Assembly: GCF_000337575.1 (NCBI RefSeq)
Contig: NZ_AOIM01000009.1
Span: 117,114 to 181,113 of the forward strand
Reading direction: 5' to 3'
DNA length: 64,000 bases
Source of the DNA: Natrialba hulunbeirensis JCM 10989
GTDB lineage: Archaea > Halobacteriota > Halobacteria > Halobacteriales > Natrialbaceae
Each line of letters starts with the position of its first letter. The stretch's first letter is position 1. The position numbers were made by a program, and so were the translations under genes. The notes beneath the pieces were generated by a model that made no database searches, was not told the origin of the DNA, and saw nothing but the letters and a program-made list of their open reading frames with translations. Shown one piece after another: positions 1 through 64,000 of the stretch.

Positions 1-324
1 GATCTTATCGCCGAGCTGAAGTCGACGTCCCGCGAAACGGACGCCGACGTCTGGCAGGATATTGCGGATCGTCTCGAAAAGCCCCGGCGCACCCACGCTG
101 AGGTAAACCTGGGCCGTATCGAACGATACGCACGCGAGGAAGAGACTGTCGTCGTTCCCGGCAAGGTGCTGGGCTCCGGCGCACTACAGAAGAACGTTAC
201 CGTCGCCGCCGTCGATTTCTCGTCGTCCGCAGAGACGAAGATCGACCAGGTCGGCGAAACAGTACCGCTCGAGCACGTGCTCGAAGAGAACCCAGATGGG
301 GCAAACGTACGGGTGATTCGATGA
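1..324 (+). CDS. rpl18e: 50S ribosomal protein L18e (5' end outside window)
   Basis: The reading frame is open from base 1 and ends at TGA 322-324, giving the last 107 residues of a protein normally about 115 to 120 long, so only the first few residues are missing. The segment with [13 protein letters not shown] and [10 protein letters not shown] matches the conserved core of archaeal/eukaryotic L18e, a large-subunit protein. It is the first gene of the classic archaeal cluster L18e-L13-S9-RpoN-RpoK-enolase-S2. Its stop codon overlaps the ATG of L13 (ATGA), which implies translational coupling. Confidence 0.93.
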
Positions 325-776
325 GCGCAAGCATCGCAGAGTTCGACGCAGACATCGTCGTCGACGCCGGCGACTGTATTCTCGGTCGCGTTGCCAGCCA
401 GGTCGCCCAGCGCGCCCTGGACGGCGAGCGCGTCGCAATCGTCAACGCTGAAGACGCCGTCATCACCGGCGACAAGGAAGATATCTTCGGCACCTACCGC
501 AAGCGACTCCAGCTGGGGTCCGACAGAGGTCCGTACTACCCGAAGCGACCGGACACGATCTTCAAGCGCTCCGTCCGTGGCATGCTGCCGTACAAGAAGC
601 CACGCGGTCGCGAAGCGCTCGACAACGTTCGTGTCTACGTCGGCAACCCGTACGAGGACGACGACGACCGCGAGGCCGAGATCCTCGACGATACGTCGCT
701 GGACCGACTTTCGAACATCCGCTTCGTCCACCTGGGCGAAGTCTCTGACCAACTCGGTGCTAACGTTACATGGTAA
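321..776 (+). CDS. rpl13: 50S ribosomal protein L13 (uL13)
   Basis: The 151-residue product has the L13 hallmarks [17 protein letters not shown] near residues 14-30, the block [17 protein letters not shown] and the motif [15 protein letters not shown]. Length agrees with archaeal L13 (about 145). It assembles into the large ribosomal subunit. The start overlaps the L18e stop by 4 nt and the end overlaps the S9 start by 7 nt, so it sits mid-operon. The acidic tail ([12 protein letters not shown]) is typical of halophile adaptation. Confidence 0.97.
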
Positions 777-1168
777 CCAACACGAGTGGCAAAAAGAAGA
801 CGGCCGTTGCCCGCGCAACCGTAAGCGAGGGTGAGGGTCGTGTCCGTATCAACTCGAAGCCAGTCGAACTGGTCGAACCCGAGATGTCCCGGCTCAAGAT
901 GTTAGAGCCGTTCCGTATCGCAGGCGACGAACTGCGCGACGGCGTGGACATCGACGTCCGCGTCGAAGGTGGCGGTATCAGCGGTCAGGCAGACGCCGTC
1001 CGCACCGCTATCGCACGCGGCATCGTCCAGCACTCGAACGACGCCGAACTCCGCGACGCGTTCATGGAGTTCGACCGTTCGCTGCTGGTCAACGACGTTC
1101 GCCAGTCCGAACCAAAGAAGTGGGGCGGTCCCGGCGCTCGGGCCCGCTACCAGAAGTCCTACCGCTAA
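770..1168 (+). CDS. rps9: 30S ribosomal protein S9 (uS9)
   Basis: This 132-residue protein shows the S9 signature [21 protein letters not shown] at the N terminus and the conserved C terminus [11 protein letters not shown], whose basic tail reaches the tRNA P site in known ribosomes. Length equals that of other archaeal S9 proteins. It overlaps L13 by 7 nt and is followed 12 nt later by rpoN. A contiguous operon is likely. Confidence 0.97.
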
Positions 1169-1180
1169 GGTGATTCAACA

Positions 1181-1375
1181 ATGATGGTACCGGTTCGGTG
1201 TTTCACCTGTGGCACGGTCGTCGGCGAACACTGGGAAGAGTTCGACGAACGAGCGAACGAGGGCGACGAGGACCCACAAGAGGTCCTCGACGAACTCGGT
1301 GTCGACCGCTACTGCTGTCGGCGCATGCTCGTCAGTCACACTGACCTGGTCGATGTCGTCTCCCCTTACCAGTAA
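1181..1375 (+). CDS. rpoN: DNA-directed RNA polymerase subunit N (RPB10 homologue)
   Basis: The product is 64 residues long and begins with two Met codons (1181 and 1184), either of which could be used. Zinc ligands are visible as CFTC at residues 7-10 and the paired CC at 45-46, the atypical zinc-bundle pattern of RPB10/RpoN. It is a structural subunit of archaeal RNA polymerase contacting the Rpo3/Rpo11 assembly platform. Position between S9 and RpoK is the standard archaeal order. Confidence 0.97.
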
Positions 1376-1395
1376 CAGCAACAGCAACTGTAACA

Positions 1396-1572
1396 ATGCA
1401 ACAACAACGCCACAACCGCTACGAGAAAGCCCGTATCCTCGGCGCACGAGCGCTGCAGGTCTCCTACGGCGCACCGGTGCTAACCGAGTCCGATCAGACC
1501 GAGCCGATCCTGATCGCCGCCGAGGAGTACGACGCCGGCGTGTTGCCGTTTACGGTCAAGCGAGGCGAGTAA
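1396..1572 (+). CDS. rpoK: DNA-directed RNA polymerase subunit K (RPB6/omega homologue)
   Basis: A 58-residue ORF starting [21 protein letters not shown] and ending FTVKRGE matches archaeal RpoK (RPB6/omega), which clamps the largest polymerase subunit. The conserved core [21 protein letters not shown] is present. It starts 20 nt after rpoN and ends 3 nt before the enolase ATG. It is easy to miss because of its small size. Confidence 0.95.
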
Positions 1573-1575
1573 GCG

Positions 1576-2787
1576 ATGACGCTCATCACCGACGTTCGAC
1601 TCCGACGCGTGCTCGACTCGCGTGGGAACCCGACGGTCGAAGCCGACGTGCTCACCGAGAGCGGCGGCTTTGGCCGTGCCGCGGCACCGAGCGGTGCCAG
1701 CACCGGCGAGTACGAAGCCGTCGAGCGGCCGCCGTCCGAGGCGATCGCTGCGGCCCGCGAACACGCCGTTCCGCGACTTGTCGGTGAGGCCTACGCTGGC
1801 AACCAGCGCGAGGTCGACTCGATTCTCCACGCCGCAGACGGCACGGACGACTTCTCGAAAATTGGCGCAAACAGCGCCGTCGCCATCTCGATGGCCGCCG
1901 CGAAGGCCGGTGCCGACGTGCTCGGCGCGCCGCTGTTCCAGCACTTAGGTGGTGCCTTCCGCGGCGAGAACTTCCCGATTCCGCTCGGCAACGTCGTCGG
2001 CGGCGGCGAACACGCCGCAGACGCGACGGACATTCAGGAGTTCCTCGCAGCACCCGTCGGCGCACCAAGTGTCGCTGACGCCGTCTTCGCGAACGCAGCC
2101 GTCCACGGCGCTGTCGCAGACCTACTCGAGGAGCGCGACGTTCCGTCGGGCAAGGGCGACGAGGGTGCGTGGGCACCATCGATCGACGACGAGGACGCCT
2201 TCGAGATCGTCGACGAGGCGGTTTCGAAGGTCGAAGACGACGTTGGCTTCGAGATCCGATTCGGGCTCGACGTTGCTGCGGCCGAGATGTACGACGCCGA
2301 CCCGGAAACGTACGAGTACGAGTCAGCAGGCATCAGCCGCGACACGGACGAGCAGATCGAGTACATCGCCGACCTCGTCGACGAGTACGATCTGGTCTAC
2401 GTCGAGGATCCGCTCGACGAGAACGACTACGAGGCGTTTGCCGAACTCACCGACACGGTCGGTGATCGAACGCTGGTCTGCGGTGACGACCTGTTCGTGA
2501 CGAACACGGACCGACTCGCCGACGGCATCGACCAGGGTGCGGCAAACAGCATCCTGATCAAGCCAAACCAGATCGGCACGCTGACCGACGCCTTCGACGC
2601 GATCGAACTCGCGACCGAGAACGGGTACGACTCGGTTGTCTCACACCGCTCGGGCGAAACGGAGGATACGACGATCGCACACCTCGCCGTCGCGACCGAC
2701 GCACCGTTCATCAAGACGGGTGCCGTCGGCGGCGAGCGAACCGCCAAGCTCAACGAGCTCATCAGAATCGCAGACGACGCGACATGA
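1576..2787 (+). CDS. eno: Enolase (phosphopyruvate hydratase)
   Basis: The 403-residue protein interconverts 2-phosphoglycerate and phosphoenolpyruvate in lower glycolysis/gluconeogenesis. Visible features are [13 protein letters not shown] near residue 14, the mobile loop GASTGEYEA near 40, the metal-binding segment [10 protein letters not shown] near 276 and the active-site stretches [14 protein letters not shown] and [17 protein letters not shown]. Length is slightly short of the usual 410-430 but complete. The gene follows rpoK by 3 nt and overlaps rps2 by 4 nt (ATGA), the standard archaeal arrangement that ties enolase to the ribosomal operon. Confidence 0.97.
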
Positions 2788-3575
2788 CAGACGACAACGC
2801 AACCCAGGAAGGGCTCGACGCTGCCGAAGAGGAGATCGACGAGGAGCCAGCAGAAGGTGCTGGCCCCGCCGCCGATCCCGAGGAAGACGTCGAGCCAGTT
2901 GACGAACAGTCCGCTGAGGCTGACGCCGAGGCAGAACCAGCAGCGGAGGAAGACACGGGTCCAACCCTCGACGACGACGTAATGTCCGACGAGGAGGCCG
3001 ACCTGCTCATCCCCGTCGAGGACTACCTCGGTGCCGGTGTTCACATCGGTACCCAGCAGAAGACCAACGACATGGAGCGGTTCATCCACCGCGTCCGTAC
3101 CGACGGTCTCTACGTCCTCGACGTTTCGAAGACCGACGGCCGTATCCGCACGGCCGCGGACTTCCTCTCGAACTACGACCCAGAACAGATTCTGGTCACG
3201 TCTTCGCGCCAGTACGGTCGCTTCCCGGCAGAGAAGTTCGCCGAAGCTGTGGGCGCTCGCGCCCGCACCGGCCGCTTCATCCCCGGAACGCTGACCAACC
3301 CAAAGTACGACGGCTACATCGAACCCGATGTCGTCGTCGTTACTGACCCGATCGGTGACGCCCAGGCAGTCAAAGAGGCGATCACGGTCGGGATCCCAGT
3401 CATCGCGATGTGTGACTCGAACAACCAGGTCAGTAACGTCGACCTCGTCGTCCCGACGAACAACAAGGGTCGCAAGGCCCTCTCGGTCGTCTACTGGCTG
3501 CTCGCAAACGAGGTCCTCGACCGACGCGGCGCAGAGCCGTCCTACTCGCTCGAGGACTTCGAGAGCGGCGTCTAA
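2784..3575 (+). CDS. rps2: 30S ribosomal protein S2 (uS2)
   Basis: Residues from about 70 onward form a complete archaeal S2 ([19 protein letters not shown], then FIPGTLTNP and [13 protein letters not shown]). The first 70 or so residues are an added, almost purely acidic and Ala-rich leader typical of haloarchaeal S2. The total of 263 residues is therefore longer than non-halophilic archaeal S2. The start overlaps the enolase stop (ATGA). A T-run about 15 nt after the stop probably ends the operon. Confidence 0.97.
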
Positions 3576-3580
3576 CGTAG

Positions 3581-3600
3581 TTTCGAGAGTTTTTCGTTCC
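3581..3600 (+). terminator. Poly-T terminator after rps2
   Basis: A five-T run at 3590-3594 lies 15 nt downstream of the S2 stop, within a locally pyrimidine-rich segment. Archaeal transcription commonly ends at such T-tracts without a strong hairpin. No stable stem is seen, so termination may be partial. Confidence 0.4.
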
Positions 3601-3760
3601 GGCGCTGTTGCTGATCGTTTTCTTTGCCGCTCCAGTTCATACGCTAGGAATTGTTCTCTGCGGAGCCGCTGTGACATCTCGCAAGCAGGACGTGAACAAC
3701 TCCAACTCCAACTGACGAGCGAAGGAATTAGGTAGGGCCCATACCGAATACGCATATCAG

Positions 3761-3889
3761 ATGTACGACCTGCTGTTCTCCTTCGAGAAGGAACGACTTC
3801 CGCCCGCAGTCATCCTCGCGACCGGTGCACTGATCGCGGTCTTCGTGCTCGGTCTGCTCTACCGCGGTGTGGCGTTTGCACTGTTCTAG
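3761..3889 (+). CDS. Small membrane protein, 42 residues, unknown function
   Basis: ATG at 3761 opens a 42-codon frame whose product starts MYDLLFSFEKERLPP and continues with one hydrophobic helix (residues 14-42, rich in Ala/Val/Leu/Ile/Phe). The charged N-terminal third and single transmembrane segment look like a genuine micro-protein rather than chance, as codon third positions are GC-rich like its neighbours. It sits alone between the S2 operon and the convergent glycosyltransferase. No known family was recognised. Confidence 0.6.
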   Translation: MYDLLFSFEKERLPPAVILATGALIAVFVLGLLYRGVAFALF

Positions 3890-3919
3890 TGTTGCCAACC
3901 GCGAGCCAGATTGTATGGG

Positions 3920-4978
3920 TCAGTGTCCGTCCGAAGACGGGGACACTTCCGCCTGCTGTGGTGACTGACTACTCTGCCGTCCGCCCTCACCCGCAAGACA
4001 CTGTTCGTACACCGTCCGAAGTCGCTCTCCCATCGTCTCCACCGTATACGAGGCGAGTTTCTCCCGGCCGTCCGGGGGCTCGTCGGACTCGAGTACCCTC
4101 GCCAAGTCACGCACCAGGTTGTCCTCGCCGAGTGTGACTGGAGAGTTCGACACGTCCCCAAGCACGTCCCGCGCAAAGCCAACGTCACGCGCGACGACTG
4201 GTGTGTTGCACGCAGCGGCTTCCTTGACGGTCATCGGACCGCTTTCGAAGCGCGAGGTGAGGATGAGTGCGTCCGCGGCGTTCAGGTAGGTAGGCATCTC
4301 CTCGTAGGGCTGGTTGGCGACGGTTTTGAGGGTGATTTCAGAGTCGGACTCGGACTCGAGTACCCTCTCAACACCATCGACCACCCGCCTGGCGAGCGGG
4401 AAGTTCTTCTCGTCTCGCGAGGGCGCGTAGGGGAAGAGGACGATTTGCGTATCCTGGTCCCAGCCGACGCGCTCGCGAGCCTCGGCTTTCGGAATCGACC
4501 GGAACAGATCGGTGTCGACCGGGAACGGAACCACGTCGCAGGGGTGATCGACGCGCTCGGCCATGGCGTTCGAGGGGACGATCACGCGGTCAGTTTGCGC
4601 GACGGCGCGTCTGATCAGCGGCTCGTAGGGGTTGGCGCGGTACTCGCCGCCCCAGAGGGTGCAGACGACGGGGAGTCGTCCGGTTGCTCGTCCCCTTCGA
4701 CCGACCCCCGGCGCTCTCGACGCGGCCAGCGCAAACGGGACCGTCAACCCGTAGTTCGCGTGAATCAGGTCGTACTCCCCGCGGGCCTCCTGGAGCACCT
4801 GCGGGAGGTATCGAGCGTAGTCGGCTATCGTCCGCTGGCGGACCTCGTCGTCAACCGCGCGGTGCTCGCCCGGGACGGGGAGAGTCGTGACCGAGACGCC
4901 GGCGAACTCGAGTGCAGTGCGCTGTGACTGGTAGAAACTTCGCCAGGCGGTCGTGGTGAGACTCAGGACGCGTATCAT
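3920..4978 (-). CDS. Glycosyltransferase, GT4 family
   Basis: The 352-residue protein has the GT-B layout. The N-terminal half begins with a beta strand and sugar-acceptor region (MIRVLSLTTT). The C-terminal half carries the donor-binding stretch LFPYAPSRDEKNFPLA and the retaining-GT4 E-x7-E motif in RFESGPMTVKEAAACNTPVVA. It should transfer a nucleotide-activated sugar, probably for surface glycan or glycolipid synthesis in the cytoplasm or at the inner membrane face. It lies 44 nt downstream of a DUF354-type gene in the same direction, so the two are probably one unit. Donor and acceptor cannot be told. Confidence 0.85.
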   Translation of the reverse strand: MIRVLSLTTTAWRSFYQSQRTALEFAGVSVTTLPVPGEHRAVDDEVRQRTIADYARYLPQVLQEARGEYDLIHANYGLTVPFALAASRAPGVGRRGRATGRLPVVCTLWGGEYRANPYEPLIRRAVAQTDRVIVPSNAMAERVDHPCDVVPFPVDTDLFRSIPKAEARERVGWDQDTQIVLFPYAPSRDEKNFPLARRVVDGVERVLESESDSEITLKTVANQPYEEMPTYLNAADALILTSRFESGPMTVKEAAACNTPVVARDVGFARDVLGDVSNSPVTLGEDNLVRDLARVLESDEPPDGREKLASYTVETMGERLRTVYEQCLAGEGGRQSSQSPQQAEVSPSSDGH

Positions 4979-5022
4979 GGTGTGTGAGTTGGTGTGGGCT
5001 GGGTGCAGGGGCAGGTGCAGAT

Positions 5023-6228
5023 TCAGTTTCGGTTCACGGACGGGCGGTCGGGCCGCGGCGGCGAGTCTTGGCCTGGGCGTGATCCAGGATGGTGTGTCAC
5101 CGTGGTCCCGGCATCGGCCCCGGGATCGGTACCGGAACCGGATGCCGCCAGCGTCGGTCCCGGATCGCGGTCGTCCGGCGTCGGTTCAGGCACATCCGCG
5201 AGAATCTGGCTGAGGACGTACTGCGTGACGTCGATTTTCGTCGCGAGCAGCGCCTCACGTCTGTCTGCCCAGTTCGACGCGGCGCTCGGATCGCGGTAGA
5301 GTCGCGTCAGTTCGCGGATCGCCGTCGTCTCGTGGTCCGTATGGAACGAGCGGACGAGCCCGTACTCCGCGAGTTCACGGAACTTCCCCATCTCCGACGC
5401 GCCGGCGAAGGGGCTAATCCGAACGGTCGGCGTGCCGAGGAGGCCGGCCTCGAGTGTCGTCGTCGCGACCTCGCCGACGACGAGGTCGGCGAACGCGAGC
5501 AGGTGGTGAAAGTCAGCAGGCGGGACGGGCAGCGGTTCCGCACCGCTCGGCAGCGGTCCGTCCCCCTCGTCGGCGACGAAGACGCGGCCGTCGGCGGCGA
5601 GTTCGTCGACAATTTTGTGTCGGCCGGCGGCCGAGATGCCCGCCTTCCCGATATCGTGGTTGCCGTTCCACGCGCCGAGGCGGAGGACGGCGTACCGTTC
5701 GTCGGGGTCAACGCCGTGGGCGCGTAGCCGATCTGGATCGGGGTCGAACCGGTCGGGGTGGAGGTACGCCAGTTCGTGATAGCCGGGATACCTGACGTGC
5801 TCGGCGTCGTACGTTTCGCGGAAGCTATCGGGCGTGTAGAGCACGTCCGTAAACGGGATCGTGAGTCGGTTACCGCCGTTGATCATCGTCTCGGTGTCGA
5901 TGTAGACGTGGCTCTCGGCATCGACCAGTGTTCCGACGTGGCTGGCGGCGATGCCGTGGCTGGTCAGGATATAATGCGGATCGATCGACCGCGCTCGTCG
6001 GAGGAGGCGGGCCTCGTAGCAGAGCTGTGTCAGCCCGAGACCGAGCCATCCCCGTGGCTCCCCACAGAGCAGTTCGTGGTCGATCCCGTAGGCGTCGAGT
6101 AACTCCCCCACCACACCCTTCTCACGGGCGAACACGAACACGTCGTGGCCCGCCGACTCGAGTTCCCCCACGACGTGCTTGAAGAAGTGCACGTTCGCCG
6201 CGTGCTGTATCGTGATCACGATGTCCAT
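5023..6228 (-). CDS. DUF354-family protein, glycosyltransferase-like (GT-B fold)
   Basis: The 401-residue product starts MDIVITIQHAANVHFFKHVV and has the glycan-binding-like core DVFVFAREKGVVGELLDAYG, the feature LTSHGIAASHV and late acidic/Gly segments LVVGEVATTTLEAGLLGTP. This matches the DUF354 family, which resembles UDP-GlcNAc 2-epimerase/GT-B proteins and occurs in archaeal surface-polysaccharide clusters. The last 55 residues are a low-complexity Pro/Asp/Gly/Thr tail. The gene precedes the GT4 gene and is likely co-transcribed with it. The exact reaction is unknown. Confidence 0.75.
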   Translation of the reverse strand: MDIVITIQHAANVHFFKHVVGELESAGHDVFVFAREKGVVGELLDAYGIDHELLCGEPRGWLGLGLTQLCYEARLLRRARSIDPHYILTSHGIAASHVGTLVDAESHVYIDTETMINGGNRLTIPFTDVLYTPDSFRETYDAEHVRYPGYHELAYLHPDRFDPDPDRLRAHGVDPDERYAVLRLGAWNGNHDIGKAGISAAGRHKIVDELAADGRVFVADEGDGPLPSGAEPLPVPPADFHHLLAFADLVVGEVATTTLEAGLLGTPTVRISPFAGASEMGKFRELAEYGLVRSFHTDHETTAIRELTRLYRDPSAASNWADRREALLATKIDVTQYVLSQILADVPEPTPDDRDPGPTLAASGSGTDPGADAGTTVTHHPGSRPGQDSPPRPDRPSVNRN

Positions 6229-6398
6229 CGTGTGTTCTCAGTTCGGACGTCTCCTCCAGCGCCTATTACTAGCCACTCGATAGAACAGTCGCGTCTACTG
6301 AAACGGTTCTAAGGGGTGTGAAACGGTCGTGAAACAGTGTCAAAACGAGATGAAATGAGGCCGGGAACTGCCCTCTCTGTCACCGTGACGTAACGCCA

Positions 6399-7349
6399 CT
6401 ACTGCCCGTCCGCCGCTTCGTCGAACAACTCCCCGAGCAACGCGACTGCATCCTCGGCCGTGTCGCCGAACACGAACGTCGTCGGCTCGATTCCGAACGC
6501 GCCGCAGTGGTAGGCGACCCGTGGCACCCCACCTCGCTCTGCAAACCGCTCCCGGAGGTGGGTCCCACGGTCTTCGTACTCCGCGTCGAACTCGAGTGGT
6601 TCGTAGCCAAGCGCCTCGGCGGCGGCAAGAAGGTCGTCGTCCGTCGCAATGTTGAGCGCGCCGCGGATGTCGGGGTCGGTGTCCTGTGCGGCAAGAACTG
6701 CTGTTGCGACGTGTTTCGACGCACCGAACTCGGGGTTTGCAGGGATTTCTATGCGTCCGCTCATCGCGTAGATGCGCCCGGGAATGGCGGCGACATCGGT
6801 TTCGTCGCGCGCCTCGGGGAGTCCCATGCCGATGTTCGTGCCGACGTTCGGGACGAGTGCTGCCATACCGGGCGTCGCGGCGAGTGTTCGGGCGGCCGTG
6901 CGAACGGTGGCGAGTACGTCCCGTTCGGTCCGCACGTCGGGGTCGAGGCCACGAACACAGAGATCACAGCCGAGGCCCTGGAGTTCGGGCATCTCCTCCT
7001 CGTGGAGTTCACAAATTGGACCGCGGTCCTCGAGTGTCCGTACGAGCGAGAGCAGTTCGGCGAGTGCGTCGTAGCCGTCCATCTCGCCGCTCGCGAGCCC
7101 GTCGGCGATTCGATCGACCGTTGCAATCGTTTCGGGATCGTCACGAAAGCGGTCGTCGCCGCCGTTTTCGCCGCTTACGTACTTGCTCACTGCCGCCTGC
7201 GTCACGCCGAGATTGGCGGCGATTTCTTGCTGGGTCATCCCGCGTTCGGCGAGTTGGGTCGCGAGCATCGCACGAACCGTCGGCAGAAACCGGTCGACGA
7301 CGAGTTCGCTCGGCAAGACGAGGGTCATACCACCGGGTTCGAACGTCAC
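6399..7349 (-). CDS. HTH-ThiN regulator, candidate thiamine repressor ThiR
   Basis: The 316-residue protein has an N-terminal Cro/XRE-like helix-turn-helix around residues 30-55 (QLAERGMTQQEIAANLGVTQ AAVSKYVSG, written here with a break). A Cys-bearing linker (CELHEEEM...GCDLCVRG) follows. The C-terminal ThiN domain starts near residue 155 (VPNVGTNIGMGLPEARDETD, AYHCGAFGIEPTTFVFG). ThiN fused to an HTH without ThiD is the architecture of the archaeal thiamine-responsive regulator ThiR, where ThiN senses thiamine phosphates. A thiamine-type ABC importer lies 25 kb away (31984-36345) and is a plausible target; that link is inference. Confidence 0.82.
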   Translation of the reverse strand: MTFEPGGMTLVLPSELVVDRFLPTVRAMLATQLAERGMTQQEIAANLGVTQAAVSKYVSGENGGDDRFRDDPETIATVDRIADGLASGEMDGYDALAELLSLVRTLEDRGPICELHEEEMPELQGLGCDLCVRGLDPDVRTERDVLATVRTAARTLAATPGMAALVPNVGTNIGMGLPEARDETDVAAIPGRIYAMSGRIEIPANPEFGASKHVATAVLAAQDTDPDIRGALNIATDDDLLAAAEALGYEPLEFDAEYEDRGTHLRERFAERGGVPRVAYHCGAFGIEPTTFVFGDTAEDAVALLGELFDEAADGQ

Positions 7350-7473
7350 CGGCTTAAATTCGCCTCCACGGTCTCCGGTGCCCGAACTCCGGTCCCCGGT
7401 CCCAAGTCCTTACTCTCCAGTCCTCAGTCCCCAATCCATAGCACGAGGGCGCTTCCTACCTCTTGCTTACTCC

Positions 7474-8703
7474 CTACTCCGGAAGACGGTCACGCTGTAC
7501 GTGGTCAGATGCCACCTGCTGTGCCGGCAGCGTGAACGAAAACGCAGACCCAACTCCTGGCTCGGACTCGACCCAGAGTTCCCCACCGTGGTGCTCAACG
7601 ATACGCTGACAGAGCGCCAATCCGATTCCCGAGCCACTGTGATCGTCGAGTGCGTGCAGCCGCTGGAACAGTTCGAAGATCCGGTCCTGTGCTGCCGGCT
7701 CGATCCCGATCCCCTCGTCGCGAACCGTAAACACCCACCCAGAGCCTGCATTACTCGGTGTCGCAGACACATGAACACGCGGCGGCTCGTCACCGCTGTA
7801 CTCGATCGCGTTACTGACCAGGTTCTGGAACAGCTGCCGGAGCTGGCTTGCATCGCCGTAGACCTGTGGCAGCGACTCCGTCGTAATCTCCGCATCGCTC
7901 TCGTCGATCCGAATCTGCATATCCGTCCGCACGTCCTGCACCGTCTGCTCGATATCGATCTGCTCGAACTGCCCACCGTTTGCTTGCCTGTCGATCTTCG
8001 AGTACTCGAGTAACCCGGTGACCATCGCCTGCATTCGATCCGCGCCGTCGACAGCGAAGTCGATGAACTCGGCGGCGTCTTCGTCGAGTTCGTCGGCGTA
8101 CCGCTCGTCGAGCAACTGGAGGTAGCGCGAGATCATCCGAAGTGGTTCCTGCAGGTCGTGCGAGACGGTCGAGGCGAAGTGATCTAGCTGTTCGTTCGAC
8201 GCCTCGAGTTGGCGGACAGTTCGGCGAAGTTCCTCGCGGGTTTCGATCAGAGCCTCGTTTCGCTTCTCGAGTTCCCGCTGTATCGCGGAGAGGTCGTCGT
8301 TGCGCTGTCGGATTTCGCGCTGCCGGGTGCGTGCCTGTGCGTCGTGGACCCCAATGGCGAGACCGGCGATGGAGCCGAGTGCGAGCGCGAGCGCCCGCTC
8401 GCCGAAGGTGAACGAACCGACGACGCCGGGGTGGATTGCACGGAAGACGAGAAAGACGAACATGACGCTGATACCGGCGAGACACCAGCCAACGATGCGA
8501 GGGTATTCTTCGGGGCCCAACTCCGACCGCGAGAGCCAGCGTCCGAGCGAGAGAAAGAGTACGCCTGCAAACCCGATGAGCACGAAATCGATCGTCGCTT
8601 CGAGAACAGCGCCGCCGCTCGCGATCTTGAGCAGCGATTGGCCGGTACCGATGAGCAGAAAGAGCGCACCCAGCAGGTAGATGTACCGGGACTGGCGGAT
8701 CAT
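7474..8703 (-). CDS. Membrane sensor histidine kinase
   Basis: The N-terminal 120 of 409 residues contain about four hydrophobic helices. A coiled-coil linker (residues 122-170) follows, then the HisKA dimerisation helix with phospho-acceptor His182 in STVSHDLQEPLRM. The HATPase_c domain shows N-box NLVSNAIEYSG, G1 DEGIGIEP and G2 GSGIGLAL. It is a hybrid-free kinase with no receiver or PAS domain visible. No response regulator lies next to it, so its partner is elsewhere. It stands between the ThiN regulator and mevalonate kinase, inside an insertion that splits the S2-Mvk neighbourhood. Confidence 0.88.
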   Translation of the reverse strand: MIRQSRYIYLLGALFLLIGTGQSLLKIASGGAVLEATIDFVLIGFAGVLFLSLGRWLSRSELGPEEYPRIVGWCLAGISVMFVFLVFRAIHPGVVGSFTFGERALALALGSIAGLAIGVHDAQARTRQREIRQRNDDLSAIQRELEKRNEALIETREELRRTVRQLEASNEQLDHFASTVSHDLQEPLRMISRYLQLLDERYADELDEDAAEFIDFAVDGADRMQAMVTGLLEYSKIDRQANGGQFEQIDIEQTVQDVRTDMQIRIDESDAEITTESLPQVYGDASQLRQLFQNLVSNAIEYSGDEPPRVHVSATPSNAGSGWVFTVRDEGIGIEPAAQDRIFELFQRLHALDDHSGSGIGLALCQRIVEHHGGELWVESEPGVGSAFSFTLPAQQVASDHVQRDRLPE

Positions 8704-8843
8704 GCAGTTCGAGTAGGCGACGATTGTATTTGAGGCGCGCGGTCAGTGTGATCTCGTGGTCTCGTAGCCGTACTGGTCGCGTTCGACTGCGATGTCAGGG
8801 TGCCCAGTGGGACGGAGCGTTTCGGTCGAAACGAGTGAATAGG

Positions 8844-8850
8844 TATTAAT
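8844..8850 (+). promoter_or_regulatory. TATA-like box upstream of mevalonate kinase
   Basis: TATTAAT lies 24 nt before the ATG at 8874 in otherwise GC-rich sequence. The spacing suits transcription starting at or next to the start codon, giving a leaderless mRNA, which is common in haloarchaea. Confidence 0.45.
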
Positions 8851-8873
8851 CATCGTCGGACGAACGGCCGGCT

Positions 8874-9860
8874 ATGACAGTCTCGAGCGCCCCTGGCAAG
8901 GTCTATCTTTTCGGGGAGCACGCGGTGGTCTACGGCGAACCGGCTGTCCCGTGTGCGATCGAGGTACGGGCACGCGTCGGCGTCGAACGGCGCGACGACA
9001 GCAAACTTCGCGTCCACGCGGACGACCTCAGCCTGGACGGCTTCACGGTCGAGTACGGCGGCGACGCCGGCGAGCGACCTGACATCGACGTCTCCGAGTC
9101 GTTGCTCGTCGCCGCGACGCAGTACGTCGACAGCGCGATCGAACAGGTCCGCGACGTGACTGGGGAGGAGGACGTCGGCTTCGACGTCACGATCGAGAGT
9201 GACATTCCGCTGGGTGCCGGACTCGGCTCCTCCGCGGCCGTCGTGGTCGCCGCCATCGACGCCGGCACGCGTGCGCTCGGCACCACACTGGAGCCCGCCG
9301 AACTCGCCGAACGGGCCTACCGGACGGAATACGACGTACAGGACGGCCAGGCCTCCCGCGCGGATACGTTCTGTTCGGCGACCGGCGGCGCGGTTCGCGT
9401 CGAGGGCGACGACTGTCGCTCGCTCGACGCGCCGGATCTGCCGATCGTCATCGGCTTCGATGGCGGTGCCGGCGAAACCGGCGAACTCGTCGCCGGTGTG
9501 CGAAACCTGCGCGAGGAGTACGAGTTCGCCGCGGACACCGTCGAAACGGTCGGCGACGTCGTCAGAAACGGCGAGGAAGCGCTCGCTGCCGGCGATGTAG
9601 AGGAACTCGGTCGACTCATGAACTTCAACCACGGCCTGCTCTCGGCGCTTGGCGTCTCCTCGCGCTCGCTCGATACGATGGTATGGGCCGCTCGAGACGC
9701 CGGTGCCTACGGCGCGAAACTCACAGGGGCCGGCGGTGGCGGCTGTATCGTCGCGCTCGATCCGACAGACGAGACCGAGACGGCCCTCTCGTTCACACCG
9801 GGCTGTGAGGACGCGTTCCGTGCCGAACTCGCAGAAGAGGGGGTGCGCCGGATCGAATGA
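8874..9860 (+). CDS. mvk: Mevalonate kinase
   Basis: The 328-residue GHMP kinase phosphorylates mevalonate to 5-phosphomevalonate for archaeal lipid precursors. It begins with the mevalonate-kinase signature APGKVYLFGEHAVVYGEPAV. The ATP-binding GHMP loop PLGAGLGSSAAVVVA is near residues 110-124, and the C-terminal motif TGAGGGGCIVAL is near 282. The next gene, isopentenyl phosphate kinase, overlaps by 4 nt (ATGA), so the two mevalonate-pathway steps are coupled. The gene is complete and normal in length. Confidence 0.96.
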   Translation: MTVSSAPGKVYLFGEHAVVYGEPAVPCAIEVRARVGVERRDDSKLRVHADDLSLDGFTVEYGGDAGERPDIDVSESLLVAATQYVDSAIEQVRDVTGEEDVGFDVTIESDIPLGAGLGSSAAVVVAAIDAGTRALGTTLEPAELAERAYRTEYDVQDGQASRADTFCSATGGAVRVEGDDCRSLDAPDLPIVIGFDGGAGETGELVAGVRNLREEYEFAADTVETVGDVVRNGEEALAAGDVEELGRLMNFNHGLLSALGVSSRSLDTMVWAARDAGAYGAKLTGAGGGGCIVALDPTDETETALSFTPGCEDAFRAELAEEGVRRIE

Positions 9861-10621
9861 TCGTGCTGAAACTCGGCGGCAGCGCGATTACGGAGAAAGA
9901 CCGCCCGGAAACCCTCGACGGGAAGTCGCTCGCGGCGGCAGCGGCGGCCGTTTCGAGCGCGTTCGAAACTGGAGACGAGGACAGTGACGACGACGCTATC
10001 GAGGACCTCGTCATCGTCCACGGCGGCGGCAGCTTCGGCCACCACAACGCAAGCGAACACGGCGTGACGACGACCGCTGGAAGCCACGACCCCGCAGCCG
10101 TCCACGATATTCATGGCGCGATGACGACACTCAACGAGTTCGTCCTGAGCCGTCTACTCGAGTACGATGTCCCGGCAGTACCGGTCCACCCCTTTTCCAC
10201 CGCTCACCGCGATTCGGGCGGCGACCTCACACTGCCGAGTCAGCAGGTCGAGACGCTGGTCGAGGAGGGATTCGTCCCCGTCCTCCACGGTGATCTCGTC
10301 GCCCACGCCGGCGAGGGCGCCACCGTCGTCAGCGGCGACGAACTGGTCGTCGACCTCGCTCGCAGCCTCGATGCGGATCGCATCGGTCTGTGTTCGACGG
10401 TGCCCGGCGTGCTCGACGATGCCGAGGAGGTGGTGCCCGAAATCACGTCGTTCGATGCCGTCGCAGATATTCTCGGTGAGAGCGAGGCGACGGACGTAAC
10501 GGGCGGGATGGCCGCGAAGGTACAGGCGCTGCTCGAACTCGAACCGGAGGCGTCTATTTTCGGCCTCGCCGATATTGAACCGTTCCTGGCGGGGGATGAG
10601 CCCGGGACGACGGTTCGCTGA
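9857..10621 (+). CDS. ipk: Isopentenyl phosphate kinase
   Basis: The 254-residue amino-acid-kinase-fold protein converts isopentenyl phosphate to isopentenyl diphosphate in the archaeal alternative mevalonate pathway. Seen are the N-terminal VLKLGGSAITEKDRPE, the Gly-rich VHGGGSFGHHNA carrying the catalytic-type His near residue 58, and the ATP-site block DVTGGMAAKVQALLELE. It overlaps the mevalonate kinase stop. In many archaea RNase J follows directly; here a permease gene on the opposite strand intervenes. Confidence 0.95.
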   Translation: MIVLKLGGSAITEKDRPETLDGKSLAAAAAAVSSAFETGDEDSDDDAIEDLVIVHGGGSFGHHNASEHGVTTTAGSHDPAAVHDIHGAMTTLNEFVLSRLLEYDVPAVPVHPFSTAHRDSGGDLTLPSQQVETLVEEGFVPVLHGDLVAHAGEGATVVSGDELVVDLARSLDADRIGLCSTVPGVLDDAEEVVPEITSFDAVADILGESEATDVTGGMAAKVQALLELEPEASIFGLADIEPFLAGDEPGTTVR

Positions 10622-10670
10622 TCGGATCGAATCCTCGCCGCGACGTTTGGTTACGGTGTGACTCGAGATC

Positions 10671-10810
10671 TGGGACGGGGGTAGGCCGGGATTGGGGTTG
10701 GAGCGGCATCGGCATCCGGATAGGGGTCCGAATCTGGGTTGGCGGGGTTGAGCTCGGAATCTGAGTTGGTACAGGATTGGGGTCAGAATCGGGGTCGGGG
10801 TCGGGGTCGG
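10671..10810 (+). repeat. G-rich degenerate repeat tract between convergent genes
   Basis: The stretch between the ends of ipk and the APC permease is built of variations on GGGGTTGG and GGGGTC. It finishes with three exact GGGGTC units at 10791-10808. Four or more closely spaced G-runs on one strand could form G-quadruplex DNA or RNA. As it lies between two converging genes, it may serve as a transcription or collision barrier, which is inference. Confidence 0.6.
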
Positions 10811-10821
10811 CTACACGGTAG

Positions 10822-13044
10822 CTACTTGAACAGCACCCGATCCAAAATCGGCCGCAAGAACGACCCACGGCGCGTTTTCTTCGAGTGGACCAGCAACACC
10901 GGCCCCTCGATCGAGGCTGCGATCCGGTCCGAACGCTGCTCGATGAGCAGGTCCGGTAGTCGCCTGTGGGTCATCGTACTCAGCATGACGAGCTGGGCCG
11001 ACTCGAGTTCCTCGGTCAGATCGTCGATCGTTTCGTTCGTTCGGAGAATCGAGGACTCGACGGGGACGGTGCAGAGTTCGTCGAGTTCGGCGTGGTACTC
11101 CTCGATCGTCTCCTCGAGTTCTTCGGGAGCGTCCTCGGAGACGGTAAAGACGAAGCGGACGCGGGCATCGAGAACGTCGGCCATCGCGTCGGCGAGTTCG
11201 ACTTTGAGAGGGTCGTTGAACGGACTGCGATCGGTGACGATTGCGATTTCATCCAGGTCGATCGGCTGTTCGTGCTGGACGAAGACTACGTCACACGGCG
11301 CGTGTTCCATGATCCAGTCGGTGTCACGGCCAAAGAGCGTATCGAGCCGACTCGCCGGTTTCTGCCGGGCGAGGACGAGGTCAGCCCCGGTTCGCTCGGC
11401 GAAGTTGACGACCGCGTGGCGGGTGTCGTGGCTGACGATTTCGCCGACTTCGACTGGAATGCCGAGGTAGCGCACGAGGTCGTCCGTTCGCTCTTCGAAC
11501 TCGGCGTCCTCGGAGGTGAGCTCTTCGGCGGCGGTGTCGAGGGGAACCTGGTCGGGGACTTCGTCGAAGCGGACCACGCGGATTCGACCGCCCTGTCGAC
11601 GGACGATCGGTGCGGCGAGCTGAATCAGCGCGTCTTCTTGCTCTCTGGTCACGTCGCGACGAATCGGAATGAGGATTTCATATTGGTCGTCGTCCGCGAG
11701 CTGTTCTTCGGTGTCCCGGACGAACTGGCGGCCGGCCTGTCGGCGTGCGAGTCCCTTGGCGACACCTTCGCGTTCGACACGTGACTCGCCGTACCACTTG
11801 TACCAGACGTAGCCGAAGATGACGATCCCGATCGAGCCGGCGATCGGCAGCAGATCCATCCAGCCGATGATGAACACCCCGGAGACGATACCGAAGAGCT
11901 GGACCCACGGATAGCCGGGCGTGTAGAAGTCGGGGTCGTACCACTCGAGATCGCGCTCGCGGAACGCGATCAGTGCGCCACAGACGAGGATGTAGACGAG
12001 AATCTGGAACGCGCCGGCGGATTTCGCGATCTGTTCGACATCGAGCGTGAGGATCGCGAAGATCATGAACGCGCCCGTGGTGACGATGGCGACGATCGGC
12101 GTTGCGAAGCGCGGATGGATGTACTCGAAAACGTCGAGGAAGAGGTTGTCACGGCTCAGCGCGAGTGGATAGCGAGAGGCGGTCAGAATACCGGCGTTCG
12201 CGGTACTGACGAGTGCGAGCAGTGCGGCGAGGACGATCGCGAACAGGAACAACTCCCCGAAGAGGACGTCGACAGCTTCGGCCATCGGCGCTTCTTCGCC
12301 GGCGAGGGTCTCGCCCTCAATGACGCCGACGAGGACGAAGACGAGCAGCGCGTAGAGGATCGAGGTCGCGACGAGCGAGGCGAGCAGGCCGAGCGGGAGG
12401 TTCCGACCAGGGTTCTCGATCTCCTCGGCGACGGCGGCGACCTTCGTGACGCCGGCGTAGGAGACGAGCACCGTTGCAGTCGCGGTGAAGACGCCGCCCA
12501 GCCCCTCGGTGAAGAACGGGTCGTAATTCGCACCGTCGACGCGGATGATCGAACCAGCGACGAAGACAGAGAGGATGAGAAGCATGACGATGACCATAAT
12601 CAGTTGCAGGCCACCGGTCTGTTTAACGCCGATCAGGTTGACGGCGATCAAAATAAGCGCGAACGTCACCGCGACTGCCTCAATACTCGGGAGTGCCATC
12701 ACGGCTTCAAGGTAGAACATGCCGCCGACGAGCGCGAGCGCACCCTTTAGCATCAACATGAGCCAGGTACCGAGACCGGCAATCGTCCCGACGGCGGGAC
12801 CCATCCCGCGCTCGATGAAGACGTAGTCGCCGCCGGCTTCTGGCATCGCCGTTCCGAGTTCGGCGATACTCAGTGCGGCCGGCACGACGAGAATCGCAGC
12901 GATCACGAACGAGAGGATAACTGCGGGCCCGGCTTCGGCCATCGCAATGCCAGGCAGGATGAAGATACCGCTACCGATCATCGCGCCCATACTGATCGCG
13001 ATAACGGAGAACAGCCCAAGGTCGCGTTCGAGATCCTTCGCCAT
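10822..13044 (-). CDS. APC-family amino acid permease with C-terminal UspA domains
   Basis: The 740-residue protein opens with the APC motif SMGAMIGSGIFILPGIAM. It has about twelve membrane helices up to residue 430, including VLVSYAGVTKVAAVAEEIENP typical of amino-acid/polyamine permeases. The remaining 300 residues form two cytosolic universal-stress-protein-like modules (DQYEILIPIRRDVTREQED; DEIAIVTDRSPFNDPLKVE). Such fusions are common in haloarchaea and probably link uptake to nucleotide or stress sensing. It is transcribed against ipk and splits the usual ipk-RNase J pair. Substrate is unknown. Confidence 0.88.
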   Translation of the reverse strand: MAKDLERDLGLFSVIAISMGAMIGSGIFILPGIAMAEAGPAVILSFVIAAILVVPAALSIAELGTAMPEAGGDYVFIERGMGPAVGTIAGLGTWLMLMLKGALALVGGMFYLEAVMALPSIEAVAVTFALILIAVNLIGVKQTGGLQLIMVIVMLLILSVFVAGSIIRVDGANYDPFFTEGLGGVFTATATVLVSYAGVTKVAAVAEEIENPGRNLPLGLLASLVATSILYALLVFVLVGVIEGETLAGEEAPMAEAVDVLFGELFLFAIVLAALLALVSTANAGILTASRYPLALSRDNLFLDVFEYIHPRFATPIVAIVTTGAFMIFAILTLDVEQIAKSAGAFQILVYILVCGALIAFRERDLEWYDPDFYTPGYPWVQLFGIVSGVFIIGWMDLLPIAGSIGIVIFGYVWYKWYGESRVEREGVAKGLARRQAGRQFVRDTEEQLADDDQYEILIPIRRDVTREQEDALIQLAAPIVRRQGGRIRVVRFDEVPDQVPLDTAAEELTSEDAEFEERTDDLVRYLGIPVEVGEIVSHDTRHAVVNFAERTGADLVLARQKPASRLDTLFGRDTDWIMEHAPCDVVFVQHEQPIDLDEIAIVTDRSPFNDPLKVELADAMADVLDARVRFVFTVSEDAPEELEETIEEYHAELDELCTVPVESSILRTNETIDDLTEELESAQLVMLSTMTHRRLPDLLIEQRSDRIAASIEGPVLLVHSKKTRRGSFLRPILDRVLFK

Positions 13045-13449
13045 TACTCACGTGTTTTGAACGGAAGGTTAGAAACCTTCGCATCTCGGAACCGAGTGGG
13101 CGATATTCCGGAATTAAATGAAAGTGTTGCCGCAAGAGTCTCAAATTGTGTGACAGCCGTTCAGTTTCAGCGTGCAATCGGTGGTGGTGAGTACTTCTCG
13201 GAGTAGCTCAATTGCGGTGGGGGACCAACCCACTGCGTTTTTAACACCCGGGCGTGTAGATGGCAGTAGCGAAACCCGCGGGCAAGTGCGTCTCGGGGCG
13301 GTACTGGCGACGAACGGCGTCGTCACACCGCCACTATGCCGAACGCATAGCGGGATGGCCGACGCGCTGTAAGACGCCGGGGCCGTACGAGCAGGAGTCC
13401 GCGGACTGTTTCGGTGAGAGTCAATACGCGGCTTTCAGTGCTACGAACT
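13045..13449. promoter_or_regulatory. Divergent promoter region and long RNase J leader
   Basis: This 405-nt gap separates the divergent permease and RNase J genes. TTTTTAAC at 13238-13245 is a good TATA-like element for RNase J and would give a leader of about 190 nt. That leader is GC-rich and contains short self-complementary segments such as GGCGACG...CGTCGTC near 13307-13323. ATG 13260 opens a frame that runs into RNase J in another phase and is not convincing as a gene. No tRNA was found here. Confidence 0.45.
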
Positions 13450-14802
13450 ATGGAAATCGAAATCGCAACAATCGGCGGCTACGAAGAAGTTGGACGGCAG
13501 ATGACTGCTGTCCGCGCCGGTGACGACGTCGTTATCTTCGACATGGGGCTGAACCTCTCGCAGGTTCTCATCCACGACAACGTCGAAACCGAGCGGATGC
13601 ACAGTCTCGACCTGATCGACATGGGCGCAATTCCGGACGACCGGATCATGAGCGACCTCGAAGGCGACGTGCAGGCTATCGTGCCGACGCACGGCCACCT
13701 GGACCACATCGGAGCCATCTCCAAGCTGGCCCACCGCTACGACGCACCCATCGTCGCGACGCCCTTTACGATCGAACTGGTCAAGCAACAGATCGAGGGC
13801 GAACAGAAGTTCGGCGTCGAGAACGACCTGATCAAGATGGACGCCGGCGAGACGATGTCGATCGGCGATTCCGGTAAGGTCGACCTCGAATTCGTCAACG
13901 TCACCCACTCGATCATCGACGCGATCAACCCGGTCCTGCACACGCCCGAAGGTGCAGTCGTCTACGGACTGGACAAGCGTATGGACCACTCGCCGGTCCT
14001 CGGCGACCCCATCGACATGGAGCGCTTCCGTGAGATCGGTCGCGAAGGTGAAGGCGTCCTCTGTTACATCGAGGACTGTACGAACGCGAACAAGAAGGGC
14101 CGGACGCCCTCTGAAAGCGTCGCCCGCGAGCACCTCCGGGACGTCCTCTACAGCATGGAGGACTACGACGGCGGCATCGTCGCCACGACGTTCTCGAGCC
14201 ACATCTCGCGTGTCACGAGCCTCGTCGAGTTCGCCAAGGACATCGGCCGCCAGCCGGTCCTCCTCGGGCGCTCGATGGAGAAGTACTCCGGCACGGCAGA
14301 GCGACTCGACTTCGTCGACTTCCCGGACGACCTCGGCATGTTCGGCCACCGCAAGTCCGTCGACCGCACGTTCAAGCGGATCATGAACGAGGGCAAGGAG
14401 AACTACCTGCCCGTCGTGACGGGCCACCAGGGCGAGCCACGCGCGATGCTCACCCGCATGGCCCGCGGCGAGACGCCGTACGAACTGGACGACGGTGACA
14501 AGGTCGTCTTCTCCGCTCGCGTGATTCCGGAGCCAACCAACGAAGGCCAGCGCTACCAGGCCGAAAAGCTGCTGGGCATGCAGGGCGCTCGCGTCTACGA
14601 CGACATCCACGTTTCCGGCCACCTGAACCAGGAGGGCCACTACGAGATGCTCGACGCACTGCAGCCCCAGAACATCATTCCGGCCCACCAGGACCTGAAG
14701 GGGCTGTCGGGCTACGTCAAGCTCTGTGAGAGCGAGGGGTACCAGATGGGACGGGACGTGCACGTCTCGCGCAACGGCAACCTCATCCAGCTTGTCGAGT
14801 GA
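13450..14802 (+). CDS. rnj: Ribonuclease J (metallo-beta-lactamase/beta-CASP)
   Basis: The ATG at 13450 is chosen because [21 protein letters not shown] is the normal archaeal RNase J start; a GTG 36 nt upstream adds only a poorly conserved leader. The 450-residue enzyme carries the metal motif [12 protein letters not shown] (HxHxDH, near residues 80-88). The beta-CASP region includes STFSSHISR-like residues ([11 protein letters not shown]), and the terminal [15 protein letters not shown] and PAHQD supply further His ligands. It is a 5'-3' exonuclease acting in archaeal RNA turnover. The idsA gene starts one base after its stop. Confidence 0.95.
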
Positions 14803-14803
14803 T

Positions 14804-15853
14804 ATGACGACCTCTAAGGCACGAGAAGAGACGGTACTCGAGGCGGTCCGGGCGCGGCGGGAACTCGTCAACGAGGCAATTCCCGACGAGCTACCGATCC
14901 AGGATCCCGAACGGCTCTATGAAGCCTCGCGGTACCTGCTCGATGCAGGTGGAAAACGACTACGACCGACCGTCCTGCTTGCGGCGGCGGAAGCACTCGC
15001 AGATGTCGAGCCACTGTCGACTGACTACCGGTCGTTCCCGACACTGAACGGCGACGAGATCGATATGATGGACGCCGCGGTCAGCGTCGAGGTTATCCAG
15101 TCGTTCACGCTGATCCACGACGACATCATGGACGACGACGATCTTCGACGCGGCGTTCCCGCCGTCCACCGTGAGTACGACCTCGAGACGGCCATTCTGG
15201 CCGGCGATACGCTCTACTCGAAGGCGTTCGAGATCATGCTCGAGACGGGTGCGGAACCGTCTCGAACGGTCGACGCACTCGGCGTGCTCGCGACGACCTG
15301 CACGAAGATCTGTGAGGGCCAGGCACTCGACGTCACCTTCGAGAAGCGCGACAGCGTCGCGCCCGAGGAGTACCTCGAGATGGTCGAACAGAAGACCGCC
15401 GTCCTCTATGCGGCGTCGGCCTGCCTCCCCGCAATCTTGCAGGGAGCCGACCAGGAGACGATCGACGCACTGTACGGCTACGGCCTCGACATCGGCCGCG
15501 CGTTCCAGATCCAGGACGACGTGCTCGACCTGACCGTTCCGAGCGACAAACTCGGCAAACAGCGCGGCAGCGACCTCGTCGAGGAGAAACAGACCCTTAT
15601 CACCGTCCACGCCCGCGATCAGGGCGTCGACATCGAGGGGCTCGTCGACACCGAAGACGTCGACGCCGTCACCGAGGCGGAGATCGACGACGCTGTGGCC
15701 GAACTCGAGAAGGCCGGCTCGATCGACTACGCCAACGAGACGGCTCGCGATCTGGTCGAACAGGGCAAGAACCGTCTCGATGTCCTGCCGGACAACGAGG
15801 CCCGCGAGTTGCTGTGTGAGATCGCGGATTATCTGATCGAACGCGGTTACTAA
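14804..15853 (+). CDS. idsA: Geranylgeranyl/farnesyl diphosphate synthase
   Basis: Start ATG 14804 lies one base after the RNase J stop, so the genes are coupled; an in-frame start further upstream would lie inside RNase J. The 349-residue protein has the first aspartate-rich motif DDIMDDDD near residues 105-112 and the second QDDVLDL near 236-242. It also has GGKRLRPTVLL near 46 and EGQALDVTFEKR. It condenses isopentenyl diphosphate onto allylic primers to make the C20 chains of archaeal lipids, completing the pathway begun by Mvk and Ipk here. Confidence 0.95.
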   Translation: MTTSKAREETVLEAVRARRELVNEAIPDELPIQDPERLYEASRYLLDAGGKRLRPTVLLAAAEALADVEPLSTDYRSFPTLNGDEIDMMDAAVSVEVIQSFTLIHDDIMDDDDLRRGVPAVHREYDLETAILAGDTLYSKAFEIMLETGAEPSRTVDALGVLATTCTKICEGQALDVTFEKRDSVAPEEYLEMVEQKTAVLYAASACLPAILQGADQETIDALYGYGLDIGRAFQIQDDVLDLTVPSDKLGKQRGSDLVEEKQTLITVHARDQGVDIEGLVDTEDVDAVTEAEIDDAVAELEKAGSIDYANETARDLVEQGKNRLDVLPDNEARELLCEIADYLIERGY

Positions 15854-15912
15854 TTGGCTGGCTCGCACACGGGCCACCACAACCACACGACCGCTTTCGT
15901 TTCTGCTGCGTG

Positions 15913-17139
15913 CTACCTGTTCGTGACCTCCTGGTCTTTCTCTGGCTCCGTCTGGGACTCTACCGTGTCAGCCTCCGTCTCCGGTTCTGCTCGCGACTCT
16001 CTCACGTCGGACTCGAGTTCTCCGTCCCCTTCCATCGACCCCGTCGATGCCACTCGAAACCCACGATCACCGCGCGCCTGATGCGTTCGTTGGGGATACG
16101 GAATCGTAATCGCTTCACGCTCGAACGCGTCCTTGATCGCGTCGATGACGACCGTCTGGGCCTGCCAAACGCGTCTGCGCTTCGGGTCCTCGATCCAGAA
16201 CTGTAACTCGAGTACGACCGCGGAGTCGCCGAAGCGTTTGGAGACGACCTGGGGCTCTTTGAGTGGGCTGATGATGTCGATATCGGTGATAGCGTCTCGG
16301 ATGATGGTTCGGGCGCGATGGAGGTCAGTCTCGTAGTCGACGCCGAGTTCGATGTCGACGCGGAGGCGATTGCTTCGCGAGTAGTTGATGAGTTCGTTCG
16401 AGGTGAGTTCGTCGTTCGGGACGAGGACGTGTTCGTCGTTGAACGTCCGGATCTTCGTGTGTGAAATGGTGATGTCCTGGACGATGCCGGCGGTTTTGCG
16501 CTCGTTCTGGTTTGCGACTTCGATCCAGTCGCCGGCCCGGAAGGGGCGCGTAAAGAGGAGGAGAAAGCCGGCAACGAACGCGGCGACGGTCTTCTGAGCG
16601 GCTAGCCCGAAGACGGCGCTGACGACACCAGCACTGAGGATGAGATTCGTCAGTTCGATCCCCCAGATCGACATGATGACCAGCCCTGCGACGACGAAGA
16701 TACCGGCGTCGGCCGTGTGGTAGGCGACCTCTTTCTGGTGGTTCGTGATGAGGTCTTCTCGGTAGAGGCGGTCGAACGAGCGGTTGACCATTCGAATGAG
16801 CAGATAGCCGGTGATGAGAATCGCGACCGACACCGCACCGCGGATACCGGTGAATCTGTCGACGAAGATGGCGTCAAGAACCTCCTCGAAGACGAACGAG
16901 AGTGCCCAGATGTCGGCAAGAACGTACGATGCAACGACGACGCTCCCAGCGAGAACGGCCATCTCGACTGCTTCAGCAAAGTTTCGCGTATAGCGGTCGC
17001 CGAGGAGACGTCGCAGGCTTCGAATCAACGCAAATAACGCGACGAGTGCGAAGATAACGGCGATGCTAGTGAGCAGTTGCAGTGGCGGAGAGCCGTAGAG
17101 TACGTCCTGTATCCAGTCGCGGTAGAGGGAGAACGTCAT
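15913..17139 (-). CDS. MscS-family mechanosensitive channel
   Basis: The 408-residue protein has about four or five membrane helices in residues 20-205. The pore-lining TM3 is rich in Gly/Ala (SAGVVSAVFGLAAQKTVAAF, residues near 170-190), followed directly by the MscS beta domain (RPFRAGDWIEVANQ, NDELTSNELINYSR). It should open under membrane tension and release osmolytes on hypo-osmotic shock, a vital function for a halophile. The C-terminal 60 residues are acidic and low complexity. It converges on idsA and diverges from gltX. Confidence 0.9.
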   Translation of the reverse strand: MTFSLYRDWIQDVLYGSPPLQLLTSIAVIFALVALFALIRSLRRLLGDRYTRNFAEAVEMAVLAGSVVVASYVLADIWALSFVFEEVLDAIFVDRFTGIRGAVSVAILITGYLLIRMVNRSFDRLYREDLITNHQKEVAYHTADAGIFVVAGLVIMSIWGIELTNLILSAGVVSAVFGLAAQKTVAAFVAGFLLLFTRPFRAGDWIEVANQNERKTAGIVQDITISHTKIRTFNDEHVLVPNDELTSNELINYSRSNRLRVDIELGVDYETDLHRARTIIRDAITDIDIISPLKEPQVVSKRFGDSAVVLELQFWIEDPKRRRVWQAQTVVIDAIKDAFEREAITIPYPQRTHQARGDRGFRVASTGSMEGDGELESDVRESRAEPETEADTVESQTEPEKDQEVTNR

Positions 17140-17342
17140 TTCGGATGTGGCGCTCGTTGCTCTGCCGTTCTAAGGGTGTTACTTGCGTGCGACGGTACTG
17201 TGCTGGAACCGATGTGTGCCGGCTCTCCCCTACACGATCCGGCCTGAACGGACCCGAACCAACCCGAACTAACCTAACCCAACTCGAATCGCACGACCCG
17301 ACACCGCGGAGGTTTTGGTCCGTGCATGAATACCCCCCAGTA

Positions 17343-19109
17343 ATGAACGACGATCTCCGCGAACGGATCGAGCGCGAAGCCGAGAAACACGCGCTGTTGA
17401 ACGCCGTCAAACACGAGAGCGACGCCAACGTCGGCGCCATCATGGGGCCGCTGATGGGCGAAAACCCCGACTTCCGCGAGCACGGGGACGAAATCCCGGG
17501 CGTCATCGGCGGCGTCATCGGCCAGGTCAACGACCTTTCTTACGACGAAAAGCGCGAGCGACTCGAGGAGCTCGCGCCCGAGGAACTCGCCGAAATCGAA
17601 GCGGAGGACGAGGCGGACGAACACGACCTGCCGTCGCTCCCCAACGCCGTGGAGCCAGGCTCCACGAGCCCTGACTCGCAGGCTCGTCAGGACGCCGAGG
17701 AGCACGACGACATCCGCATGCGCTGTGCGCCGAACCCGAACGGCCCGTGGCACGTCGGCCACGCCCGCATGCCCGCCGTCATCGGCACCTACCGCGAGCG
17801 CTACGACGGCTGGTTCTGCGTGCGCTTCGACGACACCGACCCCGAGACGAAGCGTCCCGACCTCGAGGCCTACGACGCGATCCTCGAGGATCTCGAGTAC
17901 CTCGGCTTCGAGCCGGACGAGATCTTCCGCGCGAGCGACCGACTCGAGACGTACTACGAGCACGCCCACGAACTGATCGACCTGGGCGGGGCCTACACCT
18001 GCTCTTGCTCGGGCGAGGAGTTCTCGGAGCTGAAGAACTCGGGCGAGCCGTGTCCCCACCGCGAGAAGGACGTCGAAACGGTCCGCTCGGAGTTCGAGGA
18101 CATGGTCGCCGGCGAGTACGAGAGCGGCGAGATGGTCCTCCGTGTGAAGACCGACATCGAGCACAAGAACCCCGCGCTGCGTGACTGGGTCGCGTTCCGG
18201 ATGATCGACACGCCCCACCCGCGCGAGGAAGCCAGTGAGTATCGCTGCTGGCCGATGCTCGACTTCCAGTCCGGTGTCGACGACCACCTGATCGGCATCA
18301 CGCACATCATCCGTGGCATCGACCTGCAGGACTCCGCAAAGCGCCAGCAGTTCGTCTACGACTACTTCGGCTGGGACTACCCCGAAGTCGTCCACTGGGG
18401 CCACGTCCAGGTCGACGCCTACGACGTGAAGATGAGCACCTCCACGATTTCGGAACTGATCGAGGAGGGCGAACTCGACGGCTGGGACGACCCGCGCGCA
18501 CCGACGCTCAAGAGCCTCCGCCGGCGCGGCATCCGCGGCCAGGCCATCGTCGACGCGATGGTCGAACTCGGTACCTCGACCAGCGACGTCGACCTCGCGA
18601 TGAGTTCCGTCTACGCGAACAACCGCGACCTGGTCGACGACGAGACCGACCGCCGATTCCTCGTCCGCGACGGCGTCGAACTCCCACTCGGCGGCAGTCC
18701 GCCAGCAGAGGCCAACCCGCCGCTACACCCCAACCACGAGGAACGCGGCGTCCGCGAGATTCCCGTCGGCGATGCCGTGCTACTCGAGTCCGACGACCTG
18801 CCAGCCCGCGAGGAGCGCATCTGGCTCAAGGGGCTTGGCTGCTTCCAGTACACCCGCGATACGCTCCAGTACACCGGCGAGGACATCGACGTGGTTCGCG
18901 AGGGTGACGTCGACGTTATCCACTGGGTGCCAGCAGCCGAGAGTGTCCCCGTCCGGCTGCGGACGGTGACGGGTGACGTCGCCGGACAGGCAGAGCCCGA
19001 AGTGGGTGCACTCGAGTCGGACGAGCTGGTGCAGTTCGAGCGTGTTGGCTTCGCTCGGATCGACCGCCACGAGGACGACGAGACGGTCGCATACTATACG
19101 CACAGCTAG
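17343..19109 (+). CDS. gltX: Glutamyl-tRNA synthetase (archaeal type)
   Basis: ATG 17343 is preferred over upstream starts because MNDDLRERIEREAEKHALLN is the usual beginning of haloarchaeal GluRS, and the upstream frame covers promoter DNA. The 588-residue class I enzyme has the HIGH-type motif NPNGPWHVGHAR near residues 130-141 and the KMSKS-type loop VKMSTSTI near 363. Archaeal GluRS charges tRNA-Glu and, in organisms with a transamidation route, tRNA-Gln. It ends the interrupted Mvk-Ipk-RnJ-IdsA-GltX series. A cognate tRNA-Glu gene is also in the window (38778). Confidence 0.96.
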   Translation: MNDDLRERIEREAEKHALLNAVKHESDANVGAIMGPLMGENPDFREHGDEIPGVIGGVIGQVNDLSYDEKRERLEELAPEELAEIEAEDEADEHDLPSLPNAVEPGSTSPDSQARQDAEEHDDIRMRCAPNPNGPWHVGHARMPAVIGTYRERYDGWFCVRFDDTDPETKRPDLEAYDAILEDLEYLGFEPDEIFRASDRLETYYEHAHELIDLGGAYTCSCSGEEFSELKNSGEPCPHREKDVETVRSEFEDMVAGEYESGEMVLRVKTDIEHKNPALRDWVAFRMIDTPHPREEASEYRCWPMLDFQSGVDDHLIGITHIIRGIDLQDSAKRQQFVYDYFGWDYPEVVHWGHVQVDAYDVKMSTSTISELIEEGELDGWDDPRAPTLKSLRRRGIRGQAIVDAMVELGTSTSDVDLAMSSVYANNRDLVDDETDRRFLVRDGVELPLGGSPPAEANPPLHPNHEERGVREIPVGDAVLLESDDLPAREERIWLKGLGCFQYTRDTLQYTGEDIDVVREGDVDVIHWVPAAESVPVRLRTVTGDVAGQAEPEVGALESDELVQFERVGFARIDRHEDDETVAYYTHS

Positions 19110-19238
19110 GCGCTCACCTGCGTGAGCGCGATGTGCTGTGTATTTCGGCAGTGAAAATTGAGACGGTGGCGGCACAAAGCAGGTAGCGAGCGGTGGTGTG
19201 TCGGCGTTGCTGTGGGCTACCTGGTCGCGGGTGTGGCG

Positions 19239-19913
19239 TTAGTTGTCGTCGTTGCCGTTCTCCTCATCACCGTTGTCGTTGTCGTTGCCGTTGCCGTTCT
19301 CTTCGTCACCGTTTCCGTTATCCTCCTCGCCGTTTTCTTCCTCACCGTTTTCTTCGTCTTCAGCGTCCTCGTCCGCTTCGCCGTTCTCTGCCTCTACGAT
19401 TTCGATCGTGCCGCGCATCGTCCCCTCGTGCGGTCGGCAGACGTACTCCGCGATATCGTCGGTTGCTTCGAACTCGATGAACTGATCGTCGCCACCTTCG
19501 TCTGCTTCGTCAGTCTCGTAGTCATCGACGACTTCGTCGTCTTCGTCGACGAGTTCGATGTTGTGGGTACTGCCGTCGCCTTCTTCCCACCCGATTTCGT
19601 ACTCTGCACCATCCTCAAGCGTGAGTGTCGGGTTCTCCTCGTCTGCGATCTCTTCTGGTTCGATACCGACCCAGCCTGCCGTCTGCGCGTCGAGTTCGAT
19701 TACGGTGTCAGGCTCAATCGCCTCTCCGTTCTCGTCATCCGGCTCGTCGTTGCCGTTCTCGTCGCCGTTCTCATCCGGCGCTGGCTCGTCGCCGTTGCCG
19801 TTCTCCTCGCCGTTCCCGTTATCGTCCGCACAGCCTGCGAGGAACGCTGTTGCACCGACAGCACCCGCCACCTTGAGGATCGTTCGCCGAGTCTTGGAAT
19901 TGTTTTCTGCCAT
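19239..19913 (-). CDS. Halocyanin-like blue copper lipoprotein
   Basis: The 224-residue product has a Tat-type N terminus (KTRRTILKVAGAVGATAFLAGC) ending in a lipobox Cys at about residue 31, so it is exported folded and lipid-anchored. An acidic Asn/Glu/Asp linker follows. The type I copper domain shows its ligands as His in GSTHNIELV and Cys, His and Met in YVCRPHEGTMRG. It probably shuttles electrons at the outer membrane face. The last 50 residues are an extreme Glu/Asp/Asn/Gly tail, unusual in length. The TTAAAT around 19940 may be part of its promoter. Confidence 0.88.
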   Translation of the reverse strand: MAENNSKTRRTILKVAGAVGATAFLAGCADDNGNGEENGNGDEPAPDENGDENGNDEPDDENGEAIEPDTVIELDAQTAGWVGIEPEEIADEENPTLTLEDGAEYEIGWEEGDGSTHNIELVDEDDEVVDDYETDEADEGGDDQFIEFEATDDIAEYVCRPHEGTMRGTIEIVEAENGEADEDAEDEENGEEENGEEDNGNGDEENGNGNDNDNGDEENGNDDN

Positions 19914-20040
19914 ACCTGCCTCTACGTCGCCGAGAGATGTTAAATCAAATCCGGCAAACTGATGATATTCTCAGTTTTTGAGTCCATTTCTGGTTTACTT
20001 TTACAACATACGTTCAGTATACGACGACTGTCCCCGAGTG

Positions 20041-20205
20041 CTACTCGAGTAACTCGTCTGCGCTGTCTGGACTCGGGTCGGCGACGACACCGTCCTGGCG
20101 ACCGAGCACGCGGGCGTGTGGAGCACAGACGAGGCGGTTGTCGGCCCAGGGGATGTGTAACTCGACCGTGGCGGCCCGCTCACAGTCCGATTCGGCACAT
20201 TCCAT
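20041..20205 (-). CDS. Small Cys-rich putative zinc protein, 54 residues
   Basis: The ORF begins MECAESDCERAATVELHIPW and has Cys3, Cys8, Cys27 and His30, a C-x4-C...C-x2-H pattern suggesting one zinc site. GC-rich third positions support real coding. Proteins of this size and pattern are widespread in haloarchaea and mostly uncharacterised. It lies between the halocyanin and a DUF456 membrane protein, all on the minus strand. Function is not known. Confidence 0.7.
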   Translation of the reverse strand: MECAESDCERAATVELHIPWADNRLVCAPHARVLGRQDGVVADPSPDSADELLE

Positions 20206-20275
20206 AGCGGAGACACGACGGCGAGTGACTCAGTCTTTTCGCGGCTTTCGCGGGTTGGAATTGAACAAAACGGGA

Positions 20276-20761
20276 TCAAAAGACGAAGACGCCGATGAGG
20301 AATCCGAACAGGATCGACACTGTCAGAAGCGCCTGCACTGCTGTCGAGGCCAGAATACCGAGCGTCGCGTAGATTGCCGACTGAGTGCTCTGGTTGACAT
20401 CACCGGCCCGGACGAACTCGACGACGAAGACGGTCCCAAACAGACCGACGAGCAATCCGAGCGGACCGGTGACGAGCATCAACAGAATGCCGACGACGGC
20501 AGCGAGACCTGTCGTAGTCCAGGAGGCCCCGCCCGCTCGCGCCGCGATCGACCCCGCGAAGAACTCGACGAACAGCGTCACGAGCCCGAGAATCGTCAAT
20601 ACGATCATCGTAACCGTCCCCGGCTCTGCGAAGCCGGACTGCCACCAGTAGAAGTAGACACCCGACAGTGAGAGCAAGCCGCCGGGAACGAGTGGGATGA
20701 CGGTCCCGACGACGCCGGCGGCGAGCAACGCAACCGCGAGTAGCAAGACCACGTCCACCAT
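20276..20761 (-). CDS. DUF456-family membrane protein
   Basis: The frame is open further upstream, but ATG 20761 (MVDVVLLLAVALLAAGVVG) gives the expected family start, and the upstream part overlaps promoter DNA of the divergent SDR gene. The 161-residue product has four or five hydrophobic helices with Gly-rich turns (VIPLVPGGLLSLSGVYFY; GPLGLLVGLFGTVFVVEF) as in DUF456 proteins. It ends with a short helix and no tail. The role of the family is unknown. Confidence 0.8.
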   Translation of the reverse strand: MVDVVLLLAVALLAAGVVGTVIPLVPGGLLSLSGVYFYWWQSGFAEPGTVTMIVLTILGLVTLFVEFFAGSIAARAGGASWTTTGLAAVVGILLMLVTGPLGLLVGLFGTVFVVEFVRAGDVNQSTQSAIYATLGILASTAVQALLTVSILFGFLIGVFVF

Positions 20762-20882
20762 ACCACACTCGACACCCGCCCGCGTGAAAGCCGTACCGCC
20801 TCCCAGCGACAGCACCGTCTCGGGGTGCCACCACCCGTTTTCCTCCAGTACAGTTACGTACACTGGGTGACCAGCAGGTGAC

Positions 20883-21656
20883 ATGACAACAGCGCCAGCA
20901 GCCACGGACCACTCAGCACAGCCGCGAGGCGCCATCATCGTCGGCGCGTCGTCGGGCATCGGCGCGGCACTCGCGCGCGAACTCGCCGCAGACGGCTACG
21001 AGGTCGGCCTGACAGCCCGTCGAACGGCGCAACTGAAAGCCGTCGGCGGCGAGCTCCCGACGAAAGCCTACGTCGCCACCATGGACGTCACCGACACCGA
21101 AACCGCTCGCGAGCACTTCTTCGAACTCGCCGACGCAATGCCGTCCGTCGACCTCGTCGTCATCAGCGCCGGTGTCGGTGACGCGAACTACGCACTCGAG
21201 TGGGAGTCCGAGCGCCAGACGGTCGACGTCAACGTGCGTGGCTTTACGGCGATTGCGACGGCGGCGATGGAGTATTTCGAGTCACGGGCGGACGACAGTT
21301 CGGGTCCACACGGACACCTCGTCGGGCTCTCATCGGTCGCAGCCCACTTCGGCAACGGCGGCACGCAGGCGTACAACGCCTCGAAGGCGTACGTCTCGCG
21401 CTATCTCGAGGGGCTACGGAGTCGGCAGGCCGGCAACGACGCGAACGTGACGATCACGACCATCGAACCGGGATTCGTCGACACCGACCTCTCGTACGGG
21501 TCGTTCTGGGAGTGCTCACCGGAAACCGCTGCGAGCCAGATCGCCGACGTGATCCGCGAGGAGCGCGACCACGCCTACGTCACCCGGCGCTGGCGGCTGG
21601 TCGCGTGGGTGCTGAAGGCGCTTCCCGAGTCAGCGGTTCGCCGGCTGTTCGCCTGA
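20883..21656 (+). CDS. Short-chain dehydrogenase/reductase
   Basis: The 257-residue protein shows the classical SDR cofactor motif GASSGIGAALARELAADG (near 19-36), LVVISAGVG for NNAG, catalytic Ser in LVGLSSVAAHFG and YNASKAYVSRYL with YxxxK (near 166). ARRTAQ after the second strand suggests NADP(H) preference. It would oxidise or reduce an alcohol/ketone substrate that cannot be predicted. The gene diverges from DUF456 and converges on tmcA, with 8 nt between stops. Confidence 0.9.
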   Translation: MTTAPAATDHSAQPRGAIIVGASSGIGAALARELAADGYEVGLTARRTAQLKAVGGELPTKAYVATMDVTDTETAREHFFELADAMPSVDLVVISAGVGDANYALEWESERQTVDVNVRGFTAIATAAMEYFESRADDSSGPHGHLVGLSSVAAHFGNGGTQAYNASKAYVSRYLEGLRSRQAGNDANVTITTIEPGFVDTDLSYGSFWECSPETAASQIADVIREERDHAYVTRRWRLVAWVLKALPESAVRRLFA

Positions 21657-21664
21657 CTGGTTCG

Positions 21665-24013
21665 TTACTTGCCGGCAAACCGATCTCGTACCGCTATTGC
21701 TACCTCGTCACCGTACTCGTCGACCAGCGGCTGGAACACCTCTCCGAGCGCGCGCATACACTGTCCGGCCGAGGGGTACTCGAGTCGATCCGCCACAGCG
21801 GACCACTCCCGACCTTGCAACGCACGCAAGACGAGTAGCCGTTCCCTGCGTGCGGAGAGGTCGACCTCGGCTGGGTCCTCGACGAAGTACCGGATCACCA
21901 GCTCGCGAAACGGGCCGGGATCCACGTCGAACAGGCCGGGGCCGTAGGCCGCGCCGGCGACGACCCGCCAGTCGTGATCGCCGAGCGCCAGCGGCGGTGC
22001 GGCCTCGCTCGCAGTGGCCCGCAACACCGCCCGGACGACGTCGGGGTCCAGATCCGCGAGCGAGTCCGAACACAGCGCCGCGAAGCGGCGGGCGAACCAC
22101 GCCGCGTGACGGTCGTGTAACCCTCGTCCAGCCTCGCTCGTCGGGGCCAGCATGAGCGCCGAGTACTCCCCGCTCGCGTCGTTGCGCGTCGTCGAAACGT
22201 GTACCGCCCGGAAGCCGTTCTCGCGCCAGAACTCGAGTAGCCCCGGCGTCGCGCCGAAGCCGGTGCCGAGCCAGTCCACCGTCGGGGCGAACTCGTCGCG
22301 GATGGACTCGAGTAGCCGCGAGCCAAGCCCTCGCGACCGAACCTCGTGGTGGGTCGCGATGCGAACGATGCGGATCCCGGCCGGCTTGCTCGCGGATTCA
22401 TCGCGGAGCTGGCTCGTAAGCACGTCAGGGAGCATGTTCCCGCGGACGCGGCCGCCCTCGTACATCATCGCCCGTGTGTCGGCGTCCAGGTTCCCCTCAC
22501 GAGCGAGCAGGGCGACGCTGACGACGTGCCCGTTCTGGACCAGCGCGCGTGCCTCGAGATTCGGCGCGTCGAGCAACCGGGCGAGGTCGTTCGGCTCGGT
22601 GCGGTAGTGAGCGAGCACGAGCAGGCCGAAGGCCTCACGAAGGAGGTGGTCGTCCGCGAGCAGGTCGTCGGACTCGAGTACCCGGTAGTCGACGCGCTCG
22701 GGTGTGGCGTCGGCGACGAGCGGCGAGACTGGCGGTCGTGCGTCGAGCAAGAGCGCGCGAAAGGCCCAGACCTCGAGCGGGTCGCCCGCCGCGTACCGGA
22801 TCGGCTCGACGAGCGTGTGGTCGTCAACCTCGTGTGCGCTCTCCTCGAGTCGATCCCGAAAGCGTACCGAGAAGCCCCGGCCCGCGCCCTCGTAGCCGTG
22901 GATCGTCGTCGCGAAGGCGACGCGGTCGGCAGCGAGAAACGACTCGAGTCGGGACACGGGGAGCGCGGCGGCTTCGTCGACGATCACGACATCGGCGGCG
23001 TTCAGCTCAGCCACTGCCTCGGCTGGGTCACGAAACCAGATGTGACCGCCCGCGCTCGTCGTAATTTCGCGGGGGATTCCCTGCTCGTCTGTCCGAACGT
23101 CCGCATCAGGATCGCAGTCGCCGACGAGTTCGCCGGCACGGGCGAACAGTTCCGTCGTGTTCCGGAACGCCGGTGCAGTGATGAGAACGGAGTCGCCGTC
23201 GAGTGCGAAGCTTCCTGCCGCCAGTCCTGCAGCGCTCGACTTCCCGCGGCCGCGGTCAGCTTCGAGGACGACGGCCTGCTCGGAATCGGAGAGCGCTTCG
23301 AACGTAGCGAGTGCGTCACGCTGATGCCCGGTGAGACAGGCGTCGTAGGCGGCGTGGGGAAACGTCGTGTCCGACGGGGTGGCGCTTCTGTCACCGCTAT
23401 CGTTACCGCTACCGTTTCCCCCGTCGTCGGCTGGCTGCCAGACCGGTGCCGGATGCGTGAGCCCTGTGTCGGTAACCTCGTGCGCAGCGAGTTCGGTCGG
23501 ATCGTCCGGAACGCCAGTCGAATTCGTTCCGTCGAACTCGACGATCCCAATCCCACGGTGCTCGCGAAGCGTCTCGATTACTCGGGACCGGAAGCGGCCC
23601 GTCACGTCGGCCGTCGTGAACGGCGGCACCGCGAGCGACTCGTCGAACGTCGTGGTCTGGTCGGGCCAGTACTCGAGTTCGGGTGCGAGCACGAGCAGGA
23701 GGCCGCCGCCGTCGATGGTGCCGACGGTGCGACCGAGCGCGTTCGGCTGGAGGTCTGCGTGTGCGTCGAGGACGAGTAGCTGGCGAGTTGTGCCGAGCAG
23801 TTCCGTCGTATGCGGTTGTGTAATCTGCTCGCAGCGAAGGCGGTCGTCGGGGCCGACGAGCGTCGTGTCAGTGATGGCGACCGGGAGCGTCGAGAGGATG
23901 GACTCGATACAGACGTAGCCGCGTTCGCGGTCGCCGCTGAGGACGAGGGCGCGCCGTTCGGTGGTGTCCTGGGCCTCGCGGTAGAGGTCGGTCGCGAGGG
24001 TGCCAACGTTCAT
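21665..24013 (-). CDS. tmcA: tRNA(Met) cytidine acetyltransferase TmcA
   Basis: The 782-residue enzyme makes N4-acetylcytidine in tRNA, using acetyl-CoA and ATP. Domain order fits the family. An N-terminal DUF1726-like part comes first, then a helicase-like ATPase with Walker A DRGRGKSSAAG near residue 255 and Walker B VIVDEAAALP. A GNAT acetyltransferase domain (RIVRIATHHEVRSRGLGSRL) is followed by a tRNA-binding tail. In archaea the family also acetylates rRNA and other tRNAs. It is a single-gene unit; its 5' end faces the L7Ae leader. Confidence 0.94.
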   Translation of the reverse strand: MNVGTLATDLYREAQDTTERRALVLSGDRERGYVCIESILSTLPVAITDTTLVGPDDRLRCEQITQPHTTELLGTTRQLLVLDAHADLQPNALGRTVGTIDGGGLLLVLAPELEYWPDQTTTFDESLAVPPFTTADVTGRFRSRVIETLREHRGIGIVEFDGTNSTGVPDDPTELAAHEVTDTGLTHPAPVWQPADDGGNGSGNDSGDRSATPSDTTFPHAAYDACLTGHQRDALATFEALSDSEQAVVLEADRGRGKSSAAGLAAGSFALDGDSVLITAPAFRNTTELFARAGELVGDCDPDADVRTDEQGIPREITTSAGGHIWFRDPAEAVAELNAADVVIVDEAAALPVSRLESFLAADRVAFATTIHGYEGAGRGFSVRFRDRLEESAHEVDDHTLVEPIRYAAGDPLEVWAFRALLLDARPPVSPLVADATPERVDYRVLESDDLLADDHLLREAFGLLVLAHYRTEPNDLARLLDAPNLEARALVQNGHVVSVALLAREGNLDADTRAMMYEGGRVRGNMLPDVLTSQLRDESASKPAGIRIVRIATHHEVRSRGLGSRLLESIRDEFAPTVDWLGTGFGATPGLLEFWRENGFRAVHVSTTRNDASGEYSALMLAPTSEAGRGLHDRHAAWFARRFAALCSDSLADLDPDVVRAVLRATASEAAPPLALGDHDWRVVAGAAYGPGLFDVDPGPFRELVIRYFVEDPAEVDLSARRERLLVLRALQGREWSAVADRLEYPSAGQCMRALGEVFQPLVDEYGDEVAIAVRDRFAGK

Positions 24014-24355
24014 AGTCGGTGTTCGGACGCGAGGCCGTAATACTGTGTGATCACCGGTCCGGTGTCACCGATCAACTGCTAGCCATTGAGGACTGTGCGT
24101 CCAGGTCACACTCGTCCAGCGTTTTGAACACGCTTTTAAGGGGGGCAACGCTACTGACGTAGTACACCCTACGCGGGGTTGATGATGCTCCTAGCCTTAC
24201 AGGACCGCCGCCGGGCACAGCCCGGCCTGGGGTTCGGTTTCCGGAGCCGGAGTCGATGCCGAATTCACACCTAATTCGATTCTGGGAACGGAACGCAGGC
24301 CGGACCCTCGAGGGCAGGGGAGCGCGAGCCCACGTGTAGGAGAGGTGAACAACCA
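24014..24355 (+). ncRNA. Structured leader or guide-RNA region before L7Ae
   Basis: The 342-nt gap holds a TATA-like TTTTAAG at 24134-24140, so transcription should start near 24160, leaving about 190 transcribed nt before the L7Ae ATG. A perfect 7-bp hairpin (GCCGGGC, loop ACA, GCCCGGC) is at 24210-24226. A second stem, TTCGG/CCGAA (24232-24236 with 24259-24263), is followed three bases later by ACA. This could be an H/ACA-type guide RNA, which I recall being encoded next to L7Ae in Haloferax, or a kink-turn leader for L7Ae autoregulation. I could not match a guide to rRNA. Confidence 0.4.
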
Positions 24356-24718
24356 ATGTCAGTCTACGTCACAACCGACATCCCAGCAGACCTCGCAGAT
24401 GACGCCCTTGAGGCGCTCGAGGTCGCACGAGACACCGGACGAGTAAAGAAAGGAACGAACGAAACCACGAAGGCGATCGAGCGCGGCAACGCCGAGCTCG
24501 TTTTCGTCGCTGAAGACGTCTCCCCCGAGGAGATCGTCATGCACCTCCCAGAACTCGCCGACGAGAAGGGTATTCCTGTCGTCTTTATCGAGACCCAGGA
24601 CGACGTCGGCCACGCTGCGGGCCTCGAGGTCGGCTCGGCCGCCGCAGCCATCGTCGACACCGGAGAGGCCGAAGGCGACGTCGAAGACATCGCCGGCAAG
24701 GTCGAGGACCTCGACTGA
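24356..24718 (+). CDS. rpl7ae: 50S ribosomal protein L7Ae
   Basis: The 120-residue product has the L7Ae core [27 protein letters not shown] and [20 protein letters not shown]. It binds kink-turns in 23S rRNA and in C/D and H/ACA guide RNAs and is also part of archaeal RNase P. Length is standard. It heads the operon L7Ae-S28e-L24e-Ndk, with 11 nt to the next gene. A long structured leader precedes it. Confidence 0.97.
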
Positions 24719-24729
24719 GGTGATCAGAG

Positions 24730-24954
24730 ATGAGTGCTGAAGAGGAAGAAAGCGGCTCCACGCCCGCCGAGGTCATCGAGATCGTCGGCAAAACCGGCAT
24801 GCACGGTGAAGCCATGCAGGTCAAATGCCGAATTCAGGAGGGCGAGAATCAGGGACGAATCATCACCCGTAACTGCCTCGGACCGGTCCGCGAAGGGGAC
24901 GTACTCCAGCTTCGTGAGACCGCCCGCGAGGCGGACTCCATCGGAGGACAGTAA
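24730..24954 (+). CDS. rps28e: 30S ribosomal protein S28e
   Basis: The 74-residue protein contains the S28e signature [22 protein letters not shown] and ends [22 protein letters not shown]. It has a short acidic N-terminal addition. It lies 11 nt after L7Ae and 3 nt before L24e, the usual archaeal order. Confidence 0.96.
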
Positions 24955-24957
24955 CCA

Positions 24958-25347
24958 ATGGTCGAGAAACGCACCTGCGACTACACGGGCGAAGAGATCG
25001 AACCCGGCACGGGCATCATGTACGTCCGCAACGACGGTACCGTGCTTCACTTCGTCGACTCGAAAGCGGAGAAGAACTACAAGCTCGGTCGCGAACCGCG
25101 CGATCTCGAGTGGACCGAGGAAGGACGTGCCGGCAAGGGTCCTGCCCAGACCGGCACGCCCGCCGACGAGGAAGCCGATCAGGACGAGGACCTCGAAACC
25201 GAGGAAGACGTCGCTGACGACGAGGACGACATTCCTGCCGGGGACGAGACGGTCGACGAGACCGAATCGGAATCGGATGCTGACGCTGAGGCCGACGCAG
25301 ATGCAGACGCCGACGCCGAGGCAGCCGACGAGGAGAGTGAGGCCTAA
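24958..25347 (+). CDS. rpl24e: 50S ribosomal protein L24e with long acidic tail
   Basis: Residues 1-65 form a complete zinc-type L24e ([20 protein letters not shown], then [21 protein letters not shown]). One Cys is visible at position 7, so the usual four-Cys zinc site is not preserved. The other 64 residues are an Asp/Glu/Ala repeat tail ([15 protein letters not shown]), doubling normal length. The stop overlaps the ndk ATG by one base (TAATG). The tail may be a halophilic solubility element; its length is notable. Confidence 0.94.
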
Positions 25348-25811
25348 TGAGCGAGCACGAACGCACCTTCGTGATGGTCAAGCCCGACGCCTTCGCGCGT
25401 GGACTCGTGGGCGAGGTCATTTCCCGACTCGAAGAGCGCGGACTCAAACTCGTCGGCATCAAGGTCGAAACGATGCCTCGCGAGCGTGCCGAGGAACACT
25501 ACGGTGAACACGAGGACAAGCCGTTCTACGACGACCTCGTTGACTTCATCACCTCCGGCCCCGTCGTCCCGATGGTCTGGGAAGGACAGGACGCAACGCG
25601 TCAGGTCCGCCAGATGATCGGCGAGACGGACCCACTCGAGGCCGAACCGGGCACGATTCGCGGCGACTACGCACTCGACCTCGGTCGGAACGTCGTTCAC
25701 GCGGCAGACCACGAGGACGAGGGCGCAAACGAGCGCGAAATCGCAATCCACTTCGACGAAGACGAGCTGACCGACTACGAGCAACACGACGGCGAGTGGC
25801 TCTACGAGTAA
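25347..25811 (+). CDS. ndk: Nucleoside diphosphate kinase
   Basis: The 154-residue enzyme balances nucleoside triphosphate pools through a phosphohistidine. It begins HERTFVMVKPDAFARGLVG. The active-site sequence RNVVHAADHEDEGANEREI holds the catalytic His (near residue 117), and the block DLVDFITSGPVVPMVWEG is canonical. It is the last gene of the ribosomal operon, where it is usually found in archaea. Confidence 0.97.
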   Translation: MSEHERTFVMVKPDAFARGLVGEVISRLEERGLKLVGIKVETMPRERAEEHYGEHEDKPFYDDLVDFITSGPVVPMVWEGQDATRQVRQMIGETDPLEAEPGTIRGDYALDLGRNVVHAADHEDEGANEREIAIHFDEDELTDYEQHDGEWLYE

Positions 25812-25817
25812 CGCTCG

Positions 25818-25880
25818 ACAGCTCTCACTGCAGACATAACAGTCATTGACTGTTCTCCTGTTTCACTGACTGTGAGCTGT
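25818..25880 (+). terminator. Inverted-repeat region downstream of ndk
   Basis: ACAGCTC at 25818-25824 pairs with GAGCTGT at 25874-25880. An inner repeat ACAGTCA-T-TGACTGT sits at 25839-25853. The nested symmetry just behind the operon end could fold as a long stem and help terminate or stabilise the mRNA. It is not followed by a T-run, so it may instead be a binding site. Confidence 0.4.
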
Positions 25881-26091
25881 TGCGCTACACGCTGGTTCGC
25901 TGTGGTCCGCTCCAACGTTGTGCCGTACATCTTGCCACGACCGATTCTGTTATACAATCGCTCTCGTTTCATTACCGCCAGACAGAAATTTATGCCAGAC
26001 AGTGAGACAGGTAGACGTAACATCTAATGTGACGGCTGCTGTAGAGAGCCGTGGTGGTTTCGAATGGTAATATATGGTAGGGGGTCTGTGG

Positions 26092-26544
26092 ATGTGTAAA
26101 ACAGGACGGGAGTCAACACAACATGCGGTCGAGGCGACGCCATCACTCGATCTCATTTTCGAACTCCTGTCGAACCAACGACGGCGATACGCGCTATACA
26201 CGCTCTACGAGCAATCAGATGGTGTTGCGACGGTCGAGGAGTTGACCGACTCGATCGTCTCGTTCGAACGGCGGTACGCCGAGTCAGCATCAAGCACAGA
26301 GTCGCCGTCGACGGCGATACACCGTCAGCACTCGAGTCGCGCCGACAGCCAGGTCGCTGGCGAAGACCAACACCAGGTCGTCGAGACCGAGCTCCAACAC
26401 GTTCACCTACCGAAACTAGAAGAGGTGGGTGTGATCGAACACGACCGCCGCAGCCAGATGGTTCGGTACTGGTCCCAGCCGTCACTCGAGGAGTGGCTCG
26501 AACACGCCCACCACAAGGAACGACGCGCACGAACCGATCACTAA
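26092..26544 (+). CDS. Winged-helix (DUF7344-like) regulator
   Basis: The 150-residue product has the haloarchaeal winged-helix pattern LDLIFELLSNQRRRYALYTLYE, then VATVEELTDSIVSFE and HLPKLEEVGVIEHDRRSQMVRYW. This fits the DUF7344 group of small DNA-binding proteins. ATG 26074 is also possible, but it overlaps the TATA-like TAATATAT at 26068-26075, so ATG 26092 is preferred. It stands alone between ndk and superoxide dismutase. Target genes are unknown. Confidence 0.7.
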   Translation: MCKTGRESTQHAVEATPSLDLIFELLSNQRRRYALYTLYEQSDGVATVEELTDSIVSFERRYAESASSTESPSTAIHRQHSSRADSQVAGEDQHQVVETELQHVHLPKLEEVGVIEHDRRSQMVRYWSQPSLEEWLEHAHHKERRARTDH

Positions 26545-26886
26545 CTGGCCGGTGAGGACGAGAGAACGGTGCGGATAGTGAGGATGGTGAGGTTAGTGAG
26601 GATGGTGAGGATGGTGGGAGTCGAGCGAATAGGGGGTTCCGACGCCGGTTCGTGGGTTCTGGGGAGTCCGACGACTGTGTGGTGAGCGATAGGTTGGGTG
26701 CGTCCACCCGGTCAATTTGTGACACCGTGTGACGAGCCACCGCTGAAAGGTTTAACACGTCGCCTGATGACCACTCAGGTGGAGTCGGGGACAACCGGTT
26801 CCCGAACGTGATAGTGTGGTATGGTATCATTTCACTCCTGAACACTTAACAGGAGAGAAACCTAACCACTCACTAGGTGTTTACCC
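26545..26886. promoter_or_regulatory. Intergenic region before sod: tandem repeat and promoter elements
   Basis: No gene is seen in these 342 nt. GTGAGG-type 9-mers repeat at 26578-26613. A TATA-like GGTTTAAC is at 26749-26756. Closer to the gene, CTCCTG (26835-26840) and CAGGAG (26850-26855) form a perfect inverted repeat flanking AACACTTAA, itself TATA-like and about 40 nt before the sod ATG. This looks like an operator overlapping the sod promoter. Confidence 0.45.
26578..26613 (+). repeat. Four tandem 9-bp units (GTGAGGATG)
   Basis: Units at 26578, 26587, 26596 and 26605 read GTGAGGATG, GTGAGGTTA, GTGAGGATG and GTGAGGATG; a fifth, diverged unit follows. The repeat lies shortly after the stop of the DUF7344-like gene and is a plain replication-slippage microsatellite by appearance. 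Confidence 0.75.
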
Positions 26887-27489
26887 ATGACTGACCACGA
26901 ACTTCCACCACTTCCATACGATTACGACGCACTGGAACCGTCGATCTCCGAACAGGTTGTCACCTGGCACCACGACACGCACCATCAGGGCTACGTCAAC
27001 GGGCTGAACTCGGCTGAGGAAACCCTCGCCGAGAACCGTGAGAACGGTGAGTTTGACTCGACGCCGGGTGCGCTCTCGAACGTCACCCATAACGGCAGTG
27101 GACACTACCTCCACACACTGTTCTGGGAGAACATGTCGCCAAACGGTGGCGGCGAGCCAGAGGGCGATATCGCAGACCGTATCGAGGAGGACTTCGGCTC
27201 CTACGAGGGCTGGAAGGGCGAATTCGAGTCCGCTGCCGGCGCCGCCGGCGGTTGGGCGCTGCTGGTATACGACCCAGTTGCGAAGCAGCTTCGCAACGTC
27301 GCGGTCGACAAGCACGACCAGGGCGCACTCTGGGGCTCCCACCCAATCCTCGCACTCGACGTCTGGGAGCACTCCTACTACTACGACTACGGTCCAGACC
27401 GCGGCAGCTTCATCGACGGCTTCTTCGACGTGATCAACTGGGACTCGGTCGAGGACGAGTATCAGAAGTGCCTCGACCACTTCGAGTAA
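26887..27489 (+). CDS. sodA: Superoxide dismutase (Mn/Fe family)
   Basis: The 200-residue enzyme removes superoxide. Metal ligands are visible as His28 in TWHHDTHHQGYVNG, His in SGHYLHTLFWENMSPNGGG (near 77-81), and Asp and His in LALDVWEHSYYYDYG (near 158-162). The MSPNGGG and DVWEHSYY patterns fit the Mn-type of haloarchaea. It is monocistronic. A T-rich stretch (TATTTTTATT, 27541-27550) after the gene probably terminates it. Confidence 0.95.
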   Translation: MTDHELPPLPYDYDALEPSISEQVVTWHHDTHHQGYVNGLNSAEETLAENRENGEFDSTPGALSNVTHNGSGHYLHTLFWENMSPNGGGEPEGDIADRIEEDFGSYEGWKGEFESAAGAAGGWALLVYDPVAKQLRNVAVDKHDQGALWGSHPILALDVWEHSYYYDYGPDRGSFIDGFFDVINWDSVEDEYQKCLDHFE

Positions 27490-27540
27490 GCAGCACCGAG
27501 ACGAGTAGCTGAAGCCAGCGGGCTGTGCGGTCTCATCTTG

Positions 27541-27550
27541 TATTTTTATT
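27541..27550 (+). terminator. Poly-T terminator after sodA
   Basis: TATTTTTATT occurs 52 nt behind the stop codon in GC-rich surroundings, a typical archaeal terminator sequence. Confidence 0.4.
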
Positions 27551-27652
27551 CCACTGATCGGTGAGCGACTGCCATCGACGCTGCTCGTCGAATCAAGTAA
27601 CTTGTGAACAAGCACCACTGTTTATCAGCCCGGCCGATGACGCGGTCCGTAT

Positions 27653-30600
27653 ATGGCCGCCGAGGAGGAACCCGAGTTTCCATCTGAGTCCGAATCCGAA
27701 CCCAGCGCCACGTCTACGGTCGGATCCGATGCCGGCTCTGTACCCACCACGTCCACCGAGCCAGCCGCGGATACGGGCACCTCACAGACGAAATCGCTCG
27801 AGAGTGCACTCGAGTCCGCCTGCCGTGGCGAGGTGCGTTTCGACGACTACACGCGAGTACTGTACGCCACCGACGGGAGCATCTATCAGGCACAGCCGGC
27901 GGGCGTCGTCGTGCCGCGAGACGCGGCTGACGTACAGGCGGCGGTTCGCGTCGCAGCCAAACACGACGTGCCGGTGCTCCCACGGGGCGCGGGCTCGTCG
28001 CTCGCCGGACAGGCGGTCGGTCCCGGCTGTATCGTGCTCGATCTCTCGCGGCACATGGACGAGATTCGGGAGATCGACCCGGTGCGCCAGCGCGCTACTG
28101 TCCAACCAGGTGTCGTACAGGATGACCTCGACACTGCGCTCGAACCGCACGGACTCAAATTCGCGCCCGATCCGGCCTCCTCGAACCGAGCGACGATCGG
28201 CGGCGGTATCGGGAACAACTCGACGGGTGCACACTCGGTCCGCTACGGGATCACCGACGCCTACGTCGAGGAATGTGAGGTCGTCCTCGCGGATGGCTCA
28301 CAGATTCGGACGCGAGATGTCGTGTTGGACAGCCCGGAGTGGGACCAGATCGTCTCGAAAAATGACCGCGAAGCTGCAATTTATCAAACCGTTCGAGCCG
28401 TCGTCGAGGACAATGCCGACGAAATCGAAGCACGCTACCCTGACCTCAAACGCAGCGTCAGCGGCTACAACCTCCAGAAAGTGATTAGGACCACCGAGCA
28501 GGGGGAACGAGTGATCAACCTCTCGAAGCTCATCGTCGGCGCGGAGGGCACCCTCGGTGTCGTCGTCGAAGCTGATCTCTCGCTCGTCACCCGGCCGGAG
28601 GAAACCGCGCTCCTCGTCTGTTGCTACGACGACCTCCTCGAGTCGCTCGCTGCTGTGCCCCGGGCACTCGAGTACGATGCCAGCGCGGTCGAACTCATGG
28701 ACGAGGACGTGTTTCGACTGGCCGCCGACTCGACGGAGTACGCCGAGTTCGCCGAGCCGATTCCGGACGGGACTGCGGCGGCACTCCTGTTGGAGTTCGA
28801 CTCGGAGGTGGTCGACGACTTGTCGGCCGCGGCCGAGCGCGCACGTTCGGAACTCGTCGAATCGGGGGCTGCGGTCGAGTCGCTCGAGGCGTTCGCCGCC
28901 GACGAGCAGGATCGGCTCTGGAAGCTCCGCAAGGCTGCGATTCCGCTGCTGATGAGCATGGAAGGCGACCCCAAACCCTACCCGTTCGTCGAGGACGCCT
29001 CGGTCCCACCCGCGGAACTCGCGGAGTACGTCGCTGGCTTTCAGGAGATTCTCGAGGCCCACGACACGAAAGCGTCGTACTTCGCCCACGCGGGTGCGGG
29101 GACGCTGCACATTCGGCCTGTCCTGAACCTCAAAGACGGGGGCGGTGTCGAGATCATGCGCTCGATCGCCGAGGACGTGACCTCGCTCGCGCTCGAACAC
29201 GGCGGCTCGTTCTCCGGAGAGCACGGCGACGGGCTCGCCCGGACCGAGTTCAACCCCAAACTGTACGGCCCCGATCTCTGGGACGCGTTCAAGAAGGTCA
29301 AGTCCGCGTTCGATCCCGACTGGCGCATGAATCCGGGGAAGGTCGTCTCCCGCGAGTCAGAACCGACGGACATCCGCGACAATCTTCGCTACGGCCCCGA
29401 CTATGCGACACTCGAGCCACGGACAGCACTCGAGTTCGAGTCGGAGGGCGGCTTCTCCCATCTCGTCGAACTCTGTAACGGCTGTGGGACCTGCCGCCAG
29501 ACCGACGGCGACGTGATGTGTCCGACGTATCGGGCGACCGGCGAGGAGATCGCGACGACACGCGGCCGGGCCAACTTGCTCCGGGCGGCGATTAGCGGCG
29601 AACTCGACCCCGATGCGCTCTACGATGACCGGTTCCAGTCCGAGGTGCTGGATCTCTGCATCGGCTGCAAGGGCTGCCAGAGCGACTGCCCGACCGGCGT
29701 CGACCTGGCAAAGCTCAAAGCCGAGGTGAAACACCAGTACCACGAGCGCGAGGGCGTCGGCGTACGCGAACGTCTGTTCGCGAACATCGACCGGTTCGCC
29801 GCGCTCGGGAGCACGGCCGCGCCGCTCGCGAACCGCGCTACAGCAGTGCCCGGTGCGCGACGGGTACTCGAGAAGACCCTCGGCATCGCATCCGAGCGAA
29901 CGCTTCCCTCGTTCCGTCGCGAGTCGCTTGTCGACTGGTTCACAGCCCGCGGGCCGCAGGTCGATCCCGCGGACGCCGTAGCCGGCGTCGTTCTCTATCC
30001 AGACACGTATACGAACTACTCGAACCCCGAACCCGGAAGGGCCGCCGTCGAGCTACTGGAGGCTGCGAACGTTCACGTCCGGATTCCGGATCTCGGCCCG
30101 ACGGGCAGGGCCGCCTACTCACAGGGGGTGCTCGACGATGCCAGCGGACGGGCCGAGACGCTGCTCGGGGAACTCGAGTCGTTCCTTGATCGGGGCTGGT
30201 CGGTGCTCTTTCTCGAACCGTCCGACGCGTCGATGGTGGTCGACGAGTACCGATCGCTGCTCGGCGACGAGTACAGCGAGCACGTCGACCGCCTCGCGGC
30301 GAACGCCTACGGCGTCTGCGAGTTCATCGACACGCATCGACTCGACGATAGTATCGCGTTCGACTCGAGTGCGGCGGGCGAGGGGCTGACGTATCACGGG
30401 CACTGCCACCAGAAAGCCCGTGGCGCGGACCATCACGCCGTTGGCGTCCTTCGGCGGGCCGGTTACGCGGTCGATCCCGTCGACTCCGGCTGCTGTGGCA
30501 TGGCCGGCAGCTTCGGTTACGAGGCCGAACACTACGAGCTCTCACGGGCAATTGGCTCGCTTCTGCAACCGCAACTCGCCGACAGTTCGGGCACAACTGT

Positions 30601-30703
30601 CGTCGCCCCAGGAACCTCCTGTCGGACGCAGATCGGCGACTTCGAGGGTGAAGAGCGGCCGGACCATCCGGTCGAACTGCTCGCTCGTGCACTCGCAGGC
30701 TGA
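27653..30703 (+). CDS. FAD/Fe-S/CCG dehydrogenase (D-2-hydroxyacid type, YdiJ-like)
   Basis: This 1016-residue fusion starts with about 60 low-complexity residues. Then come an FAD-binding PCMH domain (VPRDAADVQAAVRVAAKHDV; PRGAGSSLAGQAVGPG) and the FAD-linked oxidase C-terminal domain with HAGAGTLHIRPVLNL. Two 4Fe-4S clusters follow (CNGCGTC near 609 and CIGCKGCQSDCP near 670), then a heterodisulfide-reductase-type CCG domain with GHCHQKA and SGCCGMAGSFGYE (near 945). The architecture is that of 2-hydroxyacid (lactate or 2-hydroxyglutarate) dehydrogenases like E. coli YdiJ. Electrons likely pass to quinone or another carrier; the substrate is not determinable. Confidence 0.87.
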   Translation: MAAEEEPEFPSESESEPSATSTVGSDAGSVPTTSTEPAADTGTSQTKSLESALESACRGEVRFDDYTRVLYATDGSIYQAQPAGVVVPRDAADVQAAVRVAAKHDVPVLPRGAGSSLAGQAVGPGCIVLDLSRHMDEIREIDPVRQRATVQPGVVQDDLDTALEPHGLKFAPDPASSNRATIGGGIGNNSTGAHSVRYGITDAYVEECEVVLADGSQIRTRDVVLDSPEWDQIVSKNDREAAIYQTVRAVVEDNADEIEARYPDLKRSVSGYNLQKVIRTTEQGERVINLSKLIVGAEGTLGVVVEADLSLVTRPEETALLVCCYDDLLESLAAVPRALEYDASAVELMDEDVFRLAADSTEYAEFAEPIPDGTAAALLLEFDSEVVDDLSAAAERARSELVESGAAVESLEAFAADEQDRLWKLRKAAIPLLMSMEGDPKPYPFVEDASVPPAELAEYVAGFQEILEAHDTKASYFAHAGAGTLHIRPVLNLKDGGGVEIMRSIAEDVTSLALEHGGSFSGEHGDGLARTEFNPKLYGPDLWDAFKKVKSAFDPDWRMNPGKVVSRESEPTDIRDNLRYGPDYATLEPRTALEFESEGGFSHLVELCNGCGTCRQTDGDVMCPTYRATGEEIATTRGRANLLRAAISGELDPDALYDDRFQSEVLDLCIGCKGCQSDCPTGVDLAKLKAEVKHQYHEREGVGVRERLFANIDRFAALGSTAAPLANRATAVPGARRVLEKTLGIASERTLPSFRRESLVDWFTARGPQVDPADAVAGVVLYPDTYTNYSNPEPGRAAVELLEAANVHVRIPDLGPTGRAAYSQGVLDDASGRAETLLGELESFLDRGWSVLFLEPSDASMVVDEYRSLLGDEYSEHVDRLAANAYGVCEFIDTHRLDDSIAFDSSAAGEGLTYHGHCHQKARGADHHAVGVLRRAGYAVDPVDSGCCGMAGSFGYEAEHYELSRAIGSLLQPQLADSSGTTVVAPGTSCRTQIGDFEGEERPDHPVELLARALAG

Positions 30704-30774
30704 GTTCGACCGCTCACCGCAGACGTGAGAACGAACGCTTTAGGCGTCTGACCGGTGTACGTGTGAGCGAACGA

Positions 30775-31047
30775 ATGCCCGTACCCAAATCCGAGTTCGA
30801 CAGCCTGCCGCCGTGTGACTTCTACACGCCCGCGGAACTGCTCGAGGACGACCAGATGTACACCGTCTACGAAATCGCCCGCATGCTCCAGGGGCTCGAG
30901 GCCGACGCCGAAATCGATCAGGAGACCGAAGCTATCCTGCTCGACTGGGCGATTCCATGGATTATGACCAACGCGGCCGAACTCGTGGTCGCCGAACCGC
31001 GAAGCGACGACGAACCCGGCTACTACGGGCTGAAGACGGACGAGTAG
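30775..31047 (+). CDS. Conserved haloarchaeal protein, DUF5827-like
   Basis: The 90-residue product begins MPVPKSEFDSLPPCDFYTPA and contains MYTVYEIARMLQGLE, which has the look of a helix-turn-helix. It resembles, from memory, the haloarchaeal DUF5827 family of unknown function. A GTG 12 nt upstream is an alternative start. The stop abuts the ATG of the next P-loop gene with no spacer, so the two are likely translated together. Confidence 0.65.
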   Translation: MPVPKSEFDSLPPCDFYTPAELLEDDQMYTVYEIARMLQGLEADAEIDQETEAILLDWAIPWIMTNAAELVVAEPRSDDEPGYYGLKTDE

Positions 31048-31893
31048 ATGATTCTGCTCGTCGTTGGCACTGACCGAGTCGACGCCGGCAAGACCACGTT
31101 CTCGGTCGGCCTGCTCGAACGCACCGGCGCTCGCGGCTACAAACCCCGCGCAGGCAATGACTTCTGGTTCGACCACGACGACTGCCAGCGCGCGCTCACA
31201 GACGGGCGGCTCTACGGCAAGGACGCCGCCCGACTCGCCACTGCCGAGAACAGGGATCGAGCTCCCGAAGCCCTCAACCCCGTCCATCGGCTCTGGCGAC
31301 CGACACCGGACGCGGGGGCCGGTCTGCTCGGCCGCCACGACCGCGAGTTCGTCGTCGACCGTATCGGCCGCGGCGAGGACGCGACGTACGTCCGAAACGC
31401 GACCGCCGAGGTGCCCGCAGCCGTCTCCGAGGCGCTCCCGCTCGAGGACGCGATTCCCGTCGAGACCGTCGAGGAGTTCAATACGGTCGCCGAGCAGCGG
31501 TACGTGCCGGCGTTCGCTGACCTCGCCGCGGAAATCGAGGCGACGGATGTCGCCGTCGTCGAATCCTACAGCGACATCGCCCAGCCACTCCAGTCGCTCG
31601 ACCCCGCGGCCGTCACGGCGGTCGCCGCCGTCGAACCCGGCCGCGTCCGAATCTACCCCGGCGACCGCTACTGCCGGGCCTGCGAAATCGCGAGTTCCAG
31701 CCCGAAAGACGGCGCACTCGAAAAACGCGTGCCGGACGTACTCGAGTACCTCGACCCACTCGATCGGGTGTCGTTGCCGCCACTCGAGAGCGCGGATCGT
31801 GACGATCCCGCAGCGATCGCCGACGCGTACAGCACGGCCTACAACGCGTTGCTGGCTGCGGCCCGCCAGGGTGGCCCGAAGCGCGCTGAGTGA
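31048..31893 (+). CDS. P-loop protein of the dethiobiotin-synthetase-like (SIMIBI) type
   Basis: The 281-residue product starts with a P-loop VVGTDRVDAGKTTFSVGLLE (residues 5-24) followed by GYKPRAGNDFW, the same layout as BioD/CobQ-like ligases where a Lys-Pro follows the first helix. A second acidic strand (DVAVVESYSDIAQP) could be the metal-binding site. CRACE near residue 210 adds a Cys pair of unknown use. It follows the DUF5827-like gene directly. Reaction unknown; ATP-dependent ligase or a GTPase-like maturation factor are both possible. Confidence 0.6.
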   Translation: MILLVVGTDRVDAGKTTFSVGLLERTGARGYKPRAGNDFWFDHDDCQRALTDGRLYGKDAARLATAENRDRAPEALNPVHRLWRPTPDAGAGLLGRHDREFVVDRIGRGEDATYVRNATAEVPAAVSEALPLEDAIPVETVEEFNTVAEQRYVPAFADLAAEIEATDVAVVESYSDIAQPLQSLDPAAVTAVAAVEPGRVRIYPGDRYCRACEIASSSPKDGALEKRVPDVLEYLDPLDRVSLPPLESADRDDPAAIADAYSTAYNALLAAARQGGPKRAE

Positions 31894-31983
31894 GCGAACT
31901 CGTTCGGCGTCTGACCGTGTGATAGCCCAGCATGCTGCTTGCGGAACGATCAACTTACAACCACGGAGTGTAACCACTGGGTG

Positions 31984-33138
31984 ATGAGACGACGAACGTT
32001 CGTCGGCACACTCGGTGGGGGAGCGATCGCTGGCTTTGCAGGCTGTCTCTCTCGCGAGGATACCGACGACGAGGACGAGAACGGCGATGCAAACGGCGAC
32101 CCAAACGGTGACGAGACACCCGACCCAGAGCCCGAGAACCCCGATCTCGAGGGCACGCTCGAGGTCGTCACCTACGAGTCGATGGTCGACGGCGATAACC
32201 CGGCCGGTCCGTGGCTCAAAGACGCCTTCGAGGAAGCGTATCCCGACGCGGAACTCGAGTGGACCCGTCTGCCGGACCAGGGAATCAACCACTACATCAA
32301 CAGCGCCGACCAGGGCGAGTCGATCGATCCCGATGTCTACCTCGGGCTGAACATCGACGATCTGGTGACTGTCGACGACAACCTGTCGGATGGCGGCCTG
32401 TTTCGCGAACTCAACACCGGCCGAATCGAGCGCTCGGGTCGCATCCGCGATGGCCTCGATATGGGCGACCCGCACGACCGCGTGCTCGCGTACGATACGG
32501 GCTACATCAGCCTCGTCTACGACGAAAACGAGGTCGACGAGCCACAGACGTTCGAGGACCTACTCGAACCGGCGTACGAGGATGCGCTGATCGCCCAGAA
32601 CGCACAGACCTCGGACCCTGGCCAGGCGTTCTTACTCTGGACCATCGACGCCTTCGGCGAGGACGGCTACCTCGACTACTGGCGGGACCTGCAGGACAAC
32701 GGCGTTCGTGTGCTCGATAGCTGGAACGACTCCTACTACGGCGCGTACATGAACGAGGAGCGTCCGATGATCGTCTCCTACTCGACGGACCAGGTGTTCG
32801 CCTCCGCGGAGGGCCACGACCTCAGCCGTCACCAGATCGGCTTCCTGAACGACCAGGGCTATGCAAACCCCGAAGGGATGGCGATCTTCGAGGATGCGGA
32901 CCAGCTCGACCTCGCGTACGCCTTCCTCGATTTCGCGCTCTCGAACGACGCACAGGCCGAAATCGCAGAACGGAACGTCCAGTTCCCGGCCGTCGAAGAC
33001 GAGCACGTCGACCTCGACGAGGAGTTCGACCAGTACGCCTACGTGCCGCCGGAGGCCGTGACGGTCGGCTACGACGACCTCCGCGGAAACGTCGACAACT
33101 GGGTCGACGAGTGGGCGCGCGAAATCGCGAGCCAGTAG
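31984..33138 (+). CDS. thiB: Thiamine-type ABC transporter, substrate-binding lipoprotein
   Basis: ATG 31984 is chosen because it puts MRRRTFVGTLGGGAIAGFAG C, a Tat signal with lipobox, at the N terminus; an upstream start would spoil it. The 384-residue protein has an acidic linker (residues 24-50) and then a periplasmic-binding fold (LEVVTYESMVDGDNPAGP; EGMAIFEDADQLDLAYAFLD) as in ThiB/TbpA. It would capture thiamine or a phosphate ester outside the cell. TATA-like ACTTACAA lies at 31953-31960. A permease and an ATPase gene follow in tight order. Confidence 0.85.
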   Translation: MRRRTFVGTLGGGAIAGFAGCLSREDTDDEDENGDANGDPNGDETPDPEPENPDLEGTLEVVTYESMVDGDNPAGPWLKDAFEEAYPDAELEWTRLPDQGINHYINSADQGESIDPDVYLGLNIDDLVTVDDNLSDGGLFRELNTGRIERSGRIRDGLDMGDPHDRVLAYDTGYISLVYDENEVDEPQTFEDLLEPAYEDALIAQNAQTSDPGQAFLLWTIDAFGEDGYLDYWRDLQDNGVRVLDSWNDSYYGAYMNEERPMIVSYSTDQVFASAEGHDLSRHQIGFLNDQGYANPEGMAIFEDADQLDLAYAFLDFALSNDAQAEIAERNVQFPAVEDEHVDLDEEFDQYAYVPPEAVTVGYDDLRGNVDNWVDEWAREIASQ

Positions 33139-33142
33139 GCCC

Positions 33143-35188
33143 GTGTCTCGGTCGGGGGACGATTCGCCGCCACAGCCGGCGTCACAGGCTGGCAACGAAC
33201 GGGGCCAGACGAGCACCAGCGACGGCGAGTGTCAGAACGAGTGCGAGTGCGAGAGCGAGAGCGAGTACAACCACGAGCGCACGCTTCCTTCTCCCGACTC
33301 CATATCGCTCAATACAGAACTTCGACACTGGCTCGACAGCCACGCGCTCGCACTGCTCGCCCTCGCCACCGCCGCCGTCCTCGCGGTCATGCTCTACCTC
33401 CCGACCGGCGTCGTCCTCGTCAACGCCGTCGTCGAGGACGGCATCCCAACACTCGCGCCGTTCGTCGACGTCCTCACAGATCCCTTCTACTTCGGCATCC
33501 TGGCAGACGTCTTCGCTGACCCGCTCGCGATCGGCGAACACCTCCACGCACTCGCCGGCTGGCTCGCAGCCATCTCGATTTCAGTTGGACTCGAGTACCG
33601 ACTCCCAGTGCCGTTCGTCCAGTTCGAGCTGCCGATCCCCTGGGTTGGTGTCGAGACCCCCGGCGTTCGGCAGGGGCTGTTCGGCTTTACGGCATACCAG
33701 GCCGCGCTGTCGACGGTTGCGAGCGTCGCGATCGGGTTGCCGGCGGCGTATATCCTCGCGAACTACGAGTTCTACGGGCGACGGACGCTGCGATCGCTGA
33801 CGATTCTGCCGTTCGTGCTGCCGGGGATCATGGTTGCTGTGGGCTTTTACGCGATGTTCGGCCGCTCCGGGACGCTGAACACGGTCCTGGGCGGGGTTGG
33901 CCTCGGCCCGTTCGCGTTCGTCGAGTCGAATCCGCTCGCGATCGTCATCCTGGCCCACGCCTTCTACAACGCGCCGCTGGTCGCCCGGATCACCGTCGCC
34001 GCCTGGGAGTCAGTCGACGTCCGGGCCGTCGAAACCGCTCGCAGTCTCGGCGCGAGCGAGCGCCGCGCCTTCCGGGACATCGTCGTGCCACAGCTCGCGC
34101 CGGCCGTGCTCACCGGAGCGCTGTTGACGTTTATCTTCACGTTCATGACGTTCCCCATCGTGCTCGCGCTTGGCGGCCTGCAGCTTGCGACTGTCGAGGT
34201 CTGGATCTACGACCGCATCCAGCGGCTGGACTACACCGAGGCCGCGACGCTGGCCGTCCTCGAAACCGTTCTCTCGCTCGGACTAACCTACGCCTACCTC
34301 CGTTACGAGTCCGCCCAGTCGGGACTCTCGCAGGCAGCCTCGCCGCCGCCGAAGGAGGCGCTATTTCCCGATCTCCGAACGGTCCTCTCTCCCCGACGGC
34401 TCGCTATCCTCGGCTACGGGCTCGTCGCGCTCGTCCTCTTCGTCGGCCCACTCGCGAGCCTCGTCATCGGGAGTCTGACCGACGGGAGCGGCTTTACGCT
34501 GCGAAACTACGCCTTCCTGCTGGAGCGCCAACTCGAGGGCGAGAGCTTCCAGACCCAGCCGTGGCCGGCGATCCGGAACTCGTTGCTGTTCGGTGTCGCA
34601 ACGCTCGCGGTCGCGGTGCCGATGGGCGTCGTCATCTCGGTGCTGACGGTTCGGGCGGGTCGGAGCGGGACGATAATCGACACCCTCGCAATGCTCCCGC
34701 TCGCGGTCAGCGGGGTCGTCTTCGGCATCGGGCTGCTCCAGGGGCTCGTCTTCGGTATCTCGCTGCCCGGCGGCTGGCAGTTCCAGGTGACCGGCGCGGT
34801 CGCCATCGTCGTCGCGCACGCGGTCGCAGCCTACCCGTTCGTCACCCGGAACGTCTCGCCGCTGCTCTCGAATCTCGATCCGGCGATGGTCGAATCCGCG
34901 CGTGCGCTCGGCGCGTCGCGATTCCGGGCGCTGCTCGACGTGGAACTCCCGCTGGTCGCGAGCGGTATCGTCGCCGGCGCAGCCTTCGCCTTTGCCATCT
35001 CGATCGGCGAGTTCTCTTCGACGGTGATTTTGGCCAGCGGGAGCGAGAGCTACACGATGCCCGTCGCCGTCGAACGCTACCTCGGTCGCCGAACCGGCCC
35101 CGCAATCGCGATGGGGACGCTCCTCTTGTGCGTCACAGCGGCCAGTTTCGTCGTCATCGACCGCGTCGGCGGGAGGTACGAACTGTGA
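33143..35188 (+). CDS. thiP: Thiamine-type ABC transporter, fused permease
   Basis: The GTG start at 33143 is 4 nt after thiB. The 681-residue protein has a 60-residue Ser/Glu/Cys-rich leader (CECESESEYN) and then about twelve membrane helices in two homologous halves. Each half has an EAA loop that docks the ATPase (ETARSLGASERRAFRDIVVP near 300; ESARALGASRFRALLDVELP near 580). Fusion of both permease halves is the rule for ThiP. Its stop overlaps the start of the ATPase gene (GTGA). Confidence 0.88.
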   Translation: MSRSGDDSPPQPASQAGNERGQTSTSDGECQNECECESESEYNHERTLPSPDSISLNTELRHWLDSHALALLALATAAVLAVMLYLPTGVVLVNAVVEDGIPTLAPFVDVLTDPFYFGILADVFADPLAIGEHLHALAGWLAAISISVGLEYRLPVPFVQFELPIPWVGVETPGVRQGLFGFTAYQAALSTVASVAIGLPAAYILANYEFYGRRTLRSLTILPFVLPGIMVAVGFYAMFGRSGTLNTVLGGVGLGPFAFVESNPLAIVILAHAFYNAPLVARITVAAWESVDVRAVETARSLGASERRAFRDIVVPQLAPAVLTGALLTFIFTFMTFPIVLALGGLQLATVEVWIYDRIQRLDYTEAATLAVLETVLSLGLTYAYLRYESAQSGLSQAASPPPKEALFPDLRTVLSPRRLAILGYGLVALVLFVGPLASLVIGSLTDGSGFTLRNYAFLLERQLEGESFQTQPWPAIRNSLLFGVATLAVAVPMGVVISVLTVRAGRSGTIIDTLAMLPLAVSGVVFGIGLLQGLVFGISLPGGWQFQVTGAVAIVVAHAVAAYPFVTRNVSPLLSNLDPAMVESARALGASRFRALLDVELPLVASGIVAGAAFAFAISIGEFSSTVILASGSESYTMPVAVERYLGRRTGPAIAMGTLLLCVTAASFVVIDRVGGRYEL

Positions 35189-36345
35189 CCGAACTTCGAC
35201 TTGCAGGCGTCTCGAAGCGCTACGGTGGCACAGAGACGAGTACCACGGCCGACGAAAGTGGAGCTGAAGCGATCGCCCTACAGAACGTCGACCTCACCGT
35301 CCGCGACGGCGAGTTCTTCACGCTCGTCGGCCCTTCCGGCTGTGGCAAGACGACCACGCTACGGACCATCGCCGGTTTCGAGGAGCCGACGACCGGCACC
35401 GTCACCTTCGACGGCGACCCGATGACCGGCGTCCCGCCAGAAGACCGGGATGTCGGCGTCGTCTTCCAGAGCTACGCCCTTTTCCCACACCTCTCGGTCG
35501 CCGAGAACGTCGGCTACGGGCTCAAGTTTCGAGCGCCGCCCGCTGGACTGACCGTCGATGAACGTGTGCGCGAGCTACTCGAGTTAGTCGACCTCGAGGG
35601 GATGGGCGAGCGCGATCCGACACAGCTCTCTGGCGGCCAGCAACAACGGGTTGCCCTCGCTCGTGCGCTCGCACCGGCACCGGAGTTGCTCTTGCTCGAC
35701 GAGCCGATGAGCGCGCTCGATGCCAGACTGCGCGAGTCACTTCGCCGGCAACTCTCTCGGATTCAGTCCGAACTCGAGATCACTACGGTCTACGTCACGC
35801 ACGATCAGGCGGAGGCGCTCGCGATTTCGGATCGCCTTGCGGTGATGCACGACGGCGAAATCGAACAGGTCGGCCGGCCGAAGGATGTCTACCGCGAGCC
35901 GGCCTCACGCTTCGTCGCCGAGTTCGTCGGTGACAACAACGTCTTCGACGGCCGGGTGGTCGATCACGATGGGGAGCGTGCGACTGTCGCAGTGGGTGAG
36001 ACAGGAGTCGAGACGGGGATGGGGTCAGAGACACAAACACAGACACAGGCACAGGTAGAGACACAGAAACAAACACGGACGACGTTCACACTCGCTAACG
36101 TTCCGACGGACGTAACGCACATCGCTGTCTGTGTGCGGCCAGGTGCGCTCAGTCGCGAGGCGACGCAGAATCAGCTCACCGTCGACATCGAGACGACCGA
36201 GTTCCTCGGCGAGCGCGTTCGCGTTCACGGCCACTGGAACGACGTTCCGATCGTTCTCCGGCTCGCGGAGCCGCCCAGCGGTGAGACGTGTTCGGTCGGG
36301 TTCGAACCCGGGGCGGCGCATGTACTCTCATCGAGCGACGACTAA
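35185..36345 (+). CDS. thiQ: Thiamine-type ABC transporter, ATP-binding protein
   Basis: The gene starts with GTG 35185, overlapping the thiP stop by 4 nt; the open frame reaches upstream only inside thiP. In 386 residues it shows Walker A GPSGCGKTTTLRT, Q-loop VFQSYALFPHL, signature LSGGQQQRVALARAL, Walker B LLLLDEPMSALD and His switch VTHDQAEAL. The C-terminal TOBE-like part is interrupted by a repetitive Thr/Gln tract (TQTQTQAQVETQKQTRT) coded by ACACAG-type repeats at 36029-36078. Such a tract is unusual and may vary in length between strains. Confidence 0.9.
   Translation: MTELRLAGVSKRYGGTETSTTADESGAEAIALQNVDLTVRDGEFFTLVGPSGCGKTTTLRTIAGFEEPTTGTVTFDGDPMTGVPPEDRDVGVVFQSYALFPHLSVAENVGYGLKFRAPPAGLTVDERVRELLELVDLEGMGERDPTQLSGGQQQRVALARALAPAPELLLLDEPMSALDARLRESLRRQLSRIQSELEITTVYVTHDQAEALAISDRLAVMHDGEIEQVGRPKDVYREPASRFVAEFVGDNNVFDGRVVDHDGERATVAVGETGVETGMGSETQTQTQAQVETQKQTRTTFTLANVPTDVTHIAVCVRPGALSREATQNQLTVDIETTEFLGERVRVHGHWNDVPIVLRLAEPPSGETCSVGFEPGAAHVLSSSDD
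36029..36078 (+). repeat. ACACAG-type simple repeat inside thiQ
   Basis: The codons for a Thr/Gln-rich insertion in the C-terminal domain of the ATPase are near-perfect 6-mers of ACACA(A/G). This is an in-frame microsatellite and a potential hot spot for slippage. Confidence 0.7.
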
Positions 36346-36384
36346 GCACCCCGACGCTCTGGGCCCGTCGTCCGTCGCTCACAC

Positions 36385-36963
36385 TTACGCTTGTCGCGCC
36401 ATTCGTCCCGATAGCTCGACGTGATCGTACGGCTCACTCGTCACACTCGGGCCATGTCCCGTGTGCATCTCGGTCAGCGCTGTGTCGATGGACTCGAGTA
36501 CCCGGTCGATGCTCTCGATCAACGTCTGGCGGTCACCCTCCGGCAGATCCGTGCGGCCGAAGCTACCGTTCTGGAAGACCAGGTCGCCGGCGAAGAGGAT
36601 GCCGGCGTCGGCGGCGTAGAAACACAGGTGGTCGTCCTTGTGGCCGGGGGTGTAGAGGGCGATGTACTCGTTGTCGCCGATCGTGAGGGTCTCGCCGTCC
36701 TCGATGGCGTGGTCGACGCCGTCGATCGTCTCGTCGTAGCCCCAGACGTCGACGTCGAAGGCGTCGACCACGGCGTCGACGTTCCCGACGTGGTCGCGGT
36801 GGGTGTGTGTGAGGACGACGGCATCCAGGCCATCGACTCGAGACTGAATCGCGTCGACAACGTCGAAGTTCGCCCCGGTGTCGATTAGTACGGTTCGGTC
36901 GCCTTCGACGAGAAAGACGTTGCTGGTGAACGCCTGCACGCCCTGTGCGAGATTGTGGATCAT
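36385..36963 (-). CDS. Metallo-beta-lactamase-fold hydrolase
   Basis: The 192-residue protein has the dizinc motif THTHRDHVGNVDAVV (HxHxDH), the further His in YTPGHKDDHLCF, and Asp in FAGDLVF. The final His is in HTGHGPSV. This is a glyoxalase-II-like stand-alone hydrolase, probably acting on a thioester or other small substrate. It converges on thiQ. Confidence 0.88.
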   Translation of the reverse strand: MIHNLAQGVQAFTSNVFLVEGDRTVLIDTGANFDVVDAIQSRVDGLDAVVLTHTHRDHVGNVDAVVDAFDVDVWGYDETIDGVDHAIEDGETLTIGDNEYIALYTPGHKDDHLCFYAADAGILFAGDLVFQNGSFGRTDLPEGDRQTLIESIDRVLESIDTALTEMHTGHGPSVTSEPYDHVELSGRMARQA

Positions 36964-37153
36964 AGCGACCCCTACGAAGGCGAGGGGTTTGTGCGTATCG
37001 ACACTCGCTGTCGCCGGCTCTGATCGCGAATCTCGCTCAGTCGCGAGTGTGGTGAGTCGAGTCTCTCTAACCTACACGAAACCGAACAGGTTTCTCGACC
37101 GTCGGTTCTCGTATTCACAAGCATTTTTAGCTCCGGCACGTAGTGAGCAACGA

Positions 37154-38638
37154 ATGCATCGGCCGGTTTCCGTCGGACTTGTCGCCATCGGAGTCTTCCT
37201 CGTTGCACTCGGGATCGGCGCGACCGTCGTTTTGGGCGCGTCTGCGGGTGTCAGTGGCGATACCGGAACGACGGCCGATATTCAGCCCGGTGAGATGGCA
37301 TCACAGTCGCTATCTCCACAATCGCAGACAGAGTACTCGGTCTCGAATACTGACACACAGTATCCGGTTCAGCAGACAACTCAACAGTCAGTGTCACCTA
37401 CGCAGCAGGGGTACGCTACGCAGCAGGAGTACGTTCCCGACTCACGTGAGTTCGACTCGCGGACGTTCGAGATTACGGTCCACGAGAACGGAAGTGCGAC
37501 CTGGACGTTCCGATACGAACAGCGACTCGATGCGACCGGGAACGAGACGGACCCGAACACACCGGAGAACTTCGAGGCGTTCGCCGAGGAGTTCGAAGCC
37601 GAGGAGACGGAGTTCTACCAGCGGTTCGTCGAGCAGGCACACTCACTCACGGACAGCGGCTCTGAGATCACCGATCGCGAGATGGAGGCGAGCGACTTTG
37701 ATCGTCGTGCGACAGTCGAGGGACAAATCAACCCGATGGGCGTCGTCGAAATGTCCTTTACGTGGCACGAGTTTGCAGTCTCGGAGAACGGAACGCTCGT
37801 CATCGGGGACGTCTTCCAGAGTGTGTACCTCTCGAGCGACCAGTCGATTGACATCCAGCCTGGCGACGGCCTCGTCTTCGAACACGCCGAACCGGATCCC
37901 GAATACGTCGGGCCATCACTGTCTGAAGCCGATATCGTCCAGTGGGAGGGCGAACGCGAGTTCCTCGCAGGGCATCCACGCGTCGTCTTTGAGTACGAAG
38001 ACGGCGACTCTGGCGGGGTTTTTGATACTAGCGTCCCGTCTCTCTTTGGCGAGCAGTCGACCGGGACAGGGTTGGCCGCACTCGCAGTTGTTCTTGTGGC
38101 CGTAGCTGGACTCGCTCTCGCCGGTCGGTGGTACCGTACGCAGCGTCGGACCGGTGCCAGTGCTGGTGTCGGTATGGGCGCTGATACTGACACTGGCAAT
38201 CCTGACACGAACCAGGAACCGAGCCGTACGTTCGCCATCCCTGGATTCGGAGGAGGCACAGAGAGCGAGGCAGATGCAGATAGCGGGCCTCAATCCAATG
38301 CCGATAGTGTCTCTCCCGGAACGAACAACAGCACACCGACAGAAGCCGGTGAACCCACCAACGCTGGCAGTTCCGGACCGACACCGGAGCCACTCTCAGA
38401 GGGTGCTCTGTTGACGGACGAAGATCGAGTCGTCGAACTCATCCGGGAAAACGGTGGCCGGATGAAACAGGTCAACATCGTCGACGAAACTGGCTGGTCG
38501 AAATCCAAGGTGAGTATGCTGCTCTCGGAGATGGAAGACGAGGGAACAATCAGTAAGCTCCGCGTCGGCCGGGAGAACATTATCAGCCTCGAAGGATTCG
38601 AACCGGAGGCGACGAAATCGCCGTTCGACGAGCAGTAG
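37154..38638 (+). CDS. Membrane-tethered winged-helix regulator (DUF7345/DUF7343-like)
   Basis: ATG 37154 gives MHRPVSVGLVAIGVFLVALG, a signal or first membrane helix; upstream starts add only promoter DNA with TATA-like CATTTTTAG at 37122-37130. The 494-residue protein has an outside Gln/Ser/Thr-rich linker and a beta-rich ectodomain (RTFEITVHENGSATWTFRYE). A transmembrane helix (LAALAVVLVAVAGLALAGRW) is followed by a cytosolic linker and a C-terminal winged helix (GGRMKQVNIVDETGWSKSKV SMLLSEMEDEG, broken here). This haloarchaeal one-component architecture senses outside signals and binds DNA inside. Ligand unknown. Confidence 0.8.
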   Translation: MHRPVSVGLVAIGVFLVALGIGATVVLGASAGVSGDTGTTADIQPGEMASQSLSPQSQTEYSVSNTDTQYPVQQTTQQSVSPTQQGYATQQEYVPDSREFDSRTFEITVHENGSATWTFRYEQRLDATGNETDPNTPENFEAFAEEFEAEETEFYQRFVEQAHSLTDSGSEITDREMEASDFDRRATVEGQINPMGVVEMSFTWHEFAVSENGTLVIGDVFQSVYLSSDQSIDIQPGDGLVFEHAEPDPEYVGPSLSEADIVQWEGEREFLAGHPRVVFEYEDGDSGGVFDTSVPSLFGEQSTGTGLAALAVVLVAVAGLALAGRWYRTQRRTGASAGVGMGADTDTGNPDTNQEPSRTFAIPGFGGGTESEADADSGPQSNADSVSPGTNNSTPTEAGEPTNAGSSGPTPEPLSEGALLTDEDRVVELIRENGGRMKQVNIVDETGWSKSKVSMLLSEMEDEGTISKLRVGRENIISLEGFEPEATKSPFDEQ

Positions 38639-38724
38639 TGACGCGCGACGATCCCCGACTGCCAAACAGTGTTTGCCGCGTACTGTCGTGTGACTCACGT
38701 GCACTCCGGTGTCGAAACGGAATG

Positions 38725-38732
38725 CTTAAACA
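38725..38732 (+). promoter_or_regulatory. TATA-like box of the tRNA-Glu gene
   Basis: CTTAAACA is placed 46 nt before the tRNA 5' end. Transcription from about 25 nt downstream of it would yield a short 5' leader for RNase P. Confidence 0.5.
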
Positions 38733-38777
38733 TCGTAGCGCACTACGTGAAAGTACGTTCGCGACGAACCGCGACGG

Positions 38778-38852
38778 GCTCCGATGGTGTAGTCCGGCCA
38801 ATCATATTGCCCTCTCACGGCAATGACCTGGGTTCGAATCCCAGTCGGAGCA
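38778..38852 (+). tRNA. tRNA-Glu (anticodon CTC)
   Basis: All cloverleaf arms are visible. The acceptor stem GCTCCGA pairs with TCGGAGC (7 bp). The anticodon stem TTGCC/GGCAA encloses loop CTCTCAC with anticodon CTC, and the T arm reads CTGGG TTCGAAT CCCAG. CCA is not encoded. A tyrosine recombinase gene begins 165 nt downstream, so the 3' half of this gene is the likely attachment site of the following island. No second copy of its 3' end was found in the window. Confidence 0.93.
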
Positions 38853-39016
38853 CTCCAATCCCTTTCTCGTCTTGCGGTTTTGGCCTGTGGCTAACCTAAG
38901 GTGAATACGATGCTACAGGGCAAACACGTAATCGAACCCGTGTCACCCCGACGCCGTCTTGCGGTTCATGTTGTTGCCCCGGCAATTACGTTCGACGTAA
39001 GATTCAGGGGGCATTC

Positions 39017-40120
39017 ATGACCGATCTTGACGGTATCTCGGTCGTCACGGAACCATGCGAGGAATTGCTCAATGAACGTCAGCTATCTGACTATCGTTCC
39101 CAGCGTGAAGACTGTCTCAAATGGTTGCTCACATTCGGGAAGAACCCGGACAAAGTCAACGGGTATGCTTTCGAGACGGTGCGGGCCAGAGCATATCGGA
39201 TGGACATGTTCTATCGATGGGTCTGGGAGCAGGAGGGGCGCTATCTCGCAGACGTCTCTCATGAACACGCTGATGGGTGGATGGAAGAACTAGCCTATCA
39301 AGACAAAAGTACCGCTCACAAAGACAACTGCCAGAAGGCCGTTCAGATGCTGCTCAAATGGCGTCATCATAAACACGGTCTCGACAAATGGGAGCCAGAC
39401 ATTCGCTTCAACTCTAACGGCTCCTCGCAGCCCCGTGACTTCTTGACGCGCCAGGAGCGAAGTAAAATCCGAGAGGTGTCTCTCGAGTACGGCTCGATCC
39501 CGTCATATCAGAGCGTCACGCCAGAGGAGCGGGATCGCTGGAAAGCCTACCTCGCCCAGCGATTCGAAAAGCCGAAGTCAGAAGTAACGCCCGACGATTG
39601 GGACCGTGCCAACGGCTGGAAAATCCCATCGCTGGTCTTTGTCAGTCTGGACGCTGGACTCCGCCCGATCGAAGTTGCTCGAGCTACTACGGGATGGATC
39701 GATACTGATAACGAGGTTCTGCGTATTCCGAAAGAAGAGAGTTCGAAGAACAGAGATAACTGGATTGTTAGTATCCACACCCGTACAGCAGAGATGTTAG
39801 AACGTTGGCTCGAACAACGTGAAACGATATCCATGTACGACGATACTGACGCACTCTGGTTGACGAGGCAAAACAATACTTATCGGTCGCGTGCGCTCAA
39901 GCATCTCCTTCTTCGGTTGAGCGAGCAAGCTGGCATCGATACCGACGACCGACGCTTGAGTTGGTACGCAATCAGACATTCCGTAGGAACATATATGACC
40001 CGAGAAGAGGGATTAGCTGCGGCTCAAGCACAACTCCGGCATTCGAGCCCCCAAACGACGATGAAGTATGACCAAGTTCCCGCTGAGGACCGAAGAGATG
40101 CCCTTGATCGGATGGGTTAA
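39017..40120 (+). CDS. Tyrosine recombinase/integrase (copy 1)
   Basis: The 367-residue protein has an N-terminal core-binding domain and a catalytic domain with Arg in LDAGLRPIEV (near 214) and the second Arg in WYAIRHSVGTYM (near 319). His is in QLRHSSPQTT (near 342) and the nucleophile candidate Tyr in MKYDQVP (near 350). It is first in line after tRNA-Glu and so is the probable integrase of this island. It is clearly homologous to the 41452 recombinase, sharing SLVF-SLDA-LRPIEV and LSWY-IRHS-GTYM. The stop overlaps the convergent next gene. Confidence 0.92.
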   Translation: MTDLDGISVVTEPCEELLNERQLSDYRSQREDCLKWLLTFGKNPDKVNGYAFETVRARAYRMDMFYRWVWEQEGRYLADVSHEHADGWMEELAYQDKSTAHKDNCQKAVQMLLKWRHHKHGLDKWEPDIRFNSNGSSQPRDFLTRQERSKIREVSLEYGSIPSYQSVTPEERDRWKAYLAQRFEKPKSEVTPDDWDRANGWKIPSLVFVSLDAGLRPIEVARATTGWIDTDNEVLRIPKEESSKNRDNWIVSIHTRTAEMLERWLEQRETISMYDDTDALWLTRQNNTYRSRALKHLLLRLSEQAGIDTDDRRLSWYAIRHSVGTYMTREEGLAAAQAQLRHSSPQTTMKYDQVPAEDRRDALDRMG

Positions 40121-41277
40121 AGAATCTCCTCGATAGCGTTCAAAGCCATCTGGAGATCGTCCTCAACATCGATCTCACTTTGGAACTCGAGTGGGATATC
40201 ACTCTTTGGGGCGCTGTCCTCTTCTGCTGCTAACCAATGTAACCATTCTCGGTATCTCTCCATATGTTTCTCGTCGACTTTGAGAATCAGTTGTCCATAA
40301 GCTGTTAATCGGTAGGTTCGACTTCGTCCGGTAGAATCTTGTTTGACCAATGGACGTTCCAGCCAAGGTTCTTGACCTTGCGAAGTATTTGCGACCTTCC
40401 TTAGCTCTCTCCCAATAGTACGCTTACCAGGTGAGTTATGTCCCTGCCATACATTGCTTGAACTTACTCTGTGTCGGCGAGAACCATCCTCACGAAGTAG
40501 CTTTTCAAGTATCCCGGATACCTCTCGTTTGCCGTATTCAGCGTTCCTAAATTCTTCAATGTCATTTTGGACGCAATCTGACAGAGTATCGAATTCCTTC
40601 AAATACGTATTTTCCAGAAGATCATCGACCAGTGTACTACTGTCCCACAGTGTATCAGGATCGTTCCGAGCAAGGATCATACGGCTGACTCCAGCTGTTT
40701 CTTTGATCCCTCTCTTTCGGAGAGATTCAGGAATTCTTTTGTCTTTCGTTATCTGGGATGTTGATTCGACTACGGTTGCACCGACTTTCAACTGCCTTTC
40801 ATGCTGCCGAATGAATTTGTGCAGAGTCGATTTTGTCCTATTAAACTCGGACAGGCCGTTCTTTGAATTCACCTGATATCCCTCAAGCAAAGCATCTAAC
40901 ATTCCTACTAAGAGACTTCGCCGACCATCTGTTCCAGAGACATCTGACTGAAGCCACTCTAGGGATGCTGCTATTTGAAATCCGAGTTGATAGCTCGGAT
41001 CTTCAAGGTTCTCAATATCAGGCGCATCAAATCCGGTCTCAAGATCTTCAACCAATTCAATCCATCCATCTTCCCACTGATCTTCATCAAGAAGATTGGA
41101 CTGATCAAACAACATAATATCTTCAGATAGCCGGGGGATACGCTCTGCAAGAAGATCCCGTTTTGTAGCTATTTTAGAGTTATCCGTAGTTGGGTACTTT
41201 GAAGCCAGATTCTCTCGTTGTCCCTCTGAAAGCGCGTAGCTACTCCTTTGAACATTGAAGCGGTCTCCATCAACCAT
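40117..41277 (-). CDS. Unknown protein, 386 residues, with C-terminal winged helix
   Basis: No family was recognised. The N-terminal part (YALSEGQRENLASKYPTTDN) is hydrophilic, the middle is helical and charged. Near residues 300-345 the sequence GRELRKVANTSQGQEPWLER, then RTYRLTAYGQLIL, looks like a winged helix. The gene lies between two paralogous recombinases, converges on the first by 4 nt and diverges from the second. The 174-nt spacer to the latter holds two strong palindromes, so a recombinase regulator or directionality factor is one idea. A defence or cargo role is equally open. Confidence 0.6.
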   Translation of the reverse strand: MVDGDRFNVQRSSYALSEGQRENLASKYPTTDNSKIATKRDLLAERIPRLSEDIMLFDQSNLLDEDQWEDGWIELVEDLETGFDAPDIENLEDPSYQLGFQIAASLEWLQSDVSGTDGRRSLLVGMLDALLEGYQVNSKNGLSEFNRTKSTLHKFIRQHERQLKVGATVVESTSQITKDKRIPESLRKRGIKETAGVSRMILARNDPDTLWDSSTLVDDLLENTYLKEFDTLSDCVQNDIEEFRNAEYGKREVSGILEKLLREDGSRRHRVSSSNVWQGHNSPGKRTIGRELRKVANTSQGQEPWLERPLVKQDSTGRSRTYRLTAYGQLILKVDEKHMERYREWLHWLAAEEDSAPKSDIPLEFQSEIDVEDDLQMALNAIEEIL

Positions 41278-41342
41278 GATTGGTATTTATTTGCTGGACT
41301 TCTCATTCATTATAATACTTTGCCTCTAGGGTAATCGGACCG

Positions 41343-41382
41343 GGGTATACCCAGATTATCCAGCAAGTTGCAGGTGTGCAAC
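41343..41382. promoter_or_regulatory. Two palindromes between divergent genes (operator candidates)
   Basis: GGGTATACCC (41343-41352) is a perfect 10-bp palindrome. GTTGCA-GGTG-TGCAAC (41367-41382) is a perfect 6-bp inverted repeat with a 4-bp loop. They lie between the 386-residue gene and the second recombinase and could be binding sites for a dimeric regulator. Confidence 0.45.
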
Positions 41383-41451
41383 ATCCCAAACAAAATCCCG
41401 TAACCCAATCCACAAACAGACCTCTTCTAGGGGTCCCCGGAGGTGATTTGG

Positions 41452-42555
41452 ATGGATGAAATCGTCTCTGAACTCACAAGAGAAGTGATTGGTCCTCGAA
41501 AACTGATAATCTTGCGTGAGGATCTGAAAAGGTTCGAGACGTTCATGATTCAGGGTGGAAAGGCACCTAACCAGAGTGGACTTGCGGACTCAACTGTTAA
41601 CAACTATCTCTCTCGAATTGATCAGATATATCGAGCAGGTTGGGCAGTGATAGGGAAAAAACAGGTTCCCTTGACACCCGATATAGCTGATCAGGTTGAG
41701 GCATCCCTCGCAGAAGATCAGTTCAAAAAGTCGAATGGGGAGTCCTATAGTCCCTCGAGTAAGCGGAAATTCCAGAATACGCTTAAGAAGTATTTCGAGT
41801 ATCGTGCAGAGAACGGAGGAAGGAAATGGGAACCGGAGTACGACTTCGAGGAAACAGCATCACGTACGAGAGATTATTTCAAGCGTGACGAACGGTCAGA
41901 ACTTCGAGATGCAAGTATATCCCACGACCAACTTCCACATTACTCTTCGGTGAGTCCGGAAGAACGAGCGAGAACAAAGCGATACTTGGCACAGAAAACT
42001 GGGGTACCAAAAAAAGACATAACCAGGGAGATCTGGAACGAGCATCGCGAATCACTCAAGATTCCTTCGTTGGTCTTTACGTCCCTTGACGCCGCACTAC
42101 GACCAATTGAAGTCAACCAAAGCACTGAAGATTGGCTCCGATTAGATACTCAGGAACTGCATATTCCAAAAGAGAACTCTTCAAAAGGACGGGAAAACTG
42201 GCATGTCAGCCTGAGTTCCAAGACGGCGCAGATCAATAGAGAGTGGATGCAACAGCGCGACTGCAAGCCCAAGTACGACGGAAGAGACGAAATTTGGCTC
42301 AATCGCCAAGGGAATCCGTACTGCTCGAAAACCCTTTGTGATCTCCTCAATACGCTGCTCGAACAGACCGATATCGACACGAGTAATCGTGATCTGTCTT
42401 GGTACTCGATTCGCCACTCAACTGGAACATACATGACTGAGGTCGGGGATATGGCTCAGGCTTCAGAGCAACTTCGACATGATTCGTTCCAGACAACGAA
42501 GCGGTACTACCACTCTTCCGTCGAAGAACGGAGTAACACGTTGGAGGAAATATAA
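41452..42555 (+). CDS. Tyrosine recombinase/integrase (copy 2)
   Basis: ATG 41452 is preferred over GTG 41443 because a full Shine-Dalgarno GGAGGTGA (41439-41446) lies 5 nt before it, which is uncommon in the mostly leaderless genes here. The 367-residue protein keeps Arg in LDAALRPIEV (near 217), WYSIRHSTGTYM (near 320), His in QLRHDSFQTT (near 342) and Tyr in RYYHSSVEE (near 350). Same length and strong similarity to copy 1 show a duplication or a sequential insertion of related elements. Confidence 0.9.
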   Translation: MDEIVSELTREVIGPRKLIILREDLKRFETFMIQGGKAPNQSGLADSTVNNYLSRIDQIYRAGWAVIGKKQVPLTPDIADQVEASLAEDQFKKSNGESYSPSSKRKFQNTLKKYFEYRAENGGRKWEPEYDFEETASRTRDYFKRDERSELRDASISHDQLPHYSSVSPEERARTKRYLAQKTGVPKKDITREIWNEHRESLKIPSLVFTSLDAALRPIEVNQSTEDWLRLDTQELHIPKENSSKGRENWHVSLSSKTAQINREWMQQRDCKPKYDGRDEIWLNRQGNPYCSKTLCDLLNTLLEQTDIDTSNRDLSWYSIRHSTGTYMTEVGDMAQASEQLRHDSFQTTKRYYHSSVEERSNTLEEI

Positions 42556-42655
42556 AACCGGAACCCTAGCAGAAGATCTCCCATATTATCAATAATTGTT
42601 CGGTTCGACTGGTTGAACTTTGGGCTCGGTTATTCAGAGGTGAAATCGTTGATAG

Positions 42656-42663
42656 GAGGTGAA
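42656..42663 (+). promoter_or_regulatory. Shine-Dalgarno GGAGGTGA
   Basis: This perfect SD sequence lies two bases before the ATG of a possible 43-residue ORF at 42666. The identical 8-mer precedes recombinase copy 2 at 41439. Its presence supports the small ORF, although the spacing is shorter than usual. Confidence 0.45.
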
Positions 42664-42665
42664 AT

Positions 42666-42797
42666 ATGACTCCTAACCGGATCCCGGTGGAAAATCTTCG
42701 GTGTCATCCTGATGGGTTTGTCGTTAAAATCAGAACAGAACCACATTTCGAGTGTCTCTGGTGTACTACTATCTGTATATTCAACGAGTTGATTTAA
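42666..42797 (+). CDS. Possible 43-residue Cys/His micro-protein
   Basis: The frame starting MTPNRIPVENLRCHPDGFVV contains Cys12-His13, His26, Cys29 and Cys-Trp-Cys-type residues (FECLWCTTIC), a plausible zinc knuckle of the kind often found in tiny haloarchaeal proteins. It is preceded by GGAGGTGA. It is not supported by codon bias, since the area is AT-rich island DNA, and it stands alone between a recombinase and a convergent membrane protein. Function unknown. Confidence 0.45.
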   Translation: MTPNRIPVENLRCHPDGFVVKIRTEPHFECLWCTTICIFNELI

Positions 42798-42817
42798 AGC
42801 TCAGACAGAATTTCATA

Positions 42818-43384
42818 TTACCGAATTTGCTGCTCTGCCTCATTAACAGAAGGGAGATTTCGATCAACCAGAGCTAAACCTACCAACAGACCGAGTACCA
42901 TCCCGAGAAGGGTGGTGGTATCCCAGCGCGCAATTGCTGCGAAATCCCCTGTCCAGTACATCAATCCGCCTATGATTGCAAGAATAATCATATTACTAAC
43001 CGCCAATCCTCCTTTTCGATGCAATGGCATCTGACTCAGCGGATAATACGGATGTCTGGAATCGAGTGTTAGTGCTGCGTGTTTGGCTCCGACGTAGCTT
43101 TTGATGGCTTTCTGACTGACAGTACAAGCCTTCCCTGTAGTCCAGGCTACCGCAGCTGATGGACCAATTATAGACAGATTCTGTTTACCTCTGTCCTTTT
43201 CATCTTTGGCTGTTTGCTCTTCCTCATCTAAAACTGTGAGAACACTTGCATCGAATTCCACGATTGCTTCCTCATCATCGATCCCAAGTGCACGACGATG
43301 AGGTTTTGGAATGACTAGTCGACCATCTGTATCTACCTTCTTACTGAAGGAGATCTCATCGACCTCAGAGTCATCACCTGTCAT
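42818..43384 (-). CDS. AbrB-like domain protein with two membrane helices
   Basis: ATG 43384 is chosen because MTGDDSEVDEISFSKKVDTD fits the SpoVT-AbrB start; an upstream ATG adds nine poorly fitting residues. The N-terminal 50 of 188 residues (DTDGRLVIPKPHRRALGIDD) form a swapped-hairpin DNA-binding domain. The middle is hydrophilic, then two hydrophobic helices (MIILAIIGGLMYWTGDFAAI; LLGMVLGLLVGLALVDRN) follow. A DNA-binding domain tethered to the membrane is unusual; it may be an antitoxin or transcription factor with membrane control. No toxin partner is seen. Confidence 0.65.
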   Translation of the reverse strand: MTGDDSEVDEISFSKKVDTDGRLVIPKPHRRALGIDDEEAIVEFDASVLTVLDEEEQTAKDEKDRGKQNLSIIGPSAAVAWTTGKACTVSQKAIKSYVGAKHAALTLDSRHPYYPLSQMPLHRKGGLAVSNMIILAIIGGLMYWTGDFAAIARWDTTTLLGMVLGLLVGLALVDRNLPSVNEAEQQIR

Positions 43385-43605
43385 ATTCACAATTGTGGTC
43401 CCTAGACACATAAATCATACTATAATATATTTGTGATATAGATATTTGGTATTAAATTGATTGTAGTGGCCCATCATAGTCTATATTATACTTTGTAATA
43501 AAGATACGCTATTCTCTAACTCTTCTGGTAAGACCGCCCCTGACAATCAAATATGATACAAGAACGTCCAAAAATGGTATAACAATTCAGATCCATTATC
43601 AAAAT
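43385..43605. promoter_or_regulatory. AT-rich divergent promoter region
   Basis: This 221-nt gap is the most A+T-rich stretch of the window, with ATAATATATTTG, TATATTATAC and TTAAATTG. It separates the AbrB-like gene from the DUF5805-like gene and contains several TATA-like options for both directions. No ORF is convincing. Confidence 0.45.
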
Positions 43606-43980
43606 ATGACGAAGGCATACTTCGAGGTCCCTGACGAGTGGACCGAAGCAGCAGATGAGATGGATGCATCTGTTGCAGCGTACTGCCGTAAGATGGTCAG
43701 AGCAGGACGTCGACAGTTCGGATACGATTACGAACCACACGAAGTCCCGGTTAGCCAGAAGACGCTCAAAACCGATGACCAAGTAGACCCTGGTGCTGAC
43801 GGCGTTTTGGAAGACTTCGTCCTCCGGAACCTATCTACTGAGACTGGACAGGATGAAGAGGATATCGCGGAGTTGCTCGAAGAGGAGATTGCAAGTGCGG
43901 CCGACCGGTTAGTTGAGCAAGGACAGGCAAAATATCGGCGATCACAGGGCGGTTGGCTCAAAGTGATTGAAGATGAATAA
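43606..43980 (+). CDS. DUF5805-like protein, partner of recombinase copy 3
   Basis: The 124-residue product starts MTKAYFEVPDEWTEAADEMD and has an all-helical, acidic composition with a basic middle (RKMVRAGRRQFGYDYEPHEV). It resembles, from memory, DUF5805 proteins that precede haloarchaeal site-specific recombinases. Its last codons overlap the start of the next recombinase (8 nt), so the two are coupled. It may be a recombination accessory or DNA-binding partner. Confidence 0.65.
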   Translation: MTKAYFEVPDEWTEAADEMDASVAAYCRKMVRAGRRQFGYDYEPHEVPVSQKTLKTDDQVDPGADGVLEDFVLRNLSTETGQDEEDIAELLEEEIASAADRLVEQGQAKYRRSQGGWLKVIEDE

Positions 43981-45055
43981 GTATGGAAAGCTTGAATTCG
44001 ATCGGGAATGGCATAAAATGCCGATTCAGAAGTATGAGACGTACAAGCGGGATCAACAGGATCTAACAGACACCCGACTCAGGCAGATTCGACTAAGTCT
44101 GATCAAATCCTCTGCGAGATCAGACTACGTCGCATGGAACGAATTTATCGACTGGCAAGAATCGATGACTACCGATGATGCCTGGCGCTTCTTAGACCAA
44201 CTACGCAACGCCGGACTCGCCGAGCGAACCGTTGAAGAGTATATGCGAATTGTCCAGTCTTTCCTCGCTATGATGATGACCCGGGGCGTCGTTGAGTCAA
44301 ATCCTATCGCATATGTCATTGACGAGGCTGAATTTGAAATCGAAGAGAGTTCACAACTCGAATTAACGGTTAGTCAACTCGGTAACTTCATAAAGTCTAT
44401 TCCTAAACCGCACTACCGAGCATCGGCACTACTACACGCTAAAAACGGAATTCGGAATGGTGAAAACAACAATATTGATCTACCCCATCTCCACCTCGAC
44501 CATCCCGACTATTATCGCTTCTTAGAAAAACGAGATATCGAACTCCACGAGCAAATTAAGGAGCGGCCAGACTCACTGTATATTCCGTCTGAGCCAACAA
44601 TTGGAGAGGAATACAACGGTGAAGTTCGGGGTGCAGGGAACAAACGAAAAAACGATACGATTATCCCAATTGATATGGAGACGAAGTTCATGCTCTTGAA
44701 CTGGTTAGCAGTACGCCCGTTGGCAGAGTATCCTCACCCACTCTGGGTAACTCAAGATAATACTAGGGTTCATCATCAATCGTTTCGAAGCTACATTAAG
44801 AACTGCGCGGTGGAGGCAGGCCTCATTGATGATACTGCTGACCGCAAATTTTCCGTTCACTGGTTCCGTCACTTTTTCACAACGCAATTAAGACCTGGGC
44901 ATGGAAACTACAGCGAGTATCTTGAACCAACCATGATAAAATACCTCCGTGGCGACGTTGAAGACGACATTATGGAGGTTTATACGCACGATTGGGGAAA
45001 TACGATTCGTGCAGAATACATCGATTCGATCTATCAGTTCGGCATTTATGAGTGA
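43973..45055 (+). CDS. Tyrosine recombinase/integrase (copy 3, divergent type)
   Basis: ATG 43973 lies inside the end of the DUF5805-like gene; a TTG at 43967 is an alternative. The 360-residue protein has a SAM-like N-terminal domain (YVAWNEFIDWQESMTTDDAW). The catalytic Arg is in KNGIRNGENNNI (near 160), the second Arg in VHWFRHFFTT (near 299) and the Tyr in RAEYIDSI (near 349). It is not closely similar to copies 1 and 2 and matches the haloarchaeal recombinase type paired with DUF5805. Confidence 0.88.
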   Translation: MNKYGKLEFDREWHKMPIQKYETYKRDQQDLTDTRLRQIRLSLIKSSARSDYVAWNEFIDWQESMTTDDAWRFLDQLRNAGLAERTVEEYMRIVQSFLAMMMTRGVVESNPIAYVIDEAEFEIEESSQLELTVSQLGNFIKSIPKPHYRASALLHAKNGIRNGENNNIDLPHLHLDHPDYYRFLEKRDIELHEQIKERPDSLYIPSEPTIGEEYNGEVRGAGNKRKNDTIIPIDMETKFMLLNWLAVRPLAEYPHPLWVTQDNTRVHHQSFRSYIKNCAVEAGLIDDTADRKFSVHWFRHFFTTQLRPGHGNYSEYLEPTMIKYLRGDVEDDIMEVYTHDWGNTIRAEYIDSIYQFGIYE

Positions 45056-45352
45056 CTAGTTGCGATATATTGATGGATTTAATTAGTTCTTCAGCCGGAA
45101 ATGGTGCCGCCAATTCCCGTGCAGTTGTCGCCGTTTTTCATACTCTGTGTTACGAGAATAACGGAAAATGCATCGATCACTATAATCGATTCTGGACCGA
45201 GTGCTTCGGCGCGTTAAGTACGGTGAACATTTTGCTATGGCGGAATCGAATCGGGGAAACGCCTATGAAGGTGTTCTGAGTTACGGTGTTTCTACGATGT
45301 CTGAAAAGCAAACTACCTACGAGTTCGGGAACCGTCCAGATGGAAGTCAATA
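45056..45352. other. Non-coding or decayed stretch between recombinase and GmrSD-like gene
   Basis: Short frames on the plus strand overlap here. The frame from ATG 45297 (MSEKQTTYEFGNRPDGSQYQ) looks protein-like for 22 residues and then runs antisense into the GmrSD-like gene. It may be the remnant of a gene cut by an insertion. Nothing complete is seen. Confidence 0.35.
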
Positions 45353-47473
45353 TCAGACAGTTGCGTGGGGCTCACCGAAAGATTCAGCGAAGCGTTCTTT
45401 CTGTTCTGAATCTAAGTCCAATTTGAATTGATACTGATCTCCCGTCCATGTTGCACTCATGATCGATCGTCGATACCCAGATGGGTACTTCCGCGTCATC
45501 CCTGCCAACAGTCCTGATATTGTACTACTCCCATGTGTTTCGATATCGTATTCTTGCTCCATGATCTGCAGAAGTCCAGTTGTTTCAACCCAATCGTTTT
45601 CCTCCCACAAAATCCGCAGTAGTGTTTCCTGTTTCGTAGTAAGTCGATCGAAAAAGTTCGAAGGGACGTAGCCGCCAAACTCCTCAGAACCGTTTGGTTC
45701 GGGATCTTCTGGCTCTGTAGGTTCGATGGCCCACTCGTGAAGCGCAAAATCAATGAGTTGTTCCTGCCGTGTCTCAATCTCCGTTTTCCCGAACTGGTCG
45801 TAGTCAACAAGTTCGCGTTGGACGCGCAGTGCCGAAGAGGCATAATCCTTCTCGCGATCACCCTCTGCGTGTTGCTTTTTCTTGAACGGGAGATTTCCAT
45901 ATGAGCTGTTCCAATACCGACTGGCGATCGTGAGATTCCCTAATCGGTGAACGTATTCTGGAAATTCGTCGCTCAGATCTTCTGGGATATGTTCTGGATC
46001 AACCTTCCGGGCTAAGATGTGCTCAACCTGGAAATCGGTCGAGAGGATCTGCGACAAGTTCTCTGCAAGTTCCTCATCGACATCCGCCTCGAGTTGGCGG
46101 TTGTAATGGTAAAGGAGGAATTTGATATCTCTGCTCGAGTGGGACTGATAAAATTCCGGATCGTGAAGGTTGCGAGCGAACCGTTCGTCAGAAGTATAGT
46201 AAGCAGTAATTCGATCAAGTTCAGCACAGATTCCCTCGTGATCAATCGATGCATCAGTGTGGATATCATGTGCGAGCCGGACGATCTTCCCACGGCCAGT
46301 ATTCGACCGACGGCTGTCGATCGCATACATTCGGAAAACCAGTGTTTCGCATGCTTCGACAATCTTGGCGAACTTCTCAGCTTCATCATCGCCGTATCGC
46401 AAATAGGCAGCCATCAAAACCGGCAGAACGTTGGCCAATCGCCCCAACTCGAGGAGTCTACGTAGAGAGGTTTCAATCGACTCAGGCCGATCACTTGGTG
46501 AGAATATCGCGGCAAACGCCGCTGCCGCCTCTCTAAGATCACGAACATAGGAGTCGATCTCGGTCTGGATTTCGTCATATTCCCCAGATCGGTAGGAATT
46601 CCGTAGCCGAGACTTCAGAGTCTCGAAACTCTGGAAGTATTCATCCGAATTGTAGCCATTATACATCCCCCAGTGAAATCGTTGGATGCTGTCTTCGTCG
46701 AAGTCGGTAACCCGTTCGTGTCCAGTTGTCAGCACGAACAACTCGCGATAGATACTTCCAAATCGTTGTTTGATAATTCCTTCCAACGCCCCAGTTTCGC
46801 TCGATCTCTCATCCATATACATGAGGAAGCTTTTCGTTTTGTCGAGCGTCGAAAGCGGTTTTCCACGGTCGTTGAGACTTTCGAAGATCGAGGCTGCTTC
46901 AGATTCGTTGTCGATCTCTACGACGTTGATGCGAAGATCATATCGGAGACGTTCAGCGAGGTCCCTGACTACGGATTCATCGTCAAGCTTCTCGAACCGT
47001 CGCTTGAAATAGTCGTAGGCATTGTTGAGACGTGTTTGAGAGGGAGTTTGCGGATCAATCTCCGAAACACCGAACAGACAGTCTCGGAAGTACTCCTCGT
47101 CTTGGTCTTGTGGAAGCAAGCGTGGGCGCTCTTTCACAGGAGTGATGAGATTGTCCTCTTCGAGTGTCTCAGCAACGAACTCATCGTACTCTGCTGCTGC
47201 GTGGAGGAAGATCAACGCCGAGGTTAACCGCTGTTGGCCATCAACAACATCGAAGACTGTGAATCGGCGACCACGGTCGGTTCGAAATCGCTTCTGCTGT
47301 TCGTCGAGAATGATGTTGCCAAAGAAGTGGGTGGATTCGTCAGGGAGATACAACAGATCCTCGAAAAGCTCCTTCAACTGCGACTGTTTCCAAGAATAAC
47401 TCCGTTGATAGCTTGGGATGTCGAATAACCCATCCTTGAGCAAGGCATCAACATCAACAGTGCGGGTTTCCAT
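45353..47473 (-). CDS. GmrSD-like DUF262/DUF1524 restriction protein with winged-helix tail
   Basis: The 706-residue protein begins with a DUF262 (ParB-like) domain whose signature DVVDGQQRLTSALIFL lies near residue 80; in GmrS this NTP-hydrolysing site powers restriction of modified DNA. A long helical middle leads to the DUF1524 HNH-type nuclease with VEHILARK (near 487), HRLGNLTIA (near 510) and later Asn/Lys residues. The last 90 residues (KQETLLRILWEENDWVETTG) form an added winged-helix-like domain. It probably acts as a type IV, modification-dependent nuclease against phage DNA. Confidence 0.85.
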   Translation of the reverse strand: METRTVDVDALLKDGLFDIPSYQRSYSWKQSQLKELFEDLLYLPDESTHFFGNIILDEQQKRFRTDRGRRFTVFDVVDGQQRLTSALIFLHAAAEYDEFVAETLEEDNLITPVKERPRLLPQDQDEEYFRDCLFGVSEIDPQTPSQTRLNNAYDYFKRRFEKLDDESVVRDLAERLRYDLRINVVEIDNESEAASIFESLNDRGKPLSTLDKTKSFLMYMDERSSETGALEGIIKQRFGSIYRELFVLTTGHERVTDFDEDSIQRFHWGMYNGYNSDEYFQSFETLKSRLRNSYRSGEYDEIQTEIDSYVRDLREAAAAFAAIFSPSDRPESIETSLRRLLELGRLANVLPVLMAAYLRYGDDEAEKFAKIVEACETLVFRMYAIDSRRSNTGRGKIVRLAHDIHTDASIDHEGICAELDRITAYYTSDERFARNLHDPEFYQSHSSRDIKFLLYHYNRQLEADVDEELAENLSQILSTDFQVEHILARKVDPEHIPEDLSDEFPEYVHRLGNLTIASRYWNSSYGNLPFKKKQHAEGDREKDYASSALRVQRELVDYDQFGKTEIETRQEQLIDFALHEWAIEPTEPEDPEPNGSEEFGGYVPSNFFDRLTTKQETLLRILWEENDWVETTGLLQIMEQEYDIETHGSSTISGLLAGMTRKYPSGYRRSIMSATWTGDQYQFKLDLDSEQKERFAESFGEPHATV

Positions 47474-48039
47474 AGCATATACATCTCAACCGGGTACAAA
47501 TTAGCTTTCGGAGACTAGTTTTAGTACCTCACGATACGTCATCAGTTGAGTCGTTCTGAGGCTTGATTTCCGTTGTAGATTCCAGCAATTGGGTCATCTC
47601 TTCCCAAGGAACAGCAAGTAATTGTCACTGTCGACGGAGGTCAGTTGCCGGTGCAACAGCGTTTCCATAGGTGAAGTACTGATTCTGGACTTCATCCGCA
47701 CGATGGGGCGCATTTCAGGAATACATGGTCCAATCCACTGTGAATGCGATGACGTCTTGGAGCGAGGAACATGTCGCTCAAAACATTACGCCGGAACAGC
47801 CGTGACTACAATCTCGAGGAATCCAGCAGTGGTGTACTGGTCAGCTGAGCTTAAGAAGAACCGAGGCACTGTAAGTCGACGAAGTATGGCGATTCACCAA
47901 AGCGTGTAAGTTCGAAATTAGATGTTTTTATCCCTCGATATCAGTGGAAGCATAATTGTATGCTTCTATGTAATTATGAAGTTACAACCAAATCTAAGAC
48001 AGAACTGGTATCAGGCCAACCGATACCAACGTGGTGGTA
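47474..48039. other. 566-nt stretch with decayed coding remnants
   Basis: No complete gene is seen. On the minus strand, reading from about 47620 toward 47535, a frame reads QLLAVPWEEMTQLLESTTEI and ends normally with TGA, but a stop codon just upstream cuts it off. It looks like the C-terminal rest of a lost gene. Plus-strand frames near 47700-47900 are short. The AT-rich part near 47925-48030 may carry the promoter of the next gene. Confidence 0.4.
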
Positions 48040-48384
48040 ATGACTAACAATCTCGTTGAACTTGTAGATCATTTTGATCTACTCGGAAATAGACGTCGTT
48101 TACTCGTTATTGGCTATCTTTCTCTAGTTGATCAACAAGCTTCCGTCGAGGTCCGAGATCTTGCCCGTGTCATCCGGAGTATCGAGTTAGAGACACCCCC
48201 TCATCAGATAAAATCTAAAGAGTACGAATCTGCTTATAACGGACTCATTCAAACACATCTTCCAAAACTTGCGGCAAACGGAGTTATCGAATATGATGAC
48301 TCAAGGAAGACGCTTTCTCCTACGTATCGCATATACCAATATTCCCTTCTCGTACACTTTGTTCTATATTTCACACAAGTATAA
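48040..48384 (+). CDS. Small winged-helix protein (DUF7344-like)
   Basis: ATG 48040 is preferred to two GTG codons just upstream. The 114-residue product (LVELVDHFDLLGNRRRLLVI, then LPKLAANGVIEYDDSRKTLS) has the same winged-helix pattern as the 26092 gene, with a hydrophobic C-terminal helix (YSLLVHFVLYF). It may be a regulator for nearby defence genes. It faces the CARF regulator end to end with 23 nt between stops. Confidence 0.65.
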   Translation: MTNNLVELVDHFDLLGNRRRLLVIGYLSLVDQQASVEVRDLARVIRSIELETPPHQIKSKEYESAYNGLIQTHLPKLAANGVIEYDDSRKTLSPTYRIYQYSLLVHFVLYFTQV

Positions 48385-48407
48385 TAACCCCTTATTATTG
48401 CATAGGC

Positions 48408-49046
48408 CTACCTTGTCTCCAAAAATACCCGGCCACTATCTGTGACAACCACTGTTTTCGTACGGCCTTTTGCCTGTGTTTGGACGAAACTATTTTGCTC
48501 TAAGCTATTTACGTGGCGGGCGATCGTACTCTTTGATTTGGCAAGTTCGTCAGCAATATCGGTGATGGATAGTGGTGTATTCAATTCAATTAAGTCCATC
48601 AGTAGTTCTTTCTCAGCACCTGTTGTGCTTCCTTGGAGATTTAATTTAGGGAGACGACGTACACTACTGTCAATATCTCCTACCTGAAGTATCGTATCGA
48701 TGTAGTTTTCTGTTGAAAAGGTAGCGACCGTTAAAGGAAACAAGAGTTCCCGAGCGCCACCTCCGAGAATAACGACAGTATCGCCCTTTGCTGCTTGGAT
48801 GAGATCTGCACAATACAGAACGCTTTCGACAAAATCAGTATGTGGGAGATGCTCGGTAGTCAAGTCAAAATCTGGAACAACCTGTGTCAAGATTTGTTTA
48901 ACTTCCTCGAAAGCATCTTCTCCCCTACTGGAACCACTTGATGGTTGTAGCAATATGACTTTGTCTTCAGATTCTAGGCCTTCGCCCAGAACTGGTCGAA
49001 CAACCCGTCGACTATCGAACCCCAAGGGTGCCAGATATGTTCGCAT
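48408..49046 (-). CDS. CARF-domain winged-helix regulator (Csa3-like)
   Basis: ATG 49046 yields MRTYLAPLGFDSRRVVRPVL, the expected start of the Rossmann-like CARF fold; ATG 49058 would add four residues. The 212-residue protein has the CARF loop VVILGGGARELLFPL (near 92), which in known members binds cyclic oligonucleotides. A C-terminal winged helix follows (PLSITDIADELAKSKSTIAR, near 162-182). This is the architecture of Csa3, the regulator of CRISPR loci, but no CRISPR array or cas gene is in view. It lies divergent from the six-gene helicase operon and is its likely regulator (inference). Confidence 0.85.
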   Translation of the reverse strand: MRTYLAPLGFDSRRVVRPVLGEGLESEDKVILLQPSSGSSRGEDAFEEVKQILTQVVPDFDLTTEHLPHTDFVESVLYCADLIQAAKGDTVVILGGGARELLFPLTVATFSTENYIDTILQVGDIDSSVRRLPKLNLQGSTTGAEKELLMDLIELNTPLSITDIADELAKSKSTIARHVNSLEQNSFVQTQAKGRTKTVVVTDSGRVFLETR

Positions 49047-49483
49047 GTTGTGATACATGATCTGTGGCCTAGTTACTGTTCCGAAATAGTGCAACAGTAG
49101 GCACGAAATTCGCACAAATTAAGACCAACATCAGAGACATAGGCGATCAGATCAGGGTTAGTCGTCCAACAGTGTTCTACGATACTGCAACGGTGTCTGA
49201 ACTGTTGCATTCCCGATAGCTATTTGGTATCGGCGGGACAATTTGTCAATTGCTCGCATACACCGCTGTCGGTTGGCACCTTCTCCGACACGGTTAGTAA
49301 CAACTATATTGAAATATAATTTACCCGATGGTTTTATGGTGGTCTGGTGAGTAGGATAATCTAATCGCATCCGTCCGTAGAGGCCTAAGACGGCCAATAT
49401 GGGGTAGATACATCTACCATATCTGGTGCGAGTATCGACGTCCATCCCACAATCGACGTCGATATAGATTCCCAAGCAAACCC
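49047..49483. promoter_or_regulatory. Control region between CARF regulator and operon
   Basis: The 437-nt divergent spacer contains GGTAGAT-AC-ATCTACC (49403-49418), a perfect 16-bp inverted repeat with outer ATGG/CCAT similarity. ATCGACGTC occurs twice (49434-49442 and 49452-49460), 18 bp apart; the second is part of the 12-bp palindrome ATCGACGTCGAT (49452-49463). GATATAG at 49462-49468 could be the operon TATA box, giving an almost leaderless mRNA. AT-rich TATA options also lie near 49302-49324. These are good operator candidates for the CARF protein. Confidence 0.5.
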
Positions 49484-50350
49484 ATGCAAGCCCCACCCGA
49501 TTCAAGCGAACCCACGCTTGCGAACTTCATCGGGACACGAGACTCGTTTCTCGTGATCCGAGATCCACAACTCGCAAAAATGGGTTCACAAGCACGTGCA
49601 CAACTACGATCGCTACCGCTCCTCTCGGAGTTCGGTCTCAACCGAGTCGCACATCCAGGTATCTACGATAACGGGTTGCGACTTACAGAGTACCAACTCA
49701 TACCAAACGAGGACCTTCGAGCGGGCGGCGTGACCGAAGCAGAGTTCCCGCTGATTCACTACGTCAGTCAGGAGATGCTCACGGGACAACTACGGGACAA
49801 GGAGAGTGTATACGACGACCAAGATGTCGTTCGACGACTTCTTCGTAAGCGACCCGAGGGTGTCCCATACGTACTCGTTACCGACACGAGTACACCTCGG
49901 ATGCCACGTCATACACAGAAACCGGGGAAATCGTTTATCGACGAGTTTGAGTGTACCGTCACCGAATATAAGGGATTGCTAAAGCGGTACCTGCAGCATA
50001 ACCTTGACTCGGATTTGTCTCTCTCGTCGACGCAAAACCTGTACTTCCACCAGATTTCGTCCCATCACAAACAAAGGGGACTCGAAGCGGGGTCAATTCC
50101 TGATCTCTTCGATTACACGCAGATCCCAGCAGATAGTCCAGCGTGGGATCCGCTTTATTACATCATTCGTGAGGATGTTGATCAGGTGCTCGAGGACTAC
50201 TCTGAACGCATTCGAGAAGCCCTCCGTTCGTGGACTGAACACGGGCCAACCCAAAAAATCGCGAACAGCATGCTCGACATGCTAGAGCGGGAAGATTTCG
50301 AAGAAGAAGGACTTGACGACTACCGATATCGGCATCAGGAAAACATATGA
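49484..50350 (+). CDS. Operon gene A: unknown 288-residue protein
   Basis: No family was recognised. The product is acidic and soluble, with conserved-looking segments FIGTRDSFLVIRDPQLAKMG near residue 16, EFPLIHYVSQEMLTG near 93 and YFHQISSHHKQRGLEAGSIP near 188. No membrane helix or nucleotide-binding loop is visible. It is the first gene of a six-gene operon and overlaps gene B by 4 nt (ATGA), so its product probably works with B to F. A sensor, adaptor or nuclease with an unrecognised fold are all open. Confidence 0.75.
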   Translation: MQAPPDSSEPTLANFIGTRDSFLVIRDPQLAKMGSQARAQLRSLPLLSEFGLNRVAHPGIYDNGLRLTEYQLIPNEDLRAGGVTEAEFPLIHYVSQEMLTGQLRDKESVYDDQDVVRRLLRKRPEGVPYVLVTDTSTPRMPRHTQKPGKSFIDEFECTVTEYKGLLKRYLQHNLDSDLSLSSTQNLYFHQISSHHKQRGLEAGSIPDLFDYTQIPADSPAWDPLYYIIREDVDQVLEDYSERIREALRSWTEHGPTQKIANSMLDMLEREDFEEEGLDDYRYRHQENI

Positions 50351-51270
50351 GTACAACGTATCCCCCGGCAAATACGAAGCCGGACAAGCTACTAACCGGG
50401 TTCATCTCGGTACGAGCACCGGAACTCAAACACCTTTACGGAGCCATTCAGGGCGCAACCAGTGTTGATGAGCTAACCAACAAATTTGGTCGTCCAACCG
50501 AAGATGGTCTTGAGACTGATCACGTTGAGGAGACAGTACGGTTTTTGAACACAGTTGATCTTGTTGAGAGCCCCTCAGGAGACATCAGGAATACGGTCGA
50601 ACGAATCAACGAGCATCAGTTCAAGGGACTCCCTTTCGAACCGCGTCTCTTATATCACTGTAATCAGCAGAAGGGACGACAAACACACTTTGCTGCTATC
50701 TACCCCGCGCTGCTAACCGAGGGGGACAGGACGGTGAGTGCTAAACGAGACGATTTACGGACCATCCTGAAACGCAAGACAGACTATGAATTTGCCTGGA
50801 AGGACGAAAAAATCGACATGTGGTTAACCCTTTGTGAACAACTTGGATTGGTCACGGAGACGGAAGATAGTATCGTCCTAAGTCCCTGTCGTGCCTTGTT
50901 CCACGACGCTCTCATCCTCTCGCCAACAGATACTGATAAAGAACCAAACTATGATGATGTAGAGGTCAAGAACGGGGAGTTCCGGCGAGCGCTCGATTGG
51001 ATCAACGACAACCTCTTTGCGGTGTACGAAGAGCGAGCGGGTACCTCAAGAGTACATCCCGCAATCGCAGACGTACTTCGGAACATGGAGGACGACGGCG
51101 TAATTTCACTATCAAGTCCAGGTGACTCACAGAACGCAGTCGAGATCCCGCCTGAAGATCTTGATGATGATGTTCGCGGCAAACGGCGCGATGCGACCCG
51201 CGTCTCAATTCATTCACGTCCAGACAAAACGGCCTACCAATACCCTCTCACCCAACCCCTTACCCAATAA
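50347..51270 (+). CDS. Operon gene B: winged-helix-like protein, DpdG-like by position
   Basis: The 307-residue product seems to hold repeated winged-helix units: ELKHLYGAIQGATSVDELTN with HVEETVRFLNTVDLVESPSG, then MWLTLCEQLGLVTETEDSIV, then VHPAIADVLRNMEDDGVISL. It has no signal or membrane helix. It precedes a large P-loop ATPase gene, as DpdG precedes DpdH in Dpd clusters; the match is by order and size only. The stop codon shares its last base with the ATG of gene C. It may recognise DNA for the complex. Confidence 0.7.
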   Translation: MSTTYPPANTKPDKLLTGFISVRAPELKHLYGAIQGATSVDELTNKFGRPTEDGLETDHVEETVRFLNTVDLVESPSGDIRNTVERINEHQFKGLPFEPRLLYHCNQQKGRQTHFAAIYPALLTEGDRTVSAKRDDLRTILKRKTDYEFAWKDEKIDMWLTLCEQLGLVTETEDSIVLSPCRALFHDALILSPTDTDKEPNYDDVEVKNGEFRRALDWINDNLFAVYEERAGTSRVHPAIADVLRNMEDDGVISLSSPGDSQNAVEIPPEDLDDDVRGKRRDATRVSIHSRPDKTAYQYPLTQPLTQ

Positions 51271-54200
51271 TGAGCAATAACGTTCAGCGATCCTCGACCA
51301 CCAACGAGATGGACCGTTACTGGGACGACGACGAGGTCGATCACTTCATCACTTCGGAGGCATACACGGAGAAGAAGACTCCTGAGCAATTTGAAGAGAC
51401 TCACGTCGACATCGATCGGATCTACGCCGACACACTCACTCCTCTCGGAATCTCAGGAAACTTCGTTACTCAGGAGGACGTGCTTGAATCAATAACGGCG
51501 TCAACAGTTGGAGGACCAGATAGCGATGATGATCCTGATCCGAATCGGATCTTCATTGTGCGTGGGGAACCTGGCTCTGGAAAGAGCCAGCTCTGTGAAT
51601 GGACGAAGTACCAAATCAACGGCTTTGGTGAGAACGACGATGGTGTTGAGGACTACGTAGCGCTTCACGTGTCTCGAAGCCGAACCCGCATGGAACAGAT
51701 TATTAATGTTCTCACCGAACCACTTGATGTTGACCCTGACGTTAGGAACATTCAGGGAAGCGACCCCTATGAGCTAGCTGAACCTATTGTGGGTCTTCTT
51801 CGCGGCTATTGGTCTAACAGCCTGCTAACTGATGAAGAATTATCTGAACTTACCGAAAAGAGGGACGATGAAACAGATCTACGAAACATATTTGCCGAAA
51901 ACATCCAAGAGTATCAAGATGATTTGCAGTCCCGTGAAGAGAATCCAGATTTTAAGCTTCTCACTAGAAAAGACTACCGGAAGTTGCACTTATCCCTAGA
52001 TATCGGTGATAAGCTACGTGATGATAAAGAATTGATTTTTCCTGCTTTAAAGAATCAAGCACATGAGTACCTCTCAAAAAACCTCGTGGGGGACTTCAAG
52101 GAGCAACTCAAGGAATACTCCCAATTATATCAAGAGAGGGGAATTCGTCCAGTACTTATTTGTGAAGATCTCACTACGTTCAGTGTACTAAAGGAACAAC
52201 TCCTTGACCATATTTTCGAACTCAGTAGTAGTCACTACGATATTGTACTTGGATGGACGATTGGATGGGAAGATGATAATATTGAGGATGCATTAAACCG
52301 GTCAAACGCTGCCACCTATATGGAGGGGCGTTCAGAGGGGTATCTGACGATGAGCGATGAAGATACGCACGAAGCGTATTTCCTTGATGATGATGTTTCG
52401 GTAGAACTCACACGCTCATACCTCAATGCTATTAAACGTCACTCCGATACCAAACGTGAATCAGATGATATTGCCAATGCATTTGATGGCTTGTATCCTT
52501 TCAATGAACGATTTATTCACCTCGCGTATCGACAACTGAATGATAAAGGGAGTGACCGCAAGACGCCGAGGCTACTTCTGCTTCGAGTTGTGAAACATTG
52601 CCTAAAATCGACTTTGCCCCCCTACGAGGCGATGAAGTCGAATCCATTCGTGGATACGCCTACATTTGAGGTGGACATGAAGTATGACCAGATATATCAA
52701 GATGTTAGCCGCTGGTATGGTGCCCCCGTTGAGGACGGTGTTGGTGTCAAGAGAGGTATCTTCGAAGCCTTCGGGATCAAAATCCCCGACAGCGACGAAG
52801 CACTTGTGAAAGGGGAGTATGTCATATTTGATAAAGGAAAGGGAAGTGCTGTTCTCGATAAGATTCAAAACCCGCCTACACCCGAGTACGAGGTCATGGA
52901 GAGTGACGAAGGAGATGATGAGAAGCAAGAAGACAGTGGGATTGCTGGAGAAGGTGAAGAAGAAGAAGTGATTGATGTTATCGACAAGCCTGAACTGTCG
53001 GAAGAAGAGCGTAAGCGGCAGCGTGAGGTCCAAGAGTTCCAAGATTGGATAACCAATGGAGAGGGTTATGACAGTTCTGATACACTTCATCGAGGCGCAG
53101 TTGAAACACTCGAACGGTGGCATGAACCAACACGCCTCGGTAACCCAAACGCATCAACACGTTATGTGAGCAGTATCTACTATGCTGGTGGAGATCATAT
53201 TCCGGTATCCATTCAGGGCGACCAGCAACGCCAAGCGAATGTTGATGTAGAACTCGAGTGGGGGGCGGAACACGAAGATCTCTACACACCTATGCTTGAG
53301 TATGGCCTCTTTGGAATGTTCGATGCAACCGACACTAACTTCGATCAGTTGCGAGCGTGGGCAGACACAAACGTTGCGCAGTTCAAGCGGGAGATGCGCA
53401 AGGAGATCGAAGACAACCTCAAGGGATTAACCATCGAAAAGATGCTGGTGCTGGGGCAACTCTTTCTCATCAATGCCGCGAAGGGGACGAAAATCGAACA
53501 AGATGGGATCTCTACAGAACTCATCTTTGAGGAGTATAATCTGGATCAGCCGTACGGAAAGCCGATAGTTGATGAGTTTGAACGTGATAGCGCGTTCTGG
53601 GAGGCGTTCACGAATCTAGCCAAATCCTCGAGCGATATTAGCGACCTCATCGAGGGATTCTTCCTCCTCAAGTCGAACGTTGTCGACTACGATCGCCTAG
53701 CAGAAGCGCGACGTGAAGTTGCGGCCGACTTTGATGCCCACGTCGATGATGCAATGATGATCGATGCCGGCGAGATCCCAGATGCCTACAAGGTCGGCTC
53801 GACACGAAAACAAGCGAACACAAAGGTTTCGACGCTATTTAGTCGCATTTCGGACTATGCGACCGAACTTCAACGTCTTACTCCTGAAGAAGACGGCTCC
53901 CACATCCAAGAGGATTTAGAGCCGGTCGAGCGATGGTATGACAGCAGTCATACAGTCGACGATCTCGTCGAGTGGTTCGAGACGCTCTACAACTGCGCCG
54001 GGACGATGAACGTCACCACCAAGTCGAGTTACGAAGACGCCTACGAGATACTCACCGAATCGCCCGAGGAAGTAAATCTCATGTCCTTCCGTGAGGATGT
54101 GGAGGGATTCCGGAACATGGACGATGCGACTGGAACGACACTCATCGCACGACTACATGATTTCGCTCGTAGCCGCCACGAGCAGAGTGCTTGGGAGATA

Positions 54201-54350
54201 TACGAGGTGCTTGATTCACTTATCGATGAGCTTCAGGATCAGGACCACTCCACTGGCGTCGATCTCGAACACCGGATTCAACAAATTAACGAGTACACCG
54301 AGTACGAACAGAAGCGGCAGGAAGTCATCGAAGTCACGGAGGATTTGTAG
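51270..54350 (+). CDS. Operon gene C: large P-loop ATPase, DpdH/BrxC-like
   Basis: The 1026-residue protein has Walker A in VRGEPGSGKSQLCEW (near residue 100). The Walker B-like strand RPVLICEDLTTF (near 293-304) has Glu-Asp in place of the usual Asp-Glu. An acidic hinge (residues 545-570) separates this STAND/AAA-like part from a long helical C-terminal half. Size and order fit large ATPases of Dpd (DpdH) or BREX (BrxC/PglY). Base composition in 51.8-52.9 kb is more AT-rich than in genes E and F, which suggests a mixed origin. It starts on the last base of gene B and ends 1 nt before gene D. Confidence 0.8.
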   Translation: MSNNVQRSSTTNEMDRYWDDDEVDHFITSEAYTEKKTPEQFEETHVDIDRIYADTLTPLGISGNFVTQEDVLESITASTVGGPDSDDDPDPNRIFIVRGEPGSGKSQLCEWTKYQINGFGENDDGVEDYVALHVSRSRTRMEQIINVLTEPLDVDPDVRNIQGSDPYELAEPIVGLLRGYWSNSLLTDEELSELTEKRDDETDLRNIFAENIQEYQDDLQSREENPDFKLLTRKDYRKLHLSLDIGDKLRDDKELIFPALKNQAHEYLSKNLVGDFKEQLKEYSQLYQERGIRPVLICEDLTTFSVLKEQLLDHIFELSSSHYDIVLGWTIGWEDDNIEDALNRSNAATYMEGRSEGYLTMSDEDTHEAYFLDDDVSVELTRSYLNAIKRHSDTKRESDDIANAFDGLYPFNERFIHLAYRQLNDKGSDRKTPRLLLLRVVKHCLKSTLPPYEAMKSNPFVDTPTFEVDMKYDQIYQDVSRWYGAPVEDGVGVKRGIFEAFGIKIPDSDEALVKGEYVIFDKGKGSAVLDKIQNPPTPEYEVMESDEGDDEKQEDSGIAGEGEEEEVIDVIDKPELSEEERKRQREVQEFQDWITNGEGYDSSDTLHRGAVETLERWHEPTRLGNPNASTRYVSSIYYAGGDHIPVSIQGDQQRQANVDVELEWGAEHEDLYTPMLEYGLFGMFDATDTNFDQLRAWADTNVAQFKREMRKEIEDNLKGLTIEKMLVLGQLFLINAAKGTKIEQDGISTELIFEEYNLDQPYGKPIVDEFERDSAFWEAFTNLAKSSSDISDLIEGFFLLKSNVVDYDRLAEARREVAADFDAHVDDAMMIDAGEIPDAYKVGSTRKQANTKVSTLFSRISDYATELQRLTPEEDGSHIQEDLEPVERWYDSSHTVDDLVEWFETLYNCAGTMNVTTKSSYEDAYEILTESPEEVNLMSFREDVEGFRNMDDATGTTLIARLHDFARSRHEQSAWEIYEVLDSLIDELQDQDHSTGVDLEHRIQQINEYTEYEQKRQEVIEVTEDL

Positions 54351-54351
54351 A

Positions 54352-55182
54352 ATGTCTACCAGTCAATCATTACCCACAGTCGTAGAAGCCCTCGAGGACA
54401 AGGCCAAGAAGCACAAGCAAGCGGAAAACACCCAGTTCCACGTCTCAGTGGCACGGCACAATATCCGCAAGGTCAACAGCGAACTCAACGATCTCGTGAA
54501 GAGTCTCGAAGATCTTCAGTACTACAAAGAGGTTCACGAGGGCGCGTTCGATGGCTCGGCACCGACGATGACTAGCAGTGCCGCACAGACTGCTGAGAAG
54601 GCTGTCGAGACGACACAAGAGGACCTGCTGGAGAACGCACAGAGTGGTGGTTTCGCCGACGACGAAACCGAACTTGGATCGGACGATGACAGTGGTGATC
54701 CGGAGGTTGAGATCACCCCAGAGGTACAGACGCAGATCTCGCAGATCCGGTCAGCGAAGAAACAAGTTGATGACGTCACTGAGAACATCGAGGGGCAACT
54801 CAAGTCCAAACGAGAGAAGTGGAGTACAAAGGTCAGTGCTGCGGAGGAACTTCAGAAGATCCTCGGGGGACAGAACAAGGACTTTTCGCGCACGCTCAAC
54901 CATATGCATCAACTCCTGACCCGTGAGTTGATGGACTCGAGCGGGTCCGCATCGAACTTCGTCAGTCAGTGGAACAAAGCAGTAAACAATTGGGAAAAAC
55001 ACCAATCGCTCCAAAGCTTCGACGATTTCCAAGAAAAACACGACCTCTCTGACTCGACTGTCGAGGACGTTAAGACACTCAGCCAGTCCCAACAACTCAC
55101 ATTAGCTGATGTCTCGCTCGAAACCGTGGAGGAGATGAAACGTGTTGACGAACTCGAGTCGGCAGTCGAACTGAGCCTCTAA
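54352..55182 (+). CDS. Operon gene D: 276-residue coiled-coil protein
   Basis: ATG 54352 lies one base after the gene C stop; the longer open frame upstream lies inside gene C. The product is nearly all helix, with coiled coils near residues 20-65 (FHVSVARHNIRKVNSELNDL) and 125-165 (TQISQIRSAKKQVDDVTENI) split by an acidic loop (DDETELGSDDDSGD). It is probably a structural adaptor linking ATPase C with helicase E. It occupies the place that DpdI has between DpdH and DpdJ; no sequence match is claimed. Confidence 0.75.
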   Translation: MSTSQSLPTVVEALEDKAKKHKQAENTQFHVSVARHNIRKVNSELNDLVKSLEDLQYYKEVHEGAFDGSAPTMTSSAAQTAEKAVETTQEDLLENAQSGGFADDETELGSDDDSGDPEVEITPEVQTQISQIRSAKKQVDDVTENIEGQLKSKREKWSTKVSAAEELQKILGGQNKDFSRTLNHMHQLLTRELMDSSGSASNFVSQWNKAVNNWEKHQSLQSFDDFQEKHDLSDSTVEDVKTLSQSQQLTLADVSLETVEEMKRVDELESAVELSL

Positions 55183-55184
55183 CG

Positions 55185-58100
55185 ATGAGAGATCCCGTAA
55201 CCCGCGCAGAGCAGATGCAAGAGGCCTACCACGATTATTTCATCGGTCGTGGTGGACGAGCAGCGCGCAGCGTCGCCAACCGACTCGCCGATGGTGAAGA
55301 CGACCTCACGGGCATGCGTGGTCCGTACCTTCAGGCTCTTGACATCCCAAACTGGAGCGGCCGTTCCTGGGAGTCCTTTGCCCGATCGGTGAACCTCGAA
55401 CCACATATCCGTCGTGCCTTCACGAAAATCGGTTTCGAGAGACTCTACGACTTTCAAGAGCGCAGCGTCGAGGCTATCCTCAATGGCGACGACACCGTCA
55501 TAACGGCTGCAACAGGACGTGGGAAGACCGAAGCGTGGCTCATTCCGATCCTCAATCGTATCCTTGAAGACAAGCGGTACGGCGAGGAAAGCGACGACAC
55601 GAGTGTCAAGGCTACGCTCATCTATCCTACGAAGGCGCTCGCACAAGACCAACTGAAGCGCCTCCTCGGGTACATCTATCGTATCAACAATCAACTAACG
55701 TCTAAACAGCAGATCACGGTCGGGATCTACGATGGTGATACCCCACGAAATGTCGGAGAGTCTGGTTCCGAGGGGTACCTCAACGCGACCTTCCGGCACT
55801 TCGAGTGTCCGGGATACAATGACGAACTCGACAAGTGCCAAGACTGTGGTGGAGGAGTCCGTATCCGGAATACCGGTTCTCGGTTCAAACTCATCCCCGA
55901 GAAAGCACACTGTGAGGACGACGATCCGAACGACGTCCCACTCGACTTCCTACGCCTGACGAAAAACGACATCCTCGAGGACGGAGTTGACATCTTGCTC
56001 ACCAATCCCGATACGATAAACTACCGTCTCATCAATACCAACGCCGAAGACGAACATGAACGGTTCGTCTACGAACCCGAGTTCCTCGTCTTTGACGAGG
56101 TCCACACCTACGATGGCCTATTTGGGAGTTACACGTCGACGTTGATGAAGCGGATTCAGTCGCTCCGAGAAAAACGCGATGTCGACGACCTGCAACTCAT
56201 CGCGAGCAGTGCGACCGTCGAGAATGATGTCGAACTGTTTCAGAAAGTCAGTGGTGCCGTAGACGTCAACCAAGTGAGCGAGTCGCCTCGCGATCTCAAT
56301 GGTGACGTTCCGGAGGGGGTTCCAGAAGCGCTGATGTCGGGCAACCTGTCCGTCGACCACATTCTACGTGCGACAGCTGTGCCGGATGATGTGGTCTCGG
56401 GTCTCGTCGCGTTCGACTACACGCTGGAGGATGCGTCAAGTTACGACCGCGACCGCCGAGAGACACTGGTGAGCGACGCTCTCTTTGATCACCTTACCGA
56501 AGTCGAGGAGGATCCCGGTGCACAGGTCGTTCGCTACGTCCATCAGTTGCTGTACGATGAGCCGCTCACGCGGTCCCAGTTGCACGACGAGTTAGAAACG
56601 GAACTGGATCTCGATACCGATGAGGCTTCGACGCTGGTGTCGAACGTTCGGACCTTGGGTGAGTTCTCCGGTATGTTGGAGAACCGGAGCCATGTGTTTT
56701 CGTGGCCAATAGACGGCTTCTACACGTGTCCAGCATGCGATGCGATGTACCGCTCGCCACAGGACGACTGTCGTGAGTGTGGGTTCGACTTCGTCACACG
56801 CTCTACCTACTGTCGGCACTGTAGCGACGAGCACCTCGTTGCATGGTACTGTCCGAGTTGCGACCAACTAGAGCCCTATACGCCGACCGAGCACGGAACG
56901 ATTGATCAGGACGATGAATATGTCTGTTACCGGTGTGAGGAAGCGCGCGACGACGTCGTCCAGATGGTACGTACGACGTTCCAGCCCTTTCTCGAGTGTC
57001 TCGACTGTGGACACCAAACCGAACGAACCGCGATCCGTGACTGCCCCGAGTGCAATTCCAAGACCGTCAGGACGGGCGAAAAGACGTTTACCTGCGTCAA
57101 TCCGGAGTGTGAATCGACTCACGAGGACGAGCGGGTTTGTGACAACTGTGACGGAACAGACTTCAGACTCGCTACCGTTGACGGTCAGTTCGACTGTCCG
57201 GACTGCGGCGAGACATACGAAAATCCCGAGAAGGCCCCTAACCAGTGTGTCGATTGTGATTCATCACTCACTTCAACGAGGTATGTTCCGTGGACCTGTG
57301 GGAACAACGACTGTAGCCGGATTCGCTTCGAGGACACTCTCGATCGATGTGACTGTGGTTCGACCTCGTTCGTAAAGCGCGGACTCTTCGATATCCATCA
57401 GGACCAGCACTGTCGATCGTGTGATACGGCGTTCCTCGGCAATGAGGGGTGCGATTGCGACGAACCGGATCGCCATCCGCGGACCGGCCACCATCAGGCA
57501 TACAAGACAATCGATACCCGTGGTCAGATTCACACGATGAGTTCGCAGCCGTCGGCCGTCCCATGCCCGCATCCCTACGCCCGATACGAAATCGGTCGTC
57601 GGTTCGATGAACTGATGCGGGGCCCGAGTAACCTCGCTGTGACAACTTCACAGTATATGCTGCGCCGTGTCGCCGATGAAGAAGGCCAACAGGCGGCGCA
57701 ACTCCTGTCGTTCGCCGATTCCCACCGCGACATGAAGGAACTCAGTCGGGACTTTTCGGAACCCGAGGTCGAGACCCTCCTCGATCAACTGCTGATCGAG
57801 AGTGTGTCTTCTCGTGGTGACGGGAACAACTGGACACCGTTCAGTCAAGTCCTCGAAGACGCCGCGGACATCGCCGACGAGGTAAACGATGCACTGGAAC
57901 CGCCGCGAGTCGCGAGGAGTGTCGAATTTGATCTGAAGTCACGGTTGAAAGACCAGCCTCGGAAGCGCTGGGACGACGATGATGCCCTTTGGGATCGACT
58001 CATCCGACGTGCACTCGAGCACACCTACAGTCAGCGTTTTGGCGAGCGCGATGGTTCTCTCTCCGAAGAAGGACTGCTTGACATTCGATTTGCTCCGGGT

Positions 58101-60713
58101 CTGGACGAACTCGCAAGTGACGAACGTGCTATTGTCCGCGAACTCGCCGACGAGGGCAACGGCTATCGCGTCAAGAACTTCGACCATCCAAGCCCCGACA
58201 GATCCCCCGAAGCGGTCGTCGAGGAACTGGTTGACCGCAATATCCTCAAATACGGTCACTCCGAGGACTACGTTTCGTTCGATCCATCCGCGCTCGCTGT
58301 CACGGTCGCAGGTGACGAAGACGGTATTCGGTTCGACCCCGAGGCCGAGAAGTACTACACGACGCTCCATCACCAGTTCGGATTAGACGGACAGGCTGTT
58401 GTCCTGTCAGGAACGTCACTCGCTGAACGAGCGTCGATCTCTCACCCACGGTTCTCGCAGCGTGCGCACCGCGCGGAATACTCACAGACGCGAATCCTTA
58501 TTTCTGAGGAGTATCTCGGAGCGACGAACAAGCGTAAACGCCGAGAGTTGGAGTATCTCTTCCGCGAAGAAAACTATCCCCACCACCTCTCTTCAGGACC
58601 AACGATGGAACTGGGTGTGGACATTGGCGACCTCGACGCGCTTCTGCTATACGGAACGCCGCCGAACATGAACGCATACCTCCAGCGAGTCGGACGTGCA
58701 GGACGTAGCTCTCACTCCTCGATAGTCCACTCAGTCAGCCAGCGCAACCCTATCGATTACTACTACTACGACCATCCGGACGAGCTCATCGACACTGATC
58801 CGACTCCCGTCCCGCTCAACGAGCACAACGAGGAGGTTCTACGTGTTTCGCTGTCGTGGGCGATCTTCGACTACGTGGCATCCAACTTCACTATTCCGTG
58901 GGACGTCAGTCGTCACGGCCGTGCACGGTCGATCGATGGTGGGGACACCTATCACCGTCGGAGTATGCTCGACGAGAGCGAACGCGAAGACGCCAGTAAA
59001 CTGACCCACGTAATGTCCCTCAGTGCCGATACGCTGTCACTCGGGGGCGACGACTCGAAACTCGATGTGCTCAGCGAGGTTGTTGATGACCACGCACGAG
59101 ACATCGCCGACTATCTCGGGTCGCTCCTCGACTACCGTTACTGTGAGGAGTGTGAGCGACGATACGCTGCTGACGACAACTGCAAAACGTGTGCAAGAAG
59201 CGACTGTGACGGAGAAATCCGATATGCCAAAGACGAGTTCGGCCACCTCATCAACGACGCTCTCGAGAACTTCGACGAGCGCTACACTATCGGATACCGT
59301 GAGTACAAACGGGCACTCGAAGGCGAGTTATCCGACCTGAAAAGACGTAATTCTCGGTTGCGTCGCGACCAGCAGCGGGCAGAATCTGACGACCGTGCAC
59401 GCATCATGCGTGAACGTCGTGGCCTCAAGGACCGAATCGGGGTTCTCGACGACTACCTCTCTGATTTAGGAGACGAGAGTTACTTCGACTTCCTCAGGGA
59501 GTCCCGCGAGAGCAAGTACGACTTCTCGATGCGGAGCGTCGCCACGACGGCGGGTCTGACTTTGGTCGACGAAGGGTATGACCGGCGGAACGTCGGCGAT
59601 CAGGCGAGTGGACGTGCGATGCAGATGGCGCTCTCGGAACTCCACCCCGGTGCCGCCTATCTCGACGGCGGTGAGACATACACCGTCTCACGCGTCCGAC
59701 TCGACGACAAGGCCAGTTCAGATCTCCGTGACACAGTAAGCGAAGCGGTCGATGAGGGTCACCTGGCCGAGGAAATCGTCTGTCCGGCGTGTAACGCCTC
59801 GCACGAATCCGACACCGACGAGTGTGACTGTGAGAACGATGCGCCGCTCAAGCGACGCCGATTGGCGGTGCTCGATTCGGTTGACGCCTACCACGATAAC
59901 CTCAAACTGACTGCGGAGGGCAACGAGGCTCGCCACCTCCACGACGAAGCGAACAATCCGGTCCAGAACACGTACGCCGAGCGGGAGACATCAATACTCA
60001 AGTTCGACTCTGAACGGACGTTCGAACTTCAGAATGCCAACGGGGATCCTCTCGGGACGATCGAGTACGGCGATTACTCGGTTCTGCTGCACACGAAGAG
60101 CTACAAGACGAAGTACAAGTCAGGAGAGGTCGATCCAAGGCCGACATCCTTCGAGGTATGCGGCGAAGAGAACTGTCCAGGTGTCATCTACCGTGACGAT
60201 GACGACGAGCGTCGGTGCAGTGCCGACCCCGACCACTTTCCTGATGGTCGCGGAGTTGACTCCGAGTTCATTCGCCTCGGATACCAGTACGACACGCAGG
60301 GTATCCGAGTTGACCTCAATGACCGCGACCTGTCACACACGTTGGCTCATGGCCTCCGAGTTGCGCTGCAATACCTTGGCGGCGTCAACATTCGTGACCT
60401 CGCCGAATATGTTGGTGAGGAGCATGTAGACGTTTTCGAGTCCCAGGAGGGGGGATCCGATGTCGCACGACTTCTCTTTGAGCGGGCGGACGGAGAGTTC
60501 CGGGCGTTCCACCGTGCAGTCGGACTTATGCGTGATCAGTTCGACTGTGACTGCGAAAACGGATGTCCGTCTTGTCTCTACCAATACGGCTGTGACGTCA
60601 GAAACGATCAGCGGTCGTTCGATCGGGAACGTCTTCGAGACATCCTCGCCCACGGTAGTGTGATCATTCAGCCGATCACGAATCACGAGACCGACGAACA
60701 GCTCACCAACTGA
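55185..60713 (+). CDS. Operon gene E: giant SF2 helicase with zinc ribbons and MZB (DUF1998) domain
   Basis: The 1842-residue protein has RecA1 with motif I AATGRGKTEAWL (near 111), motif II FDEVHTYDG (near 304) and motif III SSATVEN (near 341). About nine zinc ribbons follow between residues 515 and 770 (e.g. YTCPACDAMY, FDCPDCGETY, HCRSCDTAF). RecA2 starts at LLSFADSHRDMKEL (near 838) and includes MELGVDIGDLDALL and LQRVGRAGR (near 1145-1175). The C-terminal MZB/DUF1998 domain has CDCENGCPSCLYQYGC (near 1787). Such helicases occur in DISARM (DrmA/DrmB), Dpd (DpdJ) and MrfA repair systems. It likely translocates on DNA and unwinds or remodels invader DNA. Confidence 0.88.
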   Translation: MRDPVTRAEQMQEAYHDYFIGRGGRAARSVANRLADGEDDLTGMRGPYLQALDIPNWSGRSWESFARSVNLEPHIRRAFTKIGFERLYDFQERSVEAILNGDDTVITAATGRGKTEAWLIPILNRILEDKRYGEESDDTSVKATLIYPTKALAQDQLKRLLGYIYRINNQLTSKQQITVGIYDGDTPRNVGESGSEGYLNATFRHFECPGYNDELDKCQDCGGGVRIRNTGSRFKLIPEKAHCEDDDPNDVPLDFLRLTKNDILEDGVDILLTNPDTINYRLINTNAEDEHERFVYEPEFLVFDEVHTYDGLFGSYTSTLMKRIQSLREKRDVDDLQLIASSATVENDVELFQKVSGAVDVNQVSESPRDLNGDVPEGVPEALMSGNLSVDHILRATAVPDDVVSGLVAFDYTLEDASSYDRDRRETLVSDALFDHLTEVEEDPGAQVVRYVHQLLYDEPLTRSQLHDELETELDLDTDEASTLVSNVRTLGEFSGMLENRSHVFSWPIDGFYTCPACDAMYRSPQDDCRECGFDFVTRSTYCRHCSDEHLVAWYCPSCDQLEPYTPTEHGTIDQDDEYVCYRCEEARDDVVQMVRTTFQPFLECLDCGHQTERTAIRDCPECNSKTVRTGEKTFTCVNPECESTHEDERVCDNCDGTDFRLATVDGQFDCPDCGETYENPEKAPNQCVDCDSSLTSTRYVPWTCGNNDCSRIRFEDTLDRCDCGSTSFVKRGLFDIHQDQHCRSCDTAFLGNEGCDCDEPDRHPRTGHHQAYKTIDTRGQIHTMSSQPSAVPCPHPYARYEIGRRFDELMRGPSNLAVTTSQYMLRRVADEEGQQAAQLLSFADSHRDMKELSRDFSEPEVETLLDQLLIESVSSRGDGNNWTPFSQVLEDAADIADEVNDALEPPRVARSVEFDLKSRLKDQPRKRWDDDDALWDRLIRRALEHTYSQRFGERDGSLSEEGLLDIRFAPGLDELASDERAIVRELADEGNGYRVKNFDHPSPDRSPEAVVEELVDRNILKYGHSEDYVSFDPSALAVTVAGDEDGIRFDPEAEKYYTTLHHQFGLDGQAVVLSGTSLAERASISHPRFSQRAHRAEYSQTRILISEEYLGATNKRKRRELEYLFREENYPHHLSSGPTMELGVDIGDLDALLLYGTPPNMNAYLQRVGRAGRSSHSSIVHSVSQRNPIDYYYYDHPDELIDTDPTPVPLNEHNEEVLRVSLSWAIFDYVASNFTIPWDVSRHGRARSIDGGDTYHRRSMLDESEREDASKLTHVMSLSADTLSLGGDDSKLDVLSEVVDDHARDIADYLGSLLDYRYCEECERRYAADDNCKTCARSDCDGEIRYAKDEFGHLINDALENFDERYTIGYREYKRALEGELSDLKRRNSRLRRDQQRAESDDRARIMRERRGLKDRIGVLDDYLSDLGDESYFDFLRESRESKYDFSMRSVATTAGLTLVDEGYDRRNVGDQASGRAMQMALSELHPGAAYLDGGETYTVSRVRLDDKASSDLRDTVSEAVDEGHLAEEIVCPACNASHESDTDECDCENDAPLKRRRLAVLDSVDAYHDNLKLTAEGNEARHLHDEANNPVQNTYAERETSILKFDSERTFELQNANGDPLGTIEYGDYSVLLHTKSYKTKYKSGEVDPRPTSFEVCGEENCPGVIYRDDDDERRCSADPDHFPDGRGVDSEFIRLGYQYDTQGIRVDLNDRDLSHTLAHGLRVALQYLGGVNIRDLAEYVGEEHVDVFESQEGGSDVARLLFERADGEFRAFHRAVGLMRDQFDCDCENGCPSCLYQYGCDVRNDQRSFDRERLRDILAHGSVIIQPITNHETDEQLTN

Positions 60714-60739
60714 CCAACATCCCACACCAATTGCCACCG

Positions 60740-63700
60740 ATGGATTTCGACCCAATCGAACTCGCGAACTCGATGCGCGCATCGTACGCCGAACACTACG
60801 CCGGCTCTCAGCCCCAGCGAGCCGTCAAAAGTCTCGTATCACGGTATAACGACGGATTGGGTGAGTCGCTGAAGAGCGACCTCCCCGGGTTCATTCGTAC
60901 GAAGGGGCCCTACCTTCAGGTGCTCGACCTTCCCCAGATGAGCGATACCCCCTGGGAGACATTCGCCGACAATCATGACCTCCATAACGATCTTACCGAG
61001 ACGTTCTCTGAGGCTGGTTTCCGCTCGCTGTACGAGTTTCAGGAGTCAGCAGTTGAATCGGTTCTCGAGGACCACCATACGCTCCTGACCGCGAGTACGG
61101 GTCGGGGGAAGACCGAGGGATGGCTCATTCCTATCCTTCAGTTTATCACCGAAGCGAAGGAGGGCCAGCACGAGGACCACCCGCCAGACAGCGTCAAGTG
61201 CGTCCTCACGTACCCGACCAAGGCGCTCGCGCAGGATCAGCTGAAGCGGTTGATCGACTACCTGTTCACGCTCAATCGAGGACGCCCGTCAGATGAACAG
61301 GTGACCGTCGGAATCTACGACGGCGACACTAAGCGTCGCGACCCCGACGAACTTGCGTACCTCCAGACCACGTTCCAATACTTCGACTGCCCGTGCGACG
61401 AGTGTGACTCCTCACTGACAGTCAGCCAGCGCGACGACGGCTCGTTCGTCGTCGAACCAATGGTGGAACATGAGGACGACCTCGCCTTCGACTTCATCAA
61501 GGTCACTCGTGACGCCATCGTCGAATCACCCGCAGATATCCTGTTGACGAACCCAGACACGATCAACTATCGGCTCTTTAACGTCAACGGAAACGACGAA
61601 CAGCAGCGCTTCGTCGCCGAACCGAAATATTTCGTATTCGACGAGATTCACGAGTATTCTGAGCTCTTTGGTTCGTTCACGTCGACGCTCATGCGTCGGT
61701 ATATCCGAGAGCGCCAAGAACTCAATGGGTACGATAGTGAGTCCGATGACGACCTCACTATCGTCGGTGCGTCGGCGACCGTGGAAAACAAGCGGACGGT
61801 CTTCCAGCGTATCAATCCATTCGTTGACCCCGATGTTGCGGTTATCGAGGAAGACGAGCGCACTCTTAATGCACCGTTCCCAGTCGATATCCCCAACGAC
61901 TTCATCTCGGCGGAGTTGACTGATGAGGAGTTGCGAAGCGGGAATACCGATGCCGCGAAGCGAGCACTCGACGCTGCCGGTGTAGAGGCCGGTAGCAAAG
62001 ATGTCGACAAGAGACTCTACGAACATTTAGTCGAGGACGGGGGAGGGCCCTTGGAGTTCGTCCGCGGTATTTATGCGGCACTTCGCGAGACTCCACTTCG
62101 ACCAGTCGGCCTTCGTGACCGCTTGATCGATGAGACTGGTCTCTCCGAGTCCGAAGCAGAGATAGTAGTAGCGAACTTCATGACTATCGGAGAGGTGTCA
62201 GATATTCTTGAGCGGCGCGCACACCTGTTTAGTTGGCCGCTCGACGGCTACTACACGTGTCTCAATTGCGGGACGGTCTACGACACTCCGCAGTCCTCCT
62301 GTACTGAGTGCGACCATCACTTCGTAACGAAACTCTCGTTGTGTAACGAGTGTGGTGAGGAATCTCTCGAGTCGTGGTTCTGCCCGAACTGTGAGCGCCT
62401 CGTACCTCACACCGTCACGTCTGAAGAGGGACGGTTTGAGTATTTCCAACGAAGGGAATGCCAATGTGAGACTGTTGACGGCGAAACCCCCGAGATGGTT
62501 CGAGTCTACTGGCGACCGTACTACGAGTGTACGGACTGTGGCGAGCGTCAGAAAATCGACCACCAGCACGACTGTTCCGACTGCGATGCCGCAATGGTCC
62601 TCGACGACTCGATGGAAAAACACGTCTGTACTAACCCAGACTGTGACGAGGAACTCACCGTTGAGGAAGCACTGGAACCCGAATGCCATTCCTGCCACTC
62701 TACTGCGTTAGAACCGCTTGCAGACGAGGAGGTTCAGTATTGTATCGAGTGTGGGGATGTCTACGAAGATCCTGAGGGACAAGAGTGTACTACTGACGAT
62801 TGTAACGGCGATCTTACGCCAAAACGGTTCCTCGGATGGACGTGCAGCGATCCCGCGTGCGAGGAAGTCTATTTCGGAAATCCGCCAGCGTCGTGCAGCT
62901 GTGGTAAACGGAAACTCGTTCGCTCGGCGCTGTTCGACATTAGCATGGTCGACGAATGCCAGTCCTGTGGACACGAATTTCTCCCCAACGGCCCACACGA
63001 CTGTAACTGTGACTGCCTCGAGATTAGCCGCCGAGCGAAGGGATACGGCAACTACCGAATGGTCGACGACAACGGTCGAGTTCGAGAAGCCAGCCAGTTC
63101 CCCGGTGGACTACCATGTTACCACGAGGGTCGGCGTGAGACCTATGCAAAGAATCGGCGATACGAATCGATGCTGCGCGGACCGGCCAACGCCGCTGTGA
63201 CGACTGGACGCTATCTGCTGCGTTCGCTCGCAGACCGCGACGATCCCAGTGCCTTCGGGGAATCGAAGATGCTCTCGTTCGCGGACAGCCAGTCCGACAT
63301 GAAGGAACTGGAACGGAACTTCCGCGAACCCGAAGAATCGTTCTTCTTCGATCAGTTGTTCGTCGAGAGCGTCAGATCGGTGAGCGATGGATCGGGATGG
63401 GCAACGCTTTCTGACGTGATAGAGCGTGGAGTAAACGATGCCCACCAGTACGAGGAGGAATTAGCGGGCGAAGGCGGGAACATACCGCGGATGTACGAGC
63501 AACTGACCGGCTACGACCAGTCGGTCGATGAGTACTTGACGGAGGAATTGCTGTCCCGTGCTTTGGAGGGCAAGTACAGCCGACGTTACCGTAGTAATCA
63601 GCTTAGCGACGAGGGATTGATTAACGTTCAATTAGCCACTGATATCGCCGATCTCAGCGAGGGAGAGCACGAGTTGATCGTAGAGGTTCTCGGCCAGAAC

Positions 63701-64000
63701 CACCACTACGAACCGAATCTAGTAGACGAGGTTGAGGACGGACACGACCATCTCAATTCACTCGTGGATCGCGGTATTCTGCGCCGCGTCGAAGAGGATG
63801 GGAGTCGATATGTGATGGTCGACGAAGATGCGCTCGAATGTGCTATCGTCGATAACGTGACGCCGACGAACTACAGTCAGACCCGAGAAACATACGCGAC
63901 CTCGGTCGAAGTCGCTCTCGGAACGGCACCCGATGATGTCGTCAAATTCACGGCGACGATAGAGGACCGTTCGGACTTTTCGCATCCACACTACTCCTTG
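60740..64000 (+). CDS. Operon gene F: second giant SF2 helicase, paralogue of E (3' end outside window)
   Basis: The frame from ATG 60740 stays open to the last base, giving 1087 residues. It aligns with E from the start (KGPYLQVLDLPQMSDTPWET). It has motif I ASTGRGKTEGWL (near 119), motif II FDEIHEYSE (near 301), GASATVEN (near 343), many zinc ribbons between 505 and 757 and the RecA2 beginning MLSFADSQSDMKEL (near 847). The window ends before the RecA2 motifs V and VI and any MZB domain. It starts 26 nt after E, the only real gap in the operon. Two such helicases in a row parallel the DrmA/DrmB pair. Confidence 0.88.
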   Translation, partial: MDFDPIELANSMRASYAEHYAGSQPQRAVKSLVSRYNDGLGESLKSDLPGFIRTKGPYLQVLDLPQMSDTPWETFADNHDLHNDLTETFSEAGFRSLYEFQESAVESVLEDHHTLLTASTGRGKTEGWLIPILQFITEAKEGQHEDHPPDSVKCVLTYPTKALAQDQLKRLIDYLFTLNRGRPSDEQVTVGIYDGDTKRRDPDELAYLQTTFQYFDCPCDECDSSLTVSQRDDGSFVVEPMVEHEDDLAFDFIKVTRDAIVESPADILLTNPDTINYRLFNVNGNDEQQRFVAEPKYFVFDEIHEYSELFGSFTSTLMRRYIRERQELNGYDSESDDDLTIVGASATVENKRTVFQRINPFVDPDVAVIEEDERTLNAPFPVDIPNDFISAELTDEELRSGNTDAAKRALDAAGVEAGSKDVDKRLYEHLVEDGGGPLEFVRGIYAALRETPLRPVGLRDRLIDETGLSESEAEIVVANFMTIGEVSDILERRAHLFSWPLDGYYTCLNCGTVYDTPQSSCTECDHHFVTKLSLCNECGEESLESWFCPNCERLVPHTVTSEEGRFEYFQRRECQCETVDGETPEMVRVYWRPYYECTDCGERQKIDHQHDCSDCDAAMVLDDSMEKHVCTNPDCDEELTVEEALEPECHSCHSTALEPLADEEVQYCIECGDVYEDPEGQECTTDDCNGDLTPKRFLGWTCSDPACEEVYFGNPPASCSCGKRKLVRSALFDISMVDECQSCGHEFLPNGPHDCNCDCLEISRRAKGYGNYRMVDDNGRVREASQFPGGLPCYHEGRRETYAKNRRYESMLRGPANAAVTTGRYLLRSLADRDDPSAFGESKMLSFADSQSDMKELERNFREPEESFFFDQLFVESVRSVSDGSGWATLSDVIERGVNDAHQYEEELAGEGGNIPRMYEQLTGYDQSVDEYLTEELLSRALEGKYSRRYRSNQLSDEGLINVQLATDIADLSEGEHELIVEVLGQNHHYEPNLVDEVEDGHDHLNSLVDRGILRRVEEDGSRYVMVDEDALECAIVDNVTPTNYSQTRETYATSVEVALGTAPDDVVKFTATIEDRSDFSHPHYSL

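Follow-up and report, generated by a model that had tools for sequence, protein, structure and literature searches.

We propose with high confidence that Natrialba hulunbeirensis JCM 10989 carries, on a ~60-kb island in a tRNA-Glu gene, a Dpd-like restriction-modification system of haloarchaea, for which BRIGADE Type II is the best-fitting class, and that salt-loving archaea probably use this system to destroy foreign DNA. If true, deazaguanine-based self/non-self discrimination would be extended to archaea with a complete gene set. The stretch analyzed (hereafter, the window) comprises 64,000 nucleotides, bases 117114–181113 of contig C9; the sequence was also read beyond its edge, and coordinates above 64000 are window equivalents (Table 1).

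Genes A to G form a single operon in which neighbors overlap (A–B by 4 nt, B–C by 1 nt) or are separated by 1 nt (C–D) or 2 nt (D–E), F follows E after 26 nt if it starts at ATG 60740, and G overlaps F. The initial annotation, made from the window, had described a six-gene operon; its gene positions, strands and lengths, the tight coupling of A to F and the divergent CARF gene were all borne out, but the row runs on past the window into the PLD nuclease gene G, giving seven genes. The annotation had also remarked that the methyltransferase, PLD nuclease and deazaguanine genes usual in related systems were not in view. This held for the methyltransferase, as none was found among the scanned island proteins (a scan of the larger ORFs), but PLD and deazaguanine genes lie 2–12 kb past the edge, where further reading recovered both the nuclease and a TGT-like DpdA. 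The dpdA gene is found 1.7 kb beyond G in a second transcription unit that encodes a DpdA–DpdC fusion, a second transglycosylase (TGT2), a winged-helix protein (x299) and a BrxC/D-like ATPase, the last three genes overlapping by 4 nt each. Below, A–G are called the restriction cassette and the second unit the modification cassette. A GmrSD-type (DUF262/HNH) restriction gene (45353–47473) adjoins the system, and GmrSD-like genes recur close to the modification cassette in several other loci (G187, G087, L103, L111 and L113). A DUF7344 winged-helix gene (48031–48384) adjoins the CARF gene; in roughly half of the loci, DUF7344 genes, perhaps encoding a second regulator, adjoin one or other of the two cassettes.

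Table 1 Features of the island and of the candidate restriction-modification system, in window coordinates (values above 64000 lie outside the window).
Feature	Position	Strand	Remarks
tRNA-Glu (CTC)	38778..38853	+	Island attachment site; ARAGORN
21-bp att repeat	38808-38828		In tRNA-Glu
Tyrosine integrase	39017..40120	+	Adjoins tRNA; PF00589, 3e-17
CARF-winged-helix (Csa3-type) regulator	48408..49046	-	ORF readable from 49115; homologues start at ATG 49046
Palindrome ACTGTT-N12-AACAGT	49075..49098		Candidate CARF operator; 29-52 bp upstream of CARF start
Second, imperfect half-site copy (GCAACGGT...ACTGTTGC)	49187..49208		From alignment of relatives
Gene A	49484..50350	+	288 aa; domain not recognized
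Gene B	50347..51270	+	Predicted DpdG homologue
Gene C	51270..54350	+	1026 aa; DpdH homologue, P-loop ATPase
Gene D	54352 (ATG)..55182	+	Coiled-coil protein occupying the DpdI place
Gene E	55185..60713	+	1842 aa; YprA-family helicase, MZB zinc module
Gene F	TTG 60731 or ATG 60740..66190	+	Tandem paralogue of E; runs past window end (64000)
Gene G	66180-68156	+	658 aa; PLD nuclease; outside window
Gene between G and dpdA	68247-69050	-	Function not assigned
DpdA-DpdC fusion	69860-72757	+	965 aa; outside window
TGT2	72902-73936	+	344 aa; outside window
x299 winged-helix protein	73933-74832	+	299 aa; outside window
BrxC/D-like ATPase	74829-75986	+	385 aa; outside window

The island spans ~59.9 kb between two exact copies of the 21-bp repeat, the second of which (C9:215814–215834) lies 59.9 kb downstream of the tRNA copy at a point where the GC content is back to 0.64. 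GC content within the island is 0.46–0.57, compared to ~0.63 outside, and integrases are located at the tRNA end.

To assign the restriction genes, alignments of the haloarchaeal families were compared in all pairs with those of bacterial Dpd families from annotated plasmids using hhalign. Gene C matched DpdH (99.8%, 3.8e-28; NCBIfam, 2.8e-9), and E and F each matched DpdJ at 99.9%. The matches of B to DpdG (68%, pairwise E 4.9e-5, near full length) and of G to DpdK (75%, 2.4e-5) were remote, the former being about two orders better than the best off-diagonal match of B. Off-diagonal pairs reached at most 6%, except for the BrxC/D-like ATPase against DpdH (43%), both of which are P-loop proteins. 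The Walker motifs of C, the helicase motifs of E and F (for E in 16 homologues) and the PLD motif of G (HxK...GSxN) are conserved, and B, C, E and G follow the dpdG-H-J-K order of Enterobacter. Profile mapping therefore identifies B as a putative DpdG, C as a putative DpdH, E and F as members of the DpdJ family and G as a putative DpdK; the profile search of A–F proposed earlier thus found Dpd counterparts for B, C and E/F, and the reading of C as a P-loop ATPase, with Walker A and B motifs intact, stands. Gene D was considered as DpdI, but at an hhalign probability of 1.9% the likeness is one of position alone. For gene A, searches of Pfam, NCBIfam and PADLOC came back empty, as did the hhalign comparison with the Dpd families, and its low-confidence AlphaFold model (mean pLDDT 64) gave no significant match in a fold search.

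The two large zinc SF2 helicases recognized in the window were confirmed as YprA-family proteins whose MZB/DUF1998-type modules score above the curated cut-off. They are 37.5% identical to each other over their length, and the nearest solved structure to E is YprA/MrfA (6znp, 3e-26). Both have a zinc region between two RecA cores and a coiled coil after RecA2, a layout that fits ARMADA-like helicases; in profile searches DruE/ARMADA-lineage and DpdJ models score alike: PADLOC gave E and F 140 and 102 bits for DruE, 118 and 103 bits for DpdJ and ~80 bits for DrmA.

The modification cassette encodes two transglycosylases with conserved catalytic residues. The 965-aa protein (P0008) scored 273.6 bits against the NCBIfam DpdA model (cut-off 200), and its sole PDB match was Salmonella DpdA (7ui4, 2.7e-40). 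Its C-terminal domain matches DUF6884/DpdC (95.5% against bacterial DpdC by hhalign), a domain homology by which a DpdC preQ0-to-ADG hydrolase is predicted to be present; the fusion is found in about ten of the 25 DpdA carriers, and in most of the rest the two genes lie side by side. A catalytic Asp pair and a Cys3His zinc site are invariant in 14 DpdA sequences (D89, D337, C548, C550, C553 and H575) and 12 TGT2 sequences (D85, D236, C270, C272, C275 and H293). TGT2 is similar to the catalytic portion of archaeosine TGT (structure 1iq8; 135 bits to TgtA, cut-off 350) but stops short of the C-terminal part of the TgtA model, and a canonical TgtA (635 bits) is encoded separately in the genome. 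Haloarchaeal and bacterial TGT2 families matched at 99.2% by hhalign, as expected within the TGT superfamily; a search in phages returned weak Sulfolobus virus matches and nothing stronger. TGT2 could be a tRNA enzyme instead. The ATPase resembles BrxC/BrxD (5e-15), and its Walker motifs are conserved across 41 homologues. The predicted model of x299 consists of tandem winged helices (pLDDT >90 over most of residues 11–150), for which hhalign found no matching Dpd family and structure searches returned generic winged-helix matches only. QueC-FolE-QueE-QueD or a queuosine-precursor (preQ0) transporter is encoded beside the modification cassette in many loci; neither is within the N. hulunbeirensis locus, where QueC is encoded elsewhere in the genome.

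No DpdB was found in the N. hulunbeirensis locus, and a weak DGQHR match (40–60 bits) was seen in three of 91 haloarchaeal stretches; haloarchaea thus have TGT2 without a proper DpdB. In bacteria, DpdB occurred without TGT2 in seven loci and TGT2 without DpdB in three. This mutual exclusion, although based on few cases, suggests that TGT2 may, together with x299 and the ATPase, substitute for DpdB.

Drawing on canonical Dpd biochemistry (PMC12839542, PMC6884629 and annotated records), we suggest the following division of labor. DpdA would swap selected guanines of the cell's DNA for preQ0 supplied by the host QueC pathway, and the fused DpdC domain would turn the preQ0 base into amido-deazaguanine. 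TGT2, the tandem-winged-helix protein and the BrxC/D-like ATPase would make up another unit, whose probable role, as a stand-in for the missing DpdB, is to target or drive the exchange. ATPase C and the two YprA-family helicases would track unmodified DNA, which the PLD nuclease G would cut, and the CARF regulator would probably bind the palindrome by its own promoter and tune the operon. A more ambitious joint reading is that the system uses two catalytically complete DNA-guanine transglycosylases, that TGT2, the winged-helix protein and the ATPase are a non-homologous DpdB replacement selecting the sites, that one mark is common to swappable restriction cassettes (PLD, PD-(D/E)XK and others), and that a CARF sensor controls the whole; we offer this combination tentatively and think it somewhat doubtful as a package. 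If it were true, cells would change the weapon while the self-mark stays the same.

The distribution of the two cassettes supports their functional coupling. Among 199 related genomes, DpdA was present in 25 and gene A in 18, with both in 17, where they lie within ~25 kb of each other (Fisher p ~1e-17 for co-occurrence, counting genomes as independent and ignoring phylogeny). The A-to-G order is kept wherever the stretch is complete, so the gene set is not a chance assembly, and the synteny across haloarchaeal genomes for which the initial annotation had called was found. The sole gene A carrier without DpdA (G145) keeps CARF, A, B, C, one third of D, x299 and the ATPase, with 51 residues of TGT2 left; a search of that genome did not find dpdA, E, F or G, and the locus is a decayed relic. 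The modification cassette occurs without this restriction cassette in eight genomes. Genomes thus avoid having restriction without modification but tolerate the converse, which fits protection by modification. Two copies per replicon were observed in Halospeciosus flavus and Natronococcus CG52 (L109, L119, L082), with broken dpdA, TGT2, x299 or ATPase frames in one or both copies.

The cassettes are exchangeable and recombine. Between Natronorubrum aibiense (G088) and G111, DpdA is 95% identical but the PLD protein 48%, whereas N. hulunbeirensis (G000) and G111 share the PLD protein at 83% and DpdA at 61%; across loci the restriction cassette lies on either side of the modification cassette and in either orientation. 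Some genomes pair the same modification cassette with a different restriction cassette, which contains a DpdJ-type helicase (4.9e-55) and a PD-(D/E)XK nuclease. Exchange under a constant mark would show restriction specificity evolving without autoimmunity. This alternative cassette (L038:4586–18026, L132:2537–15976) encodes an AAA protein of 1136 aa, the DpdJ-type helicase (929 aa), an MZB-like protein (710 aa) and the PD-(D/E)XK nuclease (1057 aa), and is perhaps related to BRIGADE Type I. A Mre11/Rad50/NurA/HerA-like four-gene set adjoins the modification cassette in Natrinema hispanicum (L068:7260–14924), possibly another swappable partner.

The divergent CARF gene encodes a winged-helix protein without an effector domain (PADLOC CARF3, 6.8e-86; NCBIfam TIGR01884, 80 bits, cut-off 60.2), and it adjoins gene A in 11 loci. 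The palindrome between the two genes occurs in 10 of the 17 carrier genomes, as a single copy in nine of these ten and with a second copy elsewhere in the other, and lies ~385–409 bp upstream of A in checked cases; it is also present in L103, whose A and CARF proteins are only 40–44% identical. Given its conservation, its location and its single-copy occurrence, it is a likely operator, and the CARF protein probably binds it and tunes the operon beside its own promoter. In Halosimplex aquaticum (L050:13170–16316) and in G165, loci lacking the CARF gene, a gene for a 1048-aa UvrD/GajB-like helicase separates DUF7344 from gene A.

Csa3-type CARF proteins bind cyclic tetra-adenylate, and the initial annotation had raised the possibility that a cyclic nucleotide drives the operon. 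Taken further, this would make A–G a CARF-gated effector operon answering a cyclic-oligonucleotide alarm of the CRISPR type III or CBASS-like kind, conferring abortive immunity and not self/non-self discrimination. The adjacency of the CARF gene fits such an alarm, but no source of the signal was found: no Cas10 palm domain was found in the genome, which leaves a cyclic-oligoadenylate signal unsupported and led us to reject that version. The CARF gene is moreover missing from four loci with the restriction cassette (L087, L088, L107 and L124), and a winged helix without an effector domain, paired with a conserved palindrome, fits a transcription regulator of the operon better, so we judge the alarm very unlikely.

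Two further readings would detach the restriction genes from the deazaguanine genes. Genes A–G might be a modification-dependent (Type IV) module that cuts 7-deazaguanine viral DNA, with the dpdA cassette as unrelated cargo or an anti-restriction trait. Targets and precedents for such a module exist, as Druskaviridae haloviruses encode a deazaguanine pathway (PMC8651126) and GmrSD-like GrwAB attacks deazaguanine phage DNA (PMC12137116), and GmrSD-type enzymes recur beside the modification cassette. A cutter of modified DNA should, however, avoid modifying cells, whereas this cassette adjoins the modification genes and is almost never without them, the one exception being decayed; this asymmetry contradicts the Type IV reading, which we consider very unlikely. 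Alternatively, the operon might be a relative of DISARM or Druantia that works without deazaguanine genes, its neighbor being coincidental. The DruE scores of E and F, at least about as high as those for DpdJ, and their DrmA scores are in keeping with this, and an MZB/DUF1998-type SF2 helicase and a PLD nuclease are also features of DISARM. Against it, B, C and G match DpdG, DpdH and DpdK, and gene A co-occurs with DpdA in 17 of 18 cases. In addition, E and F each hold the helicase and the DUF1998-type part in one chain, compared to the separate DrmA and DrmB of DISARM, and deazaguanine genes stand in place of a methyltransferase, of which there is none among the scanned island proteins. DISARM itself is thereby ruled out, and the wider relationship is very unlikely; of the DISARM/Dpd-related defense first suggested, the Dpd kinship and the conservation across haloarchaea remain.

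The Dpd-like restriction-modification system favored here may bear on an open puzzle concerning halovirus HVTV-1, namely how it obtains deazaguanine DNA without a DpdA of its own and what protein accounts for the traces of dADG found in it (PMC6884629). Grown on Haloarcula vallismortis, this virus has ~30% of its G as dPreQ1, with traces of dADG; the authors point to the host DpdA on contig AOLQ01000002 and ascribe dADG to another protein (PMC6884629). This contig corresponds to our locus L123, where a fused DpdA–DpdC, 78% identical to that of N. hulunbeirensis, is accompanied by TGT2, x299, the ATPase, the restriction cassette and que genes. We infer that the fused DpdC domain is a candidate source of the HVTV-1 dADG, and the HVTV-1 data indirectly back the activity of the haloarchaeal DpdA system.

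The locus had been put forward as a candidate new class, but BRIGADE, a predicted class exclusive to halophilic archaea, was named in a September 2025 preprint (Bell et al., PMC12458937), so it is not new in this sense. As outlined there, BRIGADE combines deazaguanine genes, a PLD or PD-(D/E)XK nuclease and two YprA-family helicases, both ARMADA-like in Type II (PMC12458937). Our locus fits this predicted type in having two YprA-family helicases in one operon and a 7-deazaguanine cluster with a PLD nuclease (PD-(D/E)XK in sister loci), and in being confined to halophiles, all 33 named loci in a pattern-limited scan belonging to Halobacteria. It departs from the preprint text in that the helicases described there are nearly identical, compared to 37.5% here. 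The main text of PMC12458937 includes no second transglycosylase, CARF gene, palindrome or cassette exchange for Type II; relative to that text, the paired transglycosylases, cassette exchange, relic, palindrome and HVTV-1 link appear new.

Bacterial Dpd (dpdA–K) shares homologues of DpdA, DpdC, DpdG, DpdH, the DpdJ family and DpdK, and the four from DpdG to DpdK also keep their order. The haloarchaeal system differs in its fused DpdA/DpdC and in having TGT2, x299, the BrxC/D-like ATPase, gene A, a second helicase and CARF in addition; profile searches and hhalign found no match to DpdD, DpdE or DpdF among A–G or the modification genes beyond common helicase cores. BREX-Related Capture defense loci likewise combine a TGT with BREX-type ATPases (PMC12839542) but contain PglZ, DUF4007 and HerA/FtsK, which are unmatched in our cluster, and lack DpdC. 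Dpd-like clusters of cyanobacteria and Paenibacillus (L127, L133, L129) resemble the haloarchaeal one in a DpdA–DUF6884 fusion, a second short TGT and the lack of DpdB, and differ in their restriction genes. Their DUF6884 (DpdC-like) domain is N-terminal, as in cyanobacterial DpdA (L127:9933–12077), the reverse of the C-terminal haloarchaeal order; the same domain at the opposite end of Nostoc-type DpdA points to an independent fusion and therefore to the two activities being tied together.

Follow-up and report, generated by a model that had tools for sequence, protein, structure and literature searches.

A CARF-wHTH regulator of the Csa3 type and the operon divergent from it, found in a 64,000-nt window of Natrialba hulunbeirensis JCM 10989 (contig NZ_AOIM01000009.1, positions 117,114 to 181,113), are best explained, with a probability of about 0.72, as a BRIGADE-like defence system with its own dedicated, autoregulated and ligand-gated transcription switch. 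Regulators of this kind usually control CRISPR immunity. The explanation draws on computed features, namely the family and fold of the regulator, its conserved pocket residues, its conserved linkage to the operon, conserved sites at fixed positions and a conserved RNA structure. A dimer of the CARF-wHTH protein would bind inverted repeats of the GTTGCA-N6-TGCAAC type at two sites, the first over the promoter region of its own gene, which would provide autoregulation, and the second in the stretch that separates the promoters of the two divergent genes. Held in the CARF pocket, a small ligand would alter DNA binding or its effect and so set the expression of the operon, and a conserved folded leader at the start of the transcript may give a second level of control. 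Against this explanation counts the behaviour of Saccharolobus Csa3a, for which the accessible parts of PMC8699464 and PMC8844856 describe non-specific binding of its palindrome and no effect of cA4 on binding.

The regulator gene is as follows.
48408-49046, minus strand: CARF-wHTH regulator of the Csa3 type, 212 aa, assigned from profiles, fold, and alignment of the start and pocket.

The open reading frame at this place is real. An alternative longer frame with a GTG start extends to 49115, and the ATG at 49046 is the likeliest start because the homology to Csa3 begins at that methionine. The CARF part is matched by the Pfam profile Csa3_N (E=1.9e-14), the wHTH part is also matched in the Pfam search, and the whole reaches 80.6 bits with NCBIfam TIGR01884 (Csa3, cut-off 60.2) and E=4.6e-86 with the PADLOC profile CARF3--CARF. 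When the single sequence is compared with the PDB, only weak matches are obtained, and Csa3 is found once a profile is used (6w11, 2wte and 6wxq, E about 3e-11). The AlphaFold2 model has a mean pLDDT of 93.7, and the PDB folds closest to it are those of Csa3 (2wte, Z 19.5; 6wxq, 18.9; 6w11, 18.2), aligned over 196-207 residues at 18-19% identity. Judged by sequence profile and predicted fold, the protein is thus a Csa3-type CARF-wHTH regulator, as the sequence-only reading had recognised. It has no match among 50,697 phage records.

The divergent operon, on the other side of the intergenic spacer, contains the following genes.
49484-50350, plus strand: first operon gene, 288 aa, no family found.
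50347-51270, plus strand: second operon gene, 307 aa, no family found.
51270-54350, plus strand: ATPase, weakly DpdH-like (E=2.8e-9), 1026 aa.
54352-55182, plus strand: fourth operon gene, 276 aa, no PADLOC or NCBIfam family.
55185-60713, plus strand: YprA-type helicase 1, DruE/DpdJ-like, 1842 aa.
60731-64000, plus strand: YprA-type helicase 2, 1819 aa in full, continuing beyond the window.

The best PADLOC models of the two helicases are DruE and DpdJ, in line with the ARMADA/Dpd-like YprA helicases of BRIGADE, usually two in number; for helicase 2, whose place in a tree bears on assignment to BRIGADE Type I or Type II, DruE3 scores 102.5 bits and DpdJ 102.8 bits. On the contig, the genes 3' of helicase 2 encode a PLD protein, DpdA, a second TGT and a BrxD-like ATPase. 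The PLD protein passes the cut-off of PLDc_2 (27.7 bits against 27) and represents the BRIGADE nuclease, whereas 7-deazaguanine genes are represented by the TGT and by DpdA (NF041059, 275.6 bits, cut-off 200); related loci also encode QueD, QueE, FolE and QueC. This gene content, with a pair of YprA-type helicases, a PLD nuclease, DpdA and another TGT, makes the operon BRIGADE-like, and the system is predicted to modify DNA with 7-deazaguanine. What had been called the helicase operon can be named accordingly. For the first operon gene, a structure prediction from 9 sequences reaches a mean pLDDT of 53.9. In the accessible part of PMC12458937, BRIGADE itself is found only in halophilic archaea.

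The regulator family (PADLOC PDLC01852) occurs at 54 places in 51 of 293 genomes of the order. Across the full set of 54 neighbourhoods, it faces the first operon gene of a BRIGADE-like system in 17, cas6 in 30, and neither in 7; the 30 cas6-facing loci carry the Cas10d of type I-D. Conversely, the first operon gene is present in 24 of the 293 genomes, and the CARF gene accompanies it in 17. This association, with the CARF gene adjacent to the first gene and divergent from it, is complete in the close group, in which the first gene is at least 71% identical (12 of 12 loci), partial in the distant group at about 38-47% identity (5 of 11) and absent from the one locus at 26% identity. The CARF gene is also adjacent in eight of eight named GTDB loci, five of which repeat genomes already counted, and further CARF-BRIGADE loci are carried on plasmids of Salinigranum marinum (L129) and Haloferax alexandrinus (L131). 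Haloarcula vallismortis is another haloarchaeal host of the system. Since six of the 11 distant loci do without it, the CARF protein is not essential to this type of system. The earlier view of a CARF regulator serving a non-CRISPR operon is thus supported, as 17 of the 24 genomes with the first operon gene have the CARF gene beside it and 13 of those 17 are without Cas1. An association with CRISPR loci only, which that view had named as its refutation, is not what is found, because 17 loci face the operon; yet relatives of the gene do occupy I-D loci.

Some neighbouring observations concern annotation and gene remnants. In L129 and L131, the regulator bears the annotation csa3, 'maintenance of CRISPR repeat elements', and the retrieved stretches contain no annotated cas gene. 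On pHME132 of Haloferax mediterranei (L130, 12001-12351), a CARF remnant consists of the wHTH half only, at 65% identity, and no BRIGADE genes are annotated nearby.

The spacer between the two divergent genes (49047-49483) is 437 nt long, as had been read from the sequence, and holds four candidate elements.
49075-49098, no strand assigned: candidate operator site 1, ACTGTTCCGAAATAGTGCAACAGT, 29-52 nt upstream of the CARF start codon.
49186-49209, no strand assigned: candidate site 2, TGCAACGGTGTCTGAACTGTTGCA, in which the half-sites of site 1 recur, about 275 nt before the first operon gene.
49332-49337, plus strand: TTTTAT, candidate TATA box of the operon, placed from spacing and alignment.
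49363-49480, plus strand: leader RNA (model R1) with four helices, between the TTTTAT element and the first start codon.

At every close locus, the stretch from the likely operon promoter to the first gene includes a structured RNA that shows compensatory changes. Its fold consists of a closing helix P1 (CGCATCC/GGRTGCG) with two hairpins inside, and of a hairpin with the loop CATCCCACA. In 15 sequences, 86.8% of the cells pair, against 24.6-38.2% when the structure is slid along the alignment. Nine pairs are changed on both sides, compared with 3.9 after shuffling, and the covariation score is 0.196 compared with 0.142, neither value being equalled in any of 500 shuffles; this covariation is support rather than proof because related sequences can exceed shuffles without any structure. 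The structure was adjusted on these data, and the held-out Salinigranum plasmid, which matches the model with 109.1 bits, is the cleaner test. Of the 293 genomes, 13 are matched by the model; 12 of these matches are exactly the close BRIGADE loci and the thirteenth is weak (E=9e-4). No significant match is obtained at the distant BRIGADE loci or at the four I-D loci tested. The leader is unmatched up to E=5 by the 4227 models of Rfam.

Such a leader invites a further, speculative and unlikely reading in which infection is sensed in two stages and without CRISPR. The CARF protein would answer a nucleotide made by something other than Cas10, for example cyclic di-AMP or a product of the BRIGADE base chemistry, and the leader would be a new riboregulator, perhaps binding a 7-deazaguanine precursor. 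If the leader did sense such a precursor, the restriction functions would be made only once self DNA could be marked. DAC, the cyclic di-AMP synthase family, is present in all 17 CARF-BRIGADE genomes. DAC is a housekeeping enzyme, so this presence is expected and does not single out cyclic di-AMP.

When the spacers of the 12 close loci are aligned, all of them show a near-invariant inverted repeat, ACTGTTNC...GNAACAGT, and the CARF start is 29 or 30 nt away from it. This repeat spans 18 bp with the core GTTGCA-N6-TGCAAC, a core shared, at nearly equal distance, by the distant BRIGADE loci and by the majority of I-D loci. With at most 3 mismatches in 12 and within the range -29 to -42, the core is found in 12/12 close, 4/5 distant, 19/30 I-D and 0/5 other loci, leaving 11 I-D loci and one distant BRIGADE locus without it in that range. 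Random segments of the same loci give means of 0.04, 0.02, 0.23 and 0.025, respectively. The best matches have on average 2.0 mismatches in close, 2.6 in distant and 2.3 in I-D loci, against 4.2, 4.3 and 4.6 in shuffled sequences. As the motif was derived from the close loci, the I-D, distant and held-out loci are the fairer tests, and site 1 is present with 0-1 mismatches in the held-out L109, L112 and L113 and on the Salinigranum and Haloferax alexandrinus plasmids (L109, L112, L113 and L129 being further close loci outside motif discovery). These counts suggest that BRIGADE and I-D CARF loci share one type of putative operator.

All 12 close loci have site 2, with 0-2 of 12 positions mismatched, and one further locus, L113, has lost it. 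Site 2 lies 109-111 or 120-122 nt beyond site 1 in the 12 close loci; these two spacing classes are about one turn of DNA apart, and three of the four loci of the long class are near relatives. Site 1 would occupy the position expected for the promoter of a gene with a short leader. Direct control of the operon through site 2 is uncertain because of its distance from the operon start. A genome-wide search allowing at most 3 mismatches gives 63 places, against 95 for the reversed control, so that a regulon call from the motif was rejected. A scan for bacterial promoters and terminators gives results close to the shuffled expectation.

The conserved blocks of the spacer might instead serve other proteins, such as TFB/TBP or another regulator, with the CARF protein acting elsewhere. 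Archaeal promoters do lie within the same stretch, and two BRIGADE-like loci without CARF (L089 and L092) have a TFB-like gene directly upstream of the first gene and in the same direction. However, the inverted repeat accompanies the CARF gene, at the same distance, into I-D loci where the partner gene is different, which leaves this reading quite unlikely.

The proposed switch also supposes a ligand, and the pocket of the CARF protein can be compared with that of Csa3. The GGxR(E/D) pocket is retained in the alignment, so that the loss of the GGxRE pocket named earlier as a refutation is not observed. In the full-length CARFs, G9, G96, G97 and D124 are invariant (49/49) and R99 is found in 48/49, counts that leave out the partial or divergent L059, L066 and L069. 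G97 and R99 align with Gly96 and Arg98 of Csa3, which are cA4 contacts according to the accessible part of PMC8844856, and motif 2 of cA4 binding is thus present; D124 is aligned adjacent to, not precisely at, Glu122 of Csa3. Motif 1 is incomplete: G9, F10 and D11 are retained and position 14 is Arg, as in 17/17 BRIGADE CARFs and 22/29 I-D CARFs. In the part of PMC8844856 that is accessible, loss of Phe14 abolished cA4 binding in Csa3 and Phe14 is found in six of ten Csa3 homologues. Its absence thus counts against binding of cA4 and, since only 6/10 homologues have it, not against membership of the family.

These residues bear on the proposal, made in the sequence-only reading, that a cyclic oligoadenylate (cOA) from a type III CRISPR system or from a CBASS-like synthase binds the CARF protein, induces the operon and couples two layers of defence. 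The proposal fits a fold nearest to Csa3, cA4-bound forms included, and the Gly and Arg of motif 2, and SMODS proteins exist in the order, over the cut-off in 29 of 293 genomes. The sources that it proposes are not supported. The Cas10 palm (PF22335) is found in 0 of 293 genomes of the order and 0 of the 17 CARF-BRIGADE genomes, in a search that was positive in 5 of 14 named control genomes. SMODS is over the cut-off in 3 of the 17 and absent from this genome by profile search, mCpol is found in none of the 17, this genome included, and PF09455 (Csx1_HEPN) is absent from this genome. No conserved GGDD is found in the Cas10d of the 30 I-D loci, and type I-D is not expected to produce cOA according to the accessible part of PMC10212523. 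A type-III-like activity of Cas10d was considered and set aside, the GGDD string occurring only in L074 with no counterpart in the other 29 of 30. Together with the Arg that replaces Phe14 in all 17 BRIGADE CARFs, these results make the coupling of two defence layers by cOA distinctly unlikely; a signal from the Cas10 or type III route is itself unlikely here, and a cOA synthase of a type outside those searched is possible. On balance, the earlier interpretation as a whole is partly supported.

The surroundings of the locus have the following features.
38778-38853: tRNA-Glu gene.
39017-40120, 41443-42555 and 43967-45055: three consecutive tyrosine-recombinase-like genes, of which two pass the Pfam cut-off and the third is a weak match.
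45353-47473, minus strand: GmrSD-type (DUF262) protein with PADLOC HEC-06 and Orf5 matches.
48031-48384, plus strand: DUF7344 protein, convergent with the CARF gene.

At the tRNA-Glu gene, the G+C content drops from 0.64 to about 0.5 and the integrases come next, and a 38/40 copy of the 3' end of the tRNA, which is not a tRNA gene, lies about 60 kb downstream on contig C9 (about 215820-215859, window coordinate 98707-98746). The CARF/BRIGADE locus is thus probably part of a tRNA-Glu island. A DUF262 protein is also encoded near the Haloferax alexandrinus CARF-BRIGADE copy. The window holds no CRISPR repeats, as had been noted; an array scan that recovered the I-D array as positive control found none. 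The absence of cas genes, also noted, is less certain, the gene-by-gene scan having covered the part of the window beyond position 36000. The genome itself is not CRISPR-free, having two Cas1 genes, and at the end of contig C2 an I-D locus (L070), cut by the contig end, has a second CARF-wHTH paralogue facing cas6d.

That the regulator is a stray from type I-D, beside the operon by chance and mainly controlling CRISPR, would agree with this paralogue and with the 30 of 54 places that face I-D cas6 and have the operator core in common, but it is very improbable given the spacing of 436-447 nt kept in 12/12 close loci, the single clade formed by the close-group CARFs among the I-D CARFs (support 100/100; five distant CARFs are not firmly one group, and the tree and the spacer analysis leave out the partial matches L067 and L068) and the presence of Cas1 in only 4 of the 17 CARF-BRIGADE genomes.

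With a dedicated switch as the preferred explanation, a Csa3-type regulator has apparently been carried between type I-D CRISPR and a defence based on DNA modification, its putative operator seeming to move with it. It can thus be tested whether one signal controls both. The question is also raised of what CARF regulators sense in an archaeal order in which no Cas10 cyclase is found, and the conserved leader RNA offers a concrete new target. The candidate inverted repeat at BRIGADE and most I-D CARF loci and the leader RNA predicted from covariation are what is new here: neither a CARF regulator with BRIGADE nor a BRIGADE leader RNA was found in the accessible open-access literature, supplements aside.

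Among known systems, the locus resembles BRIGADE as described in the accessible part of PMC12458937 in its halophilic archaeal host, its pair of YprA-type helicases, its PLD protein and its genes for DpdA and TGT, as well as in the preQ0 genes of some relatives. It is unlike published BRIGADE in its regulator, the main text of that paper having CARF only in its reference list. The haloarchaeal I-D loci with a CARF-wHTH gene facing cas6 share the PADLOC regulator family and the operator core, whereas the partner operon is different, the spacer is mostly 124-182 nt instead of about 440 nt, and the leader model has no significant match in the four tested. Like Csa3a and Csa3b of Saccharolobus/Sulfolobus, the protein combines full-length CARF and wHTH parts (Z 18.2-19.5) and keeps the glycine and arginine of cA4 motif 2, and Csa3a also has an 18-bp palindrome near a promoter (CAPPa, TCCC-N8-GGGA, in the accessible part of PMC8699464). 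Unlike Csa3, the BRIGADE CARF has another candidate operator sequence, a non-CRISPR locus, Arg for Phe14 and a host in which no Cas10 is found. MM_0565 of Methanosarcina mazei, although encoded at an I-B CRISPR locus, is likewise a CARF-wHTH dimer affecting a non-CRISPR gene, the casposon cas1, according to the accessible part of PMC7465815.
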